64,000 bases of DNA from a virus. A model generated the notes under the pieces. It searched no databases and had not been told where the DNA came from. It saw only the letters and a program-made list of their open reading frames with translations. Each line of letters opens with the position of its first letter. Position 1 is the stretch's first letter. Positions 1 through 64,000 of this stretch are shown here, piece after piece. Made by a program: the position numbers and the translations under genes. The stretch spans positions 62,001-126,000 of the IMG/VR virus record IMGVR_UViG_3300025276_004419; one strand, written 5' to 3'.

Positions 1-221
1 TGGCCTTTAAAGATATTTTTAAAGACGAAAATAGCTACAATGAAAAAACTATAATTGGTTTTTTATCATTTGCCGTAATGGTAGTATTTGCTACCACCGA
101 TATAGTTACTGGTATTATGGGTAAAGAATTAATTATAAGCGATTCAATATTTAACTCATTTGTATTAGTTACTTTGGGTAGTTTTGGTATAGCTGGCTTA
201 GAAAAATTTGCTAAAAAATGA
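1..221 (+). CDS. small membrane protein, 5'-truncated
   Basis: An open frame enters from the left edge (codons begin at base 3) and stops with TGA at 219-221, overlapping the next ATG as ATGA. The visible 72 residues have a charged start (KDIFKDENSYNEK) and two hydrophobic stretches, the second ending in GLEKFAKK. The shape, two membrane spans and a basic tail, fits small phage membrane proteins, possibly holin-like, but no family is recognised. The true start lies outside the window. Confidence 0.6.
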   Translation, partial: AFKDIFKDENSYNEKTIIGFLSFAVMVVFATTDIVTGIMGKELIISDSIFNSFVLVTLGSFGIAGLEKFAKK

Positions 222-1429
222 AAAAAATACTACTATTATTAGGGATGTTTCTTAGCTTTTCTGTTAATGCTCAATCCCCTGCAGCTTTAGGTAAACAAAA
301 ATTCTTTAAAGGTCTATATGAAGACTTTTTAAAGTATGGTACTGTGTATGCTACAGGAGATATTTCAAACTCTGTAGAAGCTCAATATCCAACATATATT
401 TTAAGAACTAATGACAATGGAAGTATTTACTCAATTCCCACGGTAGAAGATGCTACAGATGTGTTCCCATTTGATTACACTTATAATATAGGGATTAGAA
501 AGTTAGCAAGATTTGATTACGAAAGAAAACCTAAAAACTTCTATGATGGTAATGAAAGTCAATTAGTATATTCAGCACCAACATCAGCAATACAAGGATT
601 AGAATATCAACTTCATTTTGAAAGAGAAAGATGGAATGGTAGAAATTTTAACAATCATAGAGTATTCTTTAAACATACAGGTAAATACCATATAGTAAAA
701 GCAGAAACTAGAGAAGTAGGTAAAATTAATTTAAATTATAAATCTGCAGAAACTAGAGCAAGATTACCTATAGGAAAAAAATTCTCATTTTCTGCAGGGG
801 CTATTGTAAGAGGGCACGATAGAGCCTATGGGTATAATCCATTTGAAATTTGGGTAAATGAAGAAACAACAGATGAATTTGGTAACACTTACCCTACTAA
901 TCAATGGTATGGATTAGGGAGAGAGTATGGCTATTCAGACCACTTTACAGAAACAATTACAGAAGGAGATACTACACAAGATTGGGTATGGAGAAATGAA
1001 GACGGAAATCAAGTAGCCTCTTCAGATTTAGACTTTAGAGAAAGAATTATGCCTGGTTTAATAAATAGGTATAATACAGGAATATGGGATGCTTTAGATC
1101 CATTTGTTGAAATAGCCCCTATTATAGGGTTTGATTTTTATCATTATGAAGGTAAATTTTGGCTACATGCATTTGGAAATTGGATTCTTCCATACCACAA
1201 ATATATTGCGGGGTCTGAAGAATTTTCTTATCTAAATAGAAACAATTGGGTAGCTGGAGGTTTAAAACCAGATTCTCAACCTGAACAATGGAATGATTTC
1301 TCATCTGGTGTTTCATTTGGTTGGAAAGTAGGTAGAAATATTGGGATATTTGCTGAAGGTGAATATATGAAAATGTGGGATAGTAGATTATTCCAAACTA
1401 CCTTTGGTATAAACTATACATTTAAGTAA
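218..1429 (+). CDS. secreted, outer-membrane beta-barrel-like protein
   Basis: The 403-residue product starts with a signal peptide (MKKILLLLGMFLSF) and a likely signal peptidase I site VNA|QS, with Gln directly after the cut. The rest alternates aromatic, polar and charged residues in short strands (for example FSFSAGAIVRG and NIGIFAEGEYMKMW) and ends in FGINYTFK, as outer-membrane barrels often do. Its ATG overlaps the upstream stop and the next gene starts three bases after its TAA, so it is part of a run of late-type genes. It may be placed in the host outer membrane during infection, for example to block a receptor, but that is inference; no specific family is recognised. Confidence 0.65.
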   Translation: MKKILLLLGMFLSFSVNAQSPAALGKQKFFKGLYEDFLKYGTVYATGDISNSVEAQYPTYILRTNDNGSIYSIPTVEDATDVFPFDYTYNIGIRKLARFDYERKPKNFYDGNESQLVYSAPTSAIQGLEYQLHFERERWNGRNFNNHRVFFKHTGKYHIVKAETREVGKINLNYKSAETRARLPIGKKFSFSAGAIVRGHDRAYGYNPFEIWVNEETTDEFGNTYPTNQWYGLGREYGYSDHFTETITEGDTTQDWVWRNEDGNQVASSDLDFRERIMPGLINRYNTGIWDALDPFVEIAPIIGFDFYHYEGKFWLHAFGNWILPYHKYIAGSEEFSYLNRNNWVAGGLKPDSQPEQWNDFSSGVSFGWKVGRNIGIFAEGEYMKMWDSRLFQTTFGINYTFK

Positions 1430-1432
1430 AAG

Positions 1433-1717
1433 ATGGCTAAAGAATTAAGTGAAGGAACTAAAATTACTTTAGATTTAAAAACAATAGGAATTGTTGTATT
1501 TTTTATAGCTACTGTGGTTGGTATGTGGTTTTCCCTCCAAGCTGATATTCAAGAAGCTAAAGAATTACCAACACCTGAAATTCAAAGGATTGAATATGAT
1601 TTAAAGGATGAATTGATCCGTGAAACTATTATGGATACTGAAGAATCAGTAGAAGAAATAAAAGCACAATTAGATAAAATGGATCAAAGATTATACGAAC
1701 TCCAACAAAGAAGATAA
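1433..1717 (+). CDS. single-span membrane protein with coiled coil
   Basis: This 94-residue protein has a short cytoplasmic start, one hydrophobic span (about residues 17-36, IGIVVFFIATVVGMWF) and a C-terminal helix rich in Glu, Lys and Gln with heptad-like spacing (about residues 60-94). It has no signal peptidase site, so it is probably anchored in the inner membrane with the helix outside. It sits between two secreted proteins and overlaps the next start by one base. The layout resembles inner-membrane spanin components, but nothing proves that role. Confidence 0.6.
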   Translation: MAKELSEGTKITLDLKTIGIVVFFIATVVGMWFSLQADIQEAKELPTPEIQRIEYDLKDELIRETIMDTEESVEEIKAQLDKMDQRLYELQQRR

Positions 1718-2124
1718 TGAAAAATTTACTTTTAATTATAGGTTTCTTGTCATTACCTTTTTCTGTATTTTCTCAAGAATTTATTAATGATAAAAACTTT
1801 GATAAAAAAATTAAAGGTAACCCATTTGATGATGATAATGGGAAAATAGTTATAGTAGAATTTTGGGCTGATTTTAATAAAAATAATGCTTTTAAAGAAT
1901 GGGACCAACTCAAAGAAGTAACCTACTATAGATGTGATCTAGCAAAATCACCAGAACTTAAAGCTAAATATAAAATACGGATGGCTCCTACAATTTTAAT
2001 CTTTTCTGAAGGAGAACCTTATATTAAATTTAAAGCAAAAGCAGGATTAGATTTATTATGCCCTGTTGATGTACCAAAAATGGAAAGAGCAATAGAAGTA
2101 GTTAAACGAGAAGCACAATACTAA
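1717..2124 (+). CDS. secreted thioredoxin-fold protein without the CXXC motif
   Basis: The 135-residue product has a signal peptide ending SVFS|QEF. After it come the hallmarks of a thioredoxin fold: a beta strand IVIVEFWADF, a strand VTYYRCDL, and the cis-proline loop MAPTILIFSEGEP. Where thioredoxins have WCxxC this protein reads WADFNKNN, so both redox cysteines are gone and disulfide exchange is not expected. A binding or scaffold role in the periplasm is more likely. The start codon overlaps the preceding stop (TAATG). It lies just before the endolysin gene, which suggests late expression. Confidence 0.7.
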   Translation: MKNLLLIIGFLSLPFSVFSQEFINDKNFDKKIKGNPFDDDNGKIVIVEFWADFNKNNAFKEWDQLKEVTYYRCDLAKSPELKAKYKIRMAPTILIFSEGEPYIKFKAKAGLDLLCPVDVPKMERAIEVVKREAQY

Positions 2125-2134
2125 ATATTTATAA
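2124..2134 (+). promoter_or_regulatory. AATATTTATAA motif before endolysin gene
   Basis: This 11-base motif overlaps the stop codon of the thioredoxin-fold gene and ends two bases before the ATG of the M15 peptidase. The same motif precedes other late-looking genes at 4206, 14069, 47021 and, on the minus strand, 63647-63657. Its reverse complement contains TATAAATA, the T4 late promoter core. Function as a late promoter is inferred. Confidence 0.35.
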
Positions 2135-2136
2135 CT

Positions 2137-2610
2137 ATGATGTTAAGTAAAAATTTATCTTTAGGCGAGTTTACTCGATCCCAAACTGCTAAACGTAGAG
2201 GTATTGATAATACCCCAAAAGACAAACACTTAAAAGCAGCAAAACTATTAGCTGAAAACATCTTTCAACCTATTAGAGAATGTTTTGCTGTTCCAATCTT
2301 CATATCTTCAGGATATAGAAGTGATGCTTTAAATGAGGCTATTGGTGGTTCTAAAACTTCTCAACATTCAAAAGGTGAGGCAATTGACATAGATATGGAC
2401 CACAGAAATGGTCCTGAAAATGAAGAAATATTTCACTATATTAGAGAAAATTTACTATTCGATCAATTAATTTGGGAATTTGGAACTGATGAAAGACCTG
2501 ATTGGGTTCATGTTTCATATAATAGTGATGGAAAACAAAGAGGCCAAATCCTAACGGCTAAGAGAAATTCAGCAGGGAAAACCTATTATGTAAAGTCTTA
2601 TGAGGCTTAA
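2137..2610 (+). CDS. M15 family peptidase, probable endolysin
   Basis: The 157-residue protein belongs to the metallopeptidase M15 type (D-Ala-D-Ala carboxypeptidase / L-alanyl-D-glutamate peptidase). The zinc ligands are visible: His77 in SQHSKGEAIDID, the Asp seven residues later (Asp84), and His125 in DWVHVSY; the SGYRS segment at 58-62 is also typical. It would cut peptide cross-links in peptidoglycan at the end of infection. There is no signal peptide, and the next gene encodes a holin, so the pair forms a holin-endolysin cassette. Two in-frame ATG codons are adjacent at the start; either may be used. Confidence 0.88.
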   Translation: MMLSKNLSLGEFTRSQTAKRRGIDNTPKDKHLKAAKLLAENIFQPIRECFAVPIFISSGYRSDALNEAIGGSKTSQHSKGEAIDIDMDHRNGPENEEIFHYIRENLLFDQLIWEFGTDERPDWVHVSYNSDGKQRGQILTAKRNSAGKTYYVKSYEA

Positions 2611-2629
2611 TCTCTCCCCAACTAATAGT

Positions 2630-3049
2630 ATGAAATCAACAACATTAATTTTTTTAACTGTACCCATAGTGACTGCATCATTTTTATGCTCTTATTTTTT
2701 AGAACTTACAATGGGTAACGCAGAACAATATTTAGCCCTAATTGCAGTAATATTCATTGATGGTTTCTTTGGTATTGCCTTGGGTATAAAACGTGAAGGA
2801 TTCCAAACTCGTAAAGCCGTCCGTGTATTAAAACGTGCTGTAACTTGGATAGCTTTTTTAACCGTAATTTTAATGGTAGAAAGAGGATTTAAAGGGACAG
2901 TTTGGCTTAGTGAAGTAGTTATCATACCATTCGTGATATTACAATTAATTAGCTCCCTTAAGAACGCGTCTATGGCTGGATTTATAAAAACAGAAGAATT
3001 AAATAAAATTTTAGACCGCATAGACAATCATAAGGGCTTTAGAAAATAA
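2630..3049 (+). CDS. holin (phage_holin_4_1-like)
   Basis: I start this protein at the ATG at 2630 (139 residues), because the first hydrophobic span begins right there; an upstream ATG at 2600 would overlap the endolysin gene. There are about four hydrophobic segments. The core reads IFIDGFFGIALGIKREGF, then a basic helix, more membrane segments, and a C-terminal helix SLKNASMAGFIKTEELNKIL. This order matches the phage holin family 4_1 (toxin secretion/lysis holin). It would form the membrane lesion that releases the M15 endolysin encoded directly upstream. Confidence 0.72.
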   Translation: MKSTTLIFLTVPIVTASFLCSYFLELTMGNAEQYLALIAVIFIDGFFGIALGIKREGFQTRKAVRVLKRAVTWIAFLTVILMVERGFKGTVWLSEVVIIPFVILQLISSLKNASMAGFIKTEELNKILDRIDNHKGFRK

Positions 3050-3054
3050 ATCCC

Positions 3055-4182
3055 ATGTGGAAAAAAATACAAGAAAGGATATTTCCTTTTATAATCGCAA
3101 CCTCTGCCCTGTCAGTCTCTGCTTCGGCCGCTTTTTATTCAATTAGTGGCCTTAGTAAACTTTTTGCAGGAGCAGCCTTAGCAGTAATAATAATGACTAC
3201 TTCTTTAGAGGTAGCTAAATTAGTTATTGCTTCTTTACTCTACCAATATAGAAAAACTATTCCAAAACTGTTAAAGTATTATTTAACTGTAGCAGCAGTA
3301 ATATTAGTATTAATTACCTCAATGGGTATTTATGGTTTCCTATCAGCTGCTTACCAAGAAACAGCAGCTAAGGCTAGTAGTATAGATGCTCAAATATCAT
3401 TAATTGAGACTAAACGAGATAATGTAAAGGAACAACTCGCGGTTTACAGCGATGAAAAAACAAGTATTAATACTGCCGTGACTGAGTTGAGGTCCGGTTT
3501 ATCTAACAATAAAATCCAGTATAAAGACCGGGAAACTGGCCAAATAATTAATACAACTTCTAGTTCAACTCGTAGAGCATTAGAAAGACAACTAGACCAA
3601 GCGATTCTACGCCAAACCGAAATCAACACTAAAGTAGATGGTTTAAATGAAAGGCTATTTGAATATGAAACTGAAATAGTAGAAGTTACTATTAATAACG
3701 ACATAGCAGGTGAGTTAGGACCACTCAAATACCTTTCAGGATTAACAGGAACACCAATGGATAAGATTATAAATTATCTATTGTTAACTATTATATTTGT
3801 ATTTGACCCTTTAGCTATTGCTCTAGTAATTGCTGCTAATTATTCTTTTGAATTGTTAAAAGGGAAAACAAAGGAAAAAGTTAAAGTAGAAGCTCCATTA
3901 ATTCCAAGTTTAGAGGAATTAACTATAATTTCAGAAAAACAAAATGAACTTATCAAAACTCTAGAAATCATCAATTCCCCATCCCATTCAGATGTATTAA
4001 GAAAACTTAACAAACTGGATAAAATGGTAAATTTAGATGAAGAACCTCAACCTAATGTTGAAGAGGACGATGGGTTGGTTCTAGTAGAAAGACCCCATAG
4101 AATATATGGAACCCATACTATGGTAGTTCATAGGGACAATGTTCCAAAAGGATACAAACTTAAAAACGAAGTAACCCAATAA
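3055..4182 (+). CDS. polytopic membrane protein with long periplasmic coiled coil
   Basis: The 375-residue protein has three N-terminal hydrophobic spans (about 8-30, 35-62 and 76-96), a long charged coiled coil (about 100-215), a fourth span (about 237-263, LLLTIIFVFDPLAIALVIA) and a hydrophilic tail. The layout is common among phage membrane proteins of the DUF4407-like kind. It follows the holin gene by five bases, so a role in lysis control or in remodelling the host membrane is possible but not shown. The start is set by the short gap after the holin stop. Confidence 0.6.
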   Translation: MWKKIQERIFPFIIATSALSVSASAAFYSISGLSKLFAGAALAVIIMTTSLEVAKLVIASLLYQYRKTIPKLLKYYLTVAAVILVLITSMGIYGFLSAAYQETAAKASSIDAQISLIETKRDNVKEQLAVYSDEKTSINTAVTELRSGLSNNKIQYKDRETGQIINTTSSSTRRALERQLDQAILRQTEINTKVDGLNERLFEYETEIVEVTINNDIAGELGPLKYLSGLTGTPMDKIINYLLLTIIFVFDPLAIALVIAANYSFELLKGKTKEKVKVEAPLIPSLEELTIISEKQNELIKTLEIINSPSHSDVLRKLNKLDKMVNLDEEPQPNVEEDDGLVLVERPHRIYGTHTMVVHRDNVPKGYKLKNEVTQ

Positions 4183-4205
4183 ATCGCAATTTTCAATAAT
4201 TTTAT

Positions 4206-4217
4206 AATATTTATTAA
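4206..4217 (+). promoter_or_regulatory. AATATTTATTAA motif before structural gene
   Basis: This variant of the AATATTTATAA motif lies 24 bases before the ATG of the structural protein at 4241, inside a TA-rich stretch. It is one of five such sites in front of late-looking genes. A late-promoter role is inferred from position only. Confidence 0.35.
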
Positions 4218-4240
4218 CAAATAACCTAATCTAATTCATC

Positions 4241-5086
4241 ATGTACGGAGCACAAGACCCAGGCAATTGGCAGAGTTTTAAAACAAGACAAGACATTCAA
4301 AGTTTACCTTTAATGGAGCAAAAGTCAAAGTTCATCCAAGAACAAGTAAATTTTGATAATGCTATGGCTGCTTTTTCAGCACAGGCTCACGTTGGTGGTA
4401 TTCAATATAACCCAGTATTAAGTGTTGCATTCGATGGATCAGCATTAAGCACTATTACTGGTTTCACATCAGGATTAGAAGTTACTTACACTCATGATGT
4501 TACTGTAACAGGTATACCTTCAATAATTGTACCTAATGGGTTACAAGGTGGGGGTTCAGGAGCCGCGATTACATACACTTTTGATTCTGCAATTTCTTCT
4601 AAAGTATTATTTTTTACTTATACACAAACACCAACTGTCAATGGAACTGGACTTGTAGCAGCGAATGTTTTAACATTAGACAACGAATTAGCTGCTGGTA
4701 TTACTGGTCAACCAACGACACCAGTTGATGACACATATGTAACTGAAACACTAACTTGGGCTACAGGAACTGGTGGTGTAGGAGGAGTAGATATTACTGC
4801 AACTATAGTAGTTGCTGGTAATACTGTAACTTCGGTTATTGCTACCGCAGCAACTGGAGTTTACCAACCCGGAAATACACTTACACTTGCTGGGACTAAT
4901 TTAGGTGGAACAGGTAATTTAGTTGTTACTTTACAAGTAGCAGATTTTACAGGTGATATTTTAAATCTTGCAGGAGGTGATAGATACATAGCACTAAATG
5001 GAGGATCTATAAATTCAGTGGGTGGACGTCCAGCACGAGATGTCTTTGCTGTTAGTGGTATAAACGACACTGCAATAGCAAATTAA
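4241..5086 (+). CDS. probable virion structural protein
   Basis: The 281-residue protein has a helical N-terminus (NWQSFKTRQDIQSLPLMEQ) followed by a Gly/Thr/Val-rich beta domain with no charged core, typical of phage decoration, fibre or neck proteins. The first 35-40 residues resemble the start of the vWA protein at 14092 (WQSF, then LPL and EQK at matching spacing), suggesting a shared docking segment. No enzyme motif is present. A late-type AATATTTAT motif lies upstream and a hairpin/promoter unit lies downstream. Confidence 0.6.
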   Translation: MYGAQDPGNWQSFKTRQDIQSLPLMEQKSKFIQEQVNFDNAMAAFSAQAHVGGIQYNPVLSVAFDGSALSTITGFTSGLEVTYTHDVTVTGIPSIIVPNGLQGGGSGAAITYTFDSAISSKVLFFTYTQTPTVNGTGLVAANVLTLDNELAAGITGQPTTPVDDTYVTETLTWATGTGGVGGVDITATIVVAGNTVTSVIATAATGVYQPGNTLTLAGTNLGGTGNLVVTLQVADFTGDILNLAGGDRYIALNGGSINSVGGRPARDVFAVSGINDTAIAN

Positions 5087-5119
5087 TAGTACATTAATTT
5101 AAAACACATATAAAAATAT

Positions 5120-5152
5120 TTGGAGCCCCGAAAGGGGCTTCGTATATTTATG
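5120..5152 (+). promoter_or_regulatory. Bacteroidota-type promoter P1
   Basis: TTG at 5120-5122 and TATATT at 5143-5148 are separated by exactly 20 nt, preceded by TTCG at the -7 box as in the other copies. It reads into the small gene at 5185 through an A-rich leader ending AATAAAGGTTATG. Confidence 0.75.
5124..5139 (+). terminator. GC-rich hairpin filling the P1 promoter spacer
   Basis: AGCCCC and GGGGCT form a six-pair stem closed by a GAAA tetraloop, directly behind the structural gene. It may end transcription from upstream, but the following T-run is weak (TTCGTATATTT) because the sequence is also the promoter of the next gene. An operator role is an alternative. Confidence 0.5.
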
Positions 5153-5184
5153 GTATAGAAATAAGTAAAAAAACAATAAAGGTT

Positions 5185-5442
5185 ATGACTTACAAAGAAT
5201 TAAATCAAGCATTAGAAAATTTAGGTGAAGATGAAATATTAGAATTCACATTCAATACTGAATTTTACAAATTCACCAAATTCGTCTTTAGTAGTAATAA
5301 AGCATCATATTCAGTTTCTCAGAACTACACATCAATGCAGGTTGATAAAATAAGTGATCGTTTTGTTAGTTTATATACTTACGATATGATGAGTCAACAA
5401 ACCAAATTTAAAATGTCAATTGAAGCAATTGAGCTAGTATAA
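5185..5442 (+). CDS. hypothetical protein
   Basis: The 85-residue acidic protein begins MTYKELNQALENLGEDE and continues with short beta strands rich in Phe, Tyr and Ser. No family is recognised. It is the first gene behind promoter P1 and its stop overlaps the ATG of the next gene (TAATG), so it leads an operon that runs on to thyX and the DpdA-like gene. Confidence 0.65.
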   Translation: MTYKELNQALENLGEDEILEFTFNTEFYKFTKFVFSSNKASYSVSQNYTSMQVDKISDRFVSLYTYDMMSQQTKFKMSIEAIELV

Positions 5443-5645
5443 TGATATTTCGATTTGGAAAATATAAAGGTTATACATTAGCTGACGTTGAATTAAACGA
5501 TCCAAGCTATGTGAGGTGGGCACGAAATAATGCCCCCAACCTTATTCCAAAAAAAGCAACAAAAATAGTTGCCTCCGAAGAAGATGATGTGTATATTAAA
5601 GCTTATACAAATTTACCATTTATAGACCCAAGCGATGCTTTTTAG
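5442..5645 (+). CDS. small protein like the ExoX C-terminal domain
   Basis: This 67-residue protein opens with FRFGKYKGYTLADV followed by DPSYVRWA, the pattern of the short domain found at the C-terminus of exodeoxyribonuclease X and in many small phage proteins. No nuclease residues are present, so a nucleic-acid or protein binding role is more likely than catalysis. It overlaps the next gene by 11 bases. Confidence 0.65.
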   Translation: MIFRFGKYKGYTLADVELNDPSYVRWARNNAPNLIPKKATKIVASEEDDVYIKAYTNLPFIDPSDAF

Positions 5646-6168
5646 TTTTATTAAAGAATCAAATATACAACATAGCCGTGAAGTAGTTGAGCAGAATTTA
5701 GCGCGTTATCAGCCGTTAAATTACAATCGCTTCATGTGGTGGCGTAGTTATACGGATGGGATTAAGCCGTTGAGTAAACGCGTTACTCTCAAAGAAAGAA
5801 TTGTCAATGGTGATTTTAATGAGTCGTCATATTTTATGCAAGCCCAATTAGCTTTACATAATGCCAAAGATAAAGTAGACCTCACTAAACACAACCTTTC
5901 AGACCAGCTAGACATACTAGCTATGGATTTGACTCGATACAAACGTTTAATGGATGATTTTTATCGGGAGGACAATGAACGTTTAGAGGCATTATATGAT
6001 GCGTTTACCTCTACATTCAAAATGACTCGTAATGAGTTTATAAAAGAGATTTGTGATTGGCCTCTTGATTTATTATCTTATTACAAGTTCTGTATGGAGT
6101 TTAGATACGTAACACCAGCAGCTAATAGAAAAACAGCCCGAAGAGGTAGACCTAAAAAAACAAAATAA
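5635..6168 (+). CDS. hypothetical protein with basic AT-hook-like tail
   Basis: The 177-residue, mostly helical protein ends in a basic segment RRGRPKKTK that looks like an AT-hook, so DNA binding is plausible. No other motif is recognised. It overlaps the upstream ExoX-C-like gene and its stop is adjacent to the ATG of thyX, placing it in the nucleotide/DNA modification operon. Confidence 0.65.
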   Translation: MLFSFIKESNIQHSREVVEQNLARYQPLNYNRFMWWRSYTDGIKPLSKRVTLKERIVNGDFNESSYFMQAQLALHNAKDKVDLTKHNLSDQLDILAMDLTRYKRLMDDFYREDNERLEALYDAFTSTFKMTRNEFIKEICDWPLDLLSYYKFCMEFRYVTPAANRKTARRGRPKKTK

Positions 6169-6807
6169 ATGCAAGAAGAATTAAAATTACTAAACACAGT
6201 AGAATTACTAGGACATTATGGTAGTGATATAGTTCACGCTCAATCAGCTTGGACATCAACATCACGTGACTTAACTGAAAGTAAAATAGCAAGAATAGAT
6301 AAACTTCTAAACATGCTAGCTTCAGAAGGTCACCACACTCCATTTGAAAAATCTGGATTACATTTTTTAGTAAATGTAGACCAGGCAACACATATTCATC
6401 TTCTAAAACATAGAGTAGGAGTTTCAATTAATGGTGAATCAGCTCGTTATAAGGAATTAAAAGAAGATAAAATGATGATACCTTTAGATTGGTCAAATAC
6501 ATGGAAGGTAAAACTCATGAATTATACTGAAGAAGGGAATAAATTATATCATGAAGCTCTTGAATATTTTTCTCCTATCTTAGGACGTAAACGTGCTAAA
6601 GAATCAGCTCGTTTCTTTAAAACGTTTAATTCTCAGATTTCATTAGATATTATGTTTAATTGGAGAAGTTTTTACCACTTCCAAAAATTACGTAATAGCC
6701 CGGATGCTCAAAAGGAAGTAAGGGAATTAGCTGAGGAAATGCTTAACATAGTTAAGAATATTGAAGGTAATCCATTTGAAAAAACCATTAAGGCATTTGA
6801 ATTATGA
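6169..6807 (+). CDS. thyX: flavin-dependent thymidylate synthase
   Basis: The 212-residue protein carries the ThyX signature in the form KHRVGVSINGESARY, close to the family consensus RHRxxSxNxxSxRY, which binds dUMP and FAD. Other typical parts are the early HTPFE segment that contacts flavin and the late RSFYHFQKLR segment. It makes dTMP from dUMP using methylene-tetrahydrofolate and NADPH without a separate dihydrofolate reductase. The length is usual for the family. Its stop overlaps the next ATG (ATGATGA). It supplies dTTP for this AT-rich phage. Confidence 0.92.
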   Translation: MQEELKLLNTVELLGHYGSDIVHAQSAWTSTSRDLTESKIARIDKLLNMLASEGHHTPFEKSGLHFLVNVDQATHIHLLKHRVGVSINGESARYKELKEDKMMIPLDWSNTWKVKLMNYTEEGNKLYHEALEYFSPILGRKRAKESARFFKTFNSQISLDIMFNWRSFYHFQKLRNSPDAQKEVRELAEEMLNIVKNIEGNPFEKTIKAFEL

Positions 6808-6953
6808 TGGAACTATTAAAACATAGTTTAGGTTTATGTGGGGAACATTGGCACCCAAATATTTTTACACTTTTATTAAGTGGACTTGGATTAGCACCTT
6901 CTTTTAATTATATTTATTATAAAGTAAAAAGTTATGATAAAAGTAAGTCATGA
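6804..6953 (+). CDS. 49-residue membrane peptide
   Basis: A short open frame starts at ATGATG overlapping the thyX stop and ends at TGA 6951-6953, inside the start of the DpdA-like gene. The product, MMELLKHSLGLCGEH followed by a hydrophobic stretch NIFTLLLSGLGLAP and a basic Tyr/Lys tail, looks like a single-span membrane peptide. The tight overlaps on both sides support translation. Function unknown. Confidence 0.55.
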   Translation: MMELLKHSLGLCGEHWHPNIFTLLLSGLGLAPSFNYIYYKVKSYDKSKS

Positions 6954-7725
6954 AACCCCTCGTTGTTTATTAGAAGATAGCATACAATTTAATGACTATC
7001 AATATGCCTTGGTTCATTTACTTGAAGACGACGAGGAATATAGAGAACATTTTTTAAATTATCGTCAAGATCCTAAAAGCTATATTATTTTAGACAATTC
7101 ACTTCATGAATTAGGCCATGCCTACAATGATGCTGGATTATTAAAATGGGTTAATGAATTACTACCTAACGAATTTATTATCCCAGATGTTTGGTGTGAT
7201 AGAGATGCTTCAGTAGTTAATGCTCGTAAATGGTCTTCAATCGAACTACCTGAAGGTGTAGAAAAAGTAGCAGTAGTCCAAGCAACTACAATCCATGAAG
7301 CCGCTACTTGCTATCAAACATATAAGGATTTAGGGTATAAAAAAATAGCATTTTCGTATGGTGCGAGTTATTACAATGATGTTATTCCTCATCCTAACAA
7401 GGACATTGGAAAAGCTTTAGGACGATTATCAGTAATTTCAGCTTTATATAAAACTAAAGTAATCTCACAAAATGATAGAATTCATTTATTAGGGTGTGCT
7501 GTCCCACAAGAGTTTGGGTGGTATAAAGGATTCGATTGTATTGAATCAATTGACACATCAAACCCCGTAATGGCTGCTTTAGAGGGTATTAGATATACTA
7601 CTGCTGGTTTAGATGAAAAACCTAGAGCTAACATGAATGATTATTATTACATGCTTGAAGAAGAAATAAATTGGGACTTACTAACAGATAACTTAACTAA
7701 ATTTAGATACATAAACGACTTGTAA
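6934..7725 (+). CDS. dpdA: TGT-like DNA 7-deazaguanine transglycosylase (DpdA-like)
   Basis: The 263-residue protein resembles the tRNA-guanine transglycosylase fold in its compact phage DpdA form. Visible landmarks are YIILDNSLHELG (residues 50-61), where Asp54 matches the general base/nucleobase-binding Asp of TGT; a strand FIIPDVW (81-87); HLLGCAVPQEF (184-194), matching the family's hLGvG segment; and SIDTSNP (206-211 region), where Asp207 matches the nucleophile. It lacks the TGT zinc domain, as DpdA proteins can. With queC, queD, queE and folE nearby, it most likely swaps guanine in phage DNA for a 7-deazaguanine base. tRNA as substrate cannot be excluded. Confidence 0.75.
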   Translation: MIKVSHETPRCLLEDSIQFNDYQYALVHLLEDDEEYREHFLNYRQDPKSYIILDNSLHELGHAYNDAGLLKWVNELLPNEFIIPDVWCDRDASVVNARKWSSIELPEGVEKVAVVQATTIHEAATCYQTYKDLGYKKIAFSYGASYYNDVIPHPNKDIGKALGRLSVISALYKTKVISQNDRIHLLGCAVPQEFGWYKGFDCIESIDTSNPVMAALEGIRYTTAGLDEKPRANMNDYYYMLEEEINWDLLTDNLTKFRYINDL

Positions 7726-7726
7726 A

Positions 7727-8296
7727 ATGGCAAATTACTGTAGAACAGATATTATAATTAAAGCTTCTAAAAAAGCAATTGATAACTTTGTAGAACGTTT
7801 CGATAAGTGTCATGATGGTGCTTACCCAAATCAAGAAGAAAACCCTCACATTATAGATGAATTCGGTGCTAAAGCAGAATCACTAATCGATAAAGTTGGT
7901 TCAAAGTGGGTTAAAATGTGGGATGGAGGAATTAACTATCACGATGATACAGAAGGTAGCAGTGAAGTACGCCTTGCCTTAGACTCAGCTTGGTACCCAC
8001 CTTCAGATATGATTTTGGAGATGTTTAGACAAATGGAAGAAATTGACGGTGAGCATGAAGGTGTAAGAGTGTATGGTTCATATTGGGATGAAGGATACCA
8101 ACCTATTGGAGTATTCGAAGTTTACTATGGAGAAATAATTTCAAAAGAAAACCACGATTTGGATTGGTCTGAATGGGAAGAGAAGGTAGAGGAAGAAGGT
8201 GAATCCGAATACGATAGAAACTTCTGGGATGAAGAAGTAGACCCAGCATTCGTAGTTCTTCAAGAGGAGTTAGATAAAGTAATGGAAGAAATATAA
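7727..8296 (+). CDS. hypothetical protein, YubB/Api92-like
   Basis: The 189-residue very acidic protein begins MANYCRTDIIIKASKKAI and contains SAWYPPSDMI near the middle. A ferredoxin-like strand-helix start followed by a W-x-PP segment is reminiscent of the Api92/YubB family found in phages and plasmids, whose role is unknown. The C-terminal third is rich in Glu and Trp. It follows the DpdA-like gene by one base, so it is co-transcribed with it. Confidence 0.55.
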   Translation: MANYCRTDIIIKASKKAIDNFVERFDKCHDGAYPNQEENPHIIDEFGAKAESLIDKVGSKWVKMWDGGINYHDDTEGSSEVRLALDSAWYPPSDMILEMFRQMEEIDGEHEGVRVYGSYWDEGYQPIGVFEVYYGEIISKENHDLDWSEWEEKVEEEGESEYDRNFWDEEVDPAFVVLQEELDKVMEEI

Positions 8297-8331
8297 TATG
8301 TATAACGATAATAATAATTAAAAACAGAGTC

Positions 8332-8511
8332 ATGCCAAAATTAACAAGAGTAAATTCAGATTTACGTTATTACTCAGTAGAAGTTACTGATGCACAAGTT
8401 GTTGAAGCCCAAAAAGGTGATAAACAATTCGAAGCTTTACTAAAACTAGTAGGGAGCGATATGAAATTAGTTAATTCCGAAAACGGAAGAATTGAATACA
8501 TTATCGAGTAA
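8332..8511 (+). CDS. 59-residue hypothetical protein
   Basis: A short open frame, MPKLTRVNSDLRYYSVE to GRIEYIIE, lies between the YubB-like gene and a strong terminator. It has a mixed beta/alpha pattern and balanced charge, and the upstream 35 bases are A/T rich as at other starts here. No family is recognised. Confidence 0.55.
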   Translation: MPKLTRVNSDLRYYSVEVTDAQVVEAQKGDKQFEALLKLVGSDMKLVNSENGRIEYIIE

Positions 8512-8537
8512 TAAAAACTACACATTAGATATTAAGA

Positions 8538-8570
8538 TTGGGGGCTCTAAGCCCCCAACTAATATTTTTA
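8538..8570 (+). terminator. intrinsic terminator
   Basis: TTGGGGGC (8538-8545), a five-base loop and GCCCCCAA (8551-8558) form a perfect eight-pair GC-rich stem, followed by ACTAATATTTTTA with a T-run. It ends the thyX/dpdA operon before the queC gene. Confidence 0.8.
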
Positions 8571-8575
8571 AATAT

Positions 8576-8607
8576 AGCGTAAGCCTATACGCTTAAAATA
8601 CCTGGCA
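8576..8607 (+). promoter_or_regulatory. leader hairpin before queC, possible pseudoknot
   Basis: AGCGTA (8576-8581) pairs with TACGCT (8588-8593) around the loop AGCCTA, and the loop GCC can pair with GGC in the A-rich tail CCTGGCAAAAATAA. A small hairpin with an A-rich tail that pairs back resembles the general plan of preQ1-I riboswitches, but the conserved preQ1 core bases are not matched. A regulatory role is speculative. Confidence 0.3.
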
Positions 8608-8627
8608 AAAATAAAAAGTTATATAAG

Positions 8628-9434
8628 ATGGCAAAACATTGCGTTGTTAGTCTAAGTGGAGGGATGGACTCCTCAACATTATTACTCCGTGCCTTAAAGG
8701 AGTATGATTCAGTTACAGCTATGAGTTTTGATTATGGCCAAAAACACGTAGTAGAGCTAGAAAGGGCACAATCACTAGTTGATTATCTAGCAGAAAATGG
8801 GCATAAAGTAAACTATAAACAAATTAAACTAGACGGTTTAGCAAGCCTATTAGATTCAGCGTTAGTTGAAGGTGGTGAAGAGGTTCCAGAAGGGCATTAT
8901 GCTGATGATAACATGAAAGCAACAGTTGTTCCTAACAGAAACAAAATATTTGCTTCAATAGTTCAAGCAGTTGCTTTATCTGTTGCTAATAAAACAGAAG
9001 AAACTTGTAATATCGCTTTAGGTATTCATGCTGGAGATCATAGTATTTATCCGGATTGTAGACAAGAATTTAGAGATGCTGATGATGCTGCTTTTAGAGA
9101 AGGTAATTGGGACGCAGAACGTGTAGGTTATTTTACACCTTATCTTCTTGGAGATAAATACGATATTCTTTTGGATGGCGTAGGGTTATGCAAGGACTTA
9201 GGTATCGCGTTTAACGACGTATATGCGCGTACTAACACGTCATATAAGCCGATATTTGATGAAACTACATTCGAATGGTATAGTGATTATAAATCAGCTA
9301 GTTCAGTAGAGCGTGTAGAAGCATTCCTAAAACTAGGAGTAGCAGACCCAGTTTCGTATGCTGATGAAACAGGACCTGTAACATGGGAGCATGTAGTAAA
9401 AGAAGTAACTAAAGTATTAGCAGATCATGAGTGA
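8628..9434 (+). CDS. queC: 7-cyano-7-deazaguanine synthase (QueC), variant C-terminus
   Basis: The 268-residue protein has the ATP pyrophosphatase loop SLSGGMDSSTLL (residues 8-19), the segment VVPNRN (100-105) and GIHAGDHSIYPDCR (132-145), all classic QueC signatures. QueC converts 7-carboxy-7-deazaguanine to preQ0 with ATP and ammonia. The C-terminal zinc site is unusual: where the family has TxxCY and CGxCxxC, this protein reads TNTSYKP (202-208) and WYSDYKSASS (217-226), so all four zinc cysteines are replaced. The gene follows a terminator and a leader hairpin and overlaps the thioredoxin gene downstream. Confidence 0.9.
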   Translation: MAKHCVVSLSGGMDSSTLLLRALKEYDSVTAMSFDYGQKHVVELERAQSLVDYLAENGHKVNYKQIKLDGLASLLDSALVEGGEEVPEGHYADDNMKATVVPNRNKIFASIVQAVALSVANKTEETCNIALGIHAGDHSIYPDCRQEFRDADDAAFREGNWDAERVGYFTPYLLGDKYDILLDGVGLCKDLGIAFNDVYARTNTSYKPIFDETTFEWYSDYKSASSVERVEAFLKLGVADPVSYADETGPVTWEHVVKEVTKVLADHE

Positions 9435-9744
9435 TAGAGAAATAATGGATTCTAAATTCATGAGTTTAAAAACAAAGAAAATGAAATATTTAAAATTCGA
9501 AGCAGATTGGTGTGGTGCATGTAAAATGTTAAAACCAGTCTTACGTAGAGTAGCAGAAGCAGGAGTCCCAATAGAAGTAATAAACGCTGAACATTCAGCT
9601 GAACTAGTAACACAATATAATGTTAAAAATCTACCAACAGTTATTTTAGTAGATAACTCAGGTAAAGAATTTTATCGTTTTACTGGAACTAAAGCTAAAA
9701 CCGAAGATTATTTAAACACTTATCAACAATTCACAAATGGGTAA
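9427..9744 (+). CDS. thioredoxin
   Basis: The 105-residue protein has the active site ADWCGACKM (Cys29 and Cys32 region), the cis-proline LPTVILVD and the usual beta-alpha order. It would donate electrons for ribonucleotide reductase or other phage enzymes in the cytoplasm; there is no signal peptide. The ATG at 9427 overlaps the queC stop; a second in-frame ATG at 9481 (MKYLKFEADW) would give a more standard N-terminus and may be the true start. It sits between queC and queD in the same operon. Confidence 0.85.
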   Translation: MSDREIMDSKFMSLKTKKMKYLKFEADWCGACKMLKPVLRRVAEAGVPIEVINAEHSAELVTQYNVKNLPTVILVDNSGKEFYRFTGTKAKTEDYLNTYQQFTNG

Positions 9745-10207
9745 ATTTCAATCAAGTAAAGTATTTGATGGTTTTTCAACTGTATTCCGTCAACACAATG
9801 CAAAAACAACTCACTGTAGCTTTTTACATGGTTATGGAATTTCATTCAAAATTTACTTTGAAGGTGAATTAGATGACAGAAATTGGGTTTGGGATTTTGG
9901 TGGTATGAAACGAGCTAAAACCCTAATTGATGGTATGCAACCTAAAGAATGGATGGATTATATGTTCGACCATACTTTAATAGTAGCCGAAGACGATCCT
10001 GCTCTACCTTCATTTAGAAAACTAGATTATGATGGGTTAGTCCAACTTAGAGTTATCCCAGCTACGGGTGCTGAAAAGTTTGCAGAATATATTTTTGGTA
10101 AAATTGATAATTTTGTTCATAGTGAAACTGATGGTAGAGTAAAAATCTCTAAAGTTAAATTTATGGAACATGGAAAAAATGCAGCATATTATGTCTCAAG
10201 TTATTAA
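9737..10207 (+). CDS. queD: 6-carboxytetrahydropterin synthase-like (QueD)
   Basis: The 156-residue protein belongs to the PTPS/QueD family: catalytic Cys27 in HCSFLHGYG, VWDFGGMKRA (51-60) in place of the DFxxLK segment, MFDHTLI (76-82) for LDHxxLN, and a late Glu in KFMEHG. It would turn dihydroneopterin triphosphate into 6-carboxytetrahydropterin. The zinc motif HGH is HGY here and the first family His position is also not His, so the metal site departs from the bacterial enzyme. It overlaps the thioredoxin gene upstream and queE downstream. Confidence 0.85.
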   Translation: MGKFQSSKVFDGFSTVFRQHNAKTTHCSFLHGYGISFKIYFEGELDDRNWVWDFGGMKRAKTLIDGMQPKEWMDYMFDHTLIVAEDDPALPSFRKLDYDGLVQLRVIPATGAEKFAEYIFGKIDNFVHSETDGRVKISKVKFMEHGKNAAYYVSSY

Positions 10208-11006
10208 TCCCAAATTATGGGACAAAACGGCCCCTTTAGGTCGTATTACAGATTATGATAAAATACTTCCTATTCTTGAAGTCTATAGATGTGTTCAATC
10301 TGAAGGATCTAGATTCGGTAGGCCTACAATTGCTGTTCGTACTACTGGTTGCACTCATCGTTGCTACTTTGGTGAAGGTGGTTGGTGCGATAGTTGGTAT
10401 ACTTCAGTACACCCTGAAAAAGGCACATTCACGTTTAATGATATTATTAAAATCTATGATGAGAACCCTCACGTCAAAGAAATGATGCTTACAGGTGGTT
10501 CTCCAACTATGCATCCAGCATTAGTAAACGAACTAACCCATTTTGCAAATGAAAGAGGTATCCTCATTACTATCGAGACTGAAGGAAGTCATTTCCTTGA
10601 AACCGATTACCCGATTGGTCTCCTTTCTATCTCACCTAAGTTTAGCAATAGCGTCCCTGTTGTTGGTGCCCTTACTCCCAATGGGTCAGTTACGGATGAA
10701 AAGATGGTTAAAACGCACAATCGTCTTCGCCTTAACTCTGAAGCCATTAGAAAGAGTATTAGTTATCATAATGACTATCACTATAAGCCTGTGTGGGATG
10801 GTACTGATGAAGGACTCGCTGAGATCGAAGCTTACAGACAAGAGCTCGATATCCCTAAAGACAAAACCTTTATCATGCCCGCAGGAGATACAAGAGAAAC
10901 ATTGATTAAAATGTACCCACTAGTATTTGATATGTGTGCTGAAAAAGGGTATAACATGACTGGGCGAGACCACATAATCGCTTTTGATACCCAAAGAGGC
11001 GTATAA
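10191..11006 (+). CDS. queE: 7-carboxy-7-deazaguanine synthase (QueE), radical SAM
   Basis: I start at the ATG at 10191 (MSQVINPKLW), 17 bases inside queD, because the QueE-like sequence begins there; an ATG at 10170 would add seven unlikely residues. The 271-residue protein has SEGSRFGRPTIAVRTTGC and a cluster motif Cys54-x3-Cys58-x7-Cys66 (GCTHRCYFGEGGWCDS), then LTGGSPTMHP for the SAM-binding GGE-like segment. QueE usually has CxxxCxxC, so seven residues rather than two separate the last cysteines. It makes 7-carboxy-7-deazaguanine from the QueD product. Confidence 0.88.
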   Translation: MSQVINPKLWDKTAPLGRITDYDKILPILEVYRCVQSEGSRFGRPTIAVRTTGCTHRCYFGEGGWCDSWYTSVHPEKGTFTFNDIIKIYDENPHVKEMMLTGGSPTMHPALVNELTHFANERGILITIETEGSHFLETDYPIGLLSISPKFSNSVPVVGALTPNGSVTDEKMVKTHNRLRLNSEAIRKSISYHNDYHYKPVWDGTDEGLAEIEAYRQELDIPKDKTFIMPAGDTRETLIKMYPLVFDMCAEKGYNMTGRDHIIAFDTQRGV

Positions 11007-11170
11007 TGGCTAAAAGACAACCTAAATTAACTACAATTTGTCAGGATTGCCTTAACAGCATTCCTGACAAAACCATTCTAAAATACTCTATACCAGAATC
11101 AAATGCTGGTCCTGCGTATACTATAATGTTATGTAAAAATTGCCTTGAAAAACGTGAAAAACGTATGTAA
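11006..11170 (+). CDS. 54-residue zinc-ribbon-like protein
   Basis: An open frame starts at ATG 11006, overlapping the queE stop (TAATG), and ends at TAA 11168-11170. The product has two CxxC pairs, ICQDCLNS and LCKNCLEK, about 30 residues apart, which together could bind one zinc ion. The rest is basic (MAKRQPKLTT start, EKREKRM end). Nucleic-acid or protein binding is likely; no family is recognised. Confidence 0.65.
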   Translation: MAKRQPKLTTICQDCLNSIPDKTILKYSIPESNAGPAYTIMLCKNCLEKREKRM

Positions 11171-11252
11171 ATTTTGTGGTAAAACCATACCACCACTCGC
11201 TCAAACTACAGTTATATGTTATGGGTGTTTAACTAAAAAAGATAAAAAATAA
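11154..11252 (+). CDS. 32-residue zinc-ribbon peptide with GTG start
   Basis: A GTG-initiated frame at 11154 overlaps the end of the previous small gene and its TAA (11250-11252) overlaps the ATG of the nuclease gene. The product has VCKFCGKT and ICYGCLTK, again two CxxC pairs, 15-16 residues apart. The overlap with genes at both ends and the intact metal motif support it, but there is no ATG, so confidence is moderate. Confidence 0.45.
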   Translation: MKNVCKFCGKTIPPLAQTTVICYGCLTKKDKK

Positions 11253-11602
11253 TGTATACTTACTACGCCACATTAGACAGAGTAGTTGATGGTGATACCA
11301 TTGATGCTATAATTGATTTAGGATTCGATACTTTTAAAAAAGTAAGAATTAGAATGATGGGAATGGATGCTTGGGAATCCAGAACTCGAGATAAAGAAGA
11401 AAAAGTTAAAGGTTTAGCAGCTAAAGCTCGTTTGATTGAAATATTGAAAAACAATGAAGATAAATTTATCATAGTATCTCATGGGGTGGGTAAATATGGC
11501 CGTTGTTTAGGTGAAATATATCTTGAAGAAAATAGTGATAGTGTCAATAATCAACTTATTTCTGAAGGTCATGCTAAAGAATATTACGGAGGAAAACGAT
11601 GA
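11252..11602 (+). CDS. thermonuclease (SNase)-like nuclease
   Basis: The 116-residue protein matches the staphylococcal nuclease fold: DRVVDGDTIDAII (residues 8-20) with metal-binding Asp, VRIRMMGMDAWESRTRD with the catalytic Arg and Glu, GKYGRCLGEIYL with the second Arg, and NNQLISEGHAKEY near the end. It has no signal peptide, unlike secreted nucleases, so it may act on host or phage DNA or RNA in the cell. The start overlaps the upstream zinc-ribbon stop and its stop overlaps the next gene. Confidence 0.85.
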   Translation: MYTYYATLDRVVDGDTIDAIIDLGFDTFKKVRIRMMGMDAWESRTRDKEEKVKGLAAKARLIEILKNNEDKFIIVSHGVGKYGRCLGEIYLEENSDSVNNQLISEGHAKEYYGGKR

Positions 11603-12027
11603 AAAATTTAATTTGGATATTTTTATTACTAAGCTTTAATTTAAAAGCTCAGGAATGTTCTCCATTTTATAAAATCCCCTCATACGAACTTTCCCCAAAC
11701 AAATCAGCATCTATTGGTTATGTAGCCTGTATCCATGCTCGAGGAGTTGTAGCAGAAGTAGGATATAAAAATATTTTTATAGGTATATTAGCTATGGGAG
11801 AGAACCATCAAAGTGATACTTATACTTTCTTACAGTATGAATATCAATTAAAAAAAATAAGCTTTTATATAGGTCCCGCTTACAGATTAAATAATTCCTC
11901 TACACTCCTTGTAGGGAGAACAGGTATCGATATAAAGTTATATAAAAGAATATGGATAACTGCTAGTATTTTACAAGTAAATCCTAAATTAAATTACCTA
12001 CACTCAGGGTTAAAATTAGTCTTATAA
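11599..12027 (+). CDS. secreted beta-rich protein, probably outer membrane
   Basis: This 142-residue protein has a signal peptide (MKNLIWIFLLLSFNL) with cleavage site KA|QE, again with Gln after the cut. The mature part is a series of amphipathic strands (for example ISFYIGPAYRL and IWITASILQVNP), ending in HSGLKLVL, consistent with a small outer-membrane barrel. It lies oddly between nuclease and phosphoribosyltransferase genes, overlapping both by a few bases. Function unknown. Confidence 0.6.
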   Translation: MKNLIWIFLLLSFNLKAQECSPFYKIPSYELSPNKSASIGYVACIHARGVVAEVGYKNIFIGILAMGENHQSDTYTFLQYEYQLKKISFYIGPAYRLNNSSTLLVGRTGIDIKLYKRIWITASILQVNPKLNYLHSGLKLVL

Positions 12028-12530
12028 TGAAAGAATTAATTACAGCAGACGAAATTCAATTTCAAACAAAAATTATTGGTAAACAAATAGCAGATGGCCA
12101 TAGAGGTGATAAAACACCTGTAGTAATGGTAGGTTTGTTAAATGGATGCTTTGCGTTTTACAGCGATTTAGTTCGTTCGATGCCACTTGACGTGGAATGT
12201 GATTTTATGCGCGTTAAATCGTATGTAAATCGCAAACAAGGCGATATACAAATCACTAAAGATTTAGAGACACGTATTAAAGGCAAGCATGTTTACATTG
12301 TAGACGATATCTATGATACTGGTAATACTATGAAAGCCGTAATAGAATACTTAGAAGTAAAACACCCAGCCTCTATCTCCATTGTAGCTTTAATTACAAG
12401 GGAAACTTCCCCTACACCAAAACAAGAACTTTATAAAGCCTTTACTATAGGTGATGAATGGTTAGTCGGTTACGGAATGGATGATGAAAAAGGTTATCAA
12501 AGAAACCTTGATTCAATTTGGGCTTTGTAA
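12027..12530 (+). CDS. hypoxanthine phosphoribosyltransferase-like
   Basis: The 167-residue protein has the type I phosphoribosyltransferase PRPP loop HVYIVDDIYDTGNT and the early MVGLLNGCFAFYSDLVRS flap region seen in hypoxanthine-guanine phosphoribosyltransferases, plus a late WLVGYGMDDEKGYQRN like the HGPRT C-terminus (LVGYGxDxxxxyRN). It would salvage hypoxanthine or guanine with PRPP. In this operon it could also balance purines drawn off for deazaguanine synthesis from GTP; that is inference. Length is usual. Confidence 0.85.
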   Translation: MKELITADEIQFQTKIIGKQIADGHRGDKTPVVMVGLLNGCFAFYSDLVRSMPLDVECDFMRVKSYVNRKQGDIQITKDLETRIKGKHVYIVDDIYDTGNTMKAVIEYLEVKHPASISIVALITRETSPTPKQELYKAFTIGDEWLVGYGMDDEKGYQRNLDSIWAL

Positions 12531-12550
12531 ATAGGTTTCGTATATTCAAT
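12519..12550 (+). promoter_or_regulatory. promoter P2 before folE
   Basis: TTG (12519-12521), 20 nt, then TATATT (12542-12547), with TTTCG before the box. It lies at the end of the phosphoribosyltransferase gene and reads into folE through AATAAAGAGTTATAAATG. Confidence 0.7.
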
Positions 12551-12567
12551 CAAATAAAGAGTTATAA

Positions 12568-13263
12568 ATGGAAAATAAGCGTAGAAAAATCCACGAACAA
12601 TTAGAAGTGGTAAAAGAAGGTTTTGCTAATGGAGTAGCACCTGGTTTCCCCCTTAATGCGGATGAAAAACAAGAAATGATTGATAGAGCAACTATTGCCT
12701 ATGGTGATTTCCTTACAGCATTAAAATGTGATTGGAGAAATGATCCCAATTCAATGGAAACTCCTCGTAGAGTAGCTAAAGCATATGTAAATGATTTATG
12801 GGCAGGACGTTATACAGCAATGTCTCCAATTACATCATTCCCCTCAGATGGTTATGATGGTATAATCATTGAAAGAAATATCCCATTAACTTCAATGTGT
12901 TCACATCACCATCAAACAATAAATGGTGTTGTTCATATTGGATATATAGCAGGTGAAGATGGTCAAGTAATAGGTTTATCTAAACTAAATAGAATAGTAG
13001 AATTATTTGGTCGTAGAGGTGCTATTCAAGAACAACTAACATCAGCTATCCATAATGCTGTAGGAAAAATTACTGAAGGGAACAGAGGAGTAATCGTTAC
13101 GATTGTTGGGACCCACAATTGTGTATCTTGTAGAGGTGTAAAGCACCAAGGAGCAGCAATGGTTACTACTAAAGCATCAGGTGTATTTAGAGAGAACAAC
13201 AATTTATCACGAAAAGAGTTTTTTGATAGTTTAAAAATTAATAACGGAGGACATAATATTTAA
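12568..13263 (+). CDS. folE: GTP cyclohydrolase I
   Basis: The 231-residue protein has the family signatures MCSHHHQTINGVVHIGY (zinc ligands Cys111 and His114), GLSKLNRIVELFGRR (137-150), IQEQLT, and GTHNCVSCRGVKHQGA with Cys185 as the third zinc ligand. It converts GTP to dihydroneopterin triphosphate, the substrate of QueD, and so is the first step of the 7-deazaguanine pathway. It has its own promoter (P2) directly upstream, which separates it from queC-queD-queE in control. The usual CEHH motif is CSHH here. Confidence 0.93.
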   Translation: MENKRRKIHEQLEVVKEGFANGVAPGFPLNADEKQEMIDRATIAYGDFLTALKCDWRNDPNSMETPRRVAKAYVNDLWAGRYTAMSPITSFPSDGYDGIIIERNIPLTSMCSHHHQTINGVVHIGYIAGEDGQVIGLSKLNRIVELFGRRGAIQEQLTSAIHNAVGKITEGNRGVIVTIVGTHNCVSCRGVKHQGAAMVTTKASGVFRENNNLSRKEFFDSLKINNGGHNI

Positions 13264-13266
13264 GTT

Positions 13267-14070
13267 ATGGGTATTTATATTTTGATTGGAATATTATATA
13301 TTCTTTTATTTGGAGCTTTTTACATTGGGTTTAAAGAATTTAACTCTTTTAAAGAAGATTATTATAAAGATAAAAACTTTAGTTTTACTAAATTTCAAAA
13401 TTTAGAAGATTTTTATAATAAAACAGAATCTCAAACTCAAAATATTTCTAAATTAGTAGAGTCTTATAAAGAAGATATTTCTAAAGTTGTAATAGAATAT
13501 GAAAAACTAAAAATTTCATATGAAAGTTATATAAAAGATAACCAAAAACAAGTAGAGGCTATAAAAGAAGTTTATAAGAAAGATAATGTAATGGAGACAT
13601 ATCAACATTTATTAAAACTTATGGACGAATTCCAAACCCAACAAACTCAACTTGAATCATATTTATCTGATAAGGAGAAAATTCCAAGAATCATAGAAGA
13701 ATATGAAGATTTAAAACTTTCATATGAAGACTATATTAAAGATAACAAAAATCAATTAGAAGATATTAAAAAAGTTTACAAAGATGATAAAGTAATGGAG
13801 AATTTTCACCATATGCTAGATCTTATGGATAAATTCAAAAAAGACCAAGATTCAATGAAGTCTTATCTATCAGATAGTGTTTATAAATTAGAAAAATATC
13901 CTGAAAAGAAACATCTTGAATTAAAGCGAATCCTTAATGTTAATAATTCAAAACTTAAAGAAATAGAAAATATTTTACCTAAGATTCAAGGAGAGATTTT
14001 AAAATATCAAAATTATTTTACTAGAGAACTTTCTTCAATAAAAAATGCATATAATAATAGAATTAAATAA
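13267..14070 (+). CDS. membrane-anchored coiled-coil protein with internal duplication
   Basis: The 267-residue protein has one N-terminal span (GIYILIGILYILLFGAFYI) followed by a long Lys/Glu-rich coiled coil. Two blocks of about 59 residues repeat each other: one starts EYEKLKISYESYIKDN (near residue 78), the other EYEDLKLSYEDYIKDN (near residue 142), both ending in SYLSD. This is an internal tandem duplication. No enzyme motif is present. It follows folE by three bases and may be co-transcribed from P2. Confidence 0.65.
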   Translation: MGIYILIGILYILLFGAFYIGFKEFNSFKEDYYKDKNFSFTKFQNLEDFYNKTESQTQNISKLVESYKEDISKVVIEYEKLKISYESYIKDNQKQVEAIKEVYKKDNVMETYQHLLKLMDEFQTQQTQLESYLSDKEKIPRIIEEYEDLKLSYEDYIKDNKNQLEDIKKVYKDDKVMENFHHMLDLMDKFKKDQDSMKSYLSDSVYKLEKYPEKKHLELKRILNVNNSKLKEIENILPKIQGEILKYQNYFTRELSSIKNAYNNRIK

Positions 14071-14079
14071 TATTTATAA
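14069..14079 (+). promoter_or_regulatory. AATATTTATAA motif before vWA gene
   Basis: The motif overlaps the stop of the coiled-coil gene and ends 13 bases before the vWA ATG. It is identical to the copies at 2124 and 47021. A late-promoter role is inferred. Confidence 0.35.
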
Positions 14080-14091
14080 TAAAATAAAACC

Positions 14092-15144
14092 ATGATTATT
14101 GATATTTTTAATGAGATCCCTTGGCAATCTTTTCAAAATTTAGAGTTTATAAAAAAACTCCCTTTAAATGAACAAAAGGAAAAATATGATAAATATATTT
14201 CCGAACTTTCATTAGCTAAAGATTTTCAACTACAATACCAAGTAAAAGGTCCTAGAACTGGAGAAAATCCCCTGGCTTGTACTTCAGGGATGGATGTTAT
14301 CTTTTGTATTGATTATTCGGGTAGTATGGGTACTGCTATTAATAATATCAAAATCTCTATAGCAAGCATTGTTGCAACTATTAAAAGTGAATCACTTGGA
14401 GATTATAGATTAGGTTTAGTAATATTTGATGAATATAGATTTAATCCCCGAGGTACTGACCCAGGTACTCCTCAAGACATTAATTATGCAGAAGACCCTT
14501 TAGTCCCTGTATTTACATCAGGTACATCTGCAGGAAATTACGGTGGAGATTTAGGTGCCGGTCCAAACATTTGGAATAGCCTACCGGCAGCTCAAAAAGT
14601 AGTTACTACAAGATCAACCAATCCATCAGTACCCCTAACAGGTGTGTTCCAAGTACTAACTGCAATGGAGGTAATGTCTGATACTAATGAAACCTCATTT
14701 ACAACCCAATTAAATCTCCTTAACACTACAAATTTTCCAATAGGAGGGGGAGGCCTTGCTCAACGTCCTGAACCTGGTGATTTAGCAATTCAAGAAATTA
14801 TTGATAATAACTTTGCAGGTACTTTTAGAAACAATGTAGCTAAGGTAATTATCACTATTTCAGATAACTACCCCGGGGGGTTTACAGCAAATTACAGCGA
14901 AGTATCAGTATCCCCTAACCCAGTAATTGATAGATTAGAAGCGTTAAAAACCACATCAATTGCTCAAAATATCCAACACTTAGCTATGATTGATTTAGAC
15001 ACTGGCATTCCAGACCCAGACCCTATGCAACCTAATACTGGGTATAGAATATTAACAGATAATACAGATGGTGAATTTGTTAGTAGTTTTACTCCTACTA
15101 ATATTATTACAGCAATAGAAAATCTTTGTGACAATAATGCATAA
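14092..15144 (+). CDS. von Willebrand factor A domain protein, probable virion component
   Basis: The 350-residue protein has a short helical start (PWQSFQNLEFIKKLPLNEQK) followed from about residue 68 by a vWA domain: MDVIFCIDYSGSMGT carries the MIDAS motif DxSxS, and later YRLGLVIFDEY and KVIITISDNYPGG form the usual strands. vWA domains bind ligands through a divalent metal, so this may be an adhesion protein on the virion. Its N-terminus is like that of the structural protein at 4241, which supports a shared attachment site. There is no signal peptide. Confidence 0.78.
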   Translation: MIIDIFNEIPWQSFQNLEFIKKLPLNEQKEKYDKYISELSLAKDFQLQYQVKGPRTGENPLACTSGMDVIFCIDYSGSMGTAINNIKISIASIVATIKSESLGDYRLGLVIFDEYRFNPRGTDPGTPQDINYAEDPLVPVFTSGTSAGNYGGDLGAGPNIWNSLPAAQKVVTTRSTNPSVPLTGVFQVLTAMEVMSDTNETSFTTQLNLLNTTNFPIGGGGLAQRPEPGDLAIQEIIDNNFAGTFRNNVAKVIITISDNYPGGFTANYSEVSVSPNPVIDRLEALKTTSIAQNIQHLAMIDLDTGIPDPDPMQPNTGYRILTDNTDGEFVSSFTPTNIITAIENLCDNNA

Positions 15145-15170
15145 AAAATAAACAAAATTAAATCTTAAAC

Positions 15171-15203
15171 TAGGAGAGCCGAAAGGCTCTCCGTATATTT
15201 ACG
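15171..15203 (+). promoter_or_regulatory. promoter P3
   Basis: TATATT at 15194-15199 follows the same CG and precedes TACG as in other copies. The -33 position reads TAG rather than TTG, so this is a weaker match. It reads into the gene at 15225. Confidence 0.6.
15173..15192 (+). terminator. hairpin filling the P3 spacer
   Basis: GGAGAGCC and GGCTCTCC form an eight-pair stem with a GAAA tetraloop, ending one base before the TATATT region of P3. As at P1, it lies directly downstream of a structural-type gene. Terminator or operator. Confidence 0.6.
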
Positions 15204-15224
15204 TTATATAAAAATGATATAGTT

Positions 15225-15425
15225 ATGAGTTATTGGACAGGAAAAGTCGTTATCAAAACAGAAGATGAACGCGGTAAAGTTAAAAAAACAACAGAACAAT
15301 TTCTAATTGATGCTGAATCAGCAACCGAAGCTGAGGTAAAGATTTATAAGGAATATGAGGGTTGGAATGGTGAGTTTGAAATTATGGGAGTTAATAAGTC
15401 TCGTATTATTAAAATCTTGGCATAA
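15225..15425 (+). CDS. small protein resembling DUF4494
   Basis: This 66-residue protein reads WTGKVVIKTEDE, then FLIDAESATEAEVKIYKE, then EFEIMGVNKSRIIKI. The order of a KV strand, an LxDAxSxTEAE segment and a closing strand resembles the DUF4494 family of Bacteroides phages and conjugative elements. Its function is unknown. It is the first gene behind P3 and its stop overlaps the next start. Confidence 0.6.
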   Translation: MSYWTGKVVIKTEDERGKVKKTTEQFLIDAESATEAEVKIYKEYEGWNGEFEIMGVNKSRIIKILA

Positions 15426-16042
15426 TGAGTAGTTTTAAAGAAGAAGTAGAACTAGAACTACTTAGTAGTTTAGGTTTACTAAGTTCCCTTAGAGACCGAG
15501 ACCAATTATCAATGGTCCCAGAACATGAATGGGCTGAAGTAGTATCACAACGTATAGCTGATAAGTTTAAGGGTAGGTACGTTCCTTTTGTAAGCGAAGT
15601 AGAAGAGTTTAACGCAACAATGGGAAAACCTAATAATTATGAGCCTATCATACCTGAAAACAAAGCTGAGTGGATGTTTGTTTACGACTTCATTCTCGAA
15701 GAGCTTGAGGAATATAAAGCTGCCTGTGAAGCAGGCGATATTGTTGAGGTTCTTGACGCTTTATGTGACATTGCCTATGTCTCGATTGGTAACGGAGCTA
15801 TGCTTCATGGTCTTAAGGATAAACTATGGGATGCTTATCAGGAAGTCCAAGCCTCAAATATGTCAAAGGCTTGTGTGGACGAAAAGGAGGCACAAGAAAC
15901 GGTTCAAAGACGTTCTAAAGAGCAGAATGAACCTTGTCACTACGAGAAGGTTGGAGACTATTATATTGTCTATAGAACACGTGATAGAAAAGTAATGAAA
16001 AATGTTAATTACTTCCGTCCTGATCTAAAACAATTCTTTTAA
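15425..16042 (+). CDS. MazG-like nucleotide pyrophosphohydrolase
   Basis: The 205-residue protein has an all-alpha NTP pyrophosphohydrolase core: FILEELEEYKAACEAGD followed by EVLDALCDIAYVSIG gives the ExxE and ExxD metal ligands, and EVQASNMSKA fits the substrate-binding tail of phage MazG-like enzymes. Such enzymes hydrolyse (d)NTPs or ppGpp-like nucleotides. The C-terminal 50 residues (YEKVGDYYIVYRTRDRK) are an added beta segment. It is encoded immediately before the DNA polymerase, overlapping its ATG. Confidence 0.78.
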   Translation: MSSFKEEVELELLSSLGLLSSLRDRDQLSMVPEHEWAEVVSQRIADKFKGRYVPFVSEVEEFNATMGKPNNYEPIIPENKAEWMFVYDFILEELEEYKAACEAGDIVEVLDALCDIAYVSIGNGAMLHGLKDKLWDAYQEVQASNMSKACVDEKEAQETVQRRSKEQNEPCHYEKVGDYYIVYRTRDRKVMKNVNYFRPDLKQFF

Positions 16043-17832
16043 TGTATAAAAAGTGTTATCAAGGTAAAAAATTAGACCATAATTTGTATGAAATGCATTT
16101 ATGGGAAGATGATGGTGAACATCAGGTAGTTGAATATAAGAATAAATCTTATGTTAACTGCATCCCTGCAGAGTCTACCCTTAAAGGTCTAAATGGTGAG
16201 TTTGTAAAACCTATTACAAATTGGCGTTTTTCTAAAAACCCAATGTATAAGGACAAAAATACACCTGGATTACACTTTCATGATATGCCTGCTTATCAAA
16301 AGTTTCTTATTGAAAAATACGGAATTAATGATGAACCTTCGACAGGGCACCGAGAAGTCTTTTTCGATATCGAAATTGAGATGGGAGGTGCCCTGACTGA
16401 AGAATATATAGAAGATGCTCCAAAACCTGTTACCTCTATTGCTTGGTATAACTTACCTACAGATGAATGGGCAATTATTATTTTAGATAAAAAAGGACAA
16501 CTCAATCGTACTAAAGCAAAAAACAAAGAGATAATCCCCGTCAAAACTGAGAAGGAATTACTCCAAACTTTTGTTAAACGATTTAAAGAACTAAACCCAG
16601 ATATTATAATTGGGTGGAATAGTGATTATTTTGATATCCCTTATCTATATTATAGAATTGAGAAAGTCTTAAATAAAAGAATAGCAAATTCACTATCACC
16701 TTTAGGAATTGTTAAAACCAAAAAATCAGCCAAATATAAAGACCAAGAAACAGGTGAAATAAAGGCTAGGTGGTATAAGCAAGATATGTTTGTAGACATT
16801 GTAGGTGTTGAGTCTTTAGATTATATGAGAGTTCATAAAAAGTTTAGCTTTAGAGACGAACCATCATATAAATTAGATGTTATTGGTGAAAAGTATACTG
16901 GATTAAATAAAATCGAGTATGAAGGTAATTTAGATAACTTATTTGAAGATGATATCCATAAGTTTATTCAATATAACTTCCGTGATGTTGAAATTCTCAA
17001 ATTATTAGATGAAAAGTTAGATTACTTAGCACTCATTAAAAACCTAGCACATAAAGGTAAGCACAATTATAGTGAGGTATATGCCAATACTAAAACACAA
17101 GATGGTGCTATTTCAGCTTATTTATTAAGTGAAGGAATTGCTCCACCTGCTCGTGATCCAAACCCAATTAATAAAAAGAACTATGCTGGTGGGTATTTAT
17201 TTTGCCCTACAGCAGGTATTTTTAACTATATGTTTGATGAGGATTTAACTTCACTATACCCTTCAATTATTATGTCTTTAAATATTGGTAAGGAAACCTT
17301 AGTAGGAAGAATTATTATACCTGATGAAAAGGTAATGGTTGAAAATAAAGAGATCTTCAATTGTAGATATGGTTTAAACGATCTAAAGAAGATGGATCAA
17401 GACCGCTCTGTATTAGTCCAAAATGCTAAACGTAGTAATACTAACATCAAAATCCCAGATTTAATTGATTTAATTGAAAGCGAAAATCTATCAGTATCAG
17501 CTAATGGAGTAATGTTTAGAACAGATTTTGATTCGGTTTTATCTACTATTCTAAACAAATGGTTTAATGAAAGGGTAGTATTTAAAAACCAAATGAAAAA
17601 AGCCTATAAAGAGGGTAATAAAGAATTAGGTGAATTAATGCACTTAAAGCAACACACAATGAAAATTTTGCTAAATAGCTTGTATGGTGCAACTGCTCTT
17701 GGTAGCTTCCGATATGGTAATGTAATTTTATCAGAAGCAATCACATTATCCGGGCAACGTATTATCCAAGAATCAGCATCATTTGCTAATAAACATATGA
17801 ACCAAGTAATGAGAGGAGAAATAGAATTATGA
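16042..17832 (+). CDS. 43A: DNA polymerase family B, N-terminal part (exonuclease, motifs A and B)
   Basis: The 596-residue protein is the front of a T4 gp43-like polymerase. The proofreading exonuclease shows VFFDIEIE (Asp109, Glu111), IIIGWNSDYFDIPYL and YNFRDVEIL. Polymerase motif A is DLTSLYPSII (near residue 400) and motif B is KILLNSLYGA (near residue 541). The protein then stops at TGA 17830-17832, before motif C. Motif C and the thumb are encoded separately at 18539. The two parts must assemble to work. The break lies between motifs B and C, so neither part is a full polymerase. Confidence 0.92.
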   Translation: MYKKCYQGKKLDHNLYEMHLWEDDGEHQVVEYKNKSYVNCIPAESTLKGLNGEFVKPITNWRFSKNPMYKDKNTPGLHFHDMPAYQKFLIEKYGINDEPSTGHREVFFDIEIEMGGALTEEYIEDAPKPVTSIAWYNLPTDEWAIIILDKKGQLNRTKAKNKEIIPVKTEKELLQTFVKRFKELNPDIIIGWNSDYFDIPYLYYRIEKVLNKRIANSLSPLGIVKTKKSAKYKDQETGEIKARWYKQDMFVDIVGVESLDYMRVHKKFSFRDEPSYKLDVIGEKYTGLNKIEYEGNLDNLFEDDIHKFIQYNFRDVEILKLLDEKLDYLALIKNLAHKGKHNYSEVYANTKTQDGAISAYLLSEGIAPPARDPNPINKKNYAGGYLFCPTAGIFNYMFDEDLTSLYPSIIMSLNIGKETLVGRIIIPDEKVMVENKEIFNCRYGLNDLKKMDQDRSVLVQNAKRSNTNIKIPDLIDLIESENLSVSANGVMFRTDFDSVLSTILNKWFNERVVFKNQMKKAYKEGNKELGELMHLKQHTMKILLNSLYGATALGSFRYGNVILSEAITLSGQRIIQESASFANKHMNQVMRGEIEL

Positions 17833-18284
17833 AAGAGGTAGAACACCAAACCTATAAAGACAACCGTGGGAGTTACACACCGTTTCCATTAAATATAATG
17901 GATACTAAATGGGACCAATGTTCTATAAGTACAAATGATGGTAGGTATACATTTAGAGGAATGCATTACCAAACCCACCCACCTCAGGAAAAATATGTTA
18001 AGGTAATACGTGGTTCTATTATTGACATTGGTTATGATTTATTTACTAATAAAACATTCAGCCAAGAAATACATGAAGGTAATGCTGCATACCTACATAA
18101 AGATTATGCTCATGGGTTTTTAACTCTAGAACCTGATACTATTGTAGTTTATTTAGTTAAAGGTGAATATTCACCTGAATCCGAACATTCTATTGTATGG
18201 CAATCTCTCCCTGAAGTAAAAACATTAATAGAAAATTATACTAATAACCCTATTATCTCTAAAAAAGATGCCAAAGGAAAATAA
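17829..18284 (+). CDS. RmlC-like cupin (dTDP-4-dehydrorhamnose 3,5-epimerase family)
   Basis: The 151-residue protein has the RmlC core: FRGMHYQTHPPQEKYVKVI (the RGxHYQ histidine and the following lysine), GSIIDIGYDL, and HKDYAHGFLTLEPDTIVVYL with the conserved AHGF and Tyr region. The family epimerises 4-keto-6-deoxy sugar nucleotides. At about 151 residues it is shorter than full RmlC (about 180). It is inserted between the two halves of the DNA polymerase, overlapping the first by four bases. It would fit with the sugar genes at 25-41 kb. Confidence 0.82.
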   Translation: MKEVEHQTYKDNRGSYTPFPLNIMDTKWDQCSISTNDGRYTFRGMHYQTHPPQEKYVKVIRGSIIDIGYDLFTNKTFSQEIHEGNAAYLHKDYAHGFLTLEPDTIVVYLVKGEYSPESEHSIVWQSLPEVKTLIENYTNNPIISKKDAKGK

Positions 18285-18293
18285 ATTAACATT

Positions 18294-18542
18294 ATGATTA
18301 CAAGACAAGCAATTAGAAAAGGAGTTATAGTCGAGTGTGAAGGTAAAATCCTAACCAAAGATGAAATAGTTAGTATGGGGGAAAATTGGAGTGAACATTC
18401 CGAAATGTTCTTTCGTAAAATGTTGAGACAAGGAGGTAAATTTACTCTTAAAGGATCATCATTCCGTATTTTCGCACCTGAACAATTAACTAATAGTAAA
18501 GGTGATGTAGAAGCACCATTGAAAGAAAGTGAAGAAGAATGA
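18294..18542 (+). CDS. small hypothetical protein inside the polymerase split
   Basis: The 82-residue protein starts MITRQAIRKGVIVECEGK and ends in an acidic tail KESEEE. It has a beta-rich middle (GGKFTLKGSSFRIF). It overlaps the ATG of the polymerase C-terminal gene by four bases. No homing-endonuclease motif (HNH, GIY-YIG, LAGLIDADG) is visible in it or in the RmlC-like gene. Function unknown. Confidence 0.6.
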   Translation: MITRQAIRKGVIVECEGKILTKDEIVSMGENWSEHSEMFFRKMLRQGGKFTLKGSSFRIFAPEQLTNSKGDVEAPLKESEEE

Positions 18543-19468
18543 ACCACTTAGAAAGTACACCTTGGTTTATATGTAATAAAGAAGATACAAACTACTGCGT
18601 TTATGTAGATACTGATTCTAATTATTACAATGCTGAACCTATGCTTAGGCATCTTTACCCTAACTTTGATGAAATGTCTGAAGAGGAAAGAGATGTGAAA
18701 CTTGAGGAAGTAGCTTTAAAATACCAAGATTTAATTACTAAATCCTATAACACATTAGCATTAGAGGCATTCAATATTAAAACACACAGATTTGATATGA
18801 AAACCGAGTGTATGATTCGTGCTGGGTATTTTAGAGCACCTCGACGTTATGCTCAATGGATCACTAAAAAAGAAGGAGTACCTACTGATGATTTAGATAT
18901 TAAAGGGTTAGAATTTATGAAATCTAATTACCCTAAAATATTTGGAAATTTCTTTAAAGGTATATTACAGAAAGTAATTAAAGGTGCCCCTCAAGATGAA
19001 ATAGATACTTTATTGAAGGATTTTAGAACCAAAATATTATCCCCAGATACTAACCTTACTATCTTAGGTAATCCCACTCGTGTAAAAACACTAGAAAAAT
19101 ATTTAGCTTCCCCACCACGCCCAGGAGAAATGTTTTCTTCTATTAATCAAGGTGCTCCTGCTCCTGTAAAGGCAGCTATTAAATATAATGATTTACTTAC
19201 ATTCTGGAAGTTAGATAAGCAGCATTCTAAAATTACTCAAGGTGATAAAATTAAGTGGATTTATCTAAAAGAAAATCCATATAAAATTGAAGCACTTGCG
19301 TTTTTAGATTTTGATATACCAGAAAAGATCACTATATTATTGGATAAGTATGCTGATAAGAATAGGGCATTTGAATCTATTTTAGAAAGCAAATTAATGG
19401 GATTTTATAATGATTTAGGTTGGGAATTAAATATGAACCCTTACCGAAATTTAATTTTTAATTTTTAA
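18539..19468 (+). CDS. 43B: DNA polymerase family B, C-terminal part (motif C and thumb)
   Basis: The 309-residue protein carries motif C as CVYVDTDSNYY (near residues 21-31), with the two catalytic aspartates, followed by a palm/thumb region and a hydrophobic C-terminus (MNPYRNLIFNF) of the kind that binds the sliding clamp. The start ATG overlaps the upstream small gene. Together with the product of 16042 it restores a complete T4-like polymerase. It is directly followed by the clamp gene, the usual neighbour order in T4-like phages. Confidence 0.9.
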   Translation: MNHLESTPWFICNKEDTNYCVYVDTDSNYYNAEPMLRHLYPNFDEMSEEERDVKLEEVALKYQDLITKSYNTLALEAFNIKTHRFDMKTECMIRAGYFRAPRRYAQWITKKEGVPTDDLDIKGLEFMKSNYPKIFGNFFKGILQKVIKGAPQDEIDTLLKDFRTKILSPDTNLTILGNPTRVKTLEKYLASPPRPGEMFSSINQGAPAPVKAAIKYNDLLTFWKLDKQHSKITQGDKIKWIYLKENPYKIEALAFLDFDIPEKITILLDKYADKNRAFESILESKLMGFYNDLGWELNMNPYRNLIFNF

Positions 19469-19469
19469 T

Positions 19470-20210
19470 ATGATAAGCAAACACGACTTACAATCAGTTA
19501 TTGGAAAATATCACCTAAATGGGTTAGTTGAATCCGTTAAATGGACCATTGAAGATAACGCGTTAAATATCGATTTCCAATCGCCCAATAAGGACATGAT
19601 TGGACGCGTTAATCATGCAGATTTTCCGCTAGAAGATGGCGAAATGGCGGTGTATGATACTTCTAAATTGAATAAATTACTAGGAGTTACTAGTGGGGAA
19701 TTATTTTTGGAGTTAGAAAAAACACAAAAAGTGTTTACTAAACTCATCATCTCAGATATGAATTATACTCTGAATTTCTCATTAACTGATTTACTACTTA
19801 TCTCAAGTGTAGGTGAAATTACTGAATCAGGTGAATATGAGATTATTAGTGAGTTAGATTCAGAAAGTATTAGTGCCATTATTAAAGCACATAACGCACT
19901 CGAAAGTGATAATGTAATAGTTAACATTGATAAAGATTTAGATTTACAAGATGTTTTAGTTTTGTCATTTGGTGATGTTTCTAATCATACAAACAAAATC
20001 GATTATCAGGTACCTAACACTACTTTAAACCATGTTCCTTATGGAACTGAATTGCCTTTCAACTCGGCAATGTTTAAATCAATACTTAATAATAATAAAG
20101 ATGCTACTAAAGCAACTATGAAATTTAATACTAAAGGATATGTTAAATTCGAATTCGAAGGTGAAAATTGGAGTAGTTTTTATTATGTTGTGCGGAAGGC
20201 AGATATTTAA
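19470..20210 (+). CDS. 45: sliding clamp (gp45-like)
   Basis: The 246-residue protein has the size and strand pattern of T4-type gp45 clamps, with segments such as LNGLVESVKWTIEDNALNI, AVYDTSKLNKLLGV and a late KGYVKFEFEGENWSSFYYVV. Such clamps form a trimer around DNA and tether the polymerase. It lies one base after the polymerase C-terminal gene, and the clamp loader genes follow further on, which supports the call. A hairpin with a T-run follows it. Confidence 0.8.
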   Translation: MISKHDLQSVIGKYHLNGLVESVKWTIEDNALNIDFQSPNKDMIGRVNHADFPLEDGEMAVYDTSKLNKLLGVTSGELFLELEKTQKVFTKLIISDMNYTLNFSLTDLLLISSVGEITESGEYEIISELDSESISAIIKAHNALESDNVIVNIDKDLDLQDVLVLSFGDVSNHTNKIDYQVPNTTLNHVPYGTELPFNSAMFKSILNNNKDATKATMKFNTKGYVKFEFEGENWSSFYYVVRKADI

Positions 20211-20225
20211 TATATGTATGGCAAA

Positions 20226-20260
20226 GTAACATTGTAGCTAGGGCACGTTGTTACGTTTTT
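20226..20260 (+). terminator. hairpin with T-run after clamp gene
   Basis: GTAACA (20226-20231) pairs with TGTTAC (20249-20254) and is followed by GTTTTTAATT. The loop of about 17 bases is long, so this is a weak to moderate terminator. A second short pairing GAGT/ACTC lies at 20269-20285, before hsp20. Confidence 0.45.
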
Positions 20261-20299
20261 AATTAATCGAGTAGCTCAGGCACTCACAAAATAAATGAT

Positions 20300-20716
20300 A
20301 TGAGTACATTAAACCCGTACGAACGTTCTCCGTTCGACATTCTATTTAGAAACTTCTTCAATACCGAAGATCAATTCGCTCCAGCGTTAAATTCTAAACA
20401 ACCCCACCCACTTAATATTTACTACAACGACGAAGGTTTACACTTCGAAGTCGCTTGTACTGGTCTTATTAAAGAAGACCTTAATATTAACGTAGAAGGT
20501 GATTTACTAAAAATCAGCTATCAAAAACCAGATGAAGAAACTGATTTTTCAGGTTATATTTATCATGGTCTATCCAAAAAGTCATTCGACTTAGGATATA
20601 AAATCTCTCCAAAGTTTAATTTGAATAAAATTAATGCTGAAATGGAAAATGGACTTTTAAAACTCTATATTCCAACATCAGATGAGGCTAAATCAAAATC
20701 AATTAAAATAAAATAA
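20300..20716 (+). CDS. small heat shock protein (Hsp20/alpha-crystallin)
   Basis: The 138-residue protein starts with NPYERSPFDILFRNFF, then has an alpha-crystallin domain: LHFEVACTGLIKEDLNINVEGDLLKI, a short loop, and the closing ENGLLKLYIPTSDEAKSKSIKI with the family's A/GxL motif as NGLLKLYIP. Hsp20 proteins hold unfolded proteins. T4-like cyanophages often carry one near the replication genes. Here it stands between the clamp and groES/groEL, making a phage chaperone group. Confidence 0.88.
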   Translation: MSTLNPYERSPFDILFRNFFNTEDQFAPALNSKQPHPLNIYYNDEGLHFEVACTGLIKEDLNINVEGDLLKISYQKPDEETDFSGYIYHGLSKKSFDLGYKISPKFNLNKINAEMENGLLKLYIPTSDEAKSKSIKIK

Positions 20717-20734
20717 AAGTTTTACCAAAAAAGC

Positions 20735-20767
20735 GTGTCCTAGCGCAATACCTTTCGTATATTCACG
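20735..20767 (+). promoter_or_regulatory. promoter P4 before the groES-groEL operon
   Basis: GTG (20735-20737), 20 nt, TATATT (20758-20763), then CACGGTATAATAATAAATAA, which matches the leader at 45396 almost base for base. It reads into the genes at 20790 onward, so it probably drives groES and groEL. Confidence 0.7.
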
Positions 20768-20789
20768 GTATAATAATAAATAAACAGTT

Positions 20790-21071
20790 ATGGCTAAGCC
20801 CAGCAAATCAAATTTACGTTTTATTAAGGATCCAATATTGACTCCTTATTACATCCAATTAGATGACCATTGTTACATTGCTCAGAAATCAACATATTCT
20901 GAAGCAGGGCATGAGTATCAAAATACCATTGGACATTACCAAAAACTTGGTACTTGTTTAGAAGCTATAGCACGCGATGGTGCTAAATCCCAAGGTTATG
21001 ATACTCTACGTGAATTCGTAGAACGTTTTGAAGCAAAATCACAAGAACTAATAAATATAATTAAATTATGA
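20790..21071 (+). CDS. hypothetical protein
   Basis: The 93-residue protein starts MAKPSKSNLRFIKDPIL, followed by a strand pair YYIQLDDHCYIAQKS and a C-terminal helix with LREFVERFEAKSQELINII. No family is recognised with confidence. It is the first gene behind P4 and overlaps groES by four bases. Confidence 0.6.
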   Translation: MAKPSKSNLRFIKDPILTPYYIQLDDHCYIAQKSTYSEAGHEYQNTIGHYQKLGTCLEAIARDGAKSQGYDTLREFVERFEAKSQELINIIKL

Positions 21072-21361
21072 TCGAAGCATTATATAATGCGGTTATCGTT
21101 AAACCGGTAGAAGTAGAAGAAACAAAGTATGGAAACATTGTAGTTCCAGATTTGGGAAATGAAACAAACAAAACAGGACAAGTAGTAGGAGTAGGCCCAG
21201 GTCATATGAATATGGGAACCTTTGTTCCAACTCAACTCCAAGTAAATGATATTGTAATATTACCTACAATGGGATTTACAAAATTCGAGTATGAGAGCGA
21301 AACATACTGGATTGGAAAAGAAAACGAAGTTTTAGCAAAAATAAATAAAAACGATGAGTAA
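21068..21361 (+). CDS. groES: co-chaperonin GroES, divergent
   Basis: The 97-residue protein has the GroES fold pattern: ALYNAVIVKPVEVEETKYGN (strand and start of the mobile loop), IVVPD, TGQVVGVGPGHM with the family's VvavGpG element, and LQVNDIVILPTMGFTKFEYE followed by a final strand EVLAKI. The loop and N-terminus differ from host-type GroES (PLHDRVxV is LYNAVIV). It caps the GroEL ring. It overlaps groEL by eight bases. Confidence 0.85.
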   Translation: MIEALYNAVIVKPVEVEETKYGNIVVPDLGNETNKTGQVVGVGPGHMNMGTFVPTQLQVNDIVILPTMGFTKFEYESETYWIGKENEVLAKINKNDE

Positions 21362-22973
21362 AATTATTGAATTCGGTCCAGAAGGACGTCAAAAATTGGT
21401 AAATGGGATTGATAAACTAGCAGATGCTGTTGTATCAACATTAGGTCCTAATGGTCGTAATGTAGTCATTTCAAATTCAGAAGGTTATCCCCAAAGCACT
21501 AAAGATGGTGTTACGGTTGCCAAATCTATTTCACTTAGTGATAATGTAGAAGAAACTGGTGTATCTTTAGTTAAACAAGCAGCTATTCAAACTGCTAACT
21601 TAGCAGGTGATGGTACTACAACTTCAACTCTATTAGCACGTGAGATGGTAAAAGCAGGTCTTTCCCATCTTAACAATGGTGCTAATGCTGTTGAAATTAA
21701 ACGTAGTATTGATACTGCTGTTAAACAAGTAACTTCCCTTCTTAGACTTAATGCTGAAGATATCACTTCAGAAGAGCAACTAGAACAAATTGCTACTATA
21801 TCAGCTAATAACGACCCAGAAGTAGGTAAGCTAATTGCTACTGCTATGAATTCAGTAGGACGTGAAGGTGTTGTTTACATTGAAGAGTCTAAATCAGGGG
21901 AAACTTATTTAGAAACAGTAGAAGGGTTACAATTTGATAGAGGTTTCAAATCACCTTATTTTGTAACTAATAATGCTAATATGTCAGCTGTATTAGACAA
22001 ACCTTACATACTGATTGCTGATAGTACTTTCACAAAAGTAAAAGAACTTCTTCCTGTATTGGAAGGTGTATCTGGAACTGGTCGCTCTCTTCTTATCATT
22101 GCTGAAGATATTGATAATGAAGCACTCGCAACACTTGTTGTAAACAAGATGCGTGGAACACTTGCTGTTTGTGCAGTTAAATCCCCAGAATTTGGAGATC
22201 GTCGCAAACTTATTTTAGATGATATTGCTACACTAACTGGTGGAGAAGTATTTAGCAAGGATAAAGGAATGAAACTTGATAAATTTTCTTGGGATTGGTT
22301 TGGTGAAGCTAGAACAATAACTGTAACAAAAGAAACAACTACAATTGTAGATGGAAAAGGAGGAACAGAACGAATTGAAGCACGTATTGAAGAATTACAA
22401 CAACAAATCGAACAAGCGGGATCGCCGTTCGAAACAGAAAAACTTCAAGAAAGGCTATCAAAGTTCATCGGAGGAGTGGGAATAATCCACGTTGGTGGTA
22501 ACACTGAAACCGAAATGAAAGAGAAAAAAGATCGTGTAGACGATGCTTTAAATGCTACGAAAGCAGCTATTGAAGAAGGTATTGTACCTGGAGGTGGTGC
22601 TGCTTTACTTTATGCCCGTGAAGGTATTGAGGATAGAACCACATTAGGATCACAAATTGTATATCATGCTTGTGGAAAACCATTTACTCAAATTCTCATT
22701 AATGCTGGTTATGAAGTAGTTAAAGCTGAAATGCTAGCTATGGATTTCAAAACCAGTGAAACGAATTGGGAAGGTTACAATCTTAAAACAGAAGAGACTG
22801 TAAATATGAAAGAAGCAGGCATTATCGACCCAGCTAAAGTAACTCGTACAGCACTAGAAAACGCAGCCTCAGTAGCAGGTACTATTCTATTAACTGAATG
22901 TGTTATAGTAGAAGATCCAGATAGTAAGGATGAAGTAGATCCTATGGCTGGAATGATGGGAGGAATGATGTAA
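21354..22973 (+). CDS. groEL: chaperonin GroEL
   Basis: The 539-residue protein is a full-length group I chaperonin: STLGPNGRNVVISNSEGYP, KDGVTVAKSI, the ATPase loop AGDGTTTSTLLAREMV, EGIVPGGGAALLYA, and the Gly/Met tail AGMMGGMM. It folds proteins in a double ring with ATP and GroES. Family length is about 540, so it appears intact and functional. Residues of the apical domain (about 190-370) depart more from host enzymes, as expected for phage versions with special substrates. It lies between clamp and clamp loader genes. Confidence 0.95.
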   Translation: MSKIIEFGPEGRQKLVNGIDKLADAVVSTLGPNGRNVVISNSEGYPQSTKDGVTVAKSISLSDNVEETGVSLVKQAAIQTANLAGDGTTTSTLLAREMVKAGLSHLNNGANAVEIKRSIDTAVKQVTSLLRLNAEDITSEEQLEQIATISANNDPEVGKLIATAMNSVGREGVVYIEESKSGETYLETVEGLQFDRGFKSPYFVTNNANMSAVLDKPYILIADSTFTKVKELLPVLEGVSGTGRSLLIIAEDIDNEALATLVVNKMRGTLAVCAVKSPEFGDRRKLILDDIATLTGGEVFSKDKGMKLDKFSWDWFGEARTITVTKETTTIVDGKGGTERIEARIEELQQQIEQAGSPFETEKLQERLSKFIGGVGIIHVGGNTETEMKEKKDRVDDALNATKAAIEEGIVPGGGAALLYAREGIEDRTTLGSQIVYHACGKPFTQILINAGYEVVKAEMLAMDFKTSETNWEGYNLKTEETVNMKEAGIIDPAKVTRTALENAASVAGTILLTECVIVEDPDSKDEVDPMAGMMGGMM

Positions 22974-23230
22974 TGGAAAGTAAAATCGAAGAATTTTACG
23001 AATTGATTGCTAACAGAGTACCACCTGGAGACAGGTGGACTCTAGTTGGTGATAAAACCATATATAATTCTATTACTGAAGTTTTAGAAGCCTGGTTTGG
23101 TAAAACAGGTGAAAAAGCAGAATTTAAACTTGCCCCATTAGCAGGAAAATTGTATGTTATACGTACCGAAGAAATAGAAATAAAACCAGAACCACCTAAG
23201 AAATATAACCTATATGGTGACCGCGACTAA
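22973..23230 (+). CDS. hypothetical protein
   Basis: The 85-residue acidic protein begins MESKIEEFYELIANRVP and ends PKKYNLYGDRD. A VLEAWFGK helix and a KLYVIRTEE strand are the only clear elements. It overlaps the groEL stop (TAATG) and runs 17 bases into the clamp loader gene. Function unknown. Confidence 0.6.
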   Translation: MESKIEEFYELIANRVPPGDRWTLVGDKTIYNSITEVLEAWFGKTGEKAEFKLAPLAGKLYVIRTEEIEIKPEPPKKYNLYGDRD

Positions 23231-24134
23231 AGATCATACATTACTAGTTGAAAAATATCGTTCTAAAACATTAGATAGTTATGTCGGAAACGAACACATT
23301 AAGAAGACCATTAAACAATATTTGGGTCAAAATGACATCCAAAACCTCATATTTTATGGTCCTGCTGGAACTGGTAAAACGACTTTGGCAAAACTCATTG
23401 TTAATAATCTCAATTGTGACTTTATTTACATTAACGCCTCTGATGAACGTGGTATTGAGACTATTCGGGATAAGGTCTCAGGATTCGCATCGACTGCCTC
23501 TTTCAAACCACTTAAAGTAGTTATTTTAGATGAGGCTGATTTTTTAACAATCCAAGCACAAGCTTCACTCCGTAATGTAATTGAGACATTTTCTCGTACT
23601 ACCCGTTTTATTATGACGTGTAATTATGTTGAGCGTATTATAGATCCATTACAATCACGTTGTCAAGTGCTTAAAATTATACCCCCATCAAAAGGAGATG
23701 TTGCTAAACATATTGCTTGGGTTTTAGGAGAAGAAAATACTAGCTTCGTAATAGGAGATATTAAAACAATTACCAACCAATACTACCCAGATTTACGTAA
23801 ATGTCTTAATACTATTCAACTATCAACTCAAGATAATAAATTAACAATAGATAAATCAGTACTTGTCTCTTCTAACTATATGACTCAAGTACTAAAAGAA
23901 TTAAGTAATGCTAAACCCTTATGGCGAGAAATTAGACAAACGATCGCAAACGCTAATGTTCAGGATTTTGAGGAGTTGTATCGTTATCTTTACGATAATG
24001 CTTCTACCTACGCAAATGGAAGAGAAGGAATGGTTGCTGTTTATATCAACGAGTATAGTTATCAGTCTAATTTTCGTATCGATAAAGAAATCAACGCAAT
24101 GGCGTTAATATCAAAATTAATTGAATTAAAATAA
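23214..24134 (+). CDS. 44: clamp loader large subunit (gp44-like AAA+ ATPase)
   Basis: The 306-residue protein has a Walker A loop FYGPAGTGKTTLAK, Walker B VVILDEADFL, sensor 1 TRFIMTCNY and the SRC motif LQSRCQVLK with its arginine finger. It starts LVEKYRSKTLDSYVGNEH, the standard start of gp44/RFC subunits. It forms the ATP-driven ring that opens the gp45 clamp, together with the gp62-like protein two genes on. Length fits T4 gp44 (319 residues). Confidence 0.93.
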   Translation: MVTATKDHTLLVEKYRSKTLDSYVGNEHIKKTIKQYLGQNDIQNLIFYGPAGTGKTTLAKLIVNNLNCDFIYINASDERGIETIRDKVSGFASTASFKPLKVVILDEADFLTIQAQASLRNVIETFSRTTRFIMTCNYVERIIDPLQSRCQVLKIIPPSKGDVAKHIAWVLGEENTSFVIGDIKTITNQYYPDLRKCLNTIQLSTQDNKLTIDKSVLVSSNYMTQVLKELSNAKPLWREIRQTIANANVQDFEELYRYLYDNASTYANGREGMVAVYINEYSYQSNFRIDKEINAMALISKLIELK

Positions 24135-24141
24135 ATAAACA

Positions 24142-24393
24142 ATGGATCAAGGAATGAATCAACCCAACATCGACCTTAAAAATACAGAGTCGGTAGAACA
24201 CGAAAATGGAAAAGTATGGACTCAAGGATATATTATCCGTAAAGTTTCTAAATTTGTAGCAGGTACAGCTGAAGACGCTTATATGCCAATCCCAGTATTT
24301 TATGATGCTGTAAGCGGTGAAGTTTTACAAGGTACACTACCAAAAGAGCTAAGAGATGAAGCAGGTGACAACCCTCTTCGAGTGGTTGAATGA
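24142..24393 (+). CDS. hypothetical protein between gp44 and gp62
   Basis: The 83-residue protein (MDQGMNQPNIDLKNTE start) has a core WTQGYIIRKVSKFVAG and PIPVFYDAVSGEVLQG, suggesting a small beta domain. Its last 37 bases overlap the start of the gp62-like gene in another frame. Conservation of such a gene between clamp loader subunits would suggest a replication role, but none is known to me. Confidence 0.55.
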   Translation: MDQGMNQPNIDLKNTESVEHENGKVWTQGYIIRKVSKFVAGTAEDAYMPIPVFYDAVSGEVLQGTLPKELRDEAGDNPLRVVE

Positions 24394-24790
24394 GATAACT
24401 CTCTATAAAACAGCTCCGGAAGATATTTCGCAAGATTCATGGGATAAATGGAACTCTTACATGATACATAGATATGTATCTATGAACATGGATTACATTG
24501 ATGTAGTAAACTACGTTCAAAAGGTTAATCCACAAAGTAAGAAACAAATTTATTCCATTTATCGCGAAATGTTACCTAAAAGAAAAGTCTACCTCAAGTA
24601 CGTAAAGAATCAAAACAAAAAAAATAACCAAGAACTAGCAGAATATATTGCAGATTATCTAGAATGTAGTCTAGGAGAAGCAGATGAATATATTTATCTA
24701 TTACAAGATACAGGTGTTAGAGATATTTTATGGAAAATGGGAGTAGAAGAAGACGAAACCGAAAAGTTAATTAAAAAAGCAAAGTTATGA
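24356..24790 (+). CDS. 62: clamp loader small subunit (gp62-like)
   Basis: The 144-residue protein has the marine T4-like gp62 pattern: LFEWLNEITLYK near the start, then NSYMIHRYVSMNMDYIDVV, PKRKVYLKYVKNQNKK and a C-terminal EYIADYLECSLGEADEYI with ILWKMGVEEDETEKLI. These are the WLN, iNRxLS, PKRK and acidic tail features of the family. It is the fifth subunit of the clamp loader. Its place after gp44 supports the call. Confidence 0.75.
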   Translation: MKQVTTLFEWLNEITLYKTAPEDISQDSWDKWNSYMIHRYVSMNMDYIDVVNYVQKVNPQSKKQIYSIYREMLPKRKVYLKYVKNQNKKNNQELAEYIADYLECSLGEADEYIYLLQDTGVRDILWKMGVEEDETEKLIKKAKL

Positions 24791-25008
24791 GTACATTAAG
24801 AGATATGCTTTTTACCTCAGCACACGCTGATAGAGCTAAAGCACTTTTAACCCTAGACCTGTTAGAAAATCACCAAGCAGGAATTGGTGACCATTCAACA
24901 GATGATTTTTATAAGAATGCTGAAGAAGCTCTTGTTATGTTAGTAGAAGCTGATGATCGTTTAGAGGCGATTGAAAAGTATTTACAAGTCAAAAAACAAG
25001 TTATATAA
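24787..25008 (+). CDS. hypothetical helical protein
   Basis: The 73-residue protein (MSTLRDMLFTSAHADRAKAL) is a predicted helix bundle with acidic residues spaced through (NAEEALVMLVEADDRLEAIEKY). It overlaps the gp62-like stop by four bases and precedes the DUF1599-like gene by three. No family is recognised. Confidence 0.55.
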   Translation: MSTLRDMLFTSAHADRAKALLTLDLLENHQAGIGDHSTDDFYKNAEEALVMLVEADDRLEAIEKYLQVKKQVI

Positions 25009-25011
25009 GTT

Positions 25012-25413
25012 ATGCCTGGAAAAAGTATAGATGATCGAACGTTATGGAACGTAAACCCAGAAGATACAATTAAATATGGACTTCCGTCTACCGAAATTCT
25101 TAAAAGTGAGTATCCTCACATTTACTCTGGCTATATGGCTATCGTGGAAGAGCAGTTGGAGCTATTTAGCAAAAAGCACCTTGACTATGGTATGTCTAAT
25201 ATTAGTGCTGGTACTTTACTTGCTACTGAAGAAGAAAGGTCTTTTGCTCTCACAGGGCTATGGTATAGAATAAGTGATAAAATCAGTAGATGGAAAAATC
25301 TATTAATTACTAACCAAGTTGTCAATAATGAACCTTTAACGGACACATACCAGGATATTGTAAATTATGGTATTATAGCTCAATTAGTAGAGCGGGGTTT
25401 GTGGAAAAAGTAA
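25012..25413 (+). CDS. nucleotide modification associated domain 1 (DUF1599-like)
   Basis: The 133-residue protein contains KKHLDYGMSNISAGTLL, then GLWYRISDKISRWKNLL, then TDTYQDIVNYGIIAQLV. This is the order seen in the DUF1599 / Nmad1 family, which occurs in phages that carry modified DNA bases and is related to the all-alpha nucleotide hydrolases. A role in handling modified or unmodified nucleotides is therefore likely, in line with the deazaguanine genes at 6.9-13.3 kb. The exact substrate is unknown. Confidence 0.72.
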   Translation: MPGKSIDDRTLWNVNPEDTIKYGLPSTEILKSEYPHIYSGYMAIVEEQLELFSKKHLDYGMSNISAGTLLATEEERSFALTGLWYRISDKISRWKNLLITNQVVNNEPLTDTYQDIVNYGIIAQLVERGLWKK

Positions 25414-25416
25414 AAG

Positions 25417-26781
25417 ATGAAAAAATTAGTTTTATTTGATTTAGATGGAGTTATAGTTGATACTAAACAAGTCCACTTTGAAGCGCTAAACGACGCTATC
25501 TCTCAGGTAGATCCAAAATACACCATTACTGAAGCAGAACACGTTTCTCGCTATGATGGGTTAAAAACTTTAACTAAACTTAATATGTTAAGTGAGGAAA
25601 AAGGTTTACTCTATACAGATCACCAAGAAATCTATAAGTACAAGCAAGAACTAACAATAAAACATTTCTCTAAAATTCCTACTAGTGAAAGAATGAGAAA
25701 TATTTTTAAAACTCTTCGTGAAGATGGTTATCTAGTAGGTTGTTGTACTAATTGTATTCGTAGGACAGCCTTAGTAGCCCTTTCTAAAGTAGGTGTTATT
25801 GAATATTTAGATGTTATTATTACAAATGACGACGTCAAAAACCCAAAACCACACCCTGAAATTTATTGGAAAGCAATGTCTATGATGAGTTGTCTACCTG
25901 AAGAAACTTTAATTATTGAAGATTCCCCACAAGGTTTATTATCAGCAACTCGTAGTAAAGCAGACGTAATTAGGGTAGATAACTCATCTCACGTATCTTT
26001 AGATAAAATCTATAAACGACTAAAAACAAAGAAAAAGATTATGAACAAATGGCACGATGAAAAAATGAACGTATTGATCCCTATGGCTGGAGCAGGTTCT
26101 AGATTTGAAAAGGTAGGATATTCATTCCCAAAACCTTTAATTGATGTCAAAGGTAAACCAATGATTCATCTTGTAGCTGATATGTTAAATTTAGATGCTA
26201 ATTTTATTTATATAGTTCAAAAATCTCATAGGGAAAAATACCAACTCGATACTTTACTCAATTTAATTACGCCAAATTGTAAAATTGTAGAGGTTGATGG
26301 GTTAACAGAGGGAGCAGCATGTACTACTTTACTTGCTAAAGAACTTATTAATAATGATTCCCCATTAATACTATCCAATTCAGATCAGTTTATTGATTGG
26401 GATTCTACAGAGTTCATGTATAAAATGAATGAGAAAGATTTTGATGGTGGTATTATTTGTTTTCCTGCTACTCACCCAAAATGGTCATTTGCTAAAACCG
26501 ATGAAAATGGAATTATTAGTGAAGTAGCAGAAAAGAACCCAATTTCAGATCAAGCTACAGCAGGTATTTACTATTGGAAGCGTGGATCAGATTATGTTAA
26601 ATATACTGAACAAATGATTGAAAAAAATATTCGTGTAAATAATGAATTTTACGTTTGTCCTGTATATAATGAAGCAATTGAAGATGGTAAAATAATTTAT
26701 AACCACTCTATACCAGCAGAAAATATGTGGGGTTTAGGAACACCTGAAGATTTGACCTATTATCTTGAAAATTTCAAGTAA
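25417..26781 (+). CDS. HAD phosphatase fused to sugar-phosphate nucleotidyltransferase
   Basis: The 454-residue protein has two domains. Residues 1 to about 205 are a HAD hydrolase of the phosphoglucomutase/phosphatase type: LVLFDLDGVIVDT (nucleophile Asp), GCCTNC and KNPKPHPEIY, IIEDSPQGL. Residues about 216-454 are a nucleotidyltransferase: MNVLIPMAGAGSRFEKVGY (NTP loop), FPKPLIDVKGKPM, ILSNSDQFIDWD, and late NNEFYVCPVYNEAI. It could dephosphorylate a sugar and activate a sugar-phosphate in one chain. It opens the glycan region. An ATG at 26041 could also give the second domain alone. Confidence 0.82.
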   Translation: MKKLVLFDLDGVIVDTKQVHFEALNDAISQVDPKYTITEAEHVSRYDGLKTLTKLNMLSEEKGLLYTDHQEIYKYKQELTIKHFSKIPTSERMRNIFKTLREDGYLVGCCTNCIRRTALVALSKVGVIEYLDVIITNDDVKNPKPHPEIYWKAMSMMSCLPEETLIIEDSPQGLLSATRSKADVIRVDNSSHVSLDKIYKRLKTKKKIMNKWHDEKMNVLIPMAGAGSRFEKVGYSFPKPLIDVKGKPMIHLVADMLNLDANFIYIVQKSHREKYQLDTLLNLITPNCKIVEVDGLTEGAACTTLLAKELINNDSPLILSNSDQFIDWDSTEFMYKMNEKDFDGGIICFPATHPKWSFAKTDENGIISEVAEKNPISDQATAGIYYWKRGSDYVKYTEQMIEKNIRVNNEFYVCPVYNEAIEDGKIIYNHSIPAENMWGLGTPEDLTYYLENFK

Positions 26782-27546
26782 ATGAAAGTAGCTATTTGCA
26801 TTAGTGGTCAACCTCGTAATTATGAAAAAGGTTATCTTGAACTAAAAAAATGGTTTTTAGATAAATATGATTGTGATGTATACCTTCATACTTGGAAAGA
26901 TAATTCTCCTATGGAGGCAGGTCATAAATTTGCCCAAGAAAGACAATATGAGTTTACTGATGCAGATTATGATAATATTATAGAATTATATAATCCTAAA
27001 ACATGGCATTTCCAATCTCCAATCCCATTTGATACTACCGATATTAAAGGAGAGCATTTAAATTATAAATTAAATAGTTTATTAAGTGCTTCATATTCTA
27101 TCCATGCATGTTATAATTTAGTTAGAAAATGGGGGGTTGAATATGACTTAATTATTAGAACTAGATTTGACCTAGAATTTACAGATTATATCTCCCCAGA
27201 ATGTTTATTTTTAAAAGACCTTAGTTTATTAGACCCTAATAAATTAAATGTATTTGAATATCCATTAACAAATGGTGGTCATCAAACCAGACACTCAGAG
27301 GTAGATGATTTATTTGCCGTAAGTTCACCTAAAATCGCGGGTATTTACGCTGATTACTTTACATATGCTATATCCTACATTTATATGGATGATGCGTATA
27401 AATCCTGGTTAAATACAGTAATTTCAGAAAATCCAGACCCAATTCACCCTGAAAGTGTATTGAAGTACCATTTAATTTCTAATGGGGTAGAAATAAATTA
27501 CATTAAAAGTTTAACAGAACATTTTACAGCTAATCTACTAAGATGA
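26782..27546 (+). CDS. glycosyltransferase-like protein
   Basis: The 254-residue protein starts MKVAICISGQPRNYEKGYLE, continues CDVYLHTWKDN, and has YDLIIRTRFDLEF near residue 120. The ISGQPR start and the IxxRxDL segment are shared by a family of glycosyltransferase-like proteins in phages, giant viruses and capsule loci. The substrate is not known. It follows the HAD-nucleotidyltransferase gene with no gap. Confidence 0.65.
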   Translation: MKVAICISGQPRNYEKGYLELKKWFLDKYDCDVYLHTWKDNSPMEAGHKFAQERQYEFTDADYDNIIELYNPKTWHFQSPIPFDTTDIKGEHLNYKLNSLLSASYSIHACYNLVRKWGVEYDLIIRTRFDLEFTDYISPECLFLKDLSLLDPNKLNVFEYPLTNGGHQTRHSEVDDLFAVSSPKIAGIYADYFTYAISYIYMDDAYKSWLNTVISENPDPIHPESVLKYHLISNGVEINYIKSLTEHFTANLLR

Positions 27547-27983
27547 AATTAATATCACATAGAGGTAACCTTACAGGTCCTAACCCAGAACGAGAAAACA
27601 ACCCAGATTATATTTGGGAAGCTATACAAGCTGGATATGACGTAGAAATTGATGTTTGGTGGGTAGATGGTAAATTTAAATTAGGTCATGATGAACCTAA
27701 ATACCATTTCCCATTTAGTTTAATTGAAAGACATTATAGTAAACTTTGGATTCATTGTAAAAATATGGATGCTTTATCTCAATTAAATGAATTAGATAGC
27801 AGTGGTCTTAAAGTAAATTATTTTTCTCACGAAAATGACCTTGGAGTCCTAACCTCTCGTGGTTATATTTGGTCAACAAATGTATATAAACGAGGTATTT
27901 TAGTATTACCTGAATTTTTTGCTACTGACCCAACTGAAGATACATTAGGTATTTGTAGTGACTATATAAAAACTTATAAATAA
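27543..27983 (+). CDS. GDPD-like phosphodiesterase, short
   Basis: The 146-residue protein starts LISHRGNLTGPN, then YDVEIDVWWVDG and FKLGHDEPKYHF, matching the HRG, ExD and GHD metal/catalytic positions of glycerophosphodiester phosphodiesterases. At 146 residues it is much shorter than the family (about 240), so it is a reduced form of the TIM barrel and may act on a glycan-linked phosphodiester or may have lost activity. It overlaps both neighbours by one to four bases. Confidence 0.7.
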   Translation: MKLISHRGNLTGPNPERENNPDYIWEAIQAGYDVEIDVWWVDGKFKLGHDEPKYHFPFSLIERHYSKLWIHCKNMDALSQLNELDSSGLKVNYFSHENDLGVLTSRGYIWSTNVYKRGILVLPEFFATDPTEDTLGICSDYIKTYK

Positions 27984-28627
27984 TGGCAAACGGGATTTAC
28001 AAAATTACAGAAGATTTTGAAAAAGCACTAGCAGATTATACGGGTGCTAAGTACGCTATAACCTTAGATAATATGTCTAATGGTTTATTCCTTGCTCTAT
28101 ATTACGAGCATTATGTAAATAAAAGTATCAAAACCGATACTATTACTATCCCAAATAGAACATATCCTTCAGTTCCATGTGAAATTATCCATGCTGGTTT
28201 AAAAGTAGGATGGAATACCGTTAACGGGGAAACATTAACGGGAGCTTACCCGTTAGAGGGTTCTAATGTATGGGATTCTGCTTTAACATTTACAGCAGAT
28301 ATGTACAAACCTAAAACACATATGTGTGTTTCATTTACAGGTCCTTATAAACATTTTAAATTAAGCAAAGGTGGGGCGATTTTAACTGATGATTTAAAAG
28401 CATACCATTGGTTTAAACGCGCTCGTTACTCAGGTAGACGTGAATGTTCTTATCATGATGATAATTTAGATATGATAGGTTGGAACTTTTATATGATGCC
28501 TGAATTAGCGGCTCGTGGTTTATTACTTATGAACCAGTTTTATAATATGGATGGTAGTAAAAAACACCAAGAAGATTTAACATTACCTTACCCTGATTTA
28601 TCACAATTTAAAGTATATCAACAATGA
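27983..28627 (+). CDS. short DegT/DnrJ-type aminotransferase-like protein
   Basis: The 214-residue protein has ADYTGAKYAITLDNMSNGLF, typical of the PLP-binding start of sugar aminotransferases, and SFTGPYKHFKLSKGGAILTDD, where the Lys of the SFxxxK-like segment could hold PLP. It is about 150 residues shorter than the complete enzyme at 30240. It may be a compact homologue or an inactive partner. It lies between the GDPD-like and NeuD-like genes, overlapping both. Confidence 0.65.
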   Translation: MANGIYKITEDFEKALADYTGAKYAITLDNMSNGLFLALYYEHYVNKSIKTDTITIPNRTYPSVPCEIIHAGLKVGWNTVNGETLTGAYPLEGSNVWDSALTFTADMYKPKTHMCVSFTGPYKHFKLSKGGAILTDDLKAYHWFKRARYSGRRECSYHDDNLDMIGWNFYMMPELAARGLLLMNQFYNMDGSKKHQEDLTLPYPDLSQFKVYQQ

Positions 28628-29211
28628 AACTAGCATTATTTGGATACGGAGGACATGCCCGTGAAGTAGCTTGTCAAATAGATCAAGAAATTACGTTTTT
28701 CGTAGATAATAAATACGCAAACGAAATAGCCAAACCTATATCAGAGTTTAACCCTGAAGAATATGTTATGATGGTTGCTGTAGCAGATTCTAAAGAAAGA
28801 GCTAAAATTGTACGCAAATTACCTAAAGAAACTAAATACTTTACATTCATCCACCCATCAGCCCTAATTTTAGATGATAATATCCAATTAGGTTTTGGTA
28901 GTTTTATTGGTGCTAATTCAGTTCTTACTACTAATATTAATTTGGGTAATCATACCCTCTTAAATCGAGGTAATCACGTTGGACATGATGTAAAAGCAGG
29001 TAACTTTTTTAGTATGATGCCTAATGCTGTTGTGGGAGGTAATGTAACTATGGGTGATAACGTTTACTTAGGAAGTTGTAGTAATATTAGAGAAAAAATT
29101 ACAATTACTTCTAACATTATAATAGGAATGAATGCTGCTGTTGTTAAAAACATTACTAAAAAAGGGGTATATGTTGGGGTACCTGCTAAAAAAATTAAAT
29201 GGAAGATTTAA
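28624..29211 (+). CDS. NeuD/PglD-like sugar O- or N-acyltransferase
   Basis: The 195-residue protein has the N-terminal nucleotide-sugar binding part LALFGYGGHAREVACQI and a left-handed beta helix of hexapeptide repeats (for example DDNIQLGFGSFIGANSVL and NHTLLNRGNHVGHDVKAGN), ending VYVGVPAKKIKWKI. It fits the NeuD/PglD family of trimeric acetyltransferases that act on amino sugars. The His in NHVGHD is a likely catalytic base. It would follow the aminotransferase in a surface-sugar pathway. Confidence 0.85.
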   Translation: MKLALFGYGGHAREVACQIDQEITFFVDNKYANEIAKPISEFNPEEYVMMVAVADSKERAKIVRKLPKETKYFTFIHPSALILDDNIQLGFGSFIGANSVLTTNINLGNHTLLNRGNHVGHDVKAGNFFSMMPNAVVGGNVTMGDNVYLGSCSNIREKITITSNIIIGMNAAVVKNITKKGVYVGVPAKKIKWKI

Positions 29212-30209
29212 TTTTAATTTCGGCTTATTGCAATACTAAAGAAAAAGAAGAAATACTTCGTAATTTAGTAACTCAAATTAATACCCAATCTCAAAATTTG
29301 GATATAATGGTGGTATCTCATACACCTATACCTTTAGATATTCAAGATAAATGTAATTATTCATTTTACGATAGTAAAAATGAATTACTATACGATTGGG
29401 ATTTAAGAAGCAAACCATGGTTTGACCCAGGTAATGAACGACCTATTCTCTCATGCCTCACTGCTCACTATAATACCCATCTAGCTGTTTGGAGGTTAAT
29501 TATTTTAGGAAATTCAATAGCCTCTCATTTAAAATATAATAAAGTCCACCATATAGAATATGATAGTGATATTCAAGACTTCTCGGAAATATATGATAAT
29601 TCCAAACTCTTAGATACATACGATTGTGTTGTATATAATAAACAAGAATACACTGTAGATGATGTATTATTTGGTACATACCAGTCTTATAGATTAGACA
29701 CTCTACACCCAGAACTATTAAACTTAGATGAGGAAAATATTAAATCTCAAATAAAGAATTCCCCACATAGATCACCAGAGACAATGCTTAGGAATTTATT
29801 ATACCATACAAATAATTATTTAGTTAAACCTAAAAGTGTATTAGATGTAAATAATTTCTTTGGACTTAGTCATGTAGAAGAAGATAAAGGAACAGCATGG
29901 TGTTTACCTTATTATGACAAGTTAACTGATACTCTAGAATTTATTGTATGGAATATGGAAGGGTTATCTGATACAGACGTAACCCTTGTATATAATAAAA
30001 ATCAAACAATAGATTTGGGTACAACAAAACCCAAACTTTGGAAATCTTACTCATTAGGTAAATACGATGATGCGAGCACATTAATGGTATTATTAAATAA
30101 TAAAATAAGAGATATCTATAACTTTGATTCCTACAGAGAAGTATTTAAATTAAATAGTTATAGAGAAAGTAGTAAAAGAATAGTTACAGAGAAAGTAGTA
30201 AAAGAATAG
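29199..30209 (+). CDS. hypothetical protein of the glycan block, glycosyltransferase-like
   Basis: The 336-residue protein begins LILISAYCNTKEKEEILRN and has YNKVHHIEYDSDIQDF near residue 112, where DSD could be a metal-binding DxD motif of a GT-A fold. The C-terminal third is beta-rich. Its last codons come from a 26-base tandem duplication (30156-30207) that shifts the frame, so the tail residues are of recent origin. It overlaps the NeuD-like gene by 13 bases. Confidence 0.55.
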   Translation: MEDLILISAYCNTKEKEEILRNLVTQINTQSQNLDIMVVSHTPIPLDIQDKCNYSFYDSKNELLYDWDLRSKPWFDPGNERPILSCLTAHYNTHLAVWRLIILGNSIASHLKYNKVHHIEYDSDIQDFSEIYDNSKLLDTYDCVVYNKQEYTVDDVLFGTYQSYRLDTLHPELLNLDEENIKSQIKNSPHRSPETMLRNLLYHTNNYLVKPKSVLDVNNFFGLSHVEEDKGTAWCLPYYDKLTDTLEFIVWNMEGLSDTDVTLVYNKNQTIDLGTTKPKLWKSYSLGKYDDASTLMVLLNNKIRDIYNFDSYREVFKLNSYRESSKRIVTEKVVKE

Positions 30210-30239
30210 TTACACCACAATAAATAAAATTTATATAAT

Positions 30240-31433
30240 ATGTTTAGCCCAGAAAACAAAATCCCATTATTTAAGGTATTCATGGCCGACACAGCTGCTG
30301 AAGAAGTCACTAAAATACTTAATAGTGGTTACATAGGTCAAGGTCCCAAAGTCGATGAATTTGAAAATAATTTACAAAATTACTTTGATCATGATTATAT
30401 ACAAACTGTAAACGCTGGTACATCAGCTTTACACTTAGCATTGCATCTGCTCAAAAAACCAGCAACACATAAACAAAACTTTGATGGTGTAGCTTTTTGG
30501 GATCAAAAATGGCCGGGTTTAGAACCTGGAGATGAAGTTTTAGCAACAGCTATGACTTGTACAGCTTCAAATTGGCCTGTATTAGCAAATGGTTTAAAAC
30601 TCAAATGGGTTGACATTGACCCAGATACATTAAACATGGATCTTGATGATTTAATGCGAAAAATCACACCTAAAACTAAAGTAATTATGTTAGTTCACTG
30701 GGGTGGGTATCCTAATGATTTAGATCGTATAAAAGAAATACAAGAAAGAGCATATCAAATGTATGGTTTTAGACCTGCAGTAATAGAAGACGGAGCACAT
30801 TCATTTGGTTCAGAGTATAAGGGTAAACGAATTGGAAATCATGGTAATTTAACTATGTTCTCACTTCAAGCTATTAAACATATTACATCAATTGATGGTG
30901 GTGTTTTGAGTTCACCCCATAAAGAACTTCACCAACGAGGTAAATTAATCCGTTGGTATGGTATTGATAGAGATGGTGATAGAAAAGATTTCCGTTGTGA
31001 GGCTGATATTGAAGAATGGGGTTATAAATTCCATATGAACGATGTTTGTGCTACTGTAGGTATTGAAAATCTAAAACATGCTGATGATATTATCTCTAAA
31101 CATAGAGAAAATGCTGCCTATTACGATAAGCATTTACAAAATATTGATAAAGTTACTTTATTAAAACGTGAAGAAGGATTTGACTCTGCATTTTGGATTT
31201 ATTCCTTAAAAGTAGAAGATAGAGCTAAATTCTATAAATACATGGATAAATGTGGTATTGCCGTATCTCAAGTTCACGAACGTAATGATAAGCATACTTG
31301 TGTTAGAGAATTCCAAACAAATCTCCCATCACTAGATGCTACAATGGATAAAATAGTATCAATCCCAGTTGGTTGGTGGTTAACACCTGAAGAGAGAGAA
31401 TATATTGTAGAGTGTATTAAAAAAGGATGGTAA
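30240..31433 (+). CDS. DegT/DnrJ/EryC1/StrS sugar aminotransferase
   Basis: The 397-residue protein is a complete PLP-dependent sugar aminotransferase: NSGYIGQGPKVDEFE, NAGTSALHLALHLL (phosphate binding), WVDIDPDTLNMD, VIEDGAHSFGSEYKGKRIG (Asp contacting PLP), and FSLQAIKHITSIDGGVL with the PLP lysine. It transfers an amino group from glutamate to a keto-sugar nucleotide. The usual length is about 370-400. It is separated by 30 bases from the previous gene. Confidence 0.9.
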   Translation: MFSPENKIPLFKVFMADTAAEEVTKILNSGYIGQGPKVDEFENNLQNYFDHDYIQTVNAGTSALHLALHLLKKPATHKQNFDGVAFWDQKWPGLEPGDEVLATAMTCTASNWPVLANGLKLKWVDIDPDTLNMDLDDLMRKITPKTKVIMLVHWGGYPNDLDRIKEIQERAYQMYGFRPAVIEDGAHSFGSEYKGKRIGNHGNLTMFSLQAIKHITSIDGGVLSSPHKELHQRGKLIRWYGIDRDGDRKDFRCEADIEEWGYKFHMNDVCATVGIENLKHADDIISKHRENAAYYDKHLQNIDKVTLLKREEGFDSAFWIYSLKVEDRAKFYKYMDKCGIAVSQVHERNDKHTCVREFQTNLPSLDATMDKIVSIPVGWWLTPEEREYIVECIKKGW

Positions 31434-31843
31434 CATTAAGACTTTTAACTGAAAATGATTTATCTTTTTTACTAGAAGTAAGAAATGATGAATCAACACG
31501 TCAATTTTTAGAACATGATTCTAAATTTACTTTAAAAGAAGCTTTAAAATGGTTTAGGGATGGTCAACCCGAATGGTTTATTGTTGAAGTAAATCTAATA
31601 CCTGTAGGTTATATTAGAACTCTTGATAATGAGGTTGGATGTGATATCCACCCAGATTTTAGAAAAAAAGGATATGCTAAAATGGCTTACGAACTTTATT
31701 TACAAGATAAAGATTATGCTTCACTATGGGTATTTGAAGACAACTTTGCTGTAAAATTATATGAAAAACTAGGATTTACTCCTACAGGAAATTCTAGAAT
31801 AGTAAGAGATAGAAATTATATTAAAATGGAATATCATGGATAG
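31427..31843 (+). CDS. GNAT family N-acetyltransferase
   Basis: The 138-residue protein has the GNAT pattern: VTLRLLTENDLSFLLEVRN at the start, FIVEVNLIPVGYIR, then GCDIHPDFRKKGYAKMAYE (the acetyl-CoA loop R/QxxGxG/A is RKKGYA), and AVKLYEKLGFTPTG. Paired with the aminotransferase just upstream (seven-base overlap) it would acetylate the new amino group on the sugar. Confidence 0.85.
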   Translation: MVTLRLLTENDLSFLLEVRNDESTRQFLEHDSKFTLKEALKWFRDGQPEWFIVEVNLIPVGYIRTLDNEVGCDIHPDFRKKGYAKMAYELYLQDKDYASLWVFEDNFAVKLYEKLGFTPTGNSRIVRDRNYIKMEYHG

Positions 31844-32759
31844 TAAAATATGTTTAGTTAATACTTTCTGGTTAGGAGAAAGACGATTTGAATATAAAGA
31901 TTATCAAAAAGATAATCTATATTTTCTAAAAAAACAGATTGAATGTTTACAAACGTATAAACACAATCTCACAAAAATCATTTTTAATTTTAATGTAATC
32001 CCAGAACATTATAAGTATCTTTCTGAGGTTTATTCAATAACCCCAAAGCAAATACAAGGTGCTGAAGTTGAAATTAATATTAGAGAGAATGTAGGTATTA
32101 GTTATGGAGCTTGGTCTGATACTTTTAAAAAATATAAAAGTGAATATGATTATTATATTTTTAATGAAGATGATTACTTTTTCGTTCAACATGATTGGGA
32201 TGTTTATTTATTACACAAACATAATTCATATGATGATTGTGGGTACTTATGTATGGTTACAGCAGAACCCGATAAATGGAACAAATTTAAAAAACATGCT
32301 GGAAGTAGTATTGGGATAGCTTCAAGTGAAACTCTAATGAAAATTTATTCTAAATATGGGAAACTCCCAAGTTTAGATAAAAAATTAGAGGGAGCAGAAG
32401 GTCATTATCAAGGTTGGGGTGATATTCAACAGGATTTTGGATTTGTATTTTTAGAAATAGGTTTAAATATCTATGATGTTAGAGATGATTATGCCGTACT
32501 CTTCCAAAAATCAGCCCCGGCATTCGCAAATAGACCTGATATTGGGTGCTGGAAATACTTTCCCTGGAACAATCAATGTCTCAGTGTAGCTCCTTTTTAT
32601 TTTGATAACCCACCTTTTTGGATGTGTCATGATTTAGAATTTATTGAAAGTTATCCCCCCACCAGTTATAAAGAAGCTATGTATTCTTATGATAAAAAGC
32701 TCCCGTTTCACGAAAATGGAATAATGGGAGAAAAAAGAATGTATCCTTTGGATATCTAA
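31836..32759 (+). CDS. glycosyltransferase-like protein
   Basis: The 307-residue protein has ENVGISYGAWSDTF near residue 87 and YDYYIFNEDDYFFVQHDWD near residue 105; the EDD segment is in the position of the GT-A metal-binding motif. LEGAEGHYQGWGD further on resembles acceptor-site loops. No precise family is named. It is the last gene of the first glycan sub-block and is followed by promoter P5. Confidence 0.6.
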   Translation: MDSKICLVNTFWLGERRFEYKDYQKDNLYFLKKQIECLQTYKHNLTKIIFNFNVIPEHYKYLSEVYSITPKQIQGAEVEINIRENVGISYGAWSDTFKKYKSEYDYYIFNEDDYFFVQHDWDVYLLHKHNSYDDCGYLCMVTAEPDKWNKFKKHAGSSIGIASSETLMKIYSKYGKLPSLDKKLEGAEGHYQGWGDIQQDFGFVFLEIGLNIYDVRDDYAVLFQKSAPAFANRPDIGCWKYFPWNNQCLSVAPFYFDNPPFWMCHDLEFIESYPPTSYKEAMYSYDKKLPFHENGIMGEKRMYPLDI

Positions 32760-32780
32760 AATTTCTTTCGTATATTCACG
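32748..32780 (+). promoter_or_regulatory. promoter P5, nearly leaderless
   Basis: TTG (32748-32750), 20 nt, TATATT (32771-32776), then CACGTCTATG. The ATG of the nuclease gene begins at 32784, only seven bases after the -7 box, so transcription would start at or next to the start codon. Confidence 0.7.
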
Positions 32781-32783
32781 TCT

Positions 32784-33731
32784 ATGGCTAATAAGAAAAA
32801 ATCACCCAAAATAGTTAGGGAAATTCAAAATAACCCACCTGAACCGGTGAATTTTTCTTTTGAGAAAAATATTTCATATTCCCAATTATCTATGTACACA
32901 CAATGTCCTAAAAAGTGGGCATTACAATATAGAGATGGATACAAAATAAGGGAACAAAGTATCCATATGACATTTGGAACAGCTCTCCATGAGACCCTCC
33001 AGATGTATTTAGATGTGATGTACAACAAAAGTGGTGCTGAAGCCGATAGAATAGATTTAGAAGCTGATTTTGAAACCAGATTAAGAGATTGTTACGCAGA
33101 TGCTTATAAACAAAATAAAAATGAGCATTTTGCTGATGCTCAAACACTTCGAGAGTTCTATTCCGATGGTGTTGAAATTATAAGATATTTAAAGCGAAAT
33201 AGAGGTAAATATTTCTCAAAACGTGGTTGGTCGTTAGTTGGATGTGAGGTACCAATTGTATTGGCGCCTAATCCGCATTTACCACGCGTTAAATACATGG
33301 GCTTCTTAGACGTCGTGTTATACCATGAAGGCACAGATAAGTTCGTTATAATCGATATAAAAACGTCTACACGCGGTTGGAATGATAAAGCTAAGAAAGA
33401 CAAATCAAAACAACATCAATTAGTGTTGTATAAAAAATTCTTTGCTCAACAATATAATGTTCCAATAGATAATATAGAAATTGAATTCTTTATTGTAAAG
33501 CGTAAACTATTTGAATCCCAAGATTTTGTAATTAAACGCATACAACAATTTAGACCACCCTCAGGTAAAACTTCAGTAAACCAAGCAACTAAATCCCTGA
33601 ATGAATTTATGGATAATTGTTTTACATCTGAAGGGTTTAATGAAAAGGATATGCCTGCTTTAACAAATAATAATTGTAAATGGTGCCCTTACCACAAAAC
33701 TCATTTATGTTCTGCAACTTTTGAAGGATAA
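32784..33731 (+). CDS. PD-(D/E)XK nuclease, RecB/Cas4-like
   Basis: The 315-residue protein has ISYSQLSMYTQCPKKWALQY at the start (a cysteine in the usual first Fe-S position), GTALHETLQMYLD with the RecB-family His, KYMGFLDVVLYHEG and FVIIDIKTSTRGW for the D-(x)-ExK core (here D...DxK), QHQLVLYKKFF, and a C-terminal NCKWCPYHKTHLC. The four cysteines suggest an Fe-S cluster like those of Cas4 and AddB. It likely trims DNA ends in recombination or repair. The gene has its own promoter. Confidence 0.85.
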   Translation: MANKKKSPKIVREIQNNPPEPVNFSFEKNISYSQLSMYTQCPKKWALQYRDGYKIREQSIHMTFGTALHETLQMYLDVMYNKSGAEADRIDLEADFETRLRDCYADAYKQNKNEHFADAQTLREFYSDGVEIIRYLKRNRGKYFSKRGWSLVGCEVPIVLAPNPHLPRVKYMGFLDVVLYHEGTDKFVIIDIKTSTRGWNDKAKKDKSKQHQLVLYKKFFAQQYNVPIDNIEIEFFIVKRKLFESQDFVIKRIQQFRPPSGKTSVNQATKSLNEFMDNCFTSEGFNEKDMPALTNNNCKWCPYHKTHLCSATFEG

Positions 33732-33767
33732 TGATATACGTATATCAAATATAAATTAAACAACGTT

Positions 33768-33953
33768 ATGGCTAGTACAGACAAAACACTTACAAGTGTT
33801 AAAATTAAAAGCGATTTATTCAATGAATTTAAAATTGAATGTGTAAAGCGTAAGTTCTCATTCCAGAAACTTTCCGATCGCGCTATTCATTTGTATCTTA
33901 CAGATGAAGATTTTAGAAAACAAATCAATAATCACAACAACTTAGAACTTTAA
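33768..33953 (+). CDS. ribbon-helix-helix-like small protein
   Basis: The 61-residue protein has SVKIKSDLFNEFKIECVKRK followed by FSFQKLSDRAIHLYLTD. A single strand and two helices with this spacing fit the ribbon-helix-helix (CopG/Arc) type, so DNA binding and transcription control are likely. Related small proteins are common in T4-like marine phages. It lies between the nuclease and the glycosyltransferases. Confidence 0.65.
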   Translation: MASTDKTLTSVKIKSDLFNEFKIECVKRKFSFQKLSDRAIHLYLTDEDFRKQINNHNNLEL

Positions 33954-33957
33954 GTAA

Positions 33958-35397
33958 ATGAAAGAAGGTTATATTCCTAAAGAGCAGAGAAAAAATATTC
34001 TACTGCTTACTGATGATATTCGCTTACAATCAGGTGTAGCAAATGTAGGTAAAGAAATAGTTATCCATACTGCCCATAAATACAATTGGTATAATGTAGG
34101 GGGAGCAATCCAACACCCAGAATTAGGTAAAATATTTGATATTAGTGAAGACGTAAATGGAATTGCTAATATTGAAGATTCTAGTGTTATGGTTCAACCA
34201 TATAATGGTTATGGTGATCCTGCTTTAATTAGACAATTAATTAAAGAACAAAATATAGATGCTATATTCTTAATTACTGATCCTCGTTATTTCGAGTGGT
34301 TATTCCAGATTGAGAATGAAATTCGTAAGAAAACACCAATAATCTACCTAAACATTTGGGATGACTACCCAGCACCAATGTATAATAAGGCATATTATGA
34401 ATCGTGTGATTTATTAATGGGTATTTCAAAACAAACAGTTAATATTAATAAGTTAGTTTTAGGTGATAAAATTGAAACTAAAATAATTGATTACGTTCCT
34501 CATGGTATGAACTCCGAAGTCTTTTACCCTATAAAAGAAAACTCGGAAGATGCTGTAAAAATGGAGGAAATTAAAAAACGCATGTTTGGAGGTAAAGAAT
34601 CAAAATTTACATTGTTCTTTAATTCAAGAAACATTCGTCGTAAATCTATCCCAGATACAATGTTAGCTTGGAAGTATTTTATAGATCAATTACCACAAGA
34701 GGAAGCAGATTCATGTTATTTTGTTCTCCATACTGATTTAGTTAGTGAAGCAGGTACGGATTTAAAAGCTGTAAGAGATTATTTATTTGGGAGTGATTAT
34801 AGAAATATTATTATTTCAAGTGAAAAAGTCCCAGCAAGTACTTTAAATGCTTTCTATAATATAGCAGATGCTCAAATATTGCTATCATCAGCTGAAGGTT
34901 GGGGATTAGCATTAACAGAAGCTATGTTAACAGGTACACCTATTATAGGTAACGTAACGGGTGGTATGCAAGACCAAATGCGTTTTGAGGATGAAAATGG
35001 TAACTGGTTTACTCCATCAGCAGATGTTCCTTCAAACCATACTGGTAAATATAAAAATCATGGTAAATGGGCATTCCCAGTTTTCCCAAATAATCGTTCA
35101 CTTGTAGGTTCACCTAGAACACCTTATATTTGGGATGATAGATGTCGTCCTGAAGATGCAACTGAACAAATCATGAAACTTTACAATATGAGTCATTCAG
35201 AACGTAAAGAAGCAGGTTTAGAAGGACTTGAATGGGCTACAGGTGATGAAGCAGGTTTTACCTCTGGTAAAATGGCTAAAAAAGTAGAAAACAACATAGA
35301 TAAGTTATTTGCTACTTGGACTCCTAGAAAAAATTATGAACTAATTAATACGAATCAAGTTAAAGGAGACGTATTACCACATAAATTGTTATATTAA
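33958..35397 (+). CDS. glycosyltransferase, GT4-like (GT-B)
   Basis: The 479-residue protein starts ILLLTDDIRLQSGVANVGKE and has the nucleotide-sugar binding half in the C-terminal domain: FFNSRNIRRKSIPDTMLAW, LLSSAEGWGLALTEAMLTGTP with the EGWGLALTE motif (the ExxxE acid pair of GT4), and IIGNVTGGMQDQM. It would transfer a sugar from a nucleotide donor. Its stop overlaps the next glycosyltransferase (TAATGA). Confidence 0.85.
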   Translation: MKEGYIPKEQRKNILLLTDDIRLQSGVANVGKEIVIHTAHKYNWYNVGGAIQHPELGKIFDISEDVNGIANIEDSSVMVQPYNGYGDPALIRQLIKEQNIDAIFLITDPRYFEWLFQIENEIRKKTPIIYLNIWDDYPAPMYNKAYYESCDLLMGISKQTVNINKLVLGDKIETKIIDYVPHGMNSEVFYPIKENSEDAVKMEEIKKRMFGGKESKFTLFFNSRNIRRKSIPDTMLAWKYFIDQLPQEEADSCYFVLHTDLVSEAGTDLKAVRDYLFGSDYRNIIISSEKVPASTLNAFYNIADAQILLSSAEGWGLALTEAMLTGTPIIGNVTGGMQDQMRFEDENGNWFTPSADVPSNHTGKYKNHGKWAFPVFPNNRSLVGSPRTPYIWDDRCRPEDATEQIMKLYNMSHSERKEAGLEGLEWATGDEAGFTSGKMAKKVENNIDKLFATWTPRKNYELINTNQVKGDVLPHKLLY

Positions 35398-36692
35398 TGA
35401 AACCAACATTTGTTATAAGCTCCCCATTTGATACTTACTCAGGATATGGAGCGCGTTCTAGAGACGTAATTAAAGCTATTATTGCAACTGATAAGTATAA
35501 TGTAAAATTATTAACACAAAGGTGGGGTAATACTCCATTTGGATTTTGTGAAAATAATCCTGAATTTAGTGATTTACTAGACTTAGTTATCCCAGGTCAA
35601 ATGACATTCCAACCTGATATTTGGGCACAAATTACTGTACCCAATGAATTCCAACCTATAGGAAAATATAATATTGGCTTTACAGCTGGTATGGAAACTA
35701 CATTAGTAGATGGAACTTGGGTAGAAGGTATGAATAAAATGGATGTTAACTTTGTTTCATCAGAACATTCTAAAAAGGCATTTTTAAACTCAGTATACGA
35801 AAAAAATGATAACCATAGAAAAGTTATTGGTGAAGTTAAAATAGAAAAACCAATTGAAGTACTATTTGAAGGTGCTGATTTAACTACTTATTTTTCTACT
35901 AATGGCCCTTGTTTAGTTGATTTAAAAATTAAAGAATCATTTGCATATTTGTTTGTAGGTCATTGGATGCAAGGGCAAATGGGTGAAGATAGAAAAAATG
36001 TAGGTTTATTAATTAAAGCATTTTTTGAAACATTTAAAAATAAGTCTAAAAAACCTGCACTTATTTTAAAAACATCAACTGTAGGTGCCTCTTATATGGA
36101 TAGAGACGATCTCCTTAAAAAAATTCAAACTATAAGGGAATCAGTTAATTCTAAAAATTTACCTAATGTATATTTACTTCATGGTGATTTTACTAATGAG
36201 GAAATGAATTCAATATATAATCATTCTAAGGTTAAAGCTATGGTTAGTTTAACTAAAGGTGAAGGGTTTGGTAGACCACTGCTTGAATTTAGTTTAAGTA
36301 AAAAACCAATTATCGTTAGTGGTTGGAGCGGACACCTAGATTTTATTGATCCTGAATTTTCAGTATGTATAGGAGGTAATTTAACTAACGTTCACCCATC
36401 AGCCCAAGTTCCAAATATGATATTACCAGAAGCACAATGGTTTAGTCCAAATCATGGTGAAATAGGTCATTCATTAAAAGATATGTTTGAAAATTATAAA
36501 AATTATACTGATGGTGCTAAACGTCAAGCTTATAAAAGTAAAACAGATTTCAGTTGGGAGGGCATGAGAGATTTATTAGATTCCAGACTAACAGAATTAA
36601 TTCCTGAGTTTCCTAAACAAATGGAATTAAAACTACCAAAATTAAAACTGCCTACTTTAAATGTAGCTAAAATAGAAAAAAATGAAGGATAA
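35397..36692 (+). CDS. glycosyltransferase, GT4-like (GT-B)
   Basis: The 431-residue protein begins TFVISSPFDTYSGYGARSRD and later has FVGHWMQGQMGEDRKNVGLL (the donor site Arg/Lys region), VSLTKGEGFGRPLLEFSLSK with the EGFGRPLLE motif, and PIIVSGWSGHLDFI. These are GT4-type features. It is paired with the similar gene upstream, suggesting successive additions to one glycan. The C-terminal 30 residues are Lys-rich and repetitive (KLPKLKLPTL). Confidence 0.85.
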   Translation: MKPTFVISSPFDTYSGYGARSRDVIKAIIATDKYNVKLLTQRWGNTPFGFCENNPEFSDLLDLVIPGQMTFQPDIWAQITVPNEFQPIGKYNIGFTAGMETTLVDGTWVEGMNKMDVNFVSSEHSKKAFLNSVYEKNDNHRKVIGEVKIEKPIEVLFEGADLTTYFSTNGPCLVDLKIKESFAYLFVGHWMQGQMGEDRKNVGLLIKAFFETFKNKSKKPALILKTSTVGASYMDRDDLLKKIQTIRESVNSKNLPNVYLLHGDFTNEEMNSIYNHSKVKAMVSLTKGEGFGRPLLEFSLSKKPIIVSGWSGHLDFIDPEFSVCIGGNLTNVHPSAQVPNMILPEAQWFSPNHGEIGHSLKDMFENYKNYTDGAKRQAYKSKTDFSWEGMRDLLDSRLTELIPEFPKQMELKLPKLKLPTLNVAKIEKNEG

Positions 36693-37128
36693 TTTAACAA
36701 TCTGTGCTAAATGTGGGAGTGACGCTTGTTACGTCCAAGAAGTAAATCACGAAATCAAAAACTATATGTGTTATGGTTGTGGTTTTGTTACTAACTCATT
36801 AATGAAAAAAGGTGAACAATTCTTTGAAGAACAATATGAATTGCTCCCTGAACTTTATAAAGAATTACTACATGAAGTAGATGGATTATCGTGGATGCCT
36901 AATACAATTAATATCCCAAGTCAAGGAATGGTATTTGCTGATGGTTCTAATGCTGATAATTGGGCTTGGGCTGGTGTAAAAGCTATTCCTATGACAGATG
37001 AAGAAAAAGCAAAACATAAGTCTAAAGGTAAGGATTACGAATATAAAATGGATACACCTAATCTAAAACACTTTGCAGAAGCGGATTTTATGGAAGCCCT
37101 TGATTATATTGGAGTATTTAAAAAATAG
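36682..37128 (+). CDS. zinc-ribbon phage protein
   Basis: The 148-residue protein starts with two CxxC pairs (ICAKCGSDACY and YMCYGCGFVTN) that form a zinc ribbon. The rest includes LSWMPNTINIPSQGMVFADG and WAWAGVKAIPM. The type is common in T4-like marine phages but has no assigned role. It overlaps the upstream glycosyltransferase by 11 bases. Confidence 0.6.
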   Translation: MKDNLTICAKCGSDACYVQEVNHEIKNYMCYGCGFVTNSLMKKGEQFFEEQYELLPELYKELLHEVDGLSWMPNTINIPSQGMVFADGSNADNWAWAGVKAIPMTDEEKAKHKSKGKDYEYKMDTPNLKHFAEADFMEALDYIGVFKK

Positions 37129-37130
37129 TT

Positions 37131-37757
37131 ATGAAATTAAGTTATGCAATACCCGTCTGTAATGAATTTGTAGAGATACAACGTTTAATTACATTCTTAT
37201 TAGAAAATAAACGAGACGAAGACGAAATCGTAGTATTATTCGATTCAAATAATGGTGATAAGGAAGTAGAAACTTATCTTCGTAAAATGAATGTTGATAA
37301 AACCCTATTTAAGTGGAGTTCATTTAAATTTAAAGGTGACTTCTCTGCTATGAAAAATCGTTTAAATAGTCTATGTAGTGGAGATTACATATTCCAGATT
37401 GATGCTGATGAAATGCCTAACGAGTATATGATGAAAATCATACCCCAAATGTTAGAATTAAATAAAGGTATAGATTTAATGAGAGTTCCTCGAATTAATA
37501 AAGTAGAGGGATTAACCGAAGCTCATATTAAACAATGGGGGTGGAATGTTGATAGTGAAGGTAGAGTAAACTGGCCTGATATGCAGTGGAGACTTTATAG
37601 AAACGATCCACGTATTAAATGGCATGGTGAAGTCCATGAAAAAATTATTGGACATGCCACACATGCTGTTTTACCAATTGAAGAAGACTTTGCTTTAATC
37701 CATAATAAAACAATCGAACGTCAAGAACGTCAAAACTCATATTACAATACATTATGA
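37131..37757 (+). CDS. glycosyltransferase family 2-like
   Basis: The 208-residue protein begins KLSYAIPVCNEFVEIQRLI, has DEIVVLFDSNNGD and YIFQIDADEMPNEYM, where DAD is the GT-A metal motif. WHGEVHEKIIGH near the end resembles the WaaE/KdtX type of GT2 enzymes. It would transfer a sugar from a nucleotide donor. It overlaps the GT17-like gene by four bases. Confidence 0.8.
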   Translation: MKLSYAIPVCNEFVEIQRLITFLLENKRDEDEIVVLFDSNNGDKEVETYLRKMNVDKTLFKWSSFKFKGDFSAMKNRLNSLCSGDYIFQIDADEMPNEYMMKIIPQMLELNKGIDLMRVPRINKVEGLTEAHIKQWGWNVDSEGRVNWPDMQWRLYRNDPRIKWHGEVHEKIIGHATHAVLPIEEDFALIHNKTIERQERQNSYYNTL

Positions 37758-38563
37758 TTTACGATTGCTTTACATTTAGGGATGAGTTTGATATGCTTGA
37801 AATAAGACTTAGAATCTTAGATAAAGTAGTAGATAAATTTGTTATTTGCGAAGCAGACAGAACATTTACCAATCAACCAAAACCATTCAATTTCCAAGAA
37901 CATCAGAATCGTTTTAAACAATGGGAAGATAAAATAATCTATCTACCAGTTGAATTGGATGATGATGGGTTAGATTTTAGTATAAAAGATACGAAATACA
38001 ATCCCTACTCAGCGGCTTGGATGTTAGAAGGTCAACAACGTAGTGGTCTTATTTTAGGATTATCTGAAGCTAAAGAAGGTGATGTTATAATGTTAGGTGA
38101 TGTAGATGAAATACCACATCCCGAAAGTGTTCAACATTACTCTAATCCTACTACTTGTGTTAATGATTTCTTTTATTATTATGTTAACAATAAAAGTATG
38201 GGTCCACAAGATGCTCAATGGTTAGGAACGTGCTTTGTTCCATTCAATAGATTAAATGAATTTCCCCATTTTGAAAAAATGAGAGGGAGTAGAGAAAGAT
38301 TTAATTTAATTAAAAGTGGGTGGCATTTATCTTATATGGGTGGAAAAGAAATGATCCAAAATAAAATAAAAACCATTTCTCATACTGAATACAATAATGA
38401 AAACTATTATAATGATAAACACATAGATGAGTGTTTATTAAATGGTAAAGATGTATTCAAACGCGATACAATGAATTTTAAATTAATTAACCCAACAGAA
38501 TATTACCCAGACTATATTATAGATATTTTTAAAGGGTATCCTGGATTTATATATGAAACTTAA
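37754..38563 (+). CDS. glycosyltransferase family 17-like
   Basis: The 269-residue protein has the GT17 pattern: MIYDCFTFRDEFDMLEIRL, FVICEADRTFTNQPKP, VIMLGDVDEIPHPE (metal-binding DVDE), FFYYYVNN, and SGWHLSYMGG. GT17 includes beta-1,4-GlcNAc transferases and many bacterial and phage homologues. It is in the middle of the glycan block and overlaps the next gene by 11 bases. Confidence 0.82.
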   Translation: MIYDCFTFRDEFDMLEIRLRILDKVVDKFVICEADRTFTNQPKPFNFQEHQNRFKQWEDKIIYLPVELDDDGLDFSIKDTKYNPYSAAWMLEGQQRSGLILGLSEAKEGDVIMLGDVDEIPHPESVQHYSNPTTCVNDFFYYYVNNKSMGPQDAQWLGTCFVPFNRLNEFPHFEKMRGSRERFNLIKSGWHLSYMGGKEMIQNKIKTISHTEYNNENYYNDKHIDECLLNGKDVFKRDTMNFKLINPTEYYPDYIIDIFKGYPGFIYET

Positions 38564-39359
38564 ATCATTAATACATAAAAGTTACTACGGCTCTATAGGT
38601 TATATAGCTGATAGCAATAGCCTTGAATTATTTGGTTCATACTTACTACACAATAGTCATGTATTGAATAAATATAAAGGCCATATATTTGCTTTTACTT
38701 ATAATAAATCATCATTAGGTGAATTCGATTTAGAACTTCTCGAAGAAGGTATTAAAAGTCTATTCCCATATGCTATTATTTTATACTTAGATGAAAATAG
38801 AGGACATAATTTTGGTACTGCTGATTTAGATAATTTAATATTTGATTACTGTAAAGATAATGATATTGAATGGTTATGTAAAGCATCCAATGATATAATC
38901 TTAGAAAAAGAGGTATTAGAAATACCAATACAAAAAGCAGATTTTTATTATGTAGAAGGTATTGGATACGGAGGAATGGTTAATTATAACTTTGATAATA
39001 AAAAAATACTCAAGGAATATTTTTACCCACAAACTAACTTTTACTTTATAAATGTATCTAAAACTGATTATTTAACAGACAAAGATTATATAAACGAAAC
39101 CTACAATCAAATAAAATCTACACCTAATTATAATGGTAAAATTTGGGAATACATCCAAGATTGGTCGTGTGAGCATTTTTTAGTTAAATGTGTAAAACGT
39201 AATAATCTTGCTCAATATCATTTGCTTTCCCGCAAAAAATATATTACATTATTGGAACACGTAAAACAAAACCAAATACACGATTGTAGTCATAAAAATA
39301 TAATGATTAATGGCATTTGCCATTTCCAACACCCAAATCAAAAAATTACAATAATATGA
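38553..39359 (+). CDS. hypothetical glycosyltransferase-like protein
   Basis: The 268-residue protein has a Rossmann-like first half (GYIADSNSLELFGSYLL, FAFTYNKSSL, AIILYLDENRGHNFGTAD) and IEWLCKASNDIILE, where SND could take the place of the DxD motif. ENRGHNFG is typical of GT2-like enzymes. The C-terminal half is Tyr-rich. No precise family is recognised. The stop overlaps the ATG of the methyltransferase-like gene. Confidence 0.6.
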   Translation: MKLKSLIHKSYYGSIGYIADSNSLELFGSYLLHNSHVLNKYKGHIFAFTYNKSSLGEFDLELLEEGIKSLFPYAIILYLDENRGHNFGTADLDNLIFDYCKDNDIEWLCKASNDIILEKEVLEIPIQKADFYYVEGIGYGGMVNYNFDNKKILKEYFYPQTNFYFINVSKTDYLTDKDYINETYNQIKSTPNYNGKIWEYIQDWSCEHFLVKCVKRNNLAQYHLLSRKKYITLLEHVKQNQIHDCSHKNIMINGICHFQHPNQKITII

Positions 39360-39937
39360 TACTGGACTTAAAAAAAATCATAAACGAAAAATTCAATACA
39401 CCTTCAGATATTAACGAACATTTCCCAGCATTAATAGAATATGGTCAAAAATGTGAGACTATTATTGAGATGGGAGTTAGAGGTATATGTTCAACTTGGG
39501 CATTTTTAGGTACAAACCCTAAACAACTAACAAGTTATGACATACAAGACCCAGAAGAATGGGATCAAAGCATTCAAGATGTATATGATACAGCAGAAGC
39601 ATATCAAATTCCATTTAAATTTATTCAAGCTGATGTTTTAAAAGTTGAAATTGATGAATGTGATTTATTATTTTTAGATACATGGCATTCATACAAACAA
39701 TTATCAGCTGAACTTAGATTACATAGTGATAAGGCACAAAAATATATTGTGTTTCACGACACTACTTCATATGAAAACCACGATGAAACTTCTTATGAAT
39801 TTTGGGGTGAAGAATGGAAAGCTGAAGGTATAGGTATTTGGAGAGCAGTAGAAGAATTTTTAGCTGATAATAATAATTGGGTACTTGAAAAGCGATTTAC
39901 TCATAACAATGGTTTAACAATTATTAAACGAGTATAA
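39356..39937 (+). CDS. SAM-dependent methyltransferase-like (Methyltransf_24 type)
   Basis: I start at ATG 39356 (MILDLKKIINEKF), which overlaps the previous stop; a farther upstream ATG would run 40 bases into that gene. The 193-residue protein has IIEMGVRGICSTWAF as the SAM-binding loop, LTSYDIQDPEEW as the acidic second strand, and CDLLFLDTWHSYKQLSAEL and IVFHDTTSY, matching the CmcI/Methyltransf_24 group found in glycan loci. It probably methylates a sugar. Confidence 0.72.
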   Translation: MILDLKKIINEKFNTPSDINEHFPALIEYGQKCETIIEMGVRGICSTWAFLGTNPKQLTSYDIQDPEEWDQSIQDVYDTAEAYQIPFKFIQADVLKVEIDECDLLFLDTWHSYKQLSAELRLHSDKAQKYIVFHDTTSYENHDETSYEFWGEEWKAEGIGIWRAVEEFLADNNNWVLEKRFTHNNGLTIIKRV

Positions 39938-40618
39938 ATGGAAATCCATATATTTTATAGACATTATAATATATCAGGTAATGATAACAGAGGTCGCCCT
40001 CAAGGGTTTGATTATGAAAAATGTTTTGTAAATCTTTTAAATACAATTAAAGATACAAATGTAAAACTTCATATTGTATTTGATGGTAACATAAAATCAA
40101 ATTTTATAAACAAGTATAAAGATCAATTTATAACTCACCAAATAAAAGCAGGTAATGATCAATCATCATTTTCTCAAACTTGGGCTCTTGCTAAAGATAC
40201 CCCAATGGGGAAAAGTGATTTAATATATTTTCTTGAAAATGATTACCTCCACACACAAGGTTGGGTTGATAAATTGATTGAACTATTTTCAACATATAAA
40301 TTATTACATTATGTTTCATTATACGATCATAATGATAAATACTTTTTACCTCAATATGAAGATTTAGTATCAAAGATATTTGTAACTGAGAACCATCATT
40401 GGAGAACAACTCCAAGTACTTGTGGTAGTTTCATAATCACACGTGAGTTATTGGAATTAGATTACGATATTCATACATCAGTAAGTGGCGATCATAATAA
40501 ATTCCTACAATTAAGTGAAGAACGGAATAGAATGGTAATCACCCCTATTCCTGGGTTATCAACACATTGTATGGAAGGATTAATGTCACCAACAATTAAA
40601 TGGAAAAACTATGATTAG
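39938..40618 (+). CDS. glycosyltransferase-like protein
   Basis: The 226-residue protein begins EIHIFYRHYNISGND, then KLHIVFDGN, then SDLIYFLENDYLHTQGWVDKL, in which END fills the GT-A metal position, and GSFIITRELLEL. The pattern occurs in phage glycosyltransferase-like proteins with unknown sugars. It overlaps the next gene by eight bases. Confidence 0.65.
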   Translation: MEIHIFYRHYNISGNDNRGRPQGFDYEKCFVNLLNTIKDTNVKLHIVFDGNIKSNFINKYKDQFITHQIKAGNDQSSFSQTWALAKDTPMGKSDLIYFLENDYLHTQGWVDKLIELFSTYKLLHYVSLYDHNDKYFLPQYEDLVSKIFVTENHHWRTTPSTCGSFIITRELLELDYDIHTSVSGDHNKFLQLSEERNRMVITPIPGLSTHCMEGLMSPTIKWKNYD

Positions 40619-41381
40619 TGTTATAATCCCAACATACAAAGAACCTGAATACTTAGACTTATGTCTAAAATCAGCATTCGAAGGGCAAGTCAACAACAAT
40701 GAAATTATAGTTGTTGTAGATGGTTTTTATGAATTAAACAAACCAGTATTAGATAAATACCCTGGAGTAAACGTTTTAGATCTGGGTTCAAACCAAGGTT
40801 TGTCGGTAGCAACGAATTGGGGCGTTTACAACGCAACACATGACTACATTTTGGTAGTCAACGATGACAACGTATTCCCGCGTAATTGGGACGAAAAATT
40901 AACACCATTTAAACAACAAGGTGTTGTAGTCTCAGCTAACCAAATTGAACCTAGCCCTTCAATGTTCCCTCAATTTATAATTAAAGATTTAGGTAAATCA
41001 CCTGAAGGATTTGATTTAGAGCAGTATTGGGAATTTGAAGACACACAATACAAGCAAGCTGAAATGAATGGTTCAACATTACCATTTATGATGAATAAAT
41101 ACGATTATCTAGCAGTTGGTGGTTGGGATGTTATGTACCCTTCACCACACGTAGTTGATTGGGATTTTTTCCTTAAATGTGAATACGTTGGGTATCTTAT
41201 GAAACGTGCTTATGTTAATTTTTACCACTTTGCTGGTGCTGCTACTCGTCAAACTCCAAAACAAAGTGCTGAATCAACACGTAAAGAACAATTAGCACAT
41301 AACTTTCTTGCTACTAAATGGGATAGTAGAGCAGAACATAACCCACAAAACAATTCTAAATTATTATCTAAATTTAAATGA
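40611..41381 (+). CDS. glycosyltransferase family 2
   Basis: The 256-residue protein is a standard GT2 enzyme: MISVIIPTYKEPEYLDLCLK, NEIIVVVDGFYE, LGSNQGLSVATNWGV and YILVVNDDNVFPRNWD (metal-binding NDDN). The late VVDWDFFLKCEYVG is the usual acceptor-side motif (W/DxDF). It closes the glycan region. Confidence 0.88.
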   Translation: MISVIIPTYKEPEYLDLCLKSAFEGQVNNNEIIVVVDGFYELNKPVLDKYPGVNVLDLGSNQGLSVATNWGVYNATHDYILVVNDDNVFPRNWDEKLTPFKQQGVVVSANQIEPSPSMFPQFIIKDLGKSPEGFDLEQYWEFEDTQYKQAEMNGSTLPFMMNKYDYLAVGGWDVMYPSPHVVDWDFFLKCEYVGYLMKRAYVNFYHFAGAATRQTPKQSAESTRKEQLAHNFLATKWDSRAEHNPQNNSKLLSKFK

Positions 41382-41746
41382 AAAACATCCTACAAAGTAA
41401 ATACGGAGAGGGTTTAGATATAAAAGAATCACCCAAAACTGAATCTGAACGTGAGGAAACATTATTTATTGATACAATGGAGACGTTAGAACATATCTGG
41501 CATTCTGAACATGATTTACATAATGATTATGGAGTTGATTTACTAGGATTCAGTCAATATTATTACCATATAATCGAAAACCTACTTATAGCCAAATATG
41601 GTCACGATACAGCTGAAGTAATTTGGTGGTGGGTTTTAGACAGATTTGATGCTGATGGTGAGTTATTAGGTGTGGAGATGGAAAATGGAAAGGTTCATAT
41701 GCTAGAAACACCTCTAGATCTCTGGAAGTTTTTACAAAAGTTGTGA
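41378..41746 (+). CDS. conserved phage protein of unknown function
   Basis: The 122-residue acidic protein has TMETLEHIWHSEHDLHNDYG and HIIENLLIAKYGHDTAEVI. This helix pair and the following WWVLDRFD segment look like a small conserved protein of marine T4-like phages. No function is known. It overlaps the GT2 stop by four bases. Confidence 0.55.
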   Translation: MKNILQSKYGEGLDIKESPKTESEREETLFIDTMETLEHIWHSEHDLHNDYGVDLLGFSQYYYHIIENLLIAKYGHDTAEVIWWWVLDRFDADGELLGVEMENGKVHMLETPLDLWKFLQKL

Positions 41747-41778
41747 TATGTATCAAACACACAATAATAAGCTAACAA

Positions 41779-41961
41779 ATGAACAACATAACTTACATAG
41801 ATTGCTCAGTATGCAACGAACCAATGCCTGAAATGAGATTAACTAAATACAAATATGACTTTTGTATTAACTGCTCAGATACAAAACCTAAAAAGGCTAT
41901 TAATGCTCAATTTGGGGAAGGTGACCATACATTTAATGATATAGTATTTATTGAAGATTAA
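41779..41961 (+). CDS. 60-residue zinc-ribbon-like protein
   Basis: This protein has two CxxC pairs, DCSVCNEPM and FCINCSDTK, 20-25 residues apart, followed by an acidic tail GEGDHTFNDIVFIED. It probably binds zinc. The stop overlaps the next start (TAATG). Confidence 0.6.
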   Translation: MNNITYIDCSVCNEPMPEMRLTKYKYDFCINCSDTKPKKAINAQFGEGDHTFNDIVFIED

Positions 41962-42602
41962 TGCCTAGCCCTAAACCCATAAGTAAAGAACAAATACTAG
42001 CAGCTATGTCTCAAACATTGAGCAACAAAGCAGCAGCACGTTATTTACACGTTTCGTATACACATTATAAAAGGTGGGCTAAAACATATGATGCGACTGA
42101 AGATGGTTATAATAGCCTATTTGATCAACAACTAAACCAAGCAGGTAAAGGTATACCTAAATTCTTAAGAGCAGATGGACCTGAACCAGCATTACTAGAT
42201 ATTATTGAAGGTAGAATTGATGCCTCATCATTCAGTCCAGATAAATTAAAATACAGATTAATAACTGAAGGTTATTTAAAAGAGGAATGTTCAGTATGTG
42301 AATTCCACGAACGTAGAGTAAGTGATTATAAAATACCATTATTACTTAACTTTAAAGACAATAATAAAAATAATTATCGTAAGGAAAACATTGAATTACT
42401 CTGTTATAACCATTATTTCCTACAAGTAGGAGATATATTTAGCGACAAACAGATTAAGGGTATAGAAGACCACGTACCAACATATCAAAGTGAGGTAGAA
42501 TGGGAATTAAGTGATTATCAAAAAGAACAAATGGAATCATTAGGATTAGGTAACCCTACAGACAATGATGATGATCCTTATTCATTAGTATCTAGACGAT
42601 GA
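41961..42602 (+). CDS. HTH plus HNH-like endonuclease
   Basis: The 213-residue protein has an N-terminal helix-turn-helix-like segment (ILAAMSQTLSNKAAARYL, then HYKRWAKTY) and a C-terminal treble-clef HNH-like region: ECSVCEFHERRV, then LNFKDNNKNNYRKENIELLC followed by YNHYF. The NNYRKENIELLC-YNHYF order is typical of HNH enzymes related to endonuclease VII or homing types. The first His of the motif is not evident, so activity is uncertain. It may cut DNA at a specific site. Confidence 0.65.
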   Translation: MPSPKPISKEQILAAMSQTLSNKAAARYLHVSYTHYKRWAKTYDATEDGYNSLFDQQLNQAGKGIPKFLRADGPEPALLDIIEGRIDASSFSPDKLKYRLITEGYLKEECSVCEFHERRVSDYKIPLLLNFKDNNKNNYRKENIELLCYNHYFLQVGDIFSDKQIKGIEDHVPTYQSEVEWELSDYQKEQMESLGLGNPTDNDDDPYSLVSRR

Positions 42603-42781
42603 AACAACGTAAAAATAAATTAGAACGTAAGAAACGTAAACACGATAATTTGGTTAATGATTATGATAATCAAAAATCCAAACATCTTGAAAAACTAGCA
42701 ACAAAAATGTTGGAAGACCAAGAGAAACTTCGTATATTGAAGGATAAGAAATCAGACGGTAAATTTTTAGACCTATTTTAA
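42599..42781 (+). CDS. 60-residue basic protein
   Basis: The protein starts MKQRKNKLERKKRKHDNLVN and is nearly half Lys, Arg and Glu, forming one long helix. It overlaps the HNH-like stop by four bases. Promoter P6 lies inside its 3' half. Function unknown; nucleic-acid binding is possible from the charge. Confidence 0.5.
   Translation: MKQRKNKLERKKRKHDNLVNDYDNQKSKHLEKLATKMLEDQEKLRILKDKKSDGKFLDLF
42710..42740 (+). promoter_or_regulatory. promoter P6, inside a gene
   Basis: TTG (42710-42712), exactly 20 nt, TATATT (42733-42738), with TTCG before the box. It lies within the 3' part of the basic protein gene and would drive the gene at 42782. Confidence 0.6.
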
Positions 42782-43078
42782 ATGGTAAAACGAATTAAAG
42801 TAAAAAGTGTAGAGGAGTTTGAAGAAATGCTTCAAGAACAAGATCTTAAAATCTCTAAAGCAATAATTGAAATTGCCCTAAAGAATTTAAAAGGTACCAA
42901 ACGCTTTATACCTATTTTAGAAATTCATGTTGAAGACGATGATTCTATATTTGATATAACTTTGGATAGACAAAACATGATTAGTACATTACAGCAGAAT
43001 TTAGAAATTCATGAGCGTAATGAAGATTATGAGGGTTGTGCTCGAATTGCTAAAGCAATACAAGAACTAGAAAAATAA
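42782..43078 (+). CDS. hypothetical protein
   Basis: The 98-residue protein starts MVKRIKVKSVEEFEEMLQEQ and ends in a UvrB/UvrC-like helical hairpin: MISTLQQNLEIHERNEDYEG followed by CARIAKAIQELE. That helical pair occurs in many small phage proteins and in UvrB. The role is unknown. Promoter P6 lies upstream. Confidence 0.55.
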   Translation: MVKRIKVKSVEEFEEMLQEQDLKISKAIIEIALKNLKGTKRFIPILEIHVEDDDSIFDITLDRQNMISTLQQNLEIHERNEDYEGCARIAKAIQELEK

Positions 43079-43082
43079 TTAT

Positions 43083-43568
43083 ATGAAAAAGGTTATATTA
43101 TTAGGATTACTACCAGTTTTTATTAGTAGTAATAGTATTGAACCATTAGAAGTATGTTATGAAGAAACTACTATTGAACTTAAGCGAAAAGACATTCAAC
43201 CTATTACTACAGATAGAGAACTTCTCAACGCCCTTATTTTTGTTGAGTCTAGGGGTAATGATTCTGCTATTGGCGACAGGCATCTTATAGGCAATGAGGC
43301 AGTAGGTGCTTTACAGATTAGACCAATTATGGTTAGAGAAGTAAATCGTATTTGTAAAATAACAGGTTCACACCAATACTTTGCCTTAAAAGATAGGTTT
43401 GATCGTAATAAATCCATTCATATGTTTATGATATGGAAAGATTACCACCACAAAAATAATAGTAATGAGATTATAGCTCGTAATTGGAATGGTGGTCCAA
43501 GAGGTTATAAGAAGGATAGGACAGTTAAATATTGGAATAAAATCGAAAAACAATTAAACAATGAGTAA
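43083..43568 (+). CDS. lytic transglycosylase-like protein, secreted
   Basis: The 161-residue protein starts with a short hydrophobic segment (KVILLGLLPVFISS) that may be a signal peptide. The core LLNALIFVESRGNDSAIGD has the catalytic Glu of the SLT/lysozyme fold (FVES), followed by AVGALQIRPIMVREVNRI (the GLxQI-like step) and a late ARNWNGGPRGYKK. It would cut the peptidoglycan glycan strand. It may help lysis or genome entry. Confidence 0.75.
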   Translation: MKKVILLGLLPVFISSNSIEPLEVCYEETTIELKRKDIQPITTDRELLNALIFVESRGNDSAIGDRHLIGNEAVGALQIRPIMVREVNRICKITGSHQYFALKDRFDRNKSIHMFMIWKDYHHKNNSNEIIARNWNGGPRGYKKDRTVKYWNKIEKQLNNE

Positions 43569-43701
43569 TACAAGCGCAAAACAACGTTACGAAGCATTTA
43601 CAGAATGGCATGAATGGGCTAAATCAAAGTACCCATCATACAGAAATGCTGCTAAACAGAAAAAAGCCCCACAACCACGTTTTAGTGAGTATGGTAAGTA
43701 A
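43561..43701 (+). CDS. 46-residue basic peptide
   Basis: An open frame at ATG 43561 (MSNTSAKQRYEAFTEWHEW) overlaps the transglycosylase stop and ends at TAA 43699-43701, which overlaps the next small gene. The product has two aromatic-rich segments and a basic tail. Function unknown. Overlaps at both ends support translation. Confidence 0.5.
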   Translation: MSNTSAKQRYEAFTEWHEWAKSKYPSYRNAAKQKKAPQPRFSEYGK

Positions 43702-43864
43702 ACTATCAGTATTACAAGTGATGCAGATTATGTCTGATGATGATTTTTCATTTTTGATGGAATATGAACCAAACCAAATCTCATCATTATGTAATGCCCT
43801 AAGTGTTGAACTACAAGAAGCAAGAGAAGATGAAAGTATTAGTGATAGGAGAAACTTGTGTTGA
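43691..43864 (+). CDS. 57-residue acidic protein
   Basis: I start at ATG 43691 (MVSKLSVLQVMQIMSDDDF) because it overlaps the preceding small gene stop; the same frame is open farther upstream but that part overlaps another gene. It is helical and acidic (VELQEAREDES). It overlaps the start of the heptose kinase-like gene. Function unknown. Confidence 0.45.
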   Translation: MVSKLSVLQVMQIMSDDDFSFLMEYEPNQISSLCNALSVELQEAREDESISDRRNLC

Positions 43865-44576
43865 TAAATTCGTTTACTGCGATGCTAAACGATTATCACC
43901 TGAAGCACCAGTTCCAGTTGTAAACCCCATAAAATCCATCCAAAACCCTGGCATGGCTGGTAATACGTTTGCTAATGTTAAAGCACTAGCCCCAGATGCT
44001 ACAATGGCTAGCATTACCCAAAAACAAAAGATTACAAAAACCCGCTACGTGGAGGAAAAGTCAAACCATATGTTCCTTAGAGTAGATGAAGGTGAAAAAT
44101 TTGAGGGTCGATTCACTTGGGGTCCATTTGCTGATTCAAGCATAGCCGAAGCCGATATTGTAATTGTGAGTGATTATAATAAAGGTTTTCTAAGTAATGC
44201 TGATCTAAAAGAAATCGCTCGTAAATCTAAATTATCAATTATTGATAGTAAACGTAAGCTTACAAATGATATTATTGAAGGATTTACATTTGTCAAATTA
44301 AACGAATCCGAACGTCTAAACAACCCAGATTTAACTACTGATAATATTATTACTACTTTAGGTAAAAAAGGTGCTGAATACCAAAACATATTATTTGAAT
44401 CACCTAACCCACTAGATACAATTGATGTTTCAGGAGCAGGTGATACATTCGTAGCCTCATTTATAGTAAAATATTACCAATTACAAGATGTTAGATCAGC
44501 AATTAAATTTGCTAATCGTAAATCATCAGAAGTAGTAAGTCAACGTGGTGTAGCAATTCCAACATATGAAGAATAA
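43830..44576 (+). CDS. HldE kinase-domain-like PfkB sugar kinase (heptose-7-phosphate kinase)
   Basis: I start at ATG 43830 (MKVLVIGETCVDKFVY). The 248-residue protein matches the RfaE1/HldE kinase domain: KRLSPEAPVPVVNP, GMAGNTFANVKAL (for GGAANVAxN), ADIVIVSDYNKGFLS, and DTIDVSGAGDTFVASF with the catalytic Asp of PfkB kinases. It is about 60 residues shorter than bacterial HldE kinase domains, with a gap after the GMAGN segment. It would phosphorylate D-glycero-beta-D-manno-heptose 7-phosphate at C1. HldD-like and nucleotidyltransferase genes are also present. Confidence 0.75.
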   Translation: MKVLVIGETCVDKFVYCDAKRLSPEAPVPVVNPIKSIQNPGMAGNTFANVKALAPDATMASITQKQKITKTRYVEEKSNHMFLRVDEGEKFEGRFTWGPFADSSIAEADIVIVSDYNKGFLSNADLKEIARKSKLSIIDSKRKLTNDIIEGFTFVKLNESERLNNPDLTTDNIITTLGKKGAEYQNILFESPNPLDTIDVSGAGDTFVASFIVKYYQLQDVRSAIKFANRKSSEVVSQRGVAIPTYEE

Positions 44577-45381
44577 AGTATTAATTACAGGTGCCGAAGG
44601 TTTTGTTGGTAGAAACCTAAAACGAGAGTTACAATCAGAGTATACAATATTCACATTTGAAGAACGTGAATTAGATTTTGATTGGAGAACAACTATCAAA
44701 CAAATGTTTGAACAAGGTTTAGAATGTGTATTCCACATTGGAGCGTGTTCAGACACATTAGAACAAGATGTAAACTATATGATGTTACTTAATTACGAAG
44801 TAACTAAATATATCACAGATTTATGCGTAGAATACGCCGTTAAATTGGTTTACTCATCATCAGCGGCGAATTATGGAGTAAATGGGAGACATCCGTCTAA
44901 CCTGTATGGTTGGAGTAAATATGCTGGTGAAGGTTATGTCATCTCAAATGGTGGAGTAGCGTTACGTTATTTTAATGTTTATGGCCCAGGTGAAGAAGAT
45001 AAAGGCAGAATGGCTTCTGTTGCTTACCAAATGTATAAACGTAATCAAAATAATGAGGAAATTAAATTATTCCCTAAAAAACCATTACGTGACTTTGTTT
45101 ATGTAAAAGATATCATATCAGCTAATCTATATGCTTATGATAATCATAGTTTTGTATCTGGAAATTGGTATGAAGTAGGTAGTGGTGATGCTAAGGGATT
45201 TGAAGATAAGATGGATATAATGGGATTATCTTACACATACCACCCAGAGAATATTATTCCTGAGGGTTACCAATTCTATACTTGTAGTGACAAAAATAAA
45301 TGGATGGAAGGATGGTTACCTGAATATAATTTAGAAAGTGGTTTAGAAGACTACGTTAAATATTTGGCTACCCAAGGTTAG
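44566..45381 (+). CDS. HldD-like NAD-dependent sugar-nucleotide epimerase
   Basis: The 271-residue protein is an extended SDR: VLITGAEGFVGRNLKREL (NAD loop), CVFHIGACSDTLEQDVNYMM (the HxGAxSDT segment typical of ADP-heptose 6-epimerase), YSSSAANYG, NLYGWSKYAGE with YxxxK catalysis, and ALRYFNVYGPGEEDKGRMAS. HldD converts ADP-D-glycero- to ADP-L-glycero-D-manno-heptose. It is about 40 residues shorter than the bacterial enzyme. It overlaps the kinase gene by 11 bases. Confidence 0.82.
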   Translation: MKNKVLITGAEGFVGRNLKRELQSEYTIFTFEERELDFDWRTTIKQMFEQGLECVFHIGACSDTLEQDVNYMMLLNYEVTKYITDLCVEYAVKLVYSSSAANYGVNGRHPSNLYGWSKYAGEGYVISNGGVALRYFNVYGPGEEDKGRMASVAYQMYKRNQNNEEIKLFPKKPLRDFVYVKDIISANLYAYDNHSFVSGNWYEVGSGDAKGFEDKMDIMGLSYTYHPENIIPEGYQFYTCSDKNKWMEGWLPEYNLESGLEDYVKYLATQG

Positions 45382-45396
45382 GTTCGTATATTCACG
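45364..45396 (+). promoter_or_regulatory. promoter P7
   Basis: TTTGGCTACCC with TTG at 45364-45366, 20 nt, TATATT (45387-45392), then CACGGTATAATAATAAATAA and AAGGTTATG. This is one of the best matches to the shared consensus. It drives the SWIM-domain gene at 45418. Confidence 0.8.
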
Positions 45397-45417
45397 GTAT
45401 AATAATAAATAAAGGTT

Positions 45418-45876
45418 ATGCCGCTGTTTGAATTTACACATAAAACAAAATATGGTCAATTACGTAAGCGAATTGTCCATAGTGAATCATCTCAATTTAC
45501 TATCAAACCCGGCTTTGGTAAGTTTGTTGGTATACGTCCGTTCAAATATATGTCAAGATCCGCACATACACCGGGTTTAACGCGCTCAAATGGTGTCTTG
45601 TATATGATACCCGACTGGATAGAGGTATTGCCTGAAACCACAGTAAATGATATCAAAGCATTTGAGGTAGAAACTCGTGGTCGCAAAAAAAATACCAAAA
45701 AAATCGATAACCCAACTGAATGGAAATTCGAATCCAAATCAGATCCAGGCAGCTATTATGTTGTAAAACAAGTTAGTGACTATAAAGTTAGTTGTACATG
45801 TTCAGGTCAATATAGAGCTAAGGATCGTAAGTGTCGTCACATGAAGGAAATAATGTTAGAATTAGGTATTAAATAA
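45418..45876 (+). CDS. SWIM zinc-finger protein
   Basis: The 152-residue protein has a late YYVVKQVSDYKVSCTCSGQY and RAKDRKCRHMKEIML, which is the SWIM zinc-binding pattern CxC...CxH. The first two thirds form a beta-rich region with a basic stretch RGRKKNTKK. SWIM domains bind DNA or proteins. The gene stands directly behind P7. Confidence 0.75.
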   Translation: MPLFEFTHKTKYGQLRKRIVHSESSQFTIKPGFGKFVGIRPFKYMSRSAHTPGLTRSNGVLYMIPDWIEVLPETTVNDIKAFEVETRGRKKNTKKIDNPTEWKFESKSDPGSYYVVKQVSDYKVSCTCSGQYRAKDRKCRHMKEIMLELGIK

Positions 45877-45882
45877 TAGGTT

Positions 45883-46257
45883 ATGTGTAAGGTTACTTGG
45901 TGTAATAAAGAATCATTAAAATATCTAAATGGGAATTCAAAAGCATATTGCGAGACCCATGTTCAATACAAACAATACGCTGTAAATGCTCCAAATCGCC
46001 CTTGGTTAATGTATAAAGTAGAAAAAGTATTAGCCAATGATTTAATTTGTGAACATTGTAATTTAGATATGGTTAAGCAATTTGGAAAGGAGAATTTCAA
46101 ATCTATTATTACAGCAATGGATGTTGATCATATCGACCCTAGTATTAAAAAAACACCTGAGGGTGAACAACCAAGCAATTACCAATTACTTTGTAAAATG
46201 TGTCACATAATCAAATCACATAAAGAAGGTGATTACACACCAAAAAAATATAGATAA
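45883..46257 (+). CDS. HNH endonuclease
   Basis: The 124-residue protein has a complete HNH core: LICEHCNLDM (first CxxC), AMDVDHIDPSIKKTPEGEQP, SNYQLLCKMCHIIKSHKEG. The DH pair, the Asn in SNYQLL and the last His are the catalytic residues. Free-standing HNH genes of this size in T4-like phages are often homing endonucleases or packaging-related nucleases. Its stop overlaps the next start (TAATG). Confidence 0.85.
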   Translation: MCKVTWCNKESLKYLNGNSKAYCETHVQYKQYAVNAPNRPWLMYKVEKVLANDLICEHCNLDMVKQFGKENFKSIITAMDVDHIDPSIKKTPEGEQPSNYQLLCKMCHIIKSHKEGDYTPKKYR

Positions 46258-46607
46258 TGAATAGACAAGCCTCAAAAGTAATGCAAAAGGAGTTTGATAA
46301 AGCTAAACTCGAATATCCATTTGAAGGTGATTTACTTGAAATTCAAAACGAAGCAGGTAAATGGTTACAAACAACTCGAATTACATTTCGCAGTTATGAT
46401 GGTCCTAGACGCATTACAAATTACGATACAGCATTAACAATTGACCCACTATCATACAGCACATCTACTACCTCAAGCTTTACTGAAGAATACAACGGTC
46501 CTATCTATTACTATGGAAGTAATCGCGAAGGTGGTTGGAGAGGCACTTTTAAGGTCGTATATTCACAGGAGTTAGAAATGGATGAGGTAAACAGTAAATA
46601 CTATTAA
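46257..46607 (+). CDS. hypothetical protein
   Basis: The 116-residue protein begins MNRQASKVMQKEFDKAK and has a Tyr/Ser/Thr-rich second half (STSTTSSFTEEYNGPIYYYG). Promoter P8 lies inside its 3' end. No family is recognised. Confidence 0.5.
   Translation: MNRQASKVMQKEFDKAKLEYPFEGDLLEIQNEAGKWLQTTRITFRSYDGPRRITNYDTALTIDPLSYSTSTTSSFTEEYNGPIYYYGSNREGGWRGTFKVVYSQELEMDEVNSKYY
46535..46567 (+). promoter_or_regulatory. promoter P8, inside a gene
   Basis: TTG (46535-46537), exactly 20 nt, TATATT (46558-46563), with TCG before and CACAGG after. It lies within the 3' part of the hypothetical gene and would drive the gene at 46609. Confidence 0.6.
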
Positions 46608-46608
46608 T

Positions 46609-47022
46609 ATGAGTAGAGGTAGACCAACAGAATCAGAAGCGGTAGTTAAACAGAAATGGACCCAAACGTTTTACGAAATCCAATCTAAACCAGAATTAGG
46701 TTATAAATCGGTTTGGGATTTTGATTTAAATAAAAGTAAAAACGGGGCATGGAAAGTAGAACATACACCAGCTAAAGATGATAAGCACCCAAAAGTTGTA
46801 ATAAATAAAAATCAAACATATGGTGGTGTTTCTGTTGGGATGGTATTTAAAACATCAAAAAACTCAAATGCTAAAACTAAACTTAAGGTTTGGAATAACA
46901 CAAATATTGATTATATTATTACTCAAACTAAATTACCAGGTGTGCCTGATAAATCAGTTATATTGGAGTTAGGAGTAGGCAAAGCACTTATTGACTCCTG
47001 GAAACTTAAATATTCTTTATAA
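46609..47022 (+). CDS. hypothetical protein with AT-hook-like start
   Basis: The 137-residue protein starts MSRGRPTESEAVVKQKW; the RGRP segment resembles an AT-hook. The remainder is a basic, Lys/Asn-rich beta region (HPKVVINKNQTYGGVSVGMV). DNA binding is possible. It follows the internal promoter P8 and ends at the AATATTTATAA motif. Confidence 0.5.
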   Translation: MSRGRPTESEAVVKQKWTQTFYEIQSKPELGYKSVWDFDLNKSKNGAWKVEHTPAKDDKHPKVVINKNQTYGGVSVGMVFKTSKNSNAKTKLKVWNNTNIDYIITQTKLPGVPDKSVILELGVGKALIDSWKLKYSL

Positions 47023-47031
47023 TATTTATAA
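47021..47031 (+). promoter_or_regulatory. AATATTTATAA motif
   Basis: The exact motif overlaps the stop of the preceding gene and ends 21 bases before the ATG at 47052. It is the fourth plus-strand copy. A late-promoter role is inferred. Confidence 0.35.
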
Positions 47032-47051
47032 CATATAAATTAAATTAGATT

Positions 47052-47732
47052 ATGGCTACTAGAGCACTTATTGGTTATTTAAATCCAAACAACACAATTA
47101 CTACCACATACAATCATTTTGATGGTTACCCTGATAACTTAGGTAAAGCATTAGATAGACACTACTCTACAGATGACAAAGCAAAAGAAATTGCTAATAT
47201 GGGGTATGTTTCATTTGTTGAGCCTGTAAATGGTGATATTCAAGCTACTCATAAAAGAGCTCCATTAACAGTTGGTGATAGCGATTTAGTTTCTTCATTA
47301 CAATATTTTAAAGAGGAAGCTGATGGAACTGATTTTGCCTACCTCTACATCCCAACATTAGATGAGTGGGTTATGTCTCCCACTGCAGAGTCAATGGAAG
47401 TATTTGTAGACACATTTATGGATGAGTTGGGTAGTGATGTAAACGATGATGAAGATGATATGGCTAATTATGATACAATAGATAATATGGAAGAAGGATA
47501 CAAAGCTAAATGGAAAAAATTCCTAGGTGAAAACACAGTAGATGAAACAGAATTTAATTTCTTTAATTACATTTTAGGAGATAAATACTCAGACGATGAA
47601 ATTGAAATGTATTTAAAAAGCGATTCATTCCAAGAAGCATCAAGAGATGATGATATGGAAATGGTAGCTAATAATGCTTCAAATTGGGAAAATGAATTCT
47701 TTGAATTCTTTGACAATACAGACAACGTTTAA
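47052..47732 (+). CDS. conserved phage protein, MATRALIGY family
   Basis: The 226-residue very acidic protein starts MATRALIGYLNPNNTITTTY and has NHFDGYPDNLGKALDRHY. Proteins with this start and the DGYP segment occur widely in marine T4-like phages, with no known role. The C-terminal half is rich in Asp, Glu and Asn. It lies between two short-gene groups and has the AATATTTATAA motif upstream. Confidence 0.6.
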   Translation: MATRALIGYLNPNNTITTTYNHFDGYPDNLGKALDRHYSTDDKAKEIANMGYVSFVEPVNGDIQATHKRAPLTVGDSDLVSSLQYFKEEADGTDFAYLYIPTLDEWVMSPTAESMEVFVDTFMDELGSDVNDDEDDMANYDTIDNMEEGYKAKWKKFLGENTVDETEFNFFNYILGDKYSDDEIEMYLKSDSFQEASRDDDMEMVANNASNWENEFFEFFDNTDNV

Positions 47733-47750
47733 AAAACGAATTAATTAGTT

Positions 47751-48710
47751 ATGCTTAAAGGACAACAAGGAGGCGATTTCGCCCCAAACGGTTATCAACA
47801 TACAATAGATGAAGAATTTGGTATAGGACCAACTCGTGAGGACTTTCAACCCACTGAGGATGGTCCTAATCCTATCCAATCTAAAATGTTTCCCCAATCA
47901 CAAAATTTAACATCACAACATACAAACCCACAATCAAGACAACGTCCTAGAACAGGTATGTCTCCTGATTTAGATAAATTTAAAGATGATGGTAATTTTA
48001 ACATTAATTTTTCTAAATCAGCACCATTAAAAGAACAATGGTCAAAACATAAAGCAGTCAATATTGAAGGTATATTCCCCGATTTACAAGCAAATACAAT
48101 CCACAATTATTATTATAATCAACCTGATGATTGGTGGGATTTAATTTTATATCCTGATGTTGATTACGACTACGAACAAGGACAAATTGATAACCCAGGT
48201 TATTATCATATGTACAGAACACAAAAGGGTGATGAATCAATCCCCCGTAGACTAGCTCATTGTCATGATTTAAATAACAATGGTGACTTTAGTTATGTTT
48301 ATAGACGTACAAATGATATGCCTACCCAACAACACCCATACTTAGATTTATTTAAAAGCGAACAATTTAGAAAATATTTAAGTGAAATAACAGGTCACAA
48401 AAATTTAGAATTTAGTGAAGGTCATTCATTTGTTTCTAATTACGAATCAGGTCATTATAATGGTCCTCATACAGATGGAGATAATGGTAGAATAGCATTT
48501 GTATTCCATTTATCTAAAGATTGGAAACCAGCTTATGGTGGGTTATTTTTAAGAATGGACTGGGATTTTAAAACAATTAATAAAGCAGTTTGTCCTCCAT
48601 TTAATACTCTTAGTATATTTGACGTATCAAATGGCGCTCCACATTTAGTAACTGAAGTAGCACAAGGGATAGATAATAAAAGAATAAGTTTTACAGGTTG
48701 GTATCAATAA
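47751..48710 (+). CDS. 2OG-Fe(II) dioxygenase, prolyl 4-hydroxylase type
   Basis: The 319-residue protein has a C-terminal double-stranded beta-helix: NYESGHYNGPHTDGDNGRIA with the HxD iron ligands, AYGGLFLRMD, PPFNTLSIFDVSNGAPHLVTE with the third His, and KRISFTGWYQ with the 2-oxoglutarate-binding Arg. It resembles prolyl 4-hydroxylase-like phage enzymes. The N-terminal 100 residues are low in order and Gln/Pro-rich. Its substrate, protein or nucleotide, is unknown. Confidence 0.85.
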   Translation: MLKGQQGGDFAPNGYQHTIDEEFGIGPTREDFQPTEDGPNPIQSKMFPQSQNLTSQHTNPQSRQRPRTGMSPDLDKFKDDGNFNINFSKSAPLKEQWSKHKAVNIEGIFPDLQANTIHNYYYNQPDDWWDLILYPDVDYDYEQGQIDNPGYYHMYRTQKGDESIPRRLAHCHDLNNNGDFSYVYRRTNDMPTQQHPYLDLFKSEQFRKYLSEITGHKNLEFSEGHSFVSNYESGHYNGPHTDGDNGRIAFVFHLSKDWKPAYGGLFLRMDWDFKTINKAVCPPFNTLSIFDVSNGAPHLVTEVAQGIDNKRISFTGWYQ

Positions 48711-48714
48711 TATT

Positions 48715-49308
48715 ATGACAAATACACAAGTAAGTTTAGAAGCACATTTTGCTACACCAACAGGGTTTGGTTATAATAAAGAGTTAGCAGCACATTATTT
48801 ACCTATTATTAAAGGTATTTTAAGTGAACAAGCAGATGAATCGTTTTTCTGGAAAGGTAAAACAACACATAATCAAGATGATTTTAGATTAGCTGAACAT
48901 CCTGAAATGGATTTAATGAAGGAATTTGTTTGGGATGTGAGTAAACAATATTTAGAACAAACTGGTTTTGATCCAAATTATCTAAAGGGTGATATATTTT
49001 TAATTGCTAATGCTTTAGAAAAAGATTCATTCCATAAATCACATACTCACTTTGATTGTGCCTTATCTGGTGTTTGGTACCTACAGGTTCCTGAAAATAG
49101 CTCTCCATTAGAGTTTGAAGATCCTGTATTTGCTCGTCAATTAAGACACATCCCAACTATAGATGATAACAACCCATATACTTGGAAATCAAGTTATTTA
49201 TACCCAGATGAAGGTTATTATACAGTATTTCCTAACTGGCACAGACACGCTGTTTTACCTAATGATAGCCTAGATTCACGCATAGCAATTTCTTGGAATA
49301 TATCATAG
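48715..49308 (+). CDS. 2OG-Fe(II) dioxygenase, family 2OG-FeII_Oxy_5 (TIGR02466)
   Basis: The 197-residue protein has the family markers: SFHKSHTHFDCALSGVWYLQ (HxH/HxD region), PLEFEDPVFA, DEGYYTVFPNWHRHAVLPND with the third His, and DSRIAISWNIS with the 2OG-binding Arg. This family is frequent in cyanophages and other marine phages. It follows the first dioxygenase by four bases. Substrate unknown. Confidence 0.83.
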   Translation: MTNTQVSLEAHFATPTGFGYNKELAAHYLPIIKGILSEQADESFFWKGKTTHNQDDFRLAEHPEMDLMKEFVWDVSKQYLEQTGFDPNYLKGDIFLIANALEKDSFHKSHTHFDCALSGVWYLQVPENSSPLEFEDPVFARQLRHIPTIDDNNPYTWKSSYLYPDEGYYTVFPNWHRHAVLPNDSLDSRIAISWNIS

Positions 49309-49312
49309 AACT

Positions 49313-49909
49313 ATGAGTAAAGTAACTATTATAATTGGTCTTTCAGGCTCAGGTAAATCTACCCTAGCTACAACATTACTAAACAAGATAGATGGTCCAT
49401 GGAGATTTGAAGCCGATTGGGGTGGATTTAGTAATTATAAGGTAGATAATGATGGTAATATTGGTGGTTCATTTGATGAAGATTCACGATTTAAACCTTT
49501 ATGTAACCATATAAAAAATGGAATACACGTTATTTTAGATGGTGCTTATTTTTGTAATCATAAGTTTTTATGTGAAGCAGAATATTATTTAAATTTACAT
49601 TTTCCTAATATTGAGATAATAAAATATTACTTTGAAAATAATCCTAAAGATGCAACAGCAAATGTATTGTTTAGAGAATGGGATGGGGGTAATTATTGGG
49701 AAATAAATGAGAATGATGATCTTATATTTCATGGGCATCATCACACTGGAGAAGGCCCAGATTATGGAAGAAGACAATATGAAGTGATAATAGAAACTAT
49801 CAATAAACTTTCTAAAGACTATATAATCCCCTCCAAATATCCCCCAATACAAATACAAGTACAAGATGAAAAATTCTATAAAGGGTGGAGAGCATTACTC
49901 CGTGAATAA
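49313..49909 (+). CDS. P-loop kinase
   Basis: The 198-residue protein begins SKVTIIIGLSGSGKSTLATT, a clear Walker A, and has HVILDGAYFCNHKF as a possible Walker B-like strand. The C-terminal half includes VLFREWDGGNYWEIN and HHHTGEGPDYGRRQYEV. It is a small NTP-dependent kinase, perhaps a polynucleotide or metabolite kinase; the acceptor cannot be read from sequence. Confidence 0.72.
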   Translation: MSKVTIIIGLSGSGKSTLATTLLNKIDGPWRFEADWGGFSNYKVDNDGNIGGSFDEDSRFKPLCNHIKNGIHVILDGAYFCNHKFLCEAEYYLNLHFPNIEIIKYYFENNPKDATANVLFREWDGGNYWEINENDDLIFHGHHHTGEGPDYGRRQYEVIIETINKLSKDYIIPSKYPPIQIQVQDEKFYKGWRALLRE

Positions 49910-49917
49910 CATAATAT

Positions 49918-49950
49918 TTGGTTACCGCAAATACCTTTCGTATATTCACG
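49918..49950 (+). promoter_or_regulatory. promoter P9, nearly leaderless
   Basis: TTTGGTTACC with TTG at 49918-49920, 20 nt, TATATT (49941-49946), then CACGTATATG. The ATG begins at 49954, only seven bases after the -7 box. Confidence 0.75.
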
Positions 49951-49953
49951 TAT

Positions 49954-50142
49954 ATGAGAAGACGTGAACGTAAAACATGGAATTTTAAAAAGTATAATTT
50001 ATCATTCCAATATGAAGGTAAAACATGGGAAGTAATCCATAAAACCACAGAACTACTTTACGCAGTTGAGCTAAGCACTAAAGGCTATGCTCAAGGAGCT
50101 GTTTTGAAATTCCCCGTGGAAAGTGTGGTTACTACAAGATAG
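49954..50142 (+). CDS. 62-residue basic protein
   Basis: I start at ATG 49954 (MRRRERKTWNFKKYNLSF) because promoter P9 occupies the bases immediately upstream; an earlier in-frame ATG at 49918 lies inside the promoter. The protein has a strand-rich second half (KTWEVIHKTTELLYAVELS). Function unknown. Confidence 0.55.
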   Translation: MRRRERKTWNFKKYNLSFQYEGKTWEVIHKTTELLYAVELSTKGYAQGAVLKFPVESVVTTR

Positions 50143-50157
50143 GTTCGTATATTTACA
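50125..50157 (+). promoter_or_regulatory. promoter P10
   Basis: GTG (50125-50127), 20 nt, TATATT (50148-50153), TTTACAGGG. It lies at the end of the small gene and is followed by a leader stem GCG-GGAA-CGC at 50169-50178 and AATAAAGGTTATG. Confidence 0.65.
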
Positions 50158-50202
50158 GGGTAAATGAGGCGGGAACGCAATTAAAAATTAAAAATAAAGG
50201 TT

Positions 50203-50625
50203 ATGATAAAGGTAGGAGATTTAGTAATAGTAGAGCGTAAAGGTTTAATAGTAACACCTGCACTTGAAAGTGGTATTAAAGGTGGTACTTTTACTGTGGT
50301 TACAAAGTCACGTAGTGGTTTTCCATCTGTCTCTACAGTTCAAGCCGATAGCGCTTATCTTGCATTACGTAAATTCAAAATTGGTGCTGTATTAAATGTA
50401 TCGTTTATGAGCGAGAGTGGGTTCGCATTCACAATGTATGCTCGTAATGGTAAAAAAGTACAAATAAGCGAGGAAATTGCTCGTGAGCTGCGTGTTGGTG
50501 ATATTAATGATGGTAGTGAAATGAATAAAACATCATTATACAGCCAGGAACAATACAGAGCAGTTAATTCATCCAGTTGGGCTAGTAAGGTATTTGTAGT
50601 GAATGAGGAAAAAGCAGTTGCGTAA
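50203..50625 (+). CDS. hypothetical protein
   Basis: The 140-residue protein starts MIKVGDLVIVERKGLIVTP, a KOW/SH3-like strand start, and later has QISEEIARELRVGDINDG. It may be a small beta-barrel binding protein. It is the first gene behind P10 and its stop overlaps the next ATG. No family is recognised. Confidence 0.55.
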   Translation: MIKVGDLVIVERKGLIVTPALESGIKGGTFTVVTKSRSGFPSVSTVQADSAYLALRKFKIGAVLNVSFMSESGFAFTMYARNGKKVQISEEIARELRVGDINDGSEMNKTSLYSQEQYRAVNSSSWASKVFVVNEEKAVA

Positions 50626-50792
50626 TGGCTAAGAAACCCAAGTTTAAAGTAGGTGATAAAGTAACATCGTGGCACTGGCCTAATAAGGGTGTGTTTGAAA
50701 TAGTATTAGAGGTTGATGGTAGGTTTGCAATTGAAAACCATCAAGTAAGAGCGATTGCTCAAGAACGTGAATTAACTAAAATAGAAGAATAA
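50625..50792 (+). CDS. 55-residue SH3-like small protein
   Basis: An open frame begins at ATG 50625, overlapping the previous stop. The product KPKFKVGDKVTSWHWPNKGV then FEIVLEVDGRFAIENHQVRA has the FKVGDxV start and beta pattern of a KOW/SH3-like barrel, as in the gene before it. Function unknown. Confidence 0.55.
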   Translation: MAKKPKFKVGDKVTSWHWPNKGVFEIVLEVDGRFAIENHQVRAIAQERELTKIEE

Positions 50793-50795
50793 GTT

Positions 50796-51038
50796 ATGGA
50801 TTTTATTTACACAGAAGGAACATTAGAGCGTGGATTTGAAAAATGTCGTGAATATCTTAAGCAAGGTAAAATGGATGAAGCACGTGACACAGCTGATTAT
50901 TGTATTGCTGTTATTGGAACTGAGCGTTGGGAAAACGATGCTACAGCTGAAGATAGACTTGATAACGTTACTATTAAAGTATGGTTAAAACGTTTTTGGG
51001 TTGACATTTTAGAAAATAATAACTTGCTTTTAGCATAA
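50796..51038 (+). CDS. hypothetical protein
   Basis: The 80-residue protein (MDFIYTEGTLERGFEKCREY) is helical and acidic with KVWLKRFWVDILENN near the end. It follows the SH3-like gene by three bases. No family is recognised. Confidence 0.5.
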   Translation: MDFIYTEGTLERGFEKCREYLKQGKMDEARDTADYCIAVIGTERWENDATAEDRLDNVTIKVWLKRFWVDILENNNLLLA

Positions 51039-51043
51039 ATTGG

Positions 51044-51214
51044 ATGATTACATATTTACTCATAGGCGTTGGTTGGGATATTTTATATACTTTTATTGCT
51101 AACGTTACAGAAAGTAGTAACAAGTTAAATAATTTAGAGAGAGTAATTTCACTCGTGCTCTGGCCAATTGTTATTATTATATTCGTGTATCATTTAATTA
51201 AAGGATTATTATAA
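51044..51214 (+). CDS. 56-residue two-span membrane protein
   Basis: An open frame from ATG 51044 to TAA 51212-51214 encodes two hydrophobic stretches (ITYLLIGVGWDILYTFIA and VISLVLWPIVIIIFVYHLI) joined by a polar loop. The stop overlaps the next ATG (TAATG). Small membrane proteins of this kind are common in T4-like phages. Function unknown. Confidence 0.6.
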   Translation: MITYLLIGVGWDILYTFIANVTESSNKLNNLERVISLVLWPIVIIIFVYHLIKGLL

Positions 51215-51564
51215 TGAATTGGAAATTATTTATAAGTGGAATGTTATTATTCCTATTAGGTCAAACATTAGCTTGGTATCAAACCAATGGGCAATTTATC
51301 TCAACTTGGATTAAAGAACATCCAATATTAGTAGCAGCTATAGGTGGTATCCCAGTTGGTTATTCTTATATTTTAGGTACAACCTATTTAGTACAAGCAT
51401 TTGATGGTGAGGTTTGGCCATCACGTTTACTCGGTTTTTCTATGGGTATACTAGCATTTACAACATTAACACTAATTCATTTAAACGAAGCAATTACCTT
51501 AAAGACTTCTGTAGTACTTATACTCGCATTAATTATTATCTTAATTCAAGTATTATGGAAATAA
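51214..51564 (+). CDS. four-span membrane protein
   Basis: The 116-residue protein has four hydrophobic segments (about residues 3-20, 38-58, 70-88 and 94-115), with few charges. It overlaps the stop of the small membrane gene upstream and the start of a small gene downstream. It resembles small marine phage membrane proteins without assigned function. Confidence 0.6.
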   Translation: MNWKLFISGMLLFLLGQTLAWYQTNGQFISTWIKEHPILVAAIGGIPVGYSYILGTTYLVQAFDGEVWPSRLLGFSMGILAFTTLTLIHLNEAITLKTSVVLILALIIILIQVLWK

Positions 51565-51668
51565 AAAAATTTAAAGTATCCCCAAGCGGTTCAGTAAATG
51601 TAGAAAAGGTAATGGAGTGGATTAAAAATTATATAAAACCAAAACCACTAAAAAATGATAAAGAATAA
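51555..51668 (+). CDS. 37-residue peptide
   Basis: The frame starting at ATG 51555 encodes MEIKKFKVSPSGSVNVEKVM and a Lys/Pro-rich tail, overlapping the genes on both sides. The longer open frame upstream overlaps the membrane protein gene, so this internal start is preferred. Confidence is moderate. Confidence 0.45.
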   Translation: MEIKKFKVSPSGSVNVEKVMEWIKNYIKPKPLKNDKE

Positions 51669-52281
51669 TATATTCTCACCATTTTATTATCAAGGTTACG
51701 TAGAAGAAACACCTCAAATCCAAGCAGATTATCTGCCTAAGATGATTAGTAACTACAAACATTCTCCTAATCATTCACATGATTGGCCTGTTCATACTAA
51801 TTATTCTTTAAAAGAAAATTTACCAAATGAAATAGATTGGTGGGTAAGCGTTCAGCATTATAAAACTTATGTCAATCAATTTATATCTCACCATTTTAGA
51901 GGTTTAGATATGGATTGGAGAATACAAGAAGATCCTTGGTATACTGTGTATGGTAAAGGTCAAAAAGCAGACCAACATGAACATATGGCTTGTGATTTTT
52001 CCGCTGTACATTTTCTTAAATTCAATCCCGAAGTACATAATCCAATTAAATTTATACACCCGGAACTAACTAAAACAAAATATTTAAAAACATTAAAACC
52101 TCACCTACATGATAATTTAGGCACATGCACACGTCAATCTTATTATAAAGAAGATTATGTACCCTTGATTACCGAAGGGGATTTTATTATATTTCCAAGT
52201 GAATTACAACATCTAGTCCATTCTAATAAAAGTGATGAATTACGTATTACAATAGCATTTAATTTTAATATACTAAAATGA
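51655..52281 (+). CDS. 2OG-Fe(II) dioxygenase, 2OG-FeII_Oxy_5-like
   Basis: The 208-residue protein has QKADQHEHMACDFSAVHFLK with the HxH iron ligands, PIKFIHPEL, LITEGDFIIFPSELQHLVHS with the third His, and LRITIAFNFN with the 2OG-binding Arg. It is the third dioxygenase of the window and resembles the second. Substrate unknown. Confidence 0.8.
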   Translation: MIKNNIFSPFYYQGYVEETPQIQADYLPKMISNYKHSPNHSHDWPVHTNYSLKENLPNEIDWWVSVQHYKTYVNQFISHHFRGLDMDWRIQEDPWYTVYGKGQKADQHEHMACDFSAVHFLKFNPEVHNPIKFIHPELTKTKYLKTLKPHLHDNLGTCTRQSYYKEDYVPLITEGDFIIFPSELQHLVHSNKSDELRITIAFNFNILK

Positions 52282-52475
52282 GAAAAAAAATAGAAACAGC
52301 ATTCACAAGTTGGTATGTAATTGATGGTGATGAACATCTTAAAATGGGTTCACTTGAAGATGCTATTGAGTTAATAGGAATGAGAGCACGTGTTTATAAA
52401 GGTAACCAACTCCTAATGATGAGTGATAAAGAATATGCTACGTGGCATAGTAGAAAATTAATACGTAATTCATGA
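52278..52475 (+). CDS. hypothetical protein
   Basis: The 65-residue protein (MRKKIETAFTSWYVIDGDEH) has a helical middle (EDAIELIGMRARVYK). It overlaps the dioxygenase stop by four bases. No family is recognised. Confidence 0.5.
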   Translation: MRKKIETAFTSWYVIDGDEHLKMGSLEDAIELIGMRARVYKGNQLLMMSDKEYATWHSRKLIRNS

Positions 52476-52660
52476 GTTTTTCAATGTATTTTGTAGGTTT
52501 TGTAATTTTTACTCTGTATATATGTTTTACTATTTGGAACATTAATAATGGTTCTAAAAAACAAGAACAAGATTATTACCAAAGACATAAACAACCTAAT
52601 CCATCTGATTATGATAGTATGGGGAATTATAGTAAATTTCCTAAAGATAAATTAGATTAA
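52472..52660 (+). CDS. single-span membrane protein
   Basis: The 62-residue protein has one N-terminal span (MYFVGFVIFTLYICFTIW) and a polar tail with Gln, Pro and Tyr. It overlaps the preceding stop by four bases. Function unknown. Confidence 0.5.
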   Translation: MSFSMYFVGFVIFTLYICFTIWNINNGSKKQEQDYYQRHKQPNPSDYDSMGNYSKFPKDKLD

Positions 52661-52662
52661 AA

Positions 52663-53241
52663 ATGAAAAATTTAATAGTAATAGCCCATCCTGATGAAAA
52701 CAGTTTCTGTTATAACGGGGTTTTCCAAACAGTTTTGGATAATTTAAGTGTTGATGGTGAAGATGTAATTGTTGCTGATTTATATCGTGATAATTTTGAA
52801 CAACCTAGAACTGACATTATAAAAACATATAAGGAGAATGTTTCGTGGGCAGATAGAATTTATTTCATATCACCTGTTTGGTGGTTTAGATTAACTCCAC
52901 GTATGGAAGTGTTCTTTGATGAGGTATTTACACCTGGGTTCGCATATAAGTTTGTACCATTGTTTGGTAAATATGCTTATCCAAAACCATTTTTAAAAGA
53001 TAAAAAAGTTAGAACATATATTACACATGGAGCACCAATGTTACCTGTTGTTACTCTATACTTTAATTCAGTTAAGTTAAGATTAGTAATGGGAGTTTAT
53101 ACTTTTGTATTTGGATGGAATCTAAATAGATGGTTTAAAACAAAACAATTCTGGTCAGTGCCATTTGTAACTAATGAAAAACGAAAAGAATATTTAAAAG
53201 TAGTCGAACGTGATATAAAACGTGATATAAAACAAAAATAA
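52663..53241 (+). CDS. NAD(P)H dehydrogenase (quinone)-like flavoprotein
   Basis: The 192-residue protein matches the flavodoxin-like fold of NQO1/KefF-type enzymes: NLIVIAHPDENSFCYNGVF (FMN/FAD loop), DLYRDNF, WADRIYFISPVWWFRLTPRM, and VRTYITHGAPM. It would reduce quinones or other electrophiles with NAD(P)H. The 3' end carries an in-frame 12-base duplication (RDIKRDIK) and a 16-base duplication across the stop codon. Confidence 0.82.
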   Translation: MKNLIVIAHPDENSFCYNGVFQTVLDNLSVDGEDVIVADLYRDNFEQPRTDIIKTYKENVSWADRIYFISPVWWFRLTPRMEVFFDEVFTPGFAYKFVPLFGKYAYPKPFLKDKKVRTYITHGAPMLPVVTLYFNSVKLRLVMGVYTFVFGWNLNRWFKTKQFWSVPFVTNEKRKEYLKVVERDIKRDIKQK

Positions 53242-53256
53242 TATAAAACAAAAATA
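53225..53256 (+). repeat. 16-base tandem duplication across a stop codon
   Basis: ATATAAAACAAAAATA occurs twice in a row (53225-53240 and 53241-53256), directly before the next ATG. A 12-base pair of copies (CGTGATATAAAA, 53209-53232) lies just upstream, overlapping the first. The copies separate the flavoprotein stop from the next start. Confidence 0.85.
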
Positions 53257-53258
53257 AT

Positions 53259-53993
53259 ATGAAAAATGTAATGATAGCCTTAACACTTGGGCTTAGTTTA
53301 AGTGTAAATGCTCAATCACAAATGAGTAAACCAACTAATAATAAAATTATTGGTGACCAAAACAACACACAAGTAGTAGTACCACAATCAAGTAATAGTT
53401 CTACCACATCTCCAGTTGTAAACAATCCTACTCCAGTAGTAGTAACTCCAAGTAGTAACGATAGAGGATTCGATGAGGATAGACGTTATGATTATGATTA
53501 TAGAAGAAATTCATATAATACTCGTAATGATGTATACCGAGGTACATATGAACCACCAACTCGTAATGAAATGCGTTACAGACAAGGCCAACAATGCTTT
53601 ACTGAGTTTGAAATTAATACTCGACCATTCTCATTGTTAAATGGATTCTATGGTGCGGGGCTTGAACTAAGCACATCTTGTAAATCGTCATTTTTATTCG
53701 ACTTCTCATCAGGTACAAGTACTTTATTTGACCTACAAGCAACATCAGGTATGGTTGGTTTTAGACTTTATTCTAAAACAGGTATGGTTGGCAGATATGC
53801 AAGTGTAAGGGGAAGGTTAAGAAGTTATGAGCAAGGTGACTATTATGGTGGTAACCTATCATTAATGGGTGGTTATAAAGCTAATTGGGATGGTGTTACA
53901 TTATCAGGTGAATTTGGTCTTGGTTATCAAGGTGCAGATGGTATTTACATAACATTACCAACATGGGCAATAACTTTAGGATATAGATTATAA
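53259..53993 (+). CDS. secreted protein with beta-barrel-like C-terminal part
   Basis: The 244-residue protein has a signal peptide (MKNVMIALTLGLSLSVNA) cut before QSQ, a Ser/Thr/Pro/Val linker (about 35-80), an Arg/Tyr/Asp-rich segment, and a C-terminal region of alternating strands (VGFRLYSKTGMVGRYASVRG, LSLMGGYKANW, LSGEFGLGYQ) ending ITLGYRL. It probably ends up in the outer membrane. Function unknown. Confidence 0.6.
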   Translation: MKNVMIALTLGLSLSVNAQSQMSKPTNNKIIGDQNNTQVVVPQSSNSSTTSPVVNNPTPVVVTPSSNDRGFDEDRRYDYDYRRNSYNTRNDVYRGTYEPPTRNEMRYRQGQQCFTEFEINTRPFSLLNGFYGAGLELSTSCKSSFLFDFSSGTSTLFDLQATSGMVGFRLYSKTGMVGRYASVRGRLRSYEQGDYYGGNLSLMGGYKANWDGVTLSGEFGLGYQGADGIYITLPTWAITLGYRL

Positions 53994-53998
53994 AAAAT

Positions 53999-54031
53999 TT
54001 GGCTACCTGAAATATTGTTCGTATATTCACC
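53999..54031 (+). promoter_or_regulatory. promoter P11
   Basis: TTTGGCTACC with TTG at 53999-54001, 20 nt, TATATT (54022-54027), CACC. It is followed by the leader stem GGCG-AAA-CGCC (54043-54053) and an A-rich start context ending AAGGTTATG. Confidence 0.8.
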
Positions 54032-54042
54032 ACGTTGAATAA

Positions 54043-54053
54043 GGCGAAACGCC
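54043..54053 (+). promoter_or_regulatory. leader stem-loop
   Basis: GGCG and CGCC pair around an AAA loop in the 5' leader of the gene at 54071. Matching stems with different sequence occur in the leaders at 50169, 55607, 59506 and 61370. Confidence 0.55.
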
Positions 54054-54070
54054 AATAAATAAAAAAGGTT

Positions 54071-54238
54071 ATGAAGCAGTTAGTTAGATTTTTTACATGT
54101 GCGATGACAGGTGACAAATGTGCTGTCATTTTTGATGGTAAGGATGAAATTTGTGTTACTGAAGCGGAAGGTTATGATGTTTATGCTCAAAGCATGGCAG
54201 GATACGACAACCAGCATTTAGTAAACGAAATGTATTAA
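54071..54238 (+). CDS. 55-residue hypothetical protein
   Basis: The frame from ATG 54071 to TAA 54236-54238 encodes MKQLVRFFTCAMTGDKCAVI, then DGKDEICVTEAEGYDVYAQ. A strong promoter, leader stem and A-rich start context directly upstream support it. No family is recognised. Confidence 0.6.
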   Translation: MKQLVRFFTCAMTGDKCAVIFDGKDEICVTEAEGYDVYAQSMAGYDNQHLVNEMY

Positions 54239-54239
54239 T

Positions 54240-54563
54240 ATGGTTGGATACACAAACAGATACGGAGAAGTTTTTACATTTACCAAACAAGAGGATGGGA
54301 ATGTGTTATGGGAAGGTAATTTTGGAATTGTAAGAGAAGGTCCTGATTTTCTAGATCCATCAGGAGGTCCATTTATTAAAAAAGGTCAAATGTTATCTCA
54401 TATGTTATATGGAGATGAAATGAATGTTATAGTAGAAGGATTTGAGAAAATTGAGACTGGTTACTTAATCAAATGTAAGGAGCATGAGTATGACCTAAAT
54501 GATATGTCACATTTAGCTGATACTAAGATTATAGGTGGAATTATTAACACAATAGAGAAATGA
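54240..54563 (+). CDS. hypothetical protein
   Basis: The 107-residue protein (MVGYTNRYGEVFTFTKQEDG) is beta-rich, with FGIVREGPDFLDPSGGPF in the middle. Such VxYTNxYGexY starts occur in small phage proteins. It overlaps the next gene by four bases. Function unknown. Confidence 0.5.
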   Translation: MVGYTNRYGEVFTFTKQEDGNVLWEGNFGIVREGPDFLDPSGGPFIKKGQMLSHMLYGDEMNVIVEGFEKIETGYLIKCKEHEYDLNDMSHLADTKIIGGIINTIEK

Positions 54564-54928
54564 GATATCTAATAATAGTACTACTAATAGGAGTAACTCT
54601 ATCAGCTCAACCTGTTGAACCAATAGATTCATTTGCATTACCTCCAATACCAACACCACCACAATCTGAGATTTATGTATTTATACCTAATATTATTACA
54701 CCAAATGGTGATGGTATTAATGATAGATTTGAATTAATACTACAACCCAACTATAAAGTTGTAATGAAGGTATATTCAAGATGGGGTAATTTAGTTTATA
54801 AATCAGATGACTACCAGAACGATTACTCAGCAATGGATGTTTCAGATGGTGTTTACGCATTCCATGTTCGTGTTTACGATGGAAATAGATACAGAGATTA
54901 TAATAAAATGATAACAATAATAAAATAA
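54560..54928 (+). CDS. secreted CHU_C / gliding-motility C-terminal domain protein
   Basis: The 122-residue protein has a signal peptide (MRYLIIVLLIGVTLSA) cut before QPV, then a short Pro-rich stretch, and from about residue 40 the CHU_C domain: FIPNIITPNGDGINDRFEL, VVMKVYSRWGNLVYKSDDY and DVSDGVYAFHVRVYDG. This is the type B C-terminal domain of Bacteroidota proteins exported by the type IX secretion system. Here the domain is nearly the whole protein, so there is no cargo domain. Confidence 0.88.
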   Translation: MRYLIIVLLIGVTLSAQPVEPIDSFALPPIPTPPQSEIYVFIPNIITPNGDGINDRFELILQPNYKVVMKVYSRWGNLVYKSDDYQNDYSAMDVSDGVYAFHVRVYDGNRYRDYNKMITIIK

Positions 54929-54933
54929 AAGAC

Positions 54934-55041
54934 ATGATAAGTTTTCCGTTTATAGTAGTAATACTATCCTTTGCTGTTATAACATTGTTTATGACACTAC
55001 CTAATCCCAAAGATAAGAAAAGTAAAAGACAAAATGATTGA
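54934..55041 (+). CDS. 35-residue single-span peptide
   Basis: ATG 54934 to TGA 55039-55041 encodes MISFPFIVVILSFAVITLFM and a basic tail. It overlaps the next tiny membrane gene. Conservation cannot be judged here, but chained tiny membrane peptides are common in this region. Confidence 0.45.
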   Translation: MISFPFIVVILSFAVITLFMTLPNPKDKKSKRQND

Positions 55042-55138
55042 TTTTATTATAATAATAGGATTATGGTCATTAGGTATAATATTATTTGTAGCCCTTAAAG
55101 AGTTATCTTATTGGATGCGTAATAGAATAAATAAATAA
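55034..55138 (+). CDS. 34-residue single-span peptide
   Basis: ATG 55034 to TAA 55136-55138 encodes MIDFIIIIGLWSLGIILFVA with a basic end. Its stop overlaps the ATG of the HAD gene (TAATG). Function unknown. Confidence 0.45.
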   Translation: MIDFIIIIGLWSLGIILFVALKELSYWMRNRINK

Positions 55139-55554
55139 TGGAATTAAAAAGCATAATAGCAGACGACGGAACACTAGCATCCCCAGGTTTACCAAATGGT
55201 GTCAAAAATTACTTGATCGATATAGATGGGACTATAACGGATGATGTTCCAAATGAAGAACCTGAACGTATGGAATTAGTATTACCATTCCCAGATGCTT
55301 TAGAGATACTAAATAAGTGGTATGATGAAGGTCATATTATAACATTTTTTACATCACGTACTGAAGATACAAGATCAATAACTGAAACGTGGTTGAGTAA
55401 ACATGGTTTTAAATATCATGGTTTACTAATGGGTAAACCTCGTGGTGGTAATTACCATTGGATTGATAACCACGTTGTTCAGGCTACCCGTTATATTGAT
55501 AAATGGACAGATCTAGTTACCAAAAATAAGAACATTGAAGTATTCAATAATTAA
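55138..55554 (+). CDS. HAD-family phosphatase
   Basis: The 138-residue protein has the HAD motifs NYLIDIDGTITDDVP (nucleophile Asp and general acid Asp), HIITFFTSRTEDTRS (motif II), and NYHWIDNHVV near the end. It is a small phosphatase without a large cap. In view of the heptose genes it could serve as the heptose bisphosphate phosphatase, but it could also act on other sugars or nucleotides. Confidence 0.75.
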   Translation: MELKSIIADDGTLASPGLPNGVKNYLIDIDGTITDDVPNEEPERMELVLPFPDALEILNKWYDEGHIITFFTSRTEDTRSITETWLSKHGFKYHGLLMGKPRGGNYHWIDNHVVQATRYIDKWTDLVTKNKNIEVFNN

Positions 55555-55562
55555 CAAAATGC

Positions 55563-55595
55563 TTGGCTACCCAAAATATTGTTCGTATATTCACG
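55563..55595 (+). promoter_or_regulatory. promoter P12
   Basis: TTGGCTACCC with TTG at 55563-55565, 20 nt, TATATT (55586-55591), CACGGTG. It is followed by the leader stem GGC-GAGAA-GCC (55607-55617). Confidence 0.8.
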
Positions 55596-55606
55596 GTGTT
55601 GAATAA

Positions 55607-55617
55607 GGCGAGAAGCC
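55607..55617 (+). promoter_or_regulatory. leader stem-loop
   Basis: GGC and GCC pair around GAGAA in the leader of the gene at 55632. It is the counterpart of the stem at 54043 with a different loop. Confidence 0.45.
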
Positions 55618-55631
55618 GCAAAATAAAAGTT

Positions 55632-55973
55632 ATGACAAAGCAAGCAGTTAAAAGTTTTAGAGGTGATTTTCAAAAAGCAGTAGCTCAACTAGAAGCTCAG
55701 TATGGTGTTAATATTTCATTAGGTACTATTCGTTTTAATGAGGATGGTTTAAGTGCAAAAATGAAAGCCGAAAAAGGTGAAAAAATCGTTCGTGCTAATA
55801 AAGCAGATTTCACAATTGGAGATATAGTTGGTATTAATCATAAAAAAATAGATTCTAACCAAGAATTTGAGGTAATTAAAATCAATAATAAAAATATTAA
55901 GGTTAGAGCTATTAATGTTGATGGGATTGGTGGTGAATATACAGTTTCACCAAGTATGTTAATTAAAAAATAA
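55632..55973 (+). CDS. hypothetical protein
   Basis: I start at ATG 55632 (MTKQAVKSFRGDFQKAVAQL) because promoter P12 and its leader occupy the bases before it; the frame is open farther upstream only by chance. The 113-residue protein has a helical start and a KOW-like second half (FTIGDIVGINHKKI). Its start FRGDFQKAV and later TIGDIVGI suggest a small binding protein. Function unknown. Confidence 0.6.
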   Translation: MTKQAVKSFRGDFQKAVAQLEAQYGVNISLGTIRFNEDGLSAKMKAEKGEKIVRANKADFTIGDIVGINHKKIDSNQEFEVIKINNKNIKVRAINVDGIGGEYTVSPSMLIKK

Positions 55974-55978
55974 AAGTT

Positions 55979-56056
55979 ATGTTAATATTTACGTTAGTGT
56001 TGAGTTTATTATTTGTAGGTGCAGGTGCATTATACTTTCAAGATGAAATAAAATAA
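55979..56056 (+). CDS. 25-residue membrane peptide
   Basis: ATG 55979 to TAA 56054-56056 encodes MLIFTLVLSLLFVGAGALYF and a short polar end. It has the AAAGTTATG start context seen at other genes here. Very short, so confidence is limited. Confidence 0.4.
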   Translation: MLIFTLVLSLLFVGAGALYFQDEIK

Positions 56057-56059
56057 ATT

Positions 56060-56203
56060 ATGGAAAATATAAACGCAATCCGCTTAATTAAAGCATTAGT
56101 TGAAAAATCTCCCCTATCAGAATTAATGAGTGAAGATGACAAAAAGGAGTTAATGGAATACATTAACGTTCAAATTGCTATTGAAACTGAATTCGCTGAG
56201 TAA
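56060..56203 (+). CDS. 47-residue acidic peptide
   Basis: ATG 56060 to TAA 56201-56203 encodes MENINAIRLIKALVEKSPLS and an acidic helix. The stop overlaps the next ATG. Function unknown. Confidence 0.45.
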   Translation: MENINAIRLIKALVEKSPLSELMSEDDKKELMEYINVQIAIETEFAE

Positions 56204-56310
56204 TGGATAACGAGTTAATTCAAGACGAACAGTGGGATTCATATAGTGGATTACCAAACCCAACTTGGTATGATAATACAGATGACCAAACTGAAGGTGA
56301 TGAAGGATAA
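56203..56310 (+). CDS. 35-residue acidic peptide
   Basis: ATG 56203 to TAA 56308-56310 encodes MDNELIQDEQWDSYSGLPNP and an acidic tail. It is linked to both neighbours by overlaps. Function unknown. Confidence 0.4.
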   Translation: MDNELIQDEQWDSYSGLPNPTWYDNTDDQTEGDEG

Positions 56311-56431
56311 AGCATTAGAATTGTTAGAACAAATTGAGGCGAACGTAAGTGTGTGTTGTGCTATAACAATGGAACCAGAAGAGGTGTTAGCAATGATAGA
56401 ACAGTTACGAGACGAAATAAATAATCTTTAA
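56300..56431 (+). CDS. 43-residue helical peptide
   Basis: I place the start at ATG 56300 (MKDKALELLEQIEANVSVCC), which overlaps the previous stop. The frame is open from 56246, with another ATG at 56282, but those starts lie inside the preceding gene. The product is an acidic helix pair. Function unknown. Confidence 0.45.
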   Translation: MKDKALELLEQIEANVSVCCAITMEPEEVLAMIEQLRDEINNL

Positions 56432-56463
56432 GTAGATAACTAATACACATTTAATACGGATAT

Positions 56464-56856
56464 ATGATAGGTAAATTAATTCAAGTAGTAGCGGGAGTAA
56501 ATGTCAAGTTTATTGATGACGTGCCTCATGTTTTACTCGGTTTAAAACCACATGGTACATGGGAATTTCCGGGCGGTAAAGTTGAAGCAGATGAAACCAA
56601 TGAAGAAGCATTGGAGCGTGAATGGATTGAGGAGATAGGTGTAGCCGTTAAAGTTGATTATCCCAGGATAGGACATGGTACTGTTGGGGCATATGAGATA
56701 TGGTTCTATGAGGTTGAATTGATTGGAGATGATGATGAGCCAATAAACAAAGAACACGTTGAGATAAGATACGTTAGGTTAGATGAAGTTAAGAACATGA
56801 AACTCAATAGCGTGAATAAAGCAATGGTAGGTAAGTTAATAAACAAATATAAATGA
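56464..56856 (+). CDS. Nudix hydrolase
   Basis: The 130-residue protein has a full Nudix box: [20 protein letters not shown] followed by EIGV, which fits Gx5Ex7REUxEExGU. It follows HGTWEFPGG, as in MutT/NudG-type enzymes. It would hydrolyse nucleoside diphosphates linked to another group, such as damaged dNTPs or nucleotide sugars. Its stop overlaps a small membrane gene. Confidence 0.88.
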
Positions 56857-56957
56857 GTCTACTCCAACTAATATACTCCATAATGCTATCGTTCGTGATA
56901 GGAATGCTTTGTGGGTTATATGTGAGTGACAATCCGAGACGCAACAAGCGAAAATAA
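56853..56957 (+). CDS. 34-residue single-span peptide
   Basis: ATG 56853 to TAA 56955-56957 encodes [20 protein letters not shown] with a basic tail (NPRRNKRK). It overlaps the Nudix stop by four bases. It is the last gene before the gene-poor stretch. Confidence 0.5.
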
Positions 56958-57429
56958 ATCTTGCTATAGACGCAACCACACCACTTCCTATGTATATATC
57001 TTTAGACATATTATTGAGATGTTTAACGCGGAAATACAATAGCGACCTGGGAAACACAACACGTATCGATTCACTATTGACACGCAATTAATCCACCTAA
57101 TAACCACGTTTTAATGCGCAAGTACGTTCATTATTCGTCGCAACGTGTGGTCGACCCTAGCAACGTGTGATATACAAATATAAACATATAGGTAGCTACG
57201 TAGATTCATATATAGTAGGTGACAAACGTATGGTGTGTTATGTGATCTAGAGATGTGGTGCCGCTAACCCTTATGCGTCGCAAGCCCACCTATTACCTCA
57301 GGTTAACAAAGTATATATGAACACGACTTTTTGCACATCTATTCACAAACATGTGGTGGTGTGACCCGGATATGAACAACACACACGGTGGAGGTAAATA
57401 AAGCACTGGTAAGATATGGGCAACTAAAC
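56958..57429 (+). other. gene-free stretch of unusual composition
   Basis: No convincing open frame is present on either strand. The base composition is higher in G+C than the neighbours (26 of 60 bases at 57121-57180), with many CG pairs. It contains a direct repeat GCAACGTGTG at 57140-57149 and 57160-57169, a second CGTCGCAA at about 57276, the palindrome CTACGTAG at 57196-57203, and several GTGGTG runs. It ends at promoter P13. It could hold a non-coding RNA, a replication or recombination site, or foreign DNA. Confidence 0.5.
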
Positions 57430-57462
57430 TTGGAGACGCAAATCTCCGTTCGTATATTTACG
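57430..57462 (+). promoter_or_regulatory. promoter P13 with spacer hairpin
   Basis: TTG (57430-57432), 20 nt, TATATT (57453-57458), TACGGTATAATAATTAAATA. The spacer contains the hairpin GGAGA-CGCAAA-TCTCC (57432-57447). It drives the gene at 57487. Confidence 0.75.
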
Positions 57463-57486
57463 GTATAATAATTAAATAAAGGTTGT

Positions 57487-57636
57487 ATGGCTAATTTCGA
57501 GGAGTTGATTATTGAAGACATTAAGAATAACATCGCACGTTACGAGAGTGGGGATATTAGTATTAAAACATGTCTACACCTCATATCTGTTTTCACTCAT
57601 CACAACCCTGAATTGGAAAATAATTTGGATACCTGA
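57487..57636 (+). CDS. 49-residue hypothetical protein
   Basis: ATG 57487 to TGA 57634-57636 encodes MANFEELIIEDIKNNIARYE, a helical acidic protein with a CLHLISVFTHH segment. It lies between two promoters, and its 3' end contains the TTGG box of P14. Function unknown. Confidence 0.55.
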   Translation: MANFEELIIEDIKNNIARYESGDISIKTCLHLISVFTHHNPELENNLDT

Positions 57637-57657
57637 GGTACTGTTCGTATATTGATG
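57625..57657 (+). promoter_or_regulatory. promoter P14
   Basis: TTTGGATACC with TTG at 57625-57627, 20 nt, TATATT (57648-57653), then GATGTATAATAAAAAATAA and AAGGTTATG. It overlaps the end of the previous gene and drives the gene at 57678. Confidence 0.75.
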
Positions 57658-57677
57658 TATAATAAAAAATAAAGGTT

Positions 57678-57995
57678 ATGGCATTACGAAGAAACAATGT
57701 GGGTGAGTATAATTATCATTTTAATTTCATAGATGAGACGGGCAGCACTATAGGATTTAATGACGTGTGGGCTAGTAGTAAAAAAATAGCGGTGGCTAGA
57801 GCCAAGGTCATGGAGGATACTCCGGGTTGGAGATGGTACGACGGTAAAACGTACGTTAGCGTTGCAAATGAGGTTACCACTGGTGGACATTGTTATTATA
57901 ATAAGGGTATGTTCATAGATGTTAAATCAATGTATAAGGCAACGCAATCTGATGCGGATCGCATGGCCCAAATCGGGTGGGCGCTAACTAATTAA
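57678..57995 (+). CDS. hypothetical protein
   Basis: The 105-residue protein (MALRRNNVGEYNYHFNFIDE) has a strand-helix pattern with WASSKKIAVARAKVMEDTPG and a Trp-rich segment GWRWYDGKTYV. The pattern of a strand pair and a KxAxxxA helix is seen in small phage proteins. It is followed by the GTAC-rich stretch. Function unknown. Confidence 0.55.
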   Translation: MALRRNNVGEYNYHFNFIDETGSTIGFNDVWASSKKIAVARAKVMEDTPGWRWYDGKTYVSVANEVTTGGHCYYNKGMFIDVKSMYKATQSDADRMAQIGWALTN

Positions 57996-58333
57996 TATAA
58001 TATGGGTGTGAGTAGGTGATACGATGGTAATAACCACGGTGAACGTACTTATAACATACTTATCCAGTACCACATTAACGGGTACGGGTATCTCTATACG
58101 TACCTTATCTATACCGGTGGGGGGAGTAATAATATATAATATCTGGTGTATACGTAATGTGGGCAGTGCGGTGGGCGGCGGTACGCGGTACGCATGATGT
58201 ACATATATCCCATGTACGCCGATATCCATATACGCGGGGTACGGTGGACCCCCGGTGTTCGACGTAAAAACATATCGACTACGATCCTCGACCATCGATT
58301 TAGTATATACTTATATCCCCCACAAATCGAAAC
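57996..58333 (+). other. gene-free, GTAC- and CpG-rich stretch
   Basis: This stretch is far richer in G+C than the rest of the window (35 of 60 bases at 58141-58200). GTAC occurs nine times between 58045 and 58242, where less than one is expected by chance. It includes the tandem GGTACGCGGTACGC (58180-58193), the inverted pair GTACAT/ATGTAC (58199-58217) and C/G runs (CCGGTGGGGGG near 58112, GGACCCCCGG near 58247). Frames open on both strands across it look accidental. An origin, terminus, recombination or RNA element is possible. Confidence 0.6.
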
Positions 58334-58366
58334 GTGTTTCCCAAATAACCCTTTCGTATATTTATA
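58334..58366 (+). promoter_or_regulatory. promoter P15
   Basis: GTG (58334-58336), 20 nt, TATATT (58357-58362), preceded by TTTCG. It lies about 60 bases before the BspA-repeat gene at 58425. Confidence 0.6.
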
Positions 58367-58424
58367 CACGAATACCGAGAGAATCTTTTAAACAAAATTT
58401 CGCACGTCGACAAAAATATATACT

Positions 58425-59435
58425 ATGGCATCTAATTACTCATCCACCGAATTGTTCGGTACCGGATCATTACTTAAAGAAAACTTTACCGCAGGGACTG
58501 AATACAAGATATCGCTCCAGAAAACAGAGGTTAGTGCTTCTACTATTTCTAACACATATCTTATGATGGAAGCTCTTACATTTACAACTCCTGCTCTTCC
58601 TTTATATTTTTCGGGAAGTAGTTATTCAGGATCTAACGTATATGGTGGACAAACCGATAATTATACTCAAGGTATTTATGTTCCCTCAGAAGGTGTTTCC
58701 GAAATTAGGTGGACTCCCGCTATTAACGTAACAGGTGCTAATGTACATTTTAAAGCTACGGGACTTATTAGTGCTTCCATTAGTGTTATTAGTTATGTAT
58801 TTACTACAAAAGCAGAGCTACAAACAGCTGTTAACCTATGGATTTCAGATAACACTTCCGCTCTTGCTACATATGGGGAAATTAATACTTGGGATGTTTT
58901 AGCTATTACAAATATGGATTCTTTATTCCTAAATAAAACAACATTTAATAGTAATATTTCAAATTGGAATGTGACTAACGTGGAAGTAATGGCTAGTATG
59001 TTTGAAGGAGCAACTGCTTTTAATCAACCTATTGGTAGTTGGAATGTGCAACAAAATGGTTCTGCGGTTTCAATGTTTAACGGTGCCACATCATTCAATC
59101 AACCTCTAAATAATTGGGATGTGAGTAATGTTGGAAACTTTCTTAATATGTTTGCAAATGCTGATGCATTCCAACAACCATTAAATTTATGGGAACCAAA
59201 TAGTTTAGGTAATGGATTTGGTCAAGGGTTTATGGGAGTAACTGGTACTTCAACTGCTATAACTTATAATTCACTAGATACTTTATATAATGGTTGGGTT
59301 GTCGATTTCGCAGCATTGCGAACTAATGTAACAATTAGTTTTGGTGATTCAACATTTACCTCAGCAGGATTAGCTGCTAAAAACATATTAATTAACAGTA
59401 AGAATTGGACTATCACTGATGGTGGGCAAGTTTAA
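58425..59435 (+). CDS. BspA-repeat (DUF285) surface or fibre protein
   Basis: The 336-residue protein has a beta-rich N-terminal half and from about residue 170 three to four BspA/DUF285 repeats: SNWNVTNVEVMASMFEGATA, FNQPIGSWNV, MFNGATSFNQPLNNWDVSNV and MFANADAFQQPLNLW. These 25-26-residue leucine-rich-like repeats occur in surface proteins that bind host ligands. With no signal peptide, it is more likely a virion fibre or adhesin than a host surface protein. Confidence 0.85.
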   Translation: MASNYSSTELFGTGSLLKENFTAGTEYKISLQKTEVSASTISNTYLMMEALTFTTPALPLYFSGSSYSGSNVYGGQTDNYTQGIYVPSEGVSEIRWTPAINVTGANVHFKATGLISASISVISYVFTTKAELQTAVNLWISDNTSALATYGEINTWDVLAITNMDSLFLNKTTFNSNISNWNVTNVEVMASMFEGATAFNQPIGSWNVQQNGSAVSMFNGATSFNQPLNNWDVSNVGNFLNMFANADAFQQPLNLWEPNSLGNGFGQGFMGVTGTSTAITYNSLDTLYNGWVVDFAALRTNVTISFGDSTFTSAGLAAKNILINSKNWTITDGGQV

Positions 59436-59456
59436 AAAATAATTAAAAGTAATGCA

Positions 59457-59475
59457 CGGGAAGCTTGGCTTCCCG
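59457..59475 (+). terminator. hairpin overlapping the P16 -33 box
   Basis: CGGGAAG and CTTCCCG form a seven-pair stem with loop CTTGG, 22 bases after the stop of the BspA-repeat gene. The TTG of promoter P16 lies in the loop. Terminator or operator. Confidence 0.6.
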
Positions 59476-59497
59476 GGCTATCTTTCGTATATTTACC
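59465..59497 (+). promoter_or_regulatory. promoter P16
   Basis: TTG (59465-59467), 20 nt, TATATT (59488-59493), TTTACC. A leader stem GGG-CCC (59506-59518) and an A-rich start context ending AAAAGTTATG follow. Confidence 0.75.
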
Positions 59498-59542
59498 ATG
59501 TAAATGGGGTTAGAGCCCAATTATTAATTAAAAATAAAAGTT

Positions 59543-60358
59543 ATGATGTTTTCTTACGACAGTTCAAAAAATGAATTTCTTACAAAGGATGAAATCCGTG
59601 AAACCGCTCCATCTGTGTTCACAAAAGTTGCTTCTTCAACTACTTCTAAGCATTACGTTCACATTTCAACAGAACAAGTAATAGACGATATGTCTTCTTT
59701 AGGATGGAATGTGGTTGATGCAAAACAAGTAAATGCTCGTAAGAATCCAGGATTCCAAAAACATATGGTTGTATTTGGTAATGATGATGTAATAGTAAAT
59801 GGTGATGATGGTGATACTGTAATGCCTAGAATATTGATGACTAATAGTCATGATGGAAAGAATTCATTTAGTTTTAGAGCCGGATTATATCGTTTAGTAT
59901 GTTCGAATGGTTTAGTTATTGCTGATGCCGAGTTCGCTAATATGAAGATCCGCCATATGGGATATGATTTAACAGAGCTTAAAACGGTTATTAACGAGAT
60001 AGTTGAAAAACTTCCACTTACTGTTGAGTGTATGAATAAGCTTAAATCAAAGCAGTTAAGTAAGGAAGAGAAAGCAGAATTTGCTAAAGGTGCACTTGCA
60101 ACTCGTTTAAGTGAAAAAGAACTTTCAAACGTTACTAGTGATCAAATATTAGATCTATTAGAACCAACGAGAGTTGAAGATAAGGGAGATGATATGTGGA
60201 ATGTATTTAATGTAATTCAGGAAAAGATCATTCACGGTATGTTTGATGTGTATGGTGTGAGTGGGAAAGTACGTAAAGCACGTAAAATCAAAAATTTCCG
60301 TCAAGATACAAAAGTAAACCAAGAATTATACCAACTAGCAGTTGATTATGCAGCATAG
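59543..60358 (+). CDS. DUF932-like phage/plasmid protein
   Basis: The 271-residue protein has YVHISTEQVIDDMSSLGWNV, NPGFQKHMVVF, MPRILMTNSHDGKNSFSFRA and GLYRLVCSNGLVIADAE. The order matches the DUF932 family (related to phage/plasmid-like TIGR03299) found in mobile elements. The function is unknown, possibly DNA-related. Two in-frame ATG codons are adjacent at the start. Promoter P16 drives it. Confidence 0.75.
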   Translation: MMFSYDSSKNEFLTKDEIRETAPSVFTKVASSTTSKHYVHISTEQVIDDMSSLGWNVVDAKQVNARKNPGFQKHMVVFGNDDVIVNGDDGDTVMPRILMTNSHDGKNSFSFRAGLYRLVCSNGLVIADAEFANMKIRHMGYDLTELKTVINEIVEKLPLTVECMNKLKSKQLSKEEKAEFAKGALATRLSEKELSNVTSDQILDLLEPTRVEDKGDDMWNVFNVIQEKIIHGMFDVYGVSGKVRKARKIKNFRQDTKVNQELYQLAVDYAA

Positions 60359-60803
60359 AGGAATAGGTAGAGTGATTAGGGAGGTTGAGGACGGTATGTC
60401 CACAATTTCCCAGGTCTCCTCCCCCAATACAATTTGGATCAATGGTAGCTTCGATGTTATGCATGCTGGCCATATTGAGTTGTTTAAATACGCTCGATCA
60501 GTCGGTGATAGGTTAGTAGTTGGAACGGATACCGATGAACGTATACGTGAATTAAAAGGTTCAACACGACCTATTAATAAACAGAAACACCGTTTATCTA
60601 TGTTACGTGCTATTCGATATATCGATGAAGTAGTTACGTTCGGTTCTCTGGAGGAGCAATTACTCCGGATGGAACAGAGCGGAGCTAAAACCTTGGTTAT
60701 TGGGTCGGATTATAGAGGCAAACCCGTAGTGGGTGAAGACCAAATGAAGGTTATTTTCTTTGATAGAGTAGACGACCTTTCTACAACAAATATTGTGTCA
60801 TAA
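60342..60803 (+). CDS. HldE nucleotidyltransferase-domain-like (ADP-heptose synthase)
   Basis: The 153-residue protein has the cytidylyltransferase-type core: TIWINGSFDVMHAGHIELFK with the HxGH motif, ARSVGDRLVVGTDTDERIRE, GSTRPINKQKHRLSMLRAI and DEVVTFGS. This is typical of the RfaE2/HldE domain that makes ADP-D-glycero-beta-D-manno-heptose from the 1-phosphate and ATP. The matching kinase and epimerase genes are 16 kb upstream. It overlaps the DUF932-like gene by 17 bases. Confidence 0.82.
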   Translation: MIMQHRGIGRVIREVEDGMSTISQVSSPNTIWINGSFDVMHAGHIELFKYARSVGDRLVVGTDTDERIRELKGSTRPINKQKHRLSMLRAIRYIDEVVTFGSLEEQLLRMEQSGAKTLVIGSDYRGKPVVGEDQMKVIFFDRVDDLSTTNIVS

Positions 60804-60871
60804 ACGTATATACGTATGTATGGATATTGATTTATTTAAGAGAAAAAGTCGAGTTTATTTAAATTAGAGTT

Positions 60872-61345
60872 ATGGAACGCATTACATTAGATTACGCAAA
60901 ACAATTTATTTCCCTTGATGATGACTTTACGAACAAAACTGTTCAAGATTGTCCTCATTTTACTTTGTCACCTTCACCTAAAGGAGGTGGTTGGGAAACC
61001 GTTACATATTATACTGCCCGTAAACTTGATATGTATGCTAATAGGGGTGGTGATTATGATTCTTGGGTTTATATCTTATCAAACCCTACACAACCCAACC
61101 TTTACAAAATTGGTTATACCAAAAATACCCCTGATGAACGTGCTAAACAGATCTCAAATGCTACAGGTGTAGCTTTACCTTACAAAGTAGAATGGGCTTT
61201 TCACTGTTACGATGGTTTTGGCCTGGAGCAGGAAGTACATCATAAATTAGAGGCTAATAGGTTAAATAGTAATCGTGAATTCTTCCAGATACCTTTAGAA
61301 GAAGCAAAAGCAACCGTGGAAATGCTTGGAGAACGGTATCTTTAG
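60872..61345 (+). CDS. T5orf172/GIY-YIG domain protein
   Basis: The 157-residue protein has SWVYILSNPTQPNLYKIGYT with the YIL...YKIGYT pair, PDERAKQISNATGVALPYKV, GFGLEQEVHHKLEANRLNSN and REFFQIPLEE. This is the T5orf172 form of the GIY-YIG nuclease fold; the Arg (DERA) and Glu (EQEVH) positions are present. It may be a site-specific nuclease. The end of the gene contains the -33 box of P17. Confidence 0.85.
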   Translation: MERITLDYAKQFISLDDDFTNKTVQDCPHFTLSPSPKGGGWETVTYYTARKLDMYANRGGDYDSWVYILSNPTQPNLYKIGYTKNTPDERAKQISNATGVALPYKVEWAFHCYDGFGLEQEVHHKLEANRLNSNREFFQIPLEEAKATVEMLGERYL

Positions 61346-61358
61346 TCGTATATTCACG
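61326..61358 (+). promoter_or_regulatory. promoter P17
   Basis: TTG (61326-61328), 20 nt, TATATT (61349-61354), CACGGTG. A leader stem GGC-GAGA-GCC (61370-61379) and AATAAAGGTTATG follow. Confidence 0.78.
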
Positions 61359-61369
61359 GTGTTGAATAA

Positions 61370-61379
61370 GGCGAGAGCC
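61370..61379 (+). promoter_or_regulatory. leader stem-loop
   Basis: GGC and GCC pair around a GAGA tetraloop in the leader of the gene at 61394. It is the third close copy of this element. Confidence 0.45.
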
Positions 61380-61393
61380 AAAAAATAAAGGTT

Positions 61394-61591
61394 ATGAAGA
61401 ATTTTAAAGATCTTTTAGAAGAAACAATTGCGGAAAATCAAATAGAATCGTTGCTACCTTCGCGGGAATACAGCGAGAATGAGCGCATATACATGCGAGG
61501 CTACAACGCAGCGCTAAGTGATATGCTCGATGATTTTAATAGCGAATTTAGCGAATTTATGAAAACCATATATACTCAATCTTTAAACTAA
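61394..61591 (+). CDS. 65-residue acidic protein
   Basis: The protein (MKNFKDLLEETIAENQIESL) is helical, with ERIYMRGYNAALSDMLDDF in the middle. The Y-x-x-G-Y-N-x-A segment occurs in many small phage proteins. P17 and its leader directly precede it. Function unknown. Confidence 0.6.
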   Translation: MKNFKDLLEETIAENQIESLLPSREYSENERIYMRGYNAALSDMLDDFNSEFSEFMKTIYTQSLN

Positions 61592-61596
61592 AAGTT

Positions 61597-61764
61597 ATGA
61601 ATTACGACGAAATGGATCAAGAATTTACATCTTATGTTGAAATGGCATTTGAATCAGATGAAAGAGTAAAAATTATTTTTGAGGCACTTGCAAACATGCA
61701 AGATCACCCATATGCTTCTCCTAAACTTGCTTTGCAAATTGCAATTGAGGACTTGTCTAAGTAA
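61597..61764 (+). CDS. 55-residue acidic protein
   Basis: ATG 61597 to TAA 61762-61764 encodes MNYDEMDQEFTSYVEMAFES and a helical rest ending IAIEDLSK. The TTG of P18 lies in its 3' end. Function unknown. Confidence 0.55.
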   Translation: MNYDEMDQEFTSYVEMAFESDERVKIIFEALANMQDHPYASPKLALQIAIEDLSK

Positions 61765-61785
61765 AATATTTTTCGTATATTTAAG
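61753..61785 (+). promoter_or_regulatory. promoter P18
   Basis: TTG (61753-61755), 20 nt, TATATT (61776-61781), preceded by TTTCG and followed by TAAGTAAATAAAGAATTATG. It drives the gene at 61799 and perhaps the tRNA genes. Confidence 0.7.
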
Positions 61786-61798
61786 TAAATAAAGAATT

Positions 61799-62002
61799 AT
61801 GAAAACAACAGAACAATACGCTGAGGTATTAAACAGATTATTTGAAATTGAAGAACAAATAGCTGAGCTATGGACTTACCATCCAGAAAATCCTAATGCT
61901 GTTGATGTTGTTATTGAATTTAATGAACTACAACGTGAGGCTTCAACTATTGAGTCGTATCTTCAGGATAACGGTGTTGATTTAGATGTTGACGTGTTTT
62001 AA
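61799..62002 (+). CDS. 67-residue acidic helical protein
   Basis: The protein (MKTTEQYAEVLNRLFEIEEQ) forms a helical hairpin with IEFNELQREASTIESYLQ in the second half. It ends five bases before the tRNA-Ser gene. No family is recognised. Confidence 0.55.
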   Translation: MKTTEQYAEVLNRLFEIEEQIAELWTYHPENPNAVDVVIEFNELQREASTIESYLQDNGVDLDVDVF

Positions 62003-62007
62003 TATTA

Positions 62008-62089
62008 GGAAGAGTGGACAGTGGTCGTCAGACGGTTTTGAAAACCGTTGGGTGTTAAAGCTTTGTAGGTTCGAATCCTATCTCTTCCG
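62008..62089 (+). tRNA. tRNA-Ser (anticodon TGA)
   Basis: GGAAGAG (62008-62014) pairs with CTCTTCC (62082-62088), followed by the discriminator G. The anticodon stem ACGGT/ACCGT holds the loop TTTGAAA, giving anticodon TGA. A long variable arm (TGGGTGTTAAAGCTTTG region) is typical of serine tRNA, and the T arm reads TAGGTTCGAATCCTA. The CCA end is not encoded. Confidence 0.92.
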
Positions 62090-62092
62090 CTT

Positions 62093-62165
62093 GCGAAAGT
62101 AGCTCAGTTGGTAGAGCATGACCTTGCCAAGGTCAGGGTCGCCGGTTCGAATCCGGTCTTTCGCT
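62093..62165 (+). tRNA. tRNA-Gly (anticodon GCC)
   Basis: GCGAAAG (62093-62099) pairs with CTTTCGC (62158-62164), discriminator T. The D arm is AGCTCAGTTGGTAGAGC, the anticodon stem TGACC/GGTCA holds TTGCCAA (anticodon GCC), and the T arm is CCGGTTCGAATCCGG. CCA is not encoded. Confidence 0.95.
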
Positions 62166-62205
62166 CAATTCGCAGTCAGGTGTACACTCAGTTGAGACTG
62201 TAAAG

Positions 62206-62225
62206 AAGGAAGCTTAGGCTTCCTT
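62206..62225. terminator. bidirectional terminator
   Basis: AAGGAAGC (62206-62213) and GCTTCCTT (62218-62225) form an eight-pair stem with loop TTAG; T-runs occur on the right and A-rich bases on the left. It lies between the tRNA genes and the convergent fibre gene and can stop both. Confidence 0.75.
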
Positions 62226-62227
62226 TC

Positions 62228-63631
62228 TTATCCGTCGGTAATTACTGTTGAAAGTTTATATACTTTACCCGAGTTATTATTAACTCGTGTTCCTATAAAT
62301 AGTCTATCGTTAATAACATAAGGCATTACAGCATACCAGGTTCCCGAGAATGTTGTATTATAATGAGTTACACTATTATCACTACAATTTAATCTAGCAA
62401 TTTTTCTATCATCATTCATACACCATATAGAATTTCTAACTGTATCTAATGCAATTGAGGTAGCAGAATTATTATTAGCTCCCCCACCTTCAGAAATTTC
62501 TACAACAGTTACAACATATGTAGAAGCATCAATTACAGCAATTTTAGGTTTACCATTAGTTCCTTCACCACCTATGTAATATTTCCCTGCTGCCGTGTTA
62601 TATATACCATTTCCTAATCTATCCATTCCAGAAATTGAACCGGAACCTATTGTAGCAAGTGTATTAGGATTAAAGATTGTAACCCCACTACTATCAGCAA
62701 ATAATATTTCATCATCATCTGTATTAGCAATACCTATACCAGCAACATTGTTAGCAACAACGGCCATATTAATAGAACCTGAGTAAGCTAAAGTAGCTGT
62801 ATTAAATATGTCTACATATTGACCTAAGGGTACAAATACTTTGTCTGTACTTGATTCAAATACCGGTCTTCTAGTCTGGTTATTACTTGTTCCATGAACT
62901 GTACTTACTTTAGAGGTAGCAGTTTCAGTATCTATATTATATTTTAGTAGATGAGTACCTGTGTTCAGATAAGCATCATTTCTATCAAAATCCATCGCTC
63001 CAACCCCAGCACTTGAAATAGTAGGAAGATATTGGGCACTTTGGCTCACAATATACTTTGTATTTTGTGAAATATTAGATATATCATCCCATATTCCATT
63101 ACCTCTAGCACTACCCATACTATCATTCCAACCAAACATTTTATCTTGTGTAAAGGAATAATCTAAATAATTTTGATAGTATGAACTACCACCGGGAGTT
63201 GTATATAATTGAAAAGTAGCAAAAAATTGTTGAGCAAGTGGAGATTCCCAATTAGTCCAATACCCATTTGCATCTAACCAAATAGCACATTGTGTTCCAT
63301 CATCAAAATCAGGTTCTCCTTGCCTTGCAGGTAAAGTATTTACTCTTGTAACAAATGCCCCTTCATTGTCGGTAGATCCCCAAAATCTAACACTACCTGA
63401 ATCTTGAGGGTAAGGTGGAGTATCTCCTTTAGCGGGCCAATCTGCAGTAGGAACATCTTTTCCAATAATATATTTATTATCTTCATCAGGACCCATCCAC
63501 CAAATTTTACCATCATAATTTAAGTCATAACGTTCAGTAGAAGTAGGAGTTCCTACCCATAAACTACCTGTTTTAGTAGTACCTGTAGGGGGTGTTGTAG
63601 TTGCGTATGTAAACTGTCTTGAAGTTGCCAT
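62228..63631 (-). CDS. probable tail fibre with beta-propeller-like repeats
   Basis: The 467-residue protein starts RQFTYATTTPPTGTTKTGSL, a low-charge Thr-rich segment with WVGTPTSTERYDLNYDGKIW, as in tail fibre starts. The second half has repeated four-strand-like units (for example YVDIFNTATLAYSGSINMAV, GVTIFNPNTLATIGSG, KIAVIDASTYVVTVVEIS and KIARLNCSDNSVTHYN), consistent with a YVTN/NHL-like beta-propeller. It is the only minus-strand gene. An AATATTTATAA motif lies 16 bases before its ATG. Confidence 0.7.
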   Translation of the reverse strand: MATSRQFTYATTTPPTGTTKTGSLWVGTPTSTERYDLNYDGKIWWMGPDEDNKYIIGKDVPTADWPAKGDTPPYPQDSGSVRFWGSTDNEGAFVTRVNTLPARQGEPDFDDGTQCAIWLDANGYWTNWESPLAQQFFATFQLYTTPGGSSYYQNYLDYSFTQDKMFGWNDSMGSARGNGIWDDISNISQNTKYIVSQSAQYLPTISSAGVGAMDFDRNDAYLNTGTHLLKYNIDTETATSKVSTVHGTSNNQTRRPVFESSTDKVFVPLGQYVDIFNTATLAYSGSINMAVVANNVAGIGIANTDDDEILFADSSGVTIFNPNTLATIGSGSISGMDRLGNGIYNTAAGKYYIGGEGTNGKPKIAVIDASTYVVTVVEISEGGGANNNSATSIALDTVRNSIWCMNDDRKIARLNCSDNSVTHYNTTFSGTWYAVMPYVINDRLFIGTRVNNNSGKVYKLSTVITDG

Positions 63632-63646
63632 TTAAATTATGTTTAT

Positions 63647-63657
63647 TTATAAATATT
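63647..63657 (-). promoter_or_regulatory. AATATTTATAA motif, minus strand
   Basis: Read on the minus strand, AATATTTATAA is followed by ATAAACATAATTTAA and the ATG of the fibre gene. The extended site also contains TATAAATA in the direction of the gene, the T4 late promoter core. This is the best candidate for a late promoter here. Confidence 0.45.
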
Positions 63658-63738
63658 AAAAATAATTTGTTTGTTGCACTTTTTATATGTATATTACACA
63701 TTAATACAGGGAATTCCTTAACATAATATTATAAAACT

Positions 63739-64000
63739 ATGGAAATTACATCATTTATTGTAGGTGTATGTGCAGTTACTATTTTGGTGGTGGTAAATGG
63801 CACGTTTGTAAATTATATGGCTATTAAAACTCTAAAGTCACAATTTGATAACTTAGATAAATATGCTAACCGCATAGAACAAAAACTAAATCAAAGGATT
63901 AATACTGAAATACAGGATTTATCCCAAAATGCTAATAATGACGATAAGGAAATTATTAGGTATATAGATTCTCGAGTTGAAAAACTTGAAGATAAAATTT
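63739..64000 (+). CDS. membrane coiled-coil protein, 3'-truncated
   Basis: An open frame starts at ATG 63739 and runs off the window. The visible 87 residues have one N-terminal span (FIVGVCAVTILVVVNGTFV) and a coiled coil rich in Asn, Gln, Asp and Lys (SQFDNLDKYANRIEQKLNQ). The layout is like that of the protein at 13267. Function unknown. Confidence 0.6.
   Translation, partial: MEITSFIVGVCAVTILVVVNGTFVNYMAIKTLKSQFDNLDKYANRIEQKLNQRINTEIQDLSQNANNDDKEIIRYIDSRVEKLEDKI

Follow-up and report, generated by a model that had tools for sequence, protein, structure and literature searches.

The exchange of guanine for a deazaguanine is a known disguise of DNA against bacterial restriction enzymes. 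The Campylobacter firehammerviruses CP220 and CPt10 (100% dADG) possess a DpdA which we take to be the type called DpdA3 (the name is that of Cui 2023), along with QueD and a QueC of the canonical four-cysteine type; their genes are scattered, and no QueF was noted in the two regions read. In CP220, 100% of the dG is reportedly replaced by dADG (PMC8306585). The minimal set of FolE, QueD, QueE, QueC and DpdA yielded dPreQ0 and restriction resistance in the Escherichia phage CAjan, and dPreQ0 in Rosebush (PMC6884629), and loci of this type lack QueF and amidotransferase and carry a canonical zinc QueC. In the immuto phages, DpdA is followed by a formyltransferase, thymidylate kinase, QueF and PolA.

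The window analysed here is a stretch of 64,000 nucleotides (positions 62,001 to 126,000 of the IMG/VR record IMGVR_UViG_3300025276_004419) from a large phage of flavobacterial type. A first-pass annotation had read part of it as a locus by which the phage modifies its DNA with a 7-deazaguanine, a DpdA-like enzyme included, and this core claim is well supported. A DpdA-like protein, QueC, QueD, QueE and FolE are all encoded at 6934-13263, on the plus strand like the other genes described up to 19468, and the signatures that the annotation had recognised for the last four were borne out, at the positions given there, by Pfam and PHROGs. FolE, GTP cyclohydrolase I (12568-13263; Pfam GTP_cyclohydroI E=1e-41, PHROGs GTP cyclohydrolase 8e-57), retains its zinc ligands. 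QueD, 6-carboxytetrahydropterin synthase (9737-10207; Pfam PTPS/QueD E=1.5e-12, PHROGs QueD-like 4e-38), is of the type 'FRQ..HC...HGY' and retains the catalytic C27, D78 and H79. QueE, the radical SAM CDG synthase (10170-11006; PHROGs QueE-like 8e-47; Pfam E=1.7e-6, a score slightly below Pfam's cut-off), has the cluster motif CX3CX7C and probably starts at 10191 rather than 10170. A thioredoxin with a WCGAC site (9427-9744; Pfam) lies between QueC and QueD, and 109/148 relative loci have a thioredoxin. A hypoxanthine-guanine phosphoribosyltransferase-like protein (HPRT; 12027-12530; Pfam 1e-23, best PDB matches HGPRT with E=5e-28) precedes FolE, and a phosphoribosyltransferase is found near FolE in most relatives. 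A MazG/PRA-PH-type nucleotide pyrophosphohydrolase (15425-16042; PF01503 E=1.5e-8; 79% to immuto gp208), conserved 3' of FolE in relatives, is followed by two ORFs (16042-17832 and 18539-19468, together spanning 16042-19468) of a family-B DNA polymerase. The Api92/DUF1281_C-like ferredoxin-fold protein at 7727-8296 (73% identity to immuto gp027) probably lies outside the core module, since only 19/148 relative loci have one. The same gene order recurs in more than 100 viral contigs, which excludes a chance origin of the locus.

In immuto, FolE, QueD, QueE, QueC and gp027 are 61-73% identical to those of the window, and both have a phosphoribosyltransferase and MazG in the operon, a QueC devoid of zinc ligands and the replication gene divPolA1. 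However, the immuto DpdA is only 36% identical to that of the window and belongs to a sister clade, and the window is without the modification arm and uses PolB.

The 263-aa protein encoded at 6934-7725, a predicted DpdA-like DNA-guanine transglycosylase, matched no Pfam family, PF01702 (tRNA TGT) included, but gave a match to the unnamed PHROG 19058 (3e-39); sequence searches of the PDB with this protein and with QueD yielded no match. Its AlphaFold (AF2) model (pLDDT 92.7) was compared by Foldseek, a comparison with TGT and DpdA named beforehand in the first-pass annotation as the test that could refute it; all 50 PDB matches listed were TGTs or DpdA 7UI4, and no unrelated TIM barrel appeared. 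The solved DNA preQ0 insertase 7UI4 superposes with a TMq of 0.62 and an rmsd of 5.4. The proposed catalytic residues Asp54 and Asp207, together with D85, are invariant in an alignment of 25 sequences from five phage groups including CP220, and in the profile alignment with classical phage DpdA, D54 pairs with D63 and D207 with D206. The protein bears a weak sequence resemblance to classical DpdA (hhalign probability 39%, E=3e-4), and at the BLAST level the DpdA of CAjan/Rosebush-type loci is unrelated to that of the window. Full-length homologues were identified by tblastn in the immuto phages (where the annotation reads 'DNA guanine transglycosylase'; 36% over 99%) and in CP220 (gp056, 34% over 99%, E=2e-34), the latter carrying the same catalytic residues. 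The neighbourhoods read in four groups (immuto, CP220, BSTP12 and MA9V-3) have que genes near the DpdA homologue, as has Cellulophaga phage phiST near a structural relative. The 6934 enzyme very probably exchanges a modified guanine into the phage's own DNA.

QueC (8628-9434; Pfam QueC E=4e-37, PHROGs QueC-like 7e-41), the predicted enzyme for the CDG to ADG to preQ0 conversion, has S205, D220, S223 and S226 at the positions of the four zinc cysteines, and the C(x)8CxxCxxC motif of canonical QueC was not found in it. A 2026 paper on this family (PMC13329287) describes the zinc ligands as required. With the canonical enzymes described there (PF06508 Cluster 1), the window QueC shares the SGGxDS, YxQxHxxE, VPxRN and YPDC motifs and the fold (matches 2PG3/3BL5); the phage equivalent of Y189, Y206, is invariant, as is a lysine close to the place of K165, whereas all four zinc cysteines are replaced. 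Among 90 distinct QueC neighbours of DpdA, 88 lack all four zinc cysteines, and the motifs SGGxDS, YxQxHxxE and VPxRN are each conserved in 90/90 and YPDC in 87/90. The zinc-less group with the other known catalytic residues extends to marine group II archaea, Pirellulaceae and Cysteiniphilum, a first pass with a zinc-region regular expression having left 10 cellular QueCs unclassified. Such a large natural group, retaining catalytic residues without the cysteines, suggests that zinc would be dispensable for QueC chemistry, and the phage enzyme offers a direct test of the zinc need.

Relatives of the DpdA-like protein were found in at least 589 viral contigs. The DpdA divides into two newly described clades, the immuto type and the window type. 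The branch represented by the window locus is widespread and previously undescribed, and adds an abundant member to the known anti-restriction strategy. Where the flank is long enough, QueF occurs in 55/55 immuto-type loci, and a formyltransferase in 52/55; window-type loci have QueC in 60/60 cases, and neither QueF nor a formyltransferase in any of 148. The earlier statement that no QueF or amidotransferase is visible holds for the full 130-kb record, in which no formyltransferase was found either, the positive controls of the QueF search having worked. For archaeosine-type genes, the record gave no match to PF14489 (QueF-L) or to PF01702, a profile also used for ArcS in place of an ArcS-specific model; the window QueC is not of the Gat-QueC form, being 268 aa long with the QueC domain as its sole match above cut-off. 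The first-pass annotation had neither the zinc-less QueC nor HPRT, nor did it record the connection to CP220 or the division into two clades.

It is very likely, in our estimate, that this phage synthesises a 7-deazaguanine, preQ0 or ADG, and substitutes it for guanine in its own DNA. Points against this are the weak resemblance of the transglycosylase to classical DpdA, a record shorter than the immuto genome, and the loss from QueC of ligands described as required. FolE, QueD and QueE would convert GTP to 7-carboxy-7-deazaguanine (CDG), which QueC would turn into the amide ADG and then preQ0. With Asp207 as the nucleophile and Asp54 as the acid/base, and with the purine held by Asp85, the 6934 enzyme would release a guanine from DNA by cleaving its glycosidic bond and put preQ0 or ADG in its place. 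HPRT in the operon probably salvages the displaced guanine, which it would convert to GMP. DNA so modified would resist cleavage at G-containing restriction sites; enzyme-based library methods may under-sample the DNA of such phages, and complete replacement would show how polymerases and host defences handle DNA without ordinary guanine. As the window-type loci and the record lack QueF and the window-type loci have QueC, the final base is most likely preQ0 or its amide, and neither a preQ1 derivative nor CDG. Of the two bases suggested by the first-pass annotation, preQ0 stands and CDG is unlikely, since a QueC with retained catalytic motifs consumes it; ADG had been omitted. The more detailed proposal, for which we put the chances at about even, is that QueC is a zinc-free preQ0 synthase supplying a separate DpdA clade, by which preQ0 or ADG is put in place of probably most or all guanines; the sister clade, with its QueF, formyltransferase and family-A polymerase, would insert a preQ1 derivative.

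A substantial possibility, somewhat short of even, is that the phage DNA contains ADG and not preQ0, with QueC or the transglycosylase stopping at or selecting the amide and guanine fully replaced as in the Campylobacter firehammerviruses. The homology with CP220 gp056 and a record devoid of amidotransferase and QueF are consistent with this, but the two DpdA proteins are just ~34-36% identical (~36% for the window type) and QueC keeps its known catalytic motifs and has relatives among the QueCs of TGT-carrying genomes. A changed product, with the zinc-less QueC acting as an ADG synthetase, was considered and then lowered, because immuto-type phages share this QueC yet carry QueF, which requires preQ0, and because a zinc-less QueC is the sole strong QueC match in 11 cellular genomes bearing a full TGT (other PF06508 matches there being weak and partial); these genomes should need preQ0 since they carry TGT. 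Apart from the amide, a preQ1 derivative such as formyl-preQ1 has a very slight chance: immuto, the closest isolate, has QueF and formyltransferase, and a missing gene could lie outside the record, which at 130 kb falls short of the 160 kb of immuto, or be supplied by the host. The gene counts of the two clades argue against it, however, as do 18 larger window-type records with no formyltransferase and no QueF above the cut-off (one match fell below it).

The remaining readings concern the substrate. The first four enzymes are common to queuosine synthesis and the 6934 protein has a TGT-like fold, so that the genes might boost queuosine in host tRNA during infection, with the 6934 protein as the tRNA transglycosylase; this is highly unlikely, as the protein is 263 aa long, shows neither a CxCxxC zinc site in the sequence nor a PF01702 match, and has homologues in phages with experimentally modified DNA. 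Exchange of the base on dGTP or dGMP, followed by incorporation of the modified dNTP by the phage polymerase, is suggested by the pyrophosphohydrolase, phosphoribosyltransferase and polymerase adjoining the module, but appears improbable, since the fold matches transglycosylases whose substrate is a polymer and not a nucleoside deoxyribosyltransferase, and dADG phosphate was reportedly not seen in CP220-infected cells in the 2019 work of Crippen. Insertion into DNA by the 6934 enzyme remains the preferred reading. The DUF1599/Nmad1 protein at 25012, cited earlier in its support, does match above the cut-off (E=8e-7) but says little about the claim.

The two clades form a pair of phage lineages for which the genes they carry predict unlike guanine derivatives, and they differ also in replication genes: PolA accompanies QueF in 58/58 cases, and PolB, linked to the window-type clade, occurs without QueF in 24/27. 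DpdA falls cleanly into two sets (one change) and FolE almost does (two changes), and the lineages are also told apart by the identity of their terminase to that of the window (73-75% vs 60-64%). Repeated co-swapping of the polymerase and the modification cassette was rejected on these grounds, and the association may therefore reflect a single event. QueE is the only gene that mixes between the lineages, with 14 changes, at least 6 of them forced.

All five genes proposed for window 6934-13263 in the first-pass annotation, encoding a DpdA-like transglycosylase, QueC, QueD, QueE and FolE, were found and had been placed correctly. The source is an IMG/VR virus record of 130,026 bases, of which the window represents positions 62001-126000. 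The order of its genes and its structural proteins resemble those of Flavobacterium phage immuto; the window phage is therefore a relative of immuto, with a host that is probably flavobacterial. QueC, QueD, QueE and FolE share 73%, 71%, 70% and 61% identity, respectively, with immuto, whereas the DpdA-like protein shares only 36% with its counterpart. The anatomy of a phage 7-deazaguanine DNA-modification locus is confirmed, and such modification is very probable as its predicted function. The locus constitutes a new, abundant variant within a known modification strategy, the principle itself not being new.

The DpdA-like protein (263 residues; 6934-7725, + strand) matched no family in a Pfam search. 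Its structure was predicted with AlphaFold2 (pLDDT 92.7, pTM 0.89), a check that had been recommended earlier, and all of the 50 matches listed by Foldseek against the PDB were TGTs or the DNA preQ0 insertase DpdA (7UI4). Homologues were identified in immuto, Campylobacter firehammerviruses, Bacillus BSTP phages and Chryseobacterium phage MA9V-3, with que or folE genes nearby wherever flanking DNA was read; Cellulophaga phage phiST encodes a structural relative that likewise has such genes close by. Asp54 and Asp207, previously put forward as catalytic, are both invariant in a 25-sequence alignment, as are L26, L29, Y36, N55, D85, R164, H184, L186, G187, P191 and F194. A profile alignment with the CAjan, Rosebush-type, Dp-1 and phi38:2 enzymes, of modest significance (E = 3e-4), pairs D54 with D63 and D207 with D206. 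By TGT numbering, D207 is presumably the nucleophile, D54 the general acid/base Asp and D85 the Asp that binds guanine. Homologues of 44-53% identity also occur on three contigs that were assigned to MAGs of bacteria or archaea (L171, L173, L174) but are probably mis-binned phage contigs. Upstream, at 5635-6168, lies a 177-residue protein with an AT-hook-like tail (RRGRPKKTK), present in 74% of the distinct loci of the window-type DpdA clade versus 7% of the immuto-type.

FolE, QueD, QueE and QueC together with DpdA produce dPreQ0, and CAjan from which dpdA has been removed is neither modified nor resistant to restriction (PMC6884629). Two phages of Campylobacter, CP220 and CPt10, carry dADG in place of all dG (PMC8306585) and were listed as DpdA-less in a 2019 survey. 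Contrary to that count, both encode a homologue of the window transglycosylase. Cui et al. (2023) reportedly named the CP220-like enzyme type DpdA3 and tied it to complete replacement.

The DpdA tree resolves two monophyletic clades with one change (SH-aLRT 99). Immuto-type loci with enough flank encode QueF (55/55), a formyltransferase (52/55) and thymidylate kinase (55/55), and the corresponding window-type loci encode QueC (60/60), QueD (60/60) and QueE (59/60). Neither QueF nor the formyltransferase occurs in any of the 148 window-type loci counted. The reported lack of QueF now extends to the entire 130,026-base record, where no formyltransferase was found either; the QueF search gave hits in three control phages. 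Among 18 larger window-type records, no formyltransferase was found, and one record gave a single sub-cut-off QueF match, at the site of its FolE.

The base had been proposed to be preQ0 or 7-carboxy-7-deazaguanine (CDG). The former is retained, but CDG is unlikely as the final base because QueC consumes it, and its amide ADG becomes the alternative, with preQ0 ranked slightly ahead. Zinc is required for QueC according to PMC13329287, and the four zinc cysteines are kept in E. coli, CP220, CAjan, a Rosebush-type phage, phi38:2, nt-1 and Dp-1, whereas the window QueC carries S205, D220, S223 and S226 at these positions. Among 90 distinct QueCs adjoining window-type DpdA, 88 lack all four cysteines and two carry three. 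The other catalytic motifs defined in PMC13329287, whose sections consulted here describe no zinc-less QueC with intact motifs, are nonetheless retained: SGGxDS, YxQxHxxE and VPxRN in 90/90 each and YPDC in 87/90. Y206 (equivalent to Y189) is invariant in a 26-sequence alignment, and the AF2 model (pLDDT 86.8) has QueC structures 2PG3 and 3BL5 as best fold matches. Zinc-less relatives (about 43-57% identity) are frequent among marine group II archaea, Pirellulaceae and Cysteiniphilum. In each of the 11 such genomes tested, PF06508 has a single strong match, the zinc-less QueC, and a full TGT is present, which suggests that this QueC makes preQ0.

Of the three zinc histidines usual in QueD, the window protein (9737-10207) lacks two, with F17 and Y33 in their positions; the QueDs of immuto, phi38:2 and the displayed relatives likewise lack them. 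The cluster motif of QueE (10170-11006) is CX3CX7C instead of CX3CX2C, as in 92 of 104 relatives examined.

A phosphoribosyltransferase (12027-12530, + strand), closest to HGPRT (E = 5e-28), lies between QueE and FolE; one of two types is present in fractions of about 0.69 and 0.18 of the 39 distinct window-type loci whose flanks are long enough. Base exchange releases guanine as its by-product, and the role proposed for this enzyme is therefore salvage of guanine to GMP, a step that would also pull the exchange forward. Other conserved members of the operon are a thioredoxin and a MazG-type pyrophosphohydrolase.

The downstream polymerase belongs to family A in 58/58 immuto-type loci versus family B in 24/27 window-type loci, so that polymerase family and deazaguanine arm (QueF with formyltransferase, or none) vary together between the sister lineages (contigs L251-L330 versus L011-L167). 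Swapping of polymerase families is known for this phage group (PMC11348598); the passages found there make no mention of a link to modification. Terminase identity also separates the two lineages; the association may therefore reflect one single event and is no proof of coupling. The window family-B polymerase (16042-19468) is encoded in two ORFs with a sugar-epimerase-like ORF and a small ORF between them, and is likewise split in 21/24 relatives.

Genes for a small heat-shock protein-like ORF, GroES and GroEL (20300-22973) occur as in immuto, and a long stretch at 25417-45381, similar to that of immuto, holds glycosyltransferase, aminotransferase, acetyltransferase, nucleotidyltransferase and sugar-epimerase-like genes. 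Three 2OG-Fe(II) oxygenases (47751-52281; starts 47751, 48715 and 51655) could possibly carry out further DNA or protein hydroxylation.
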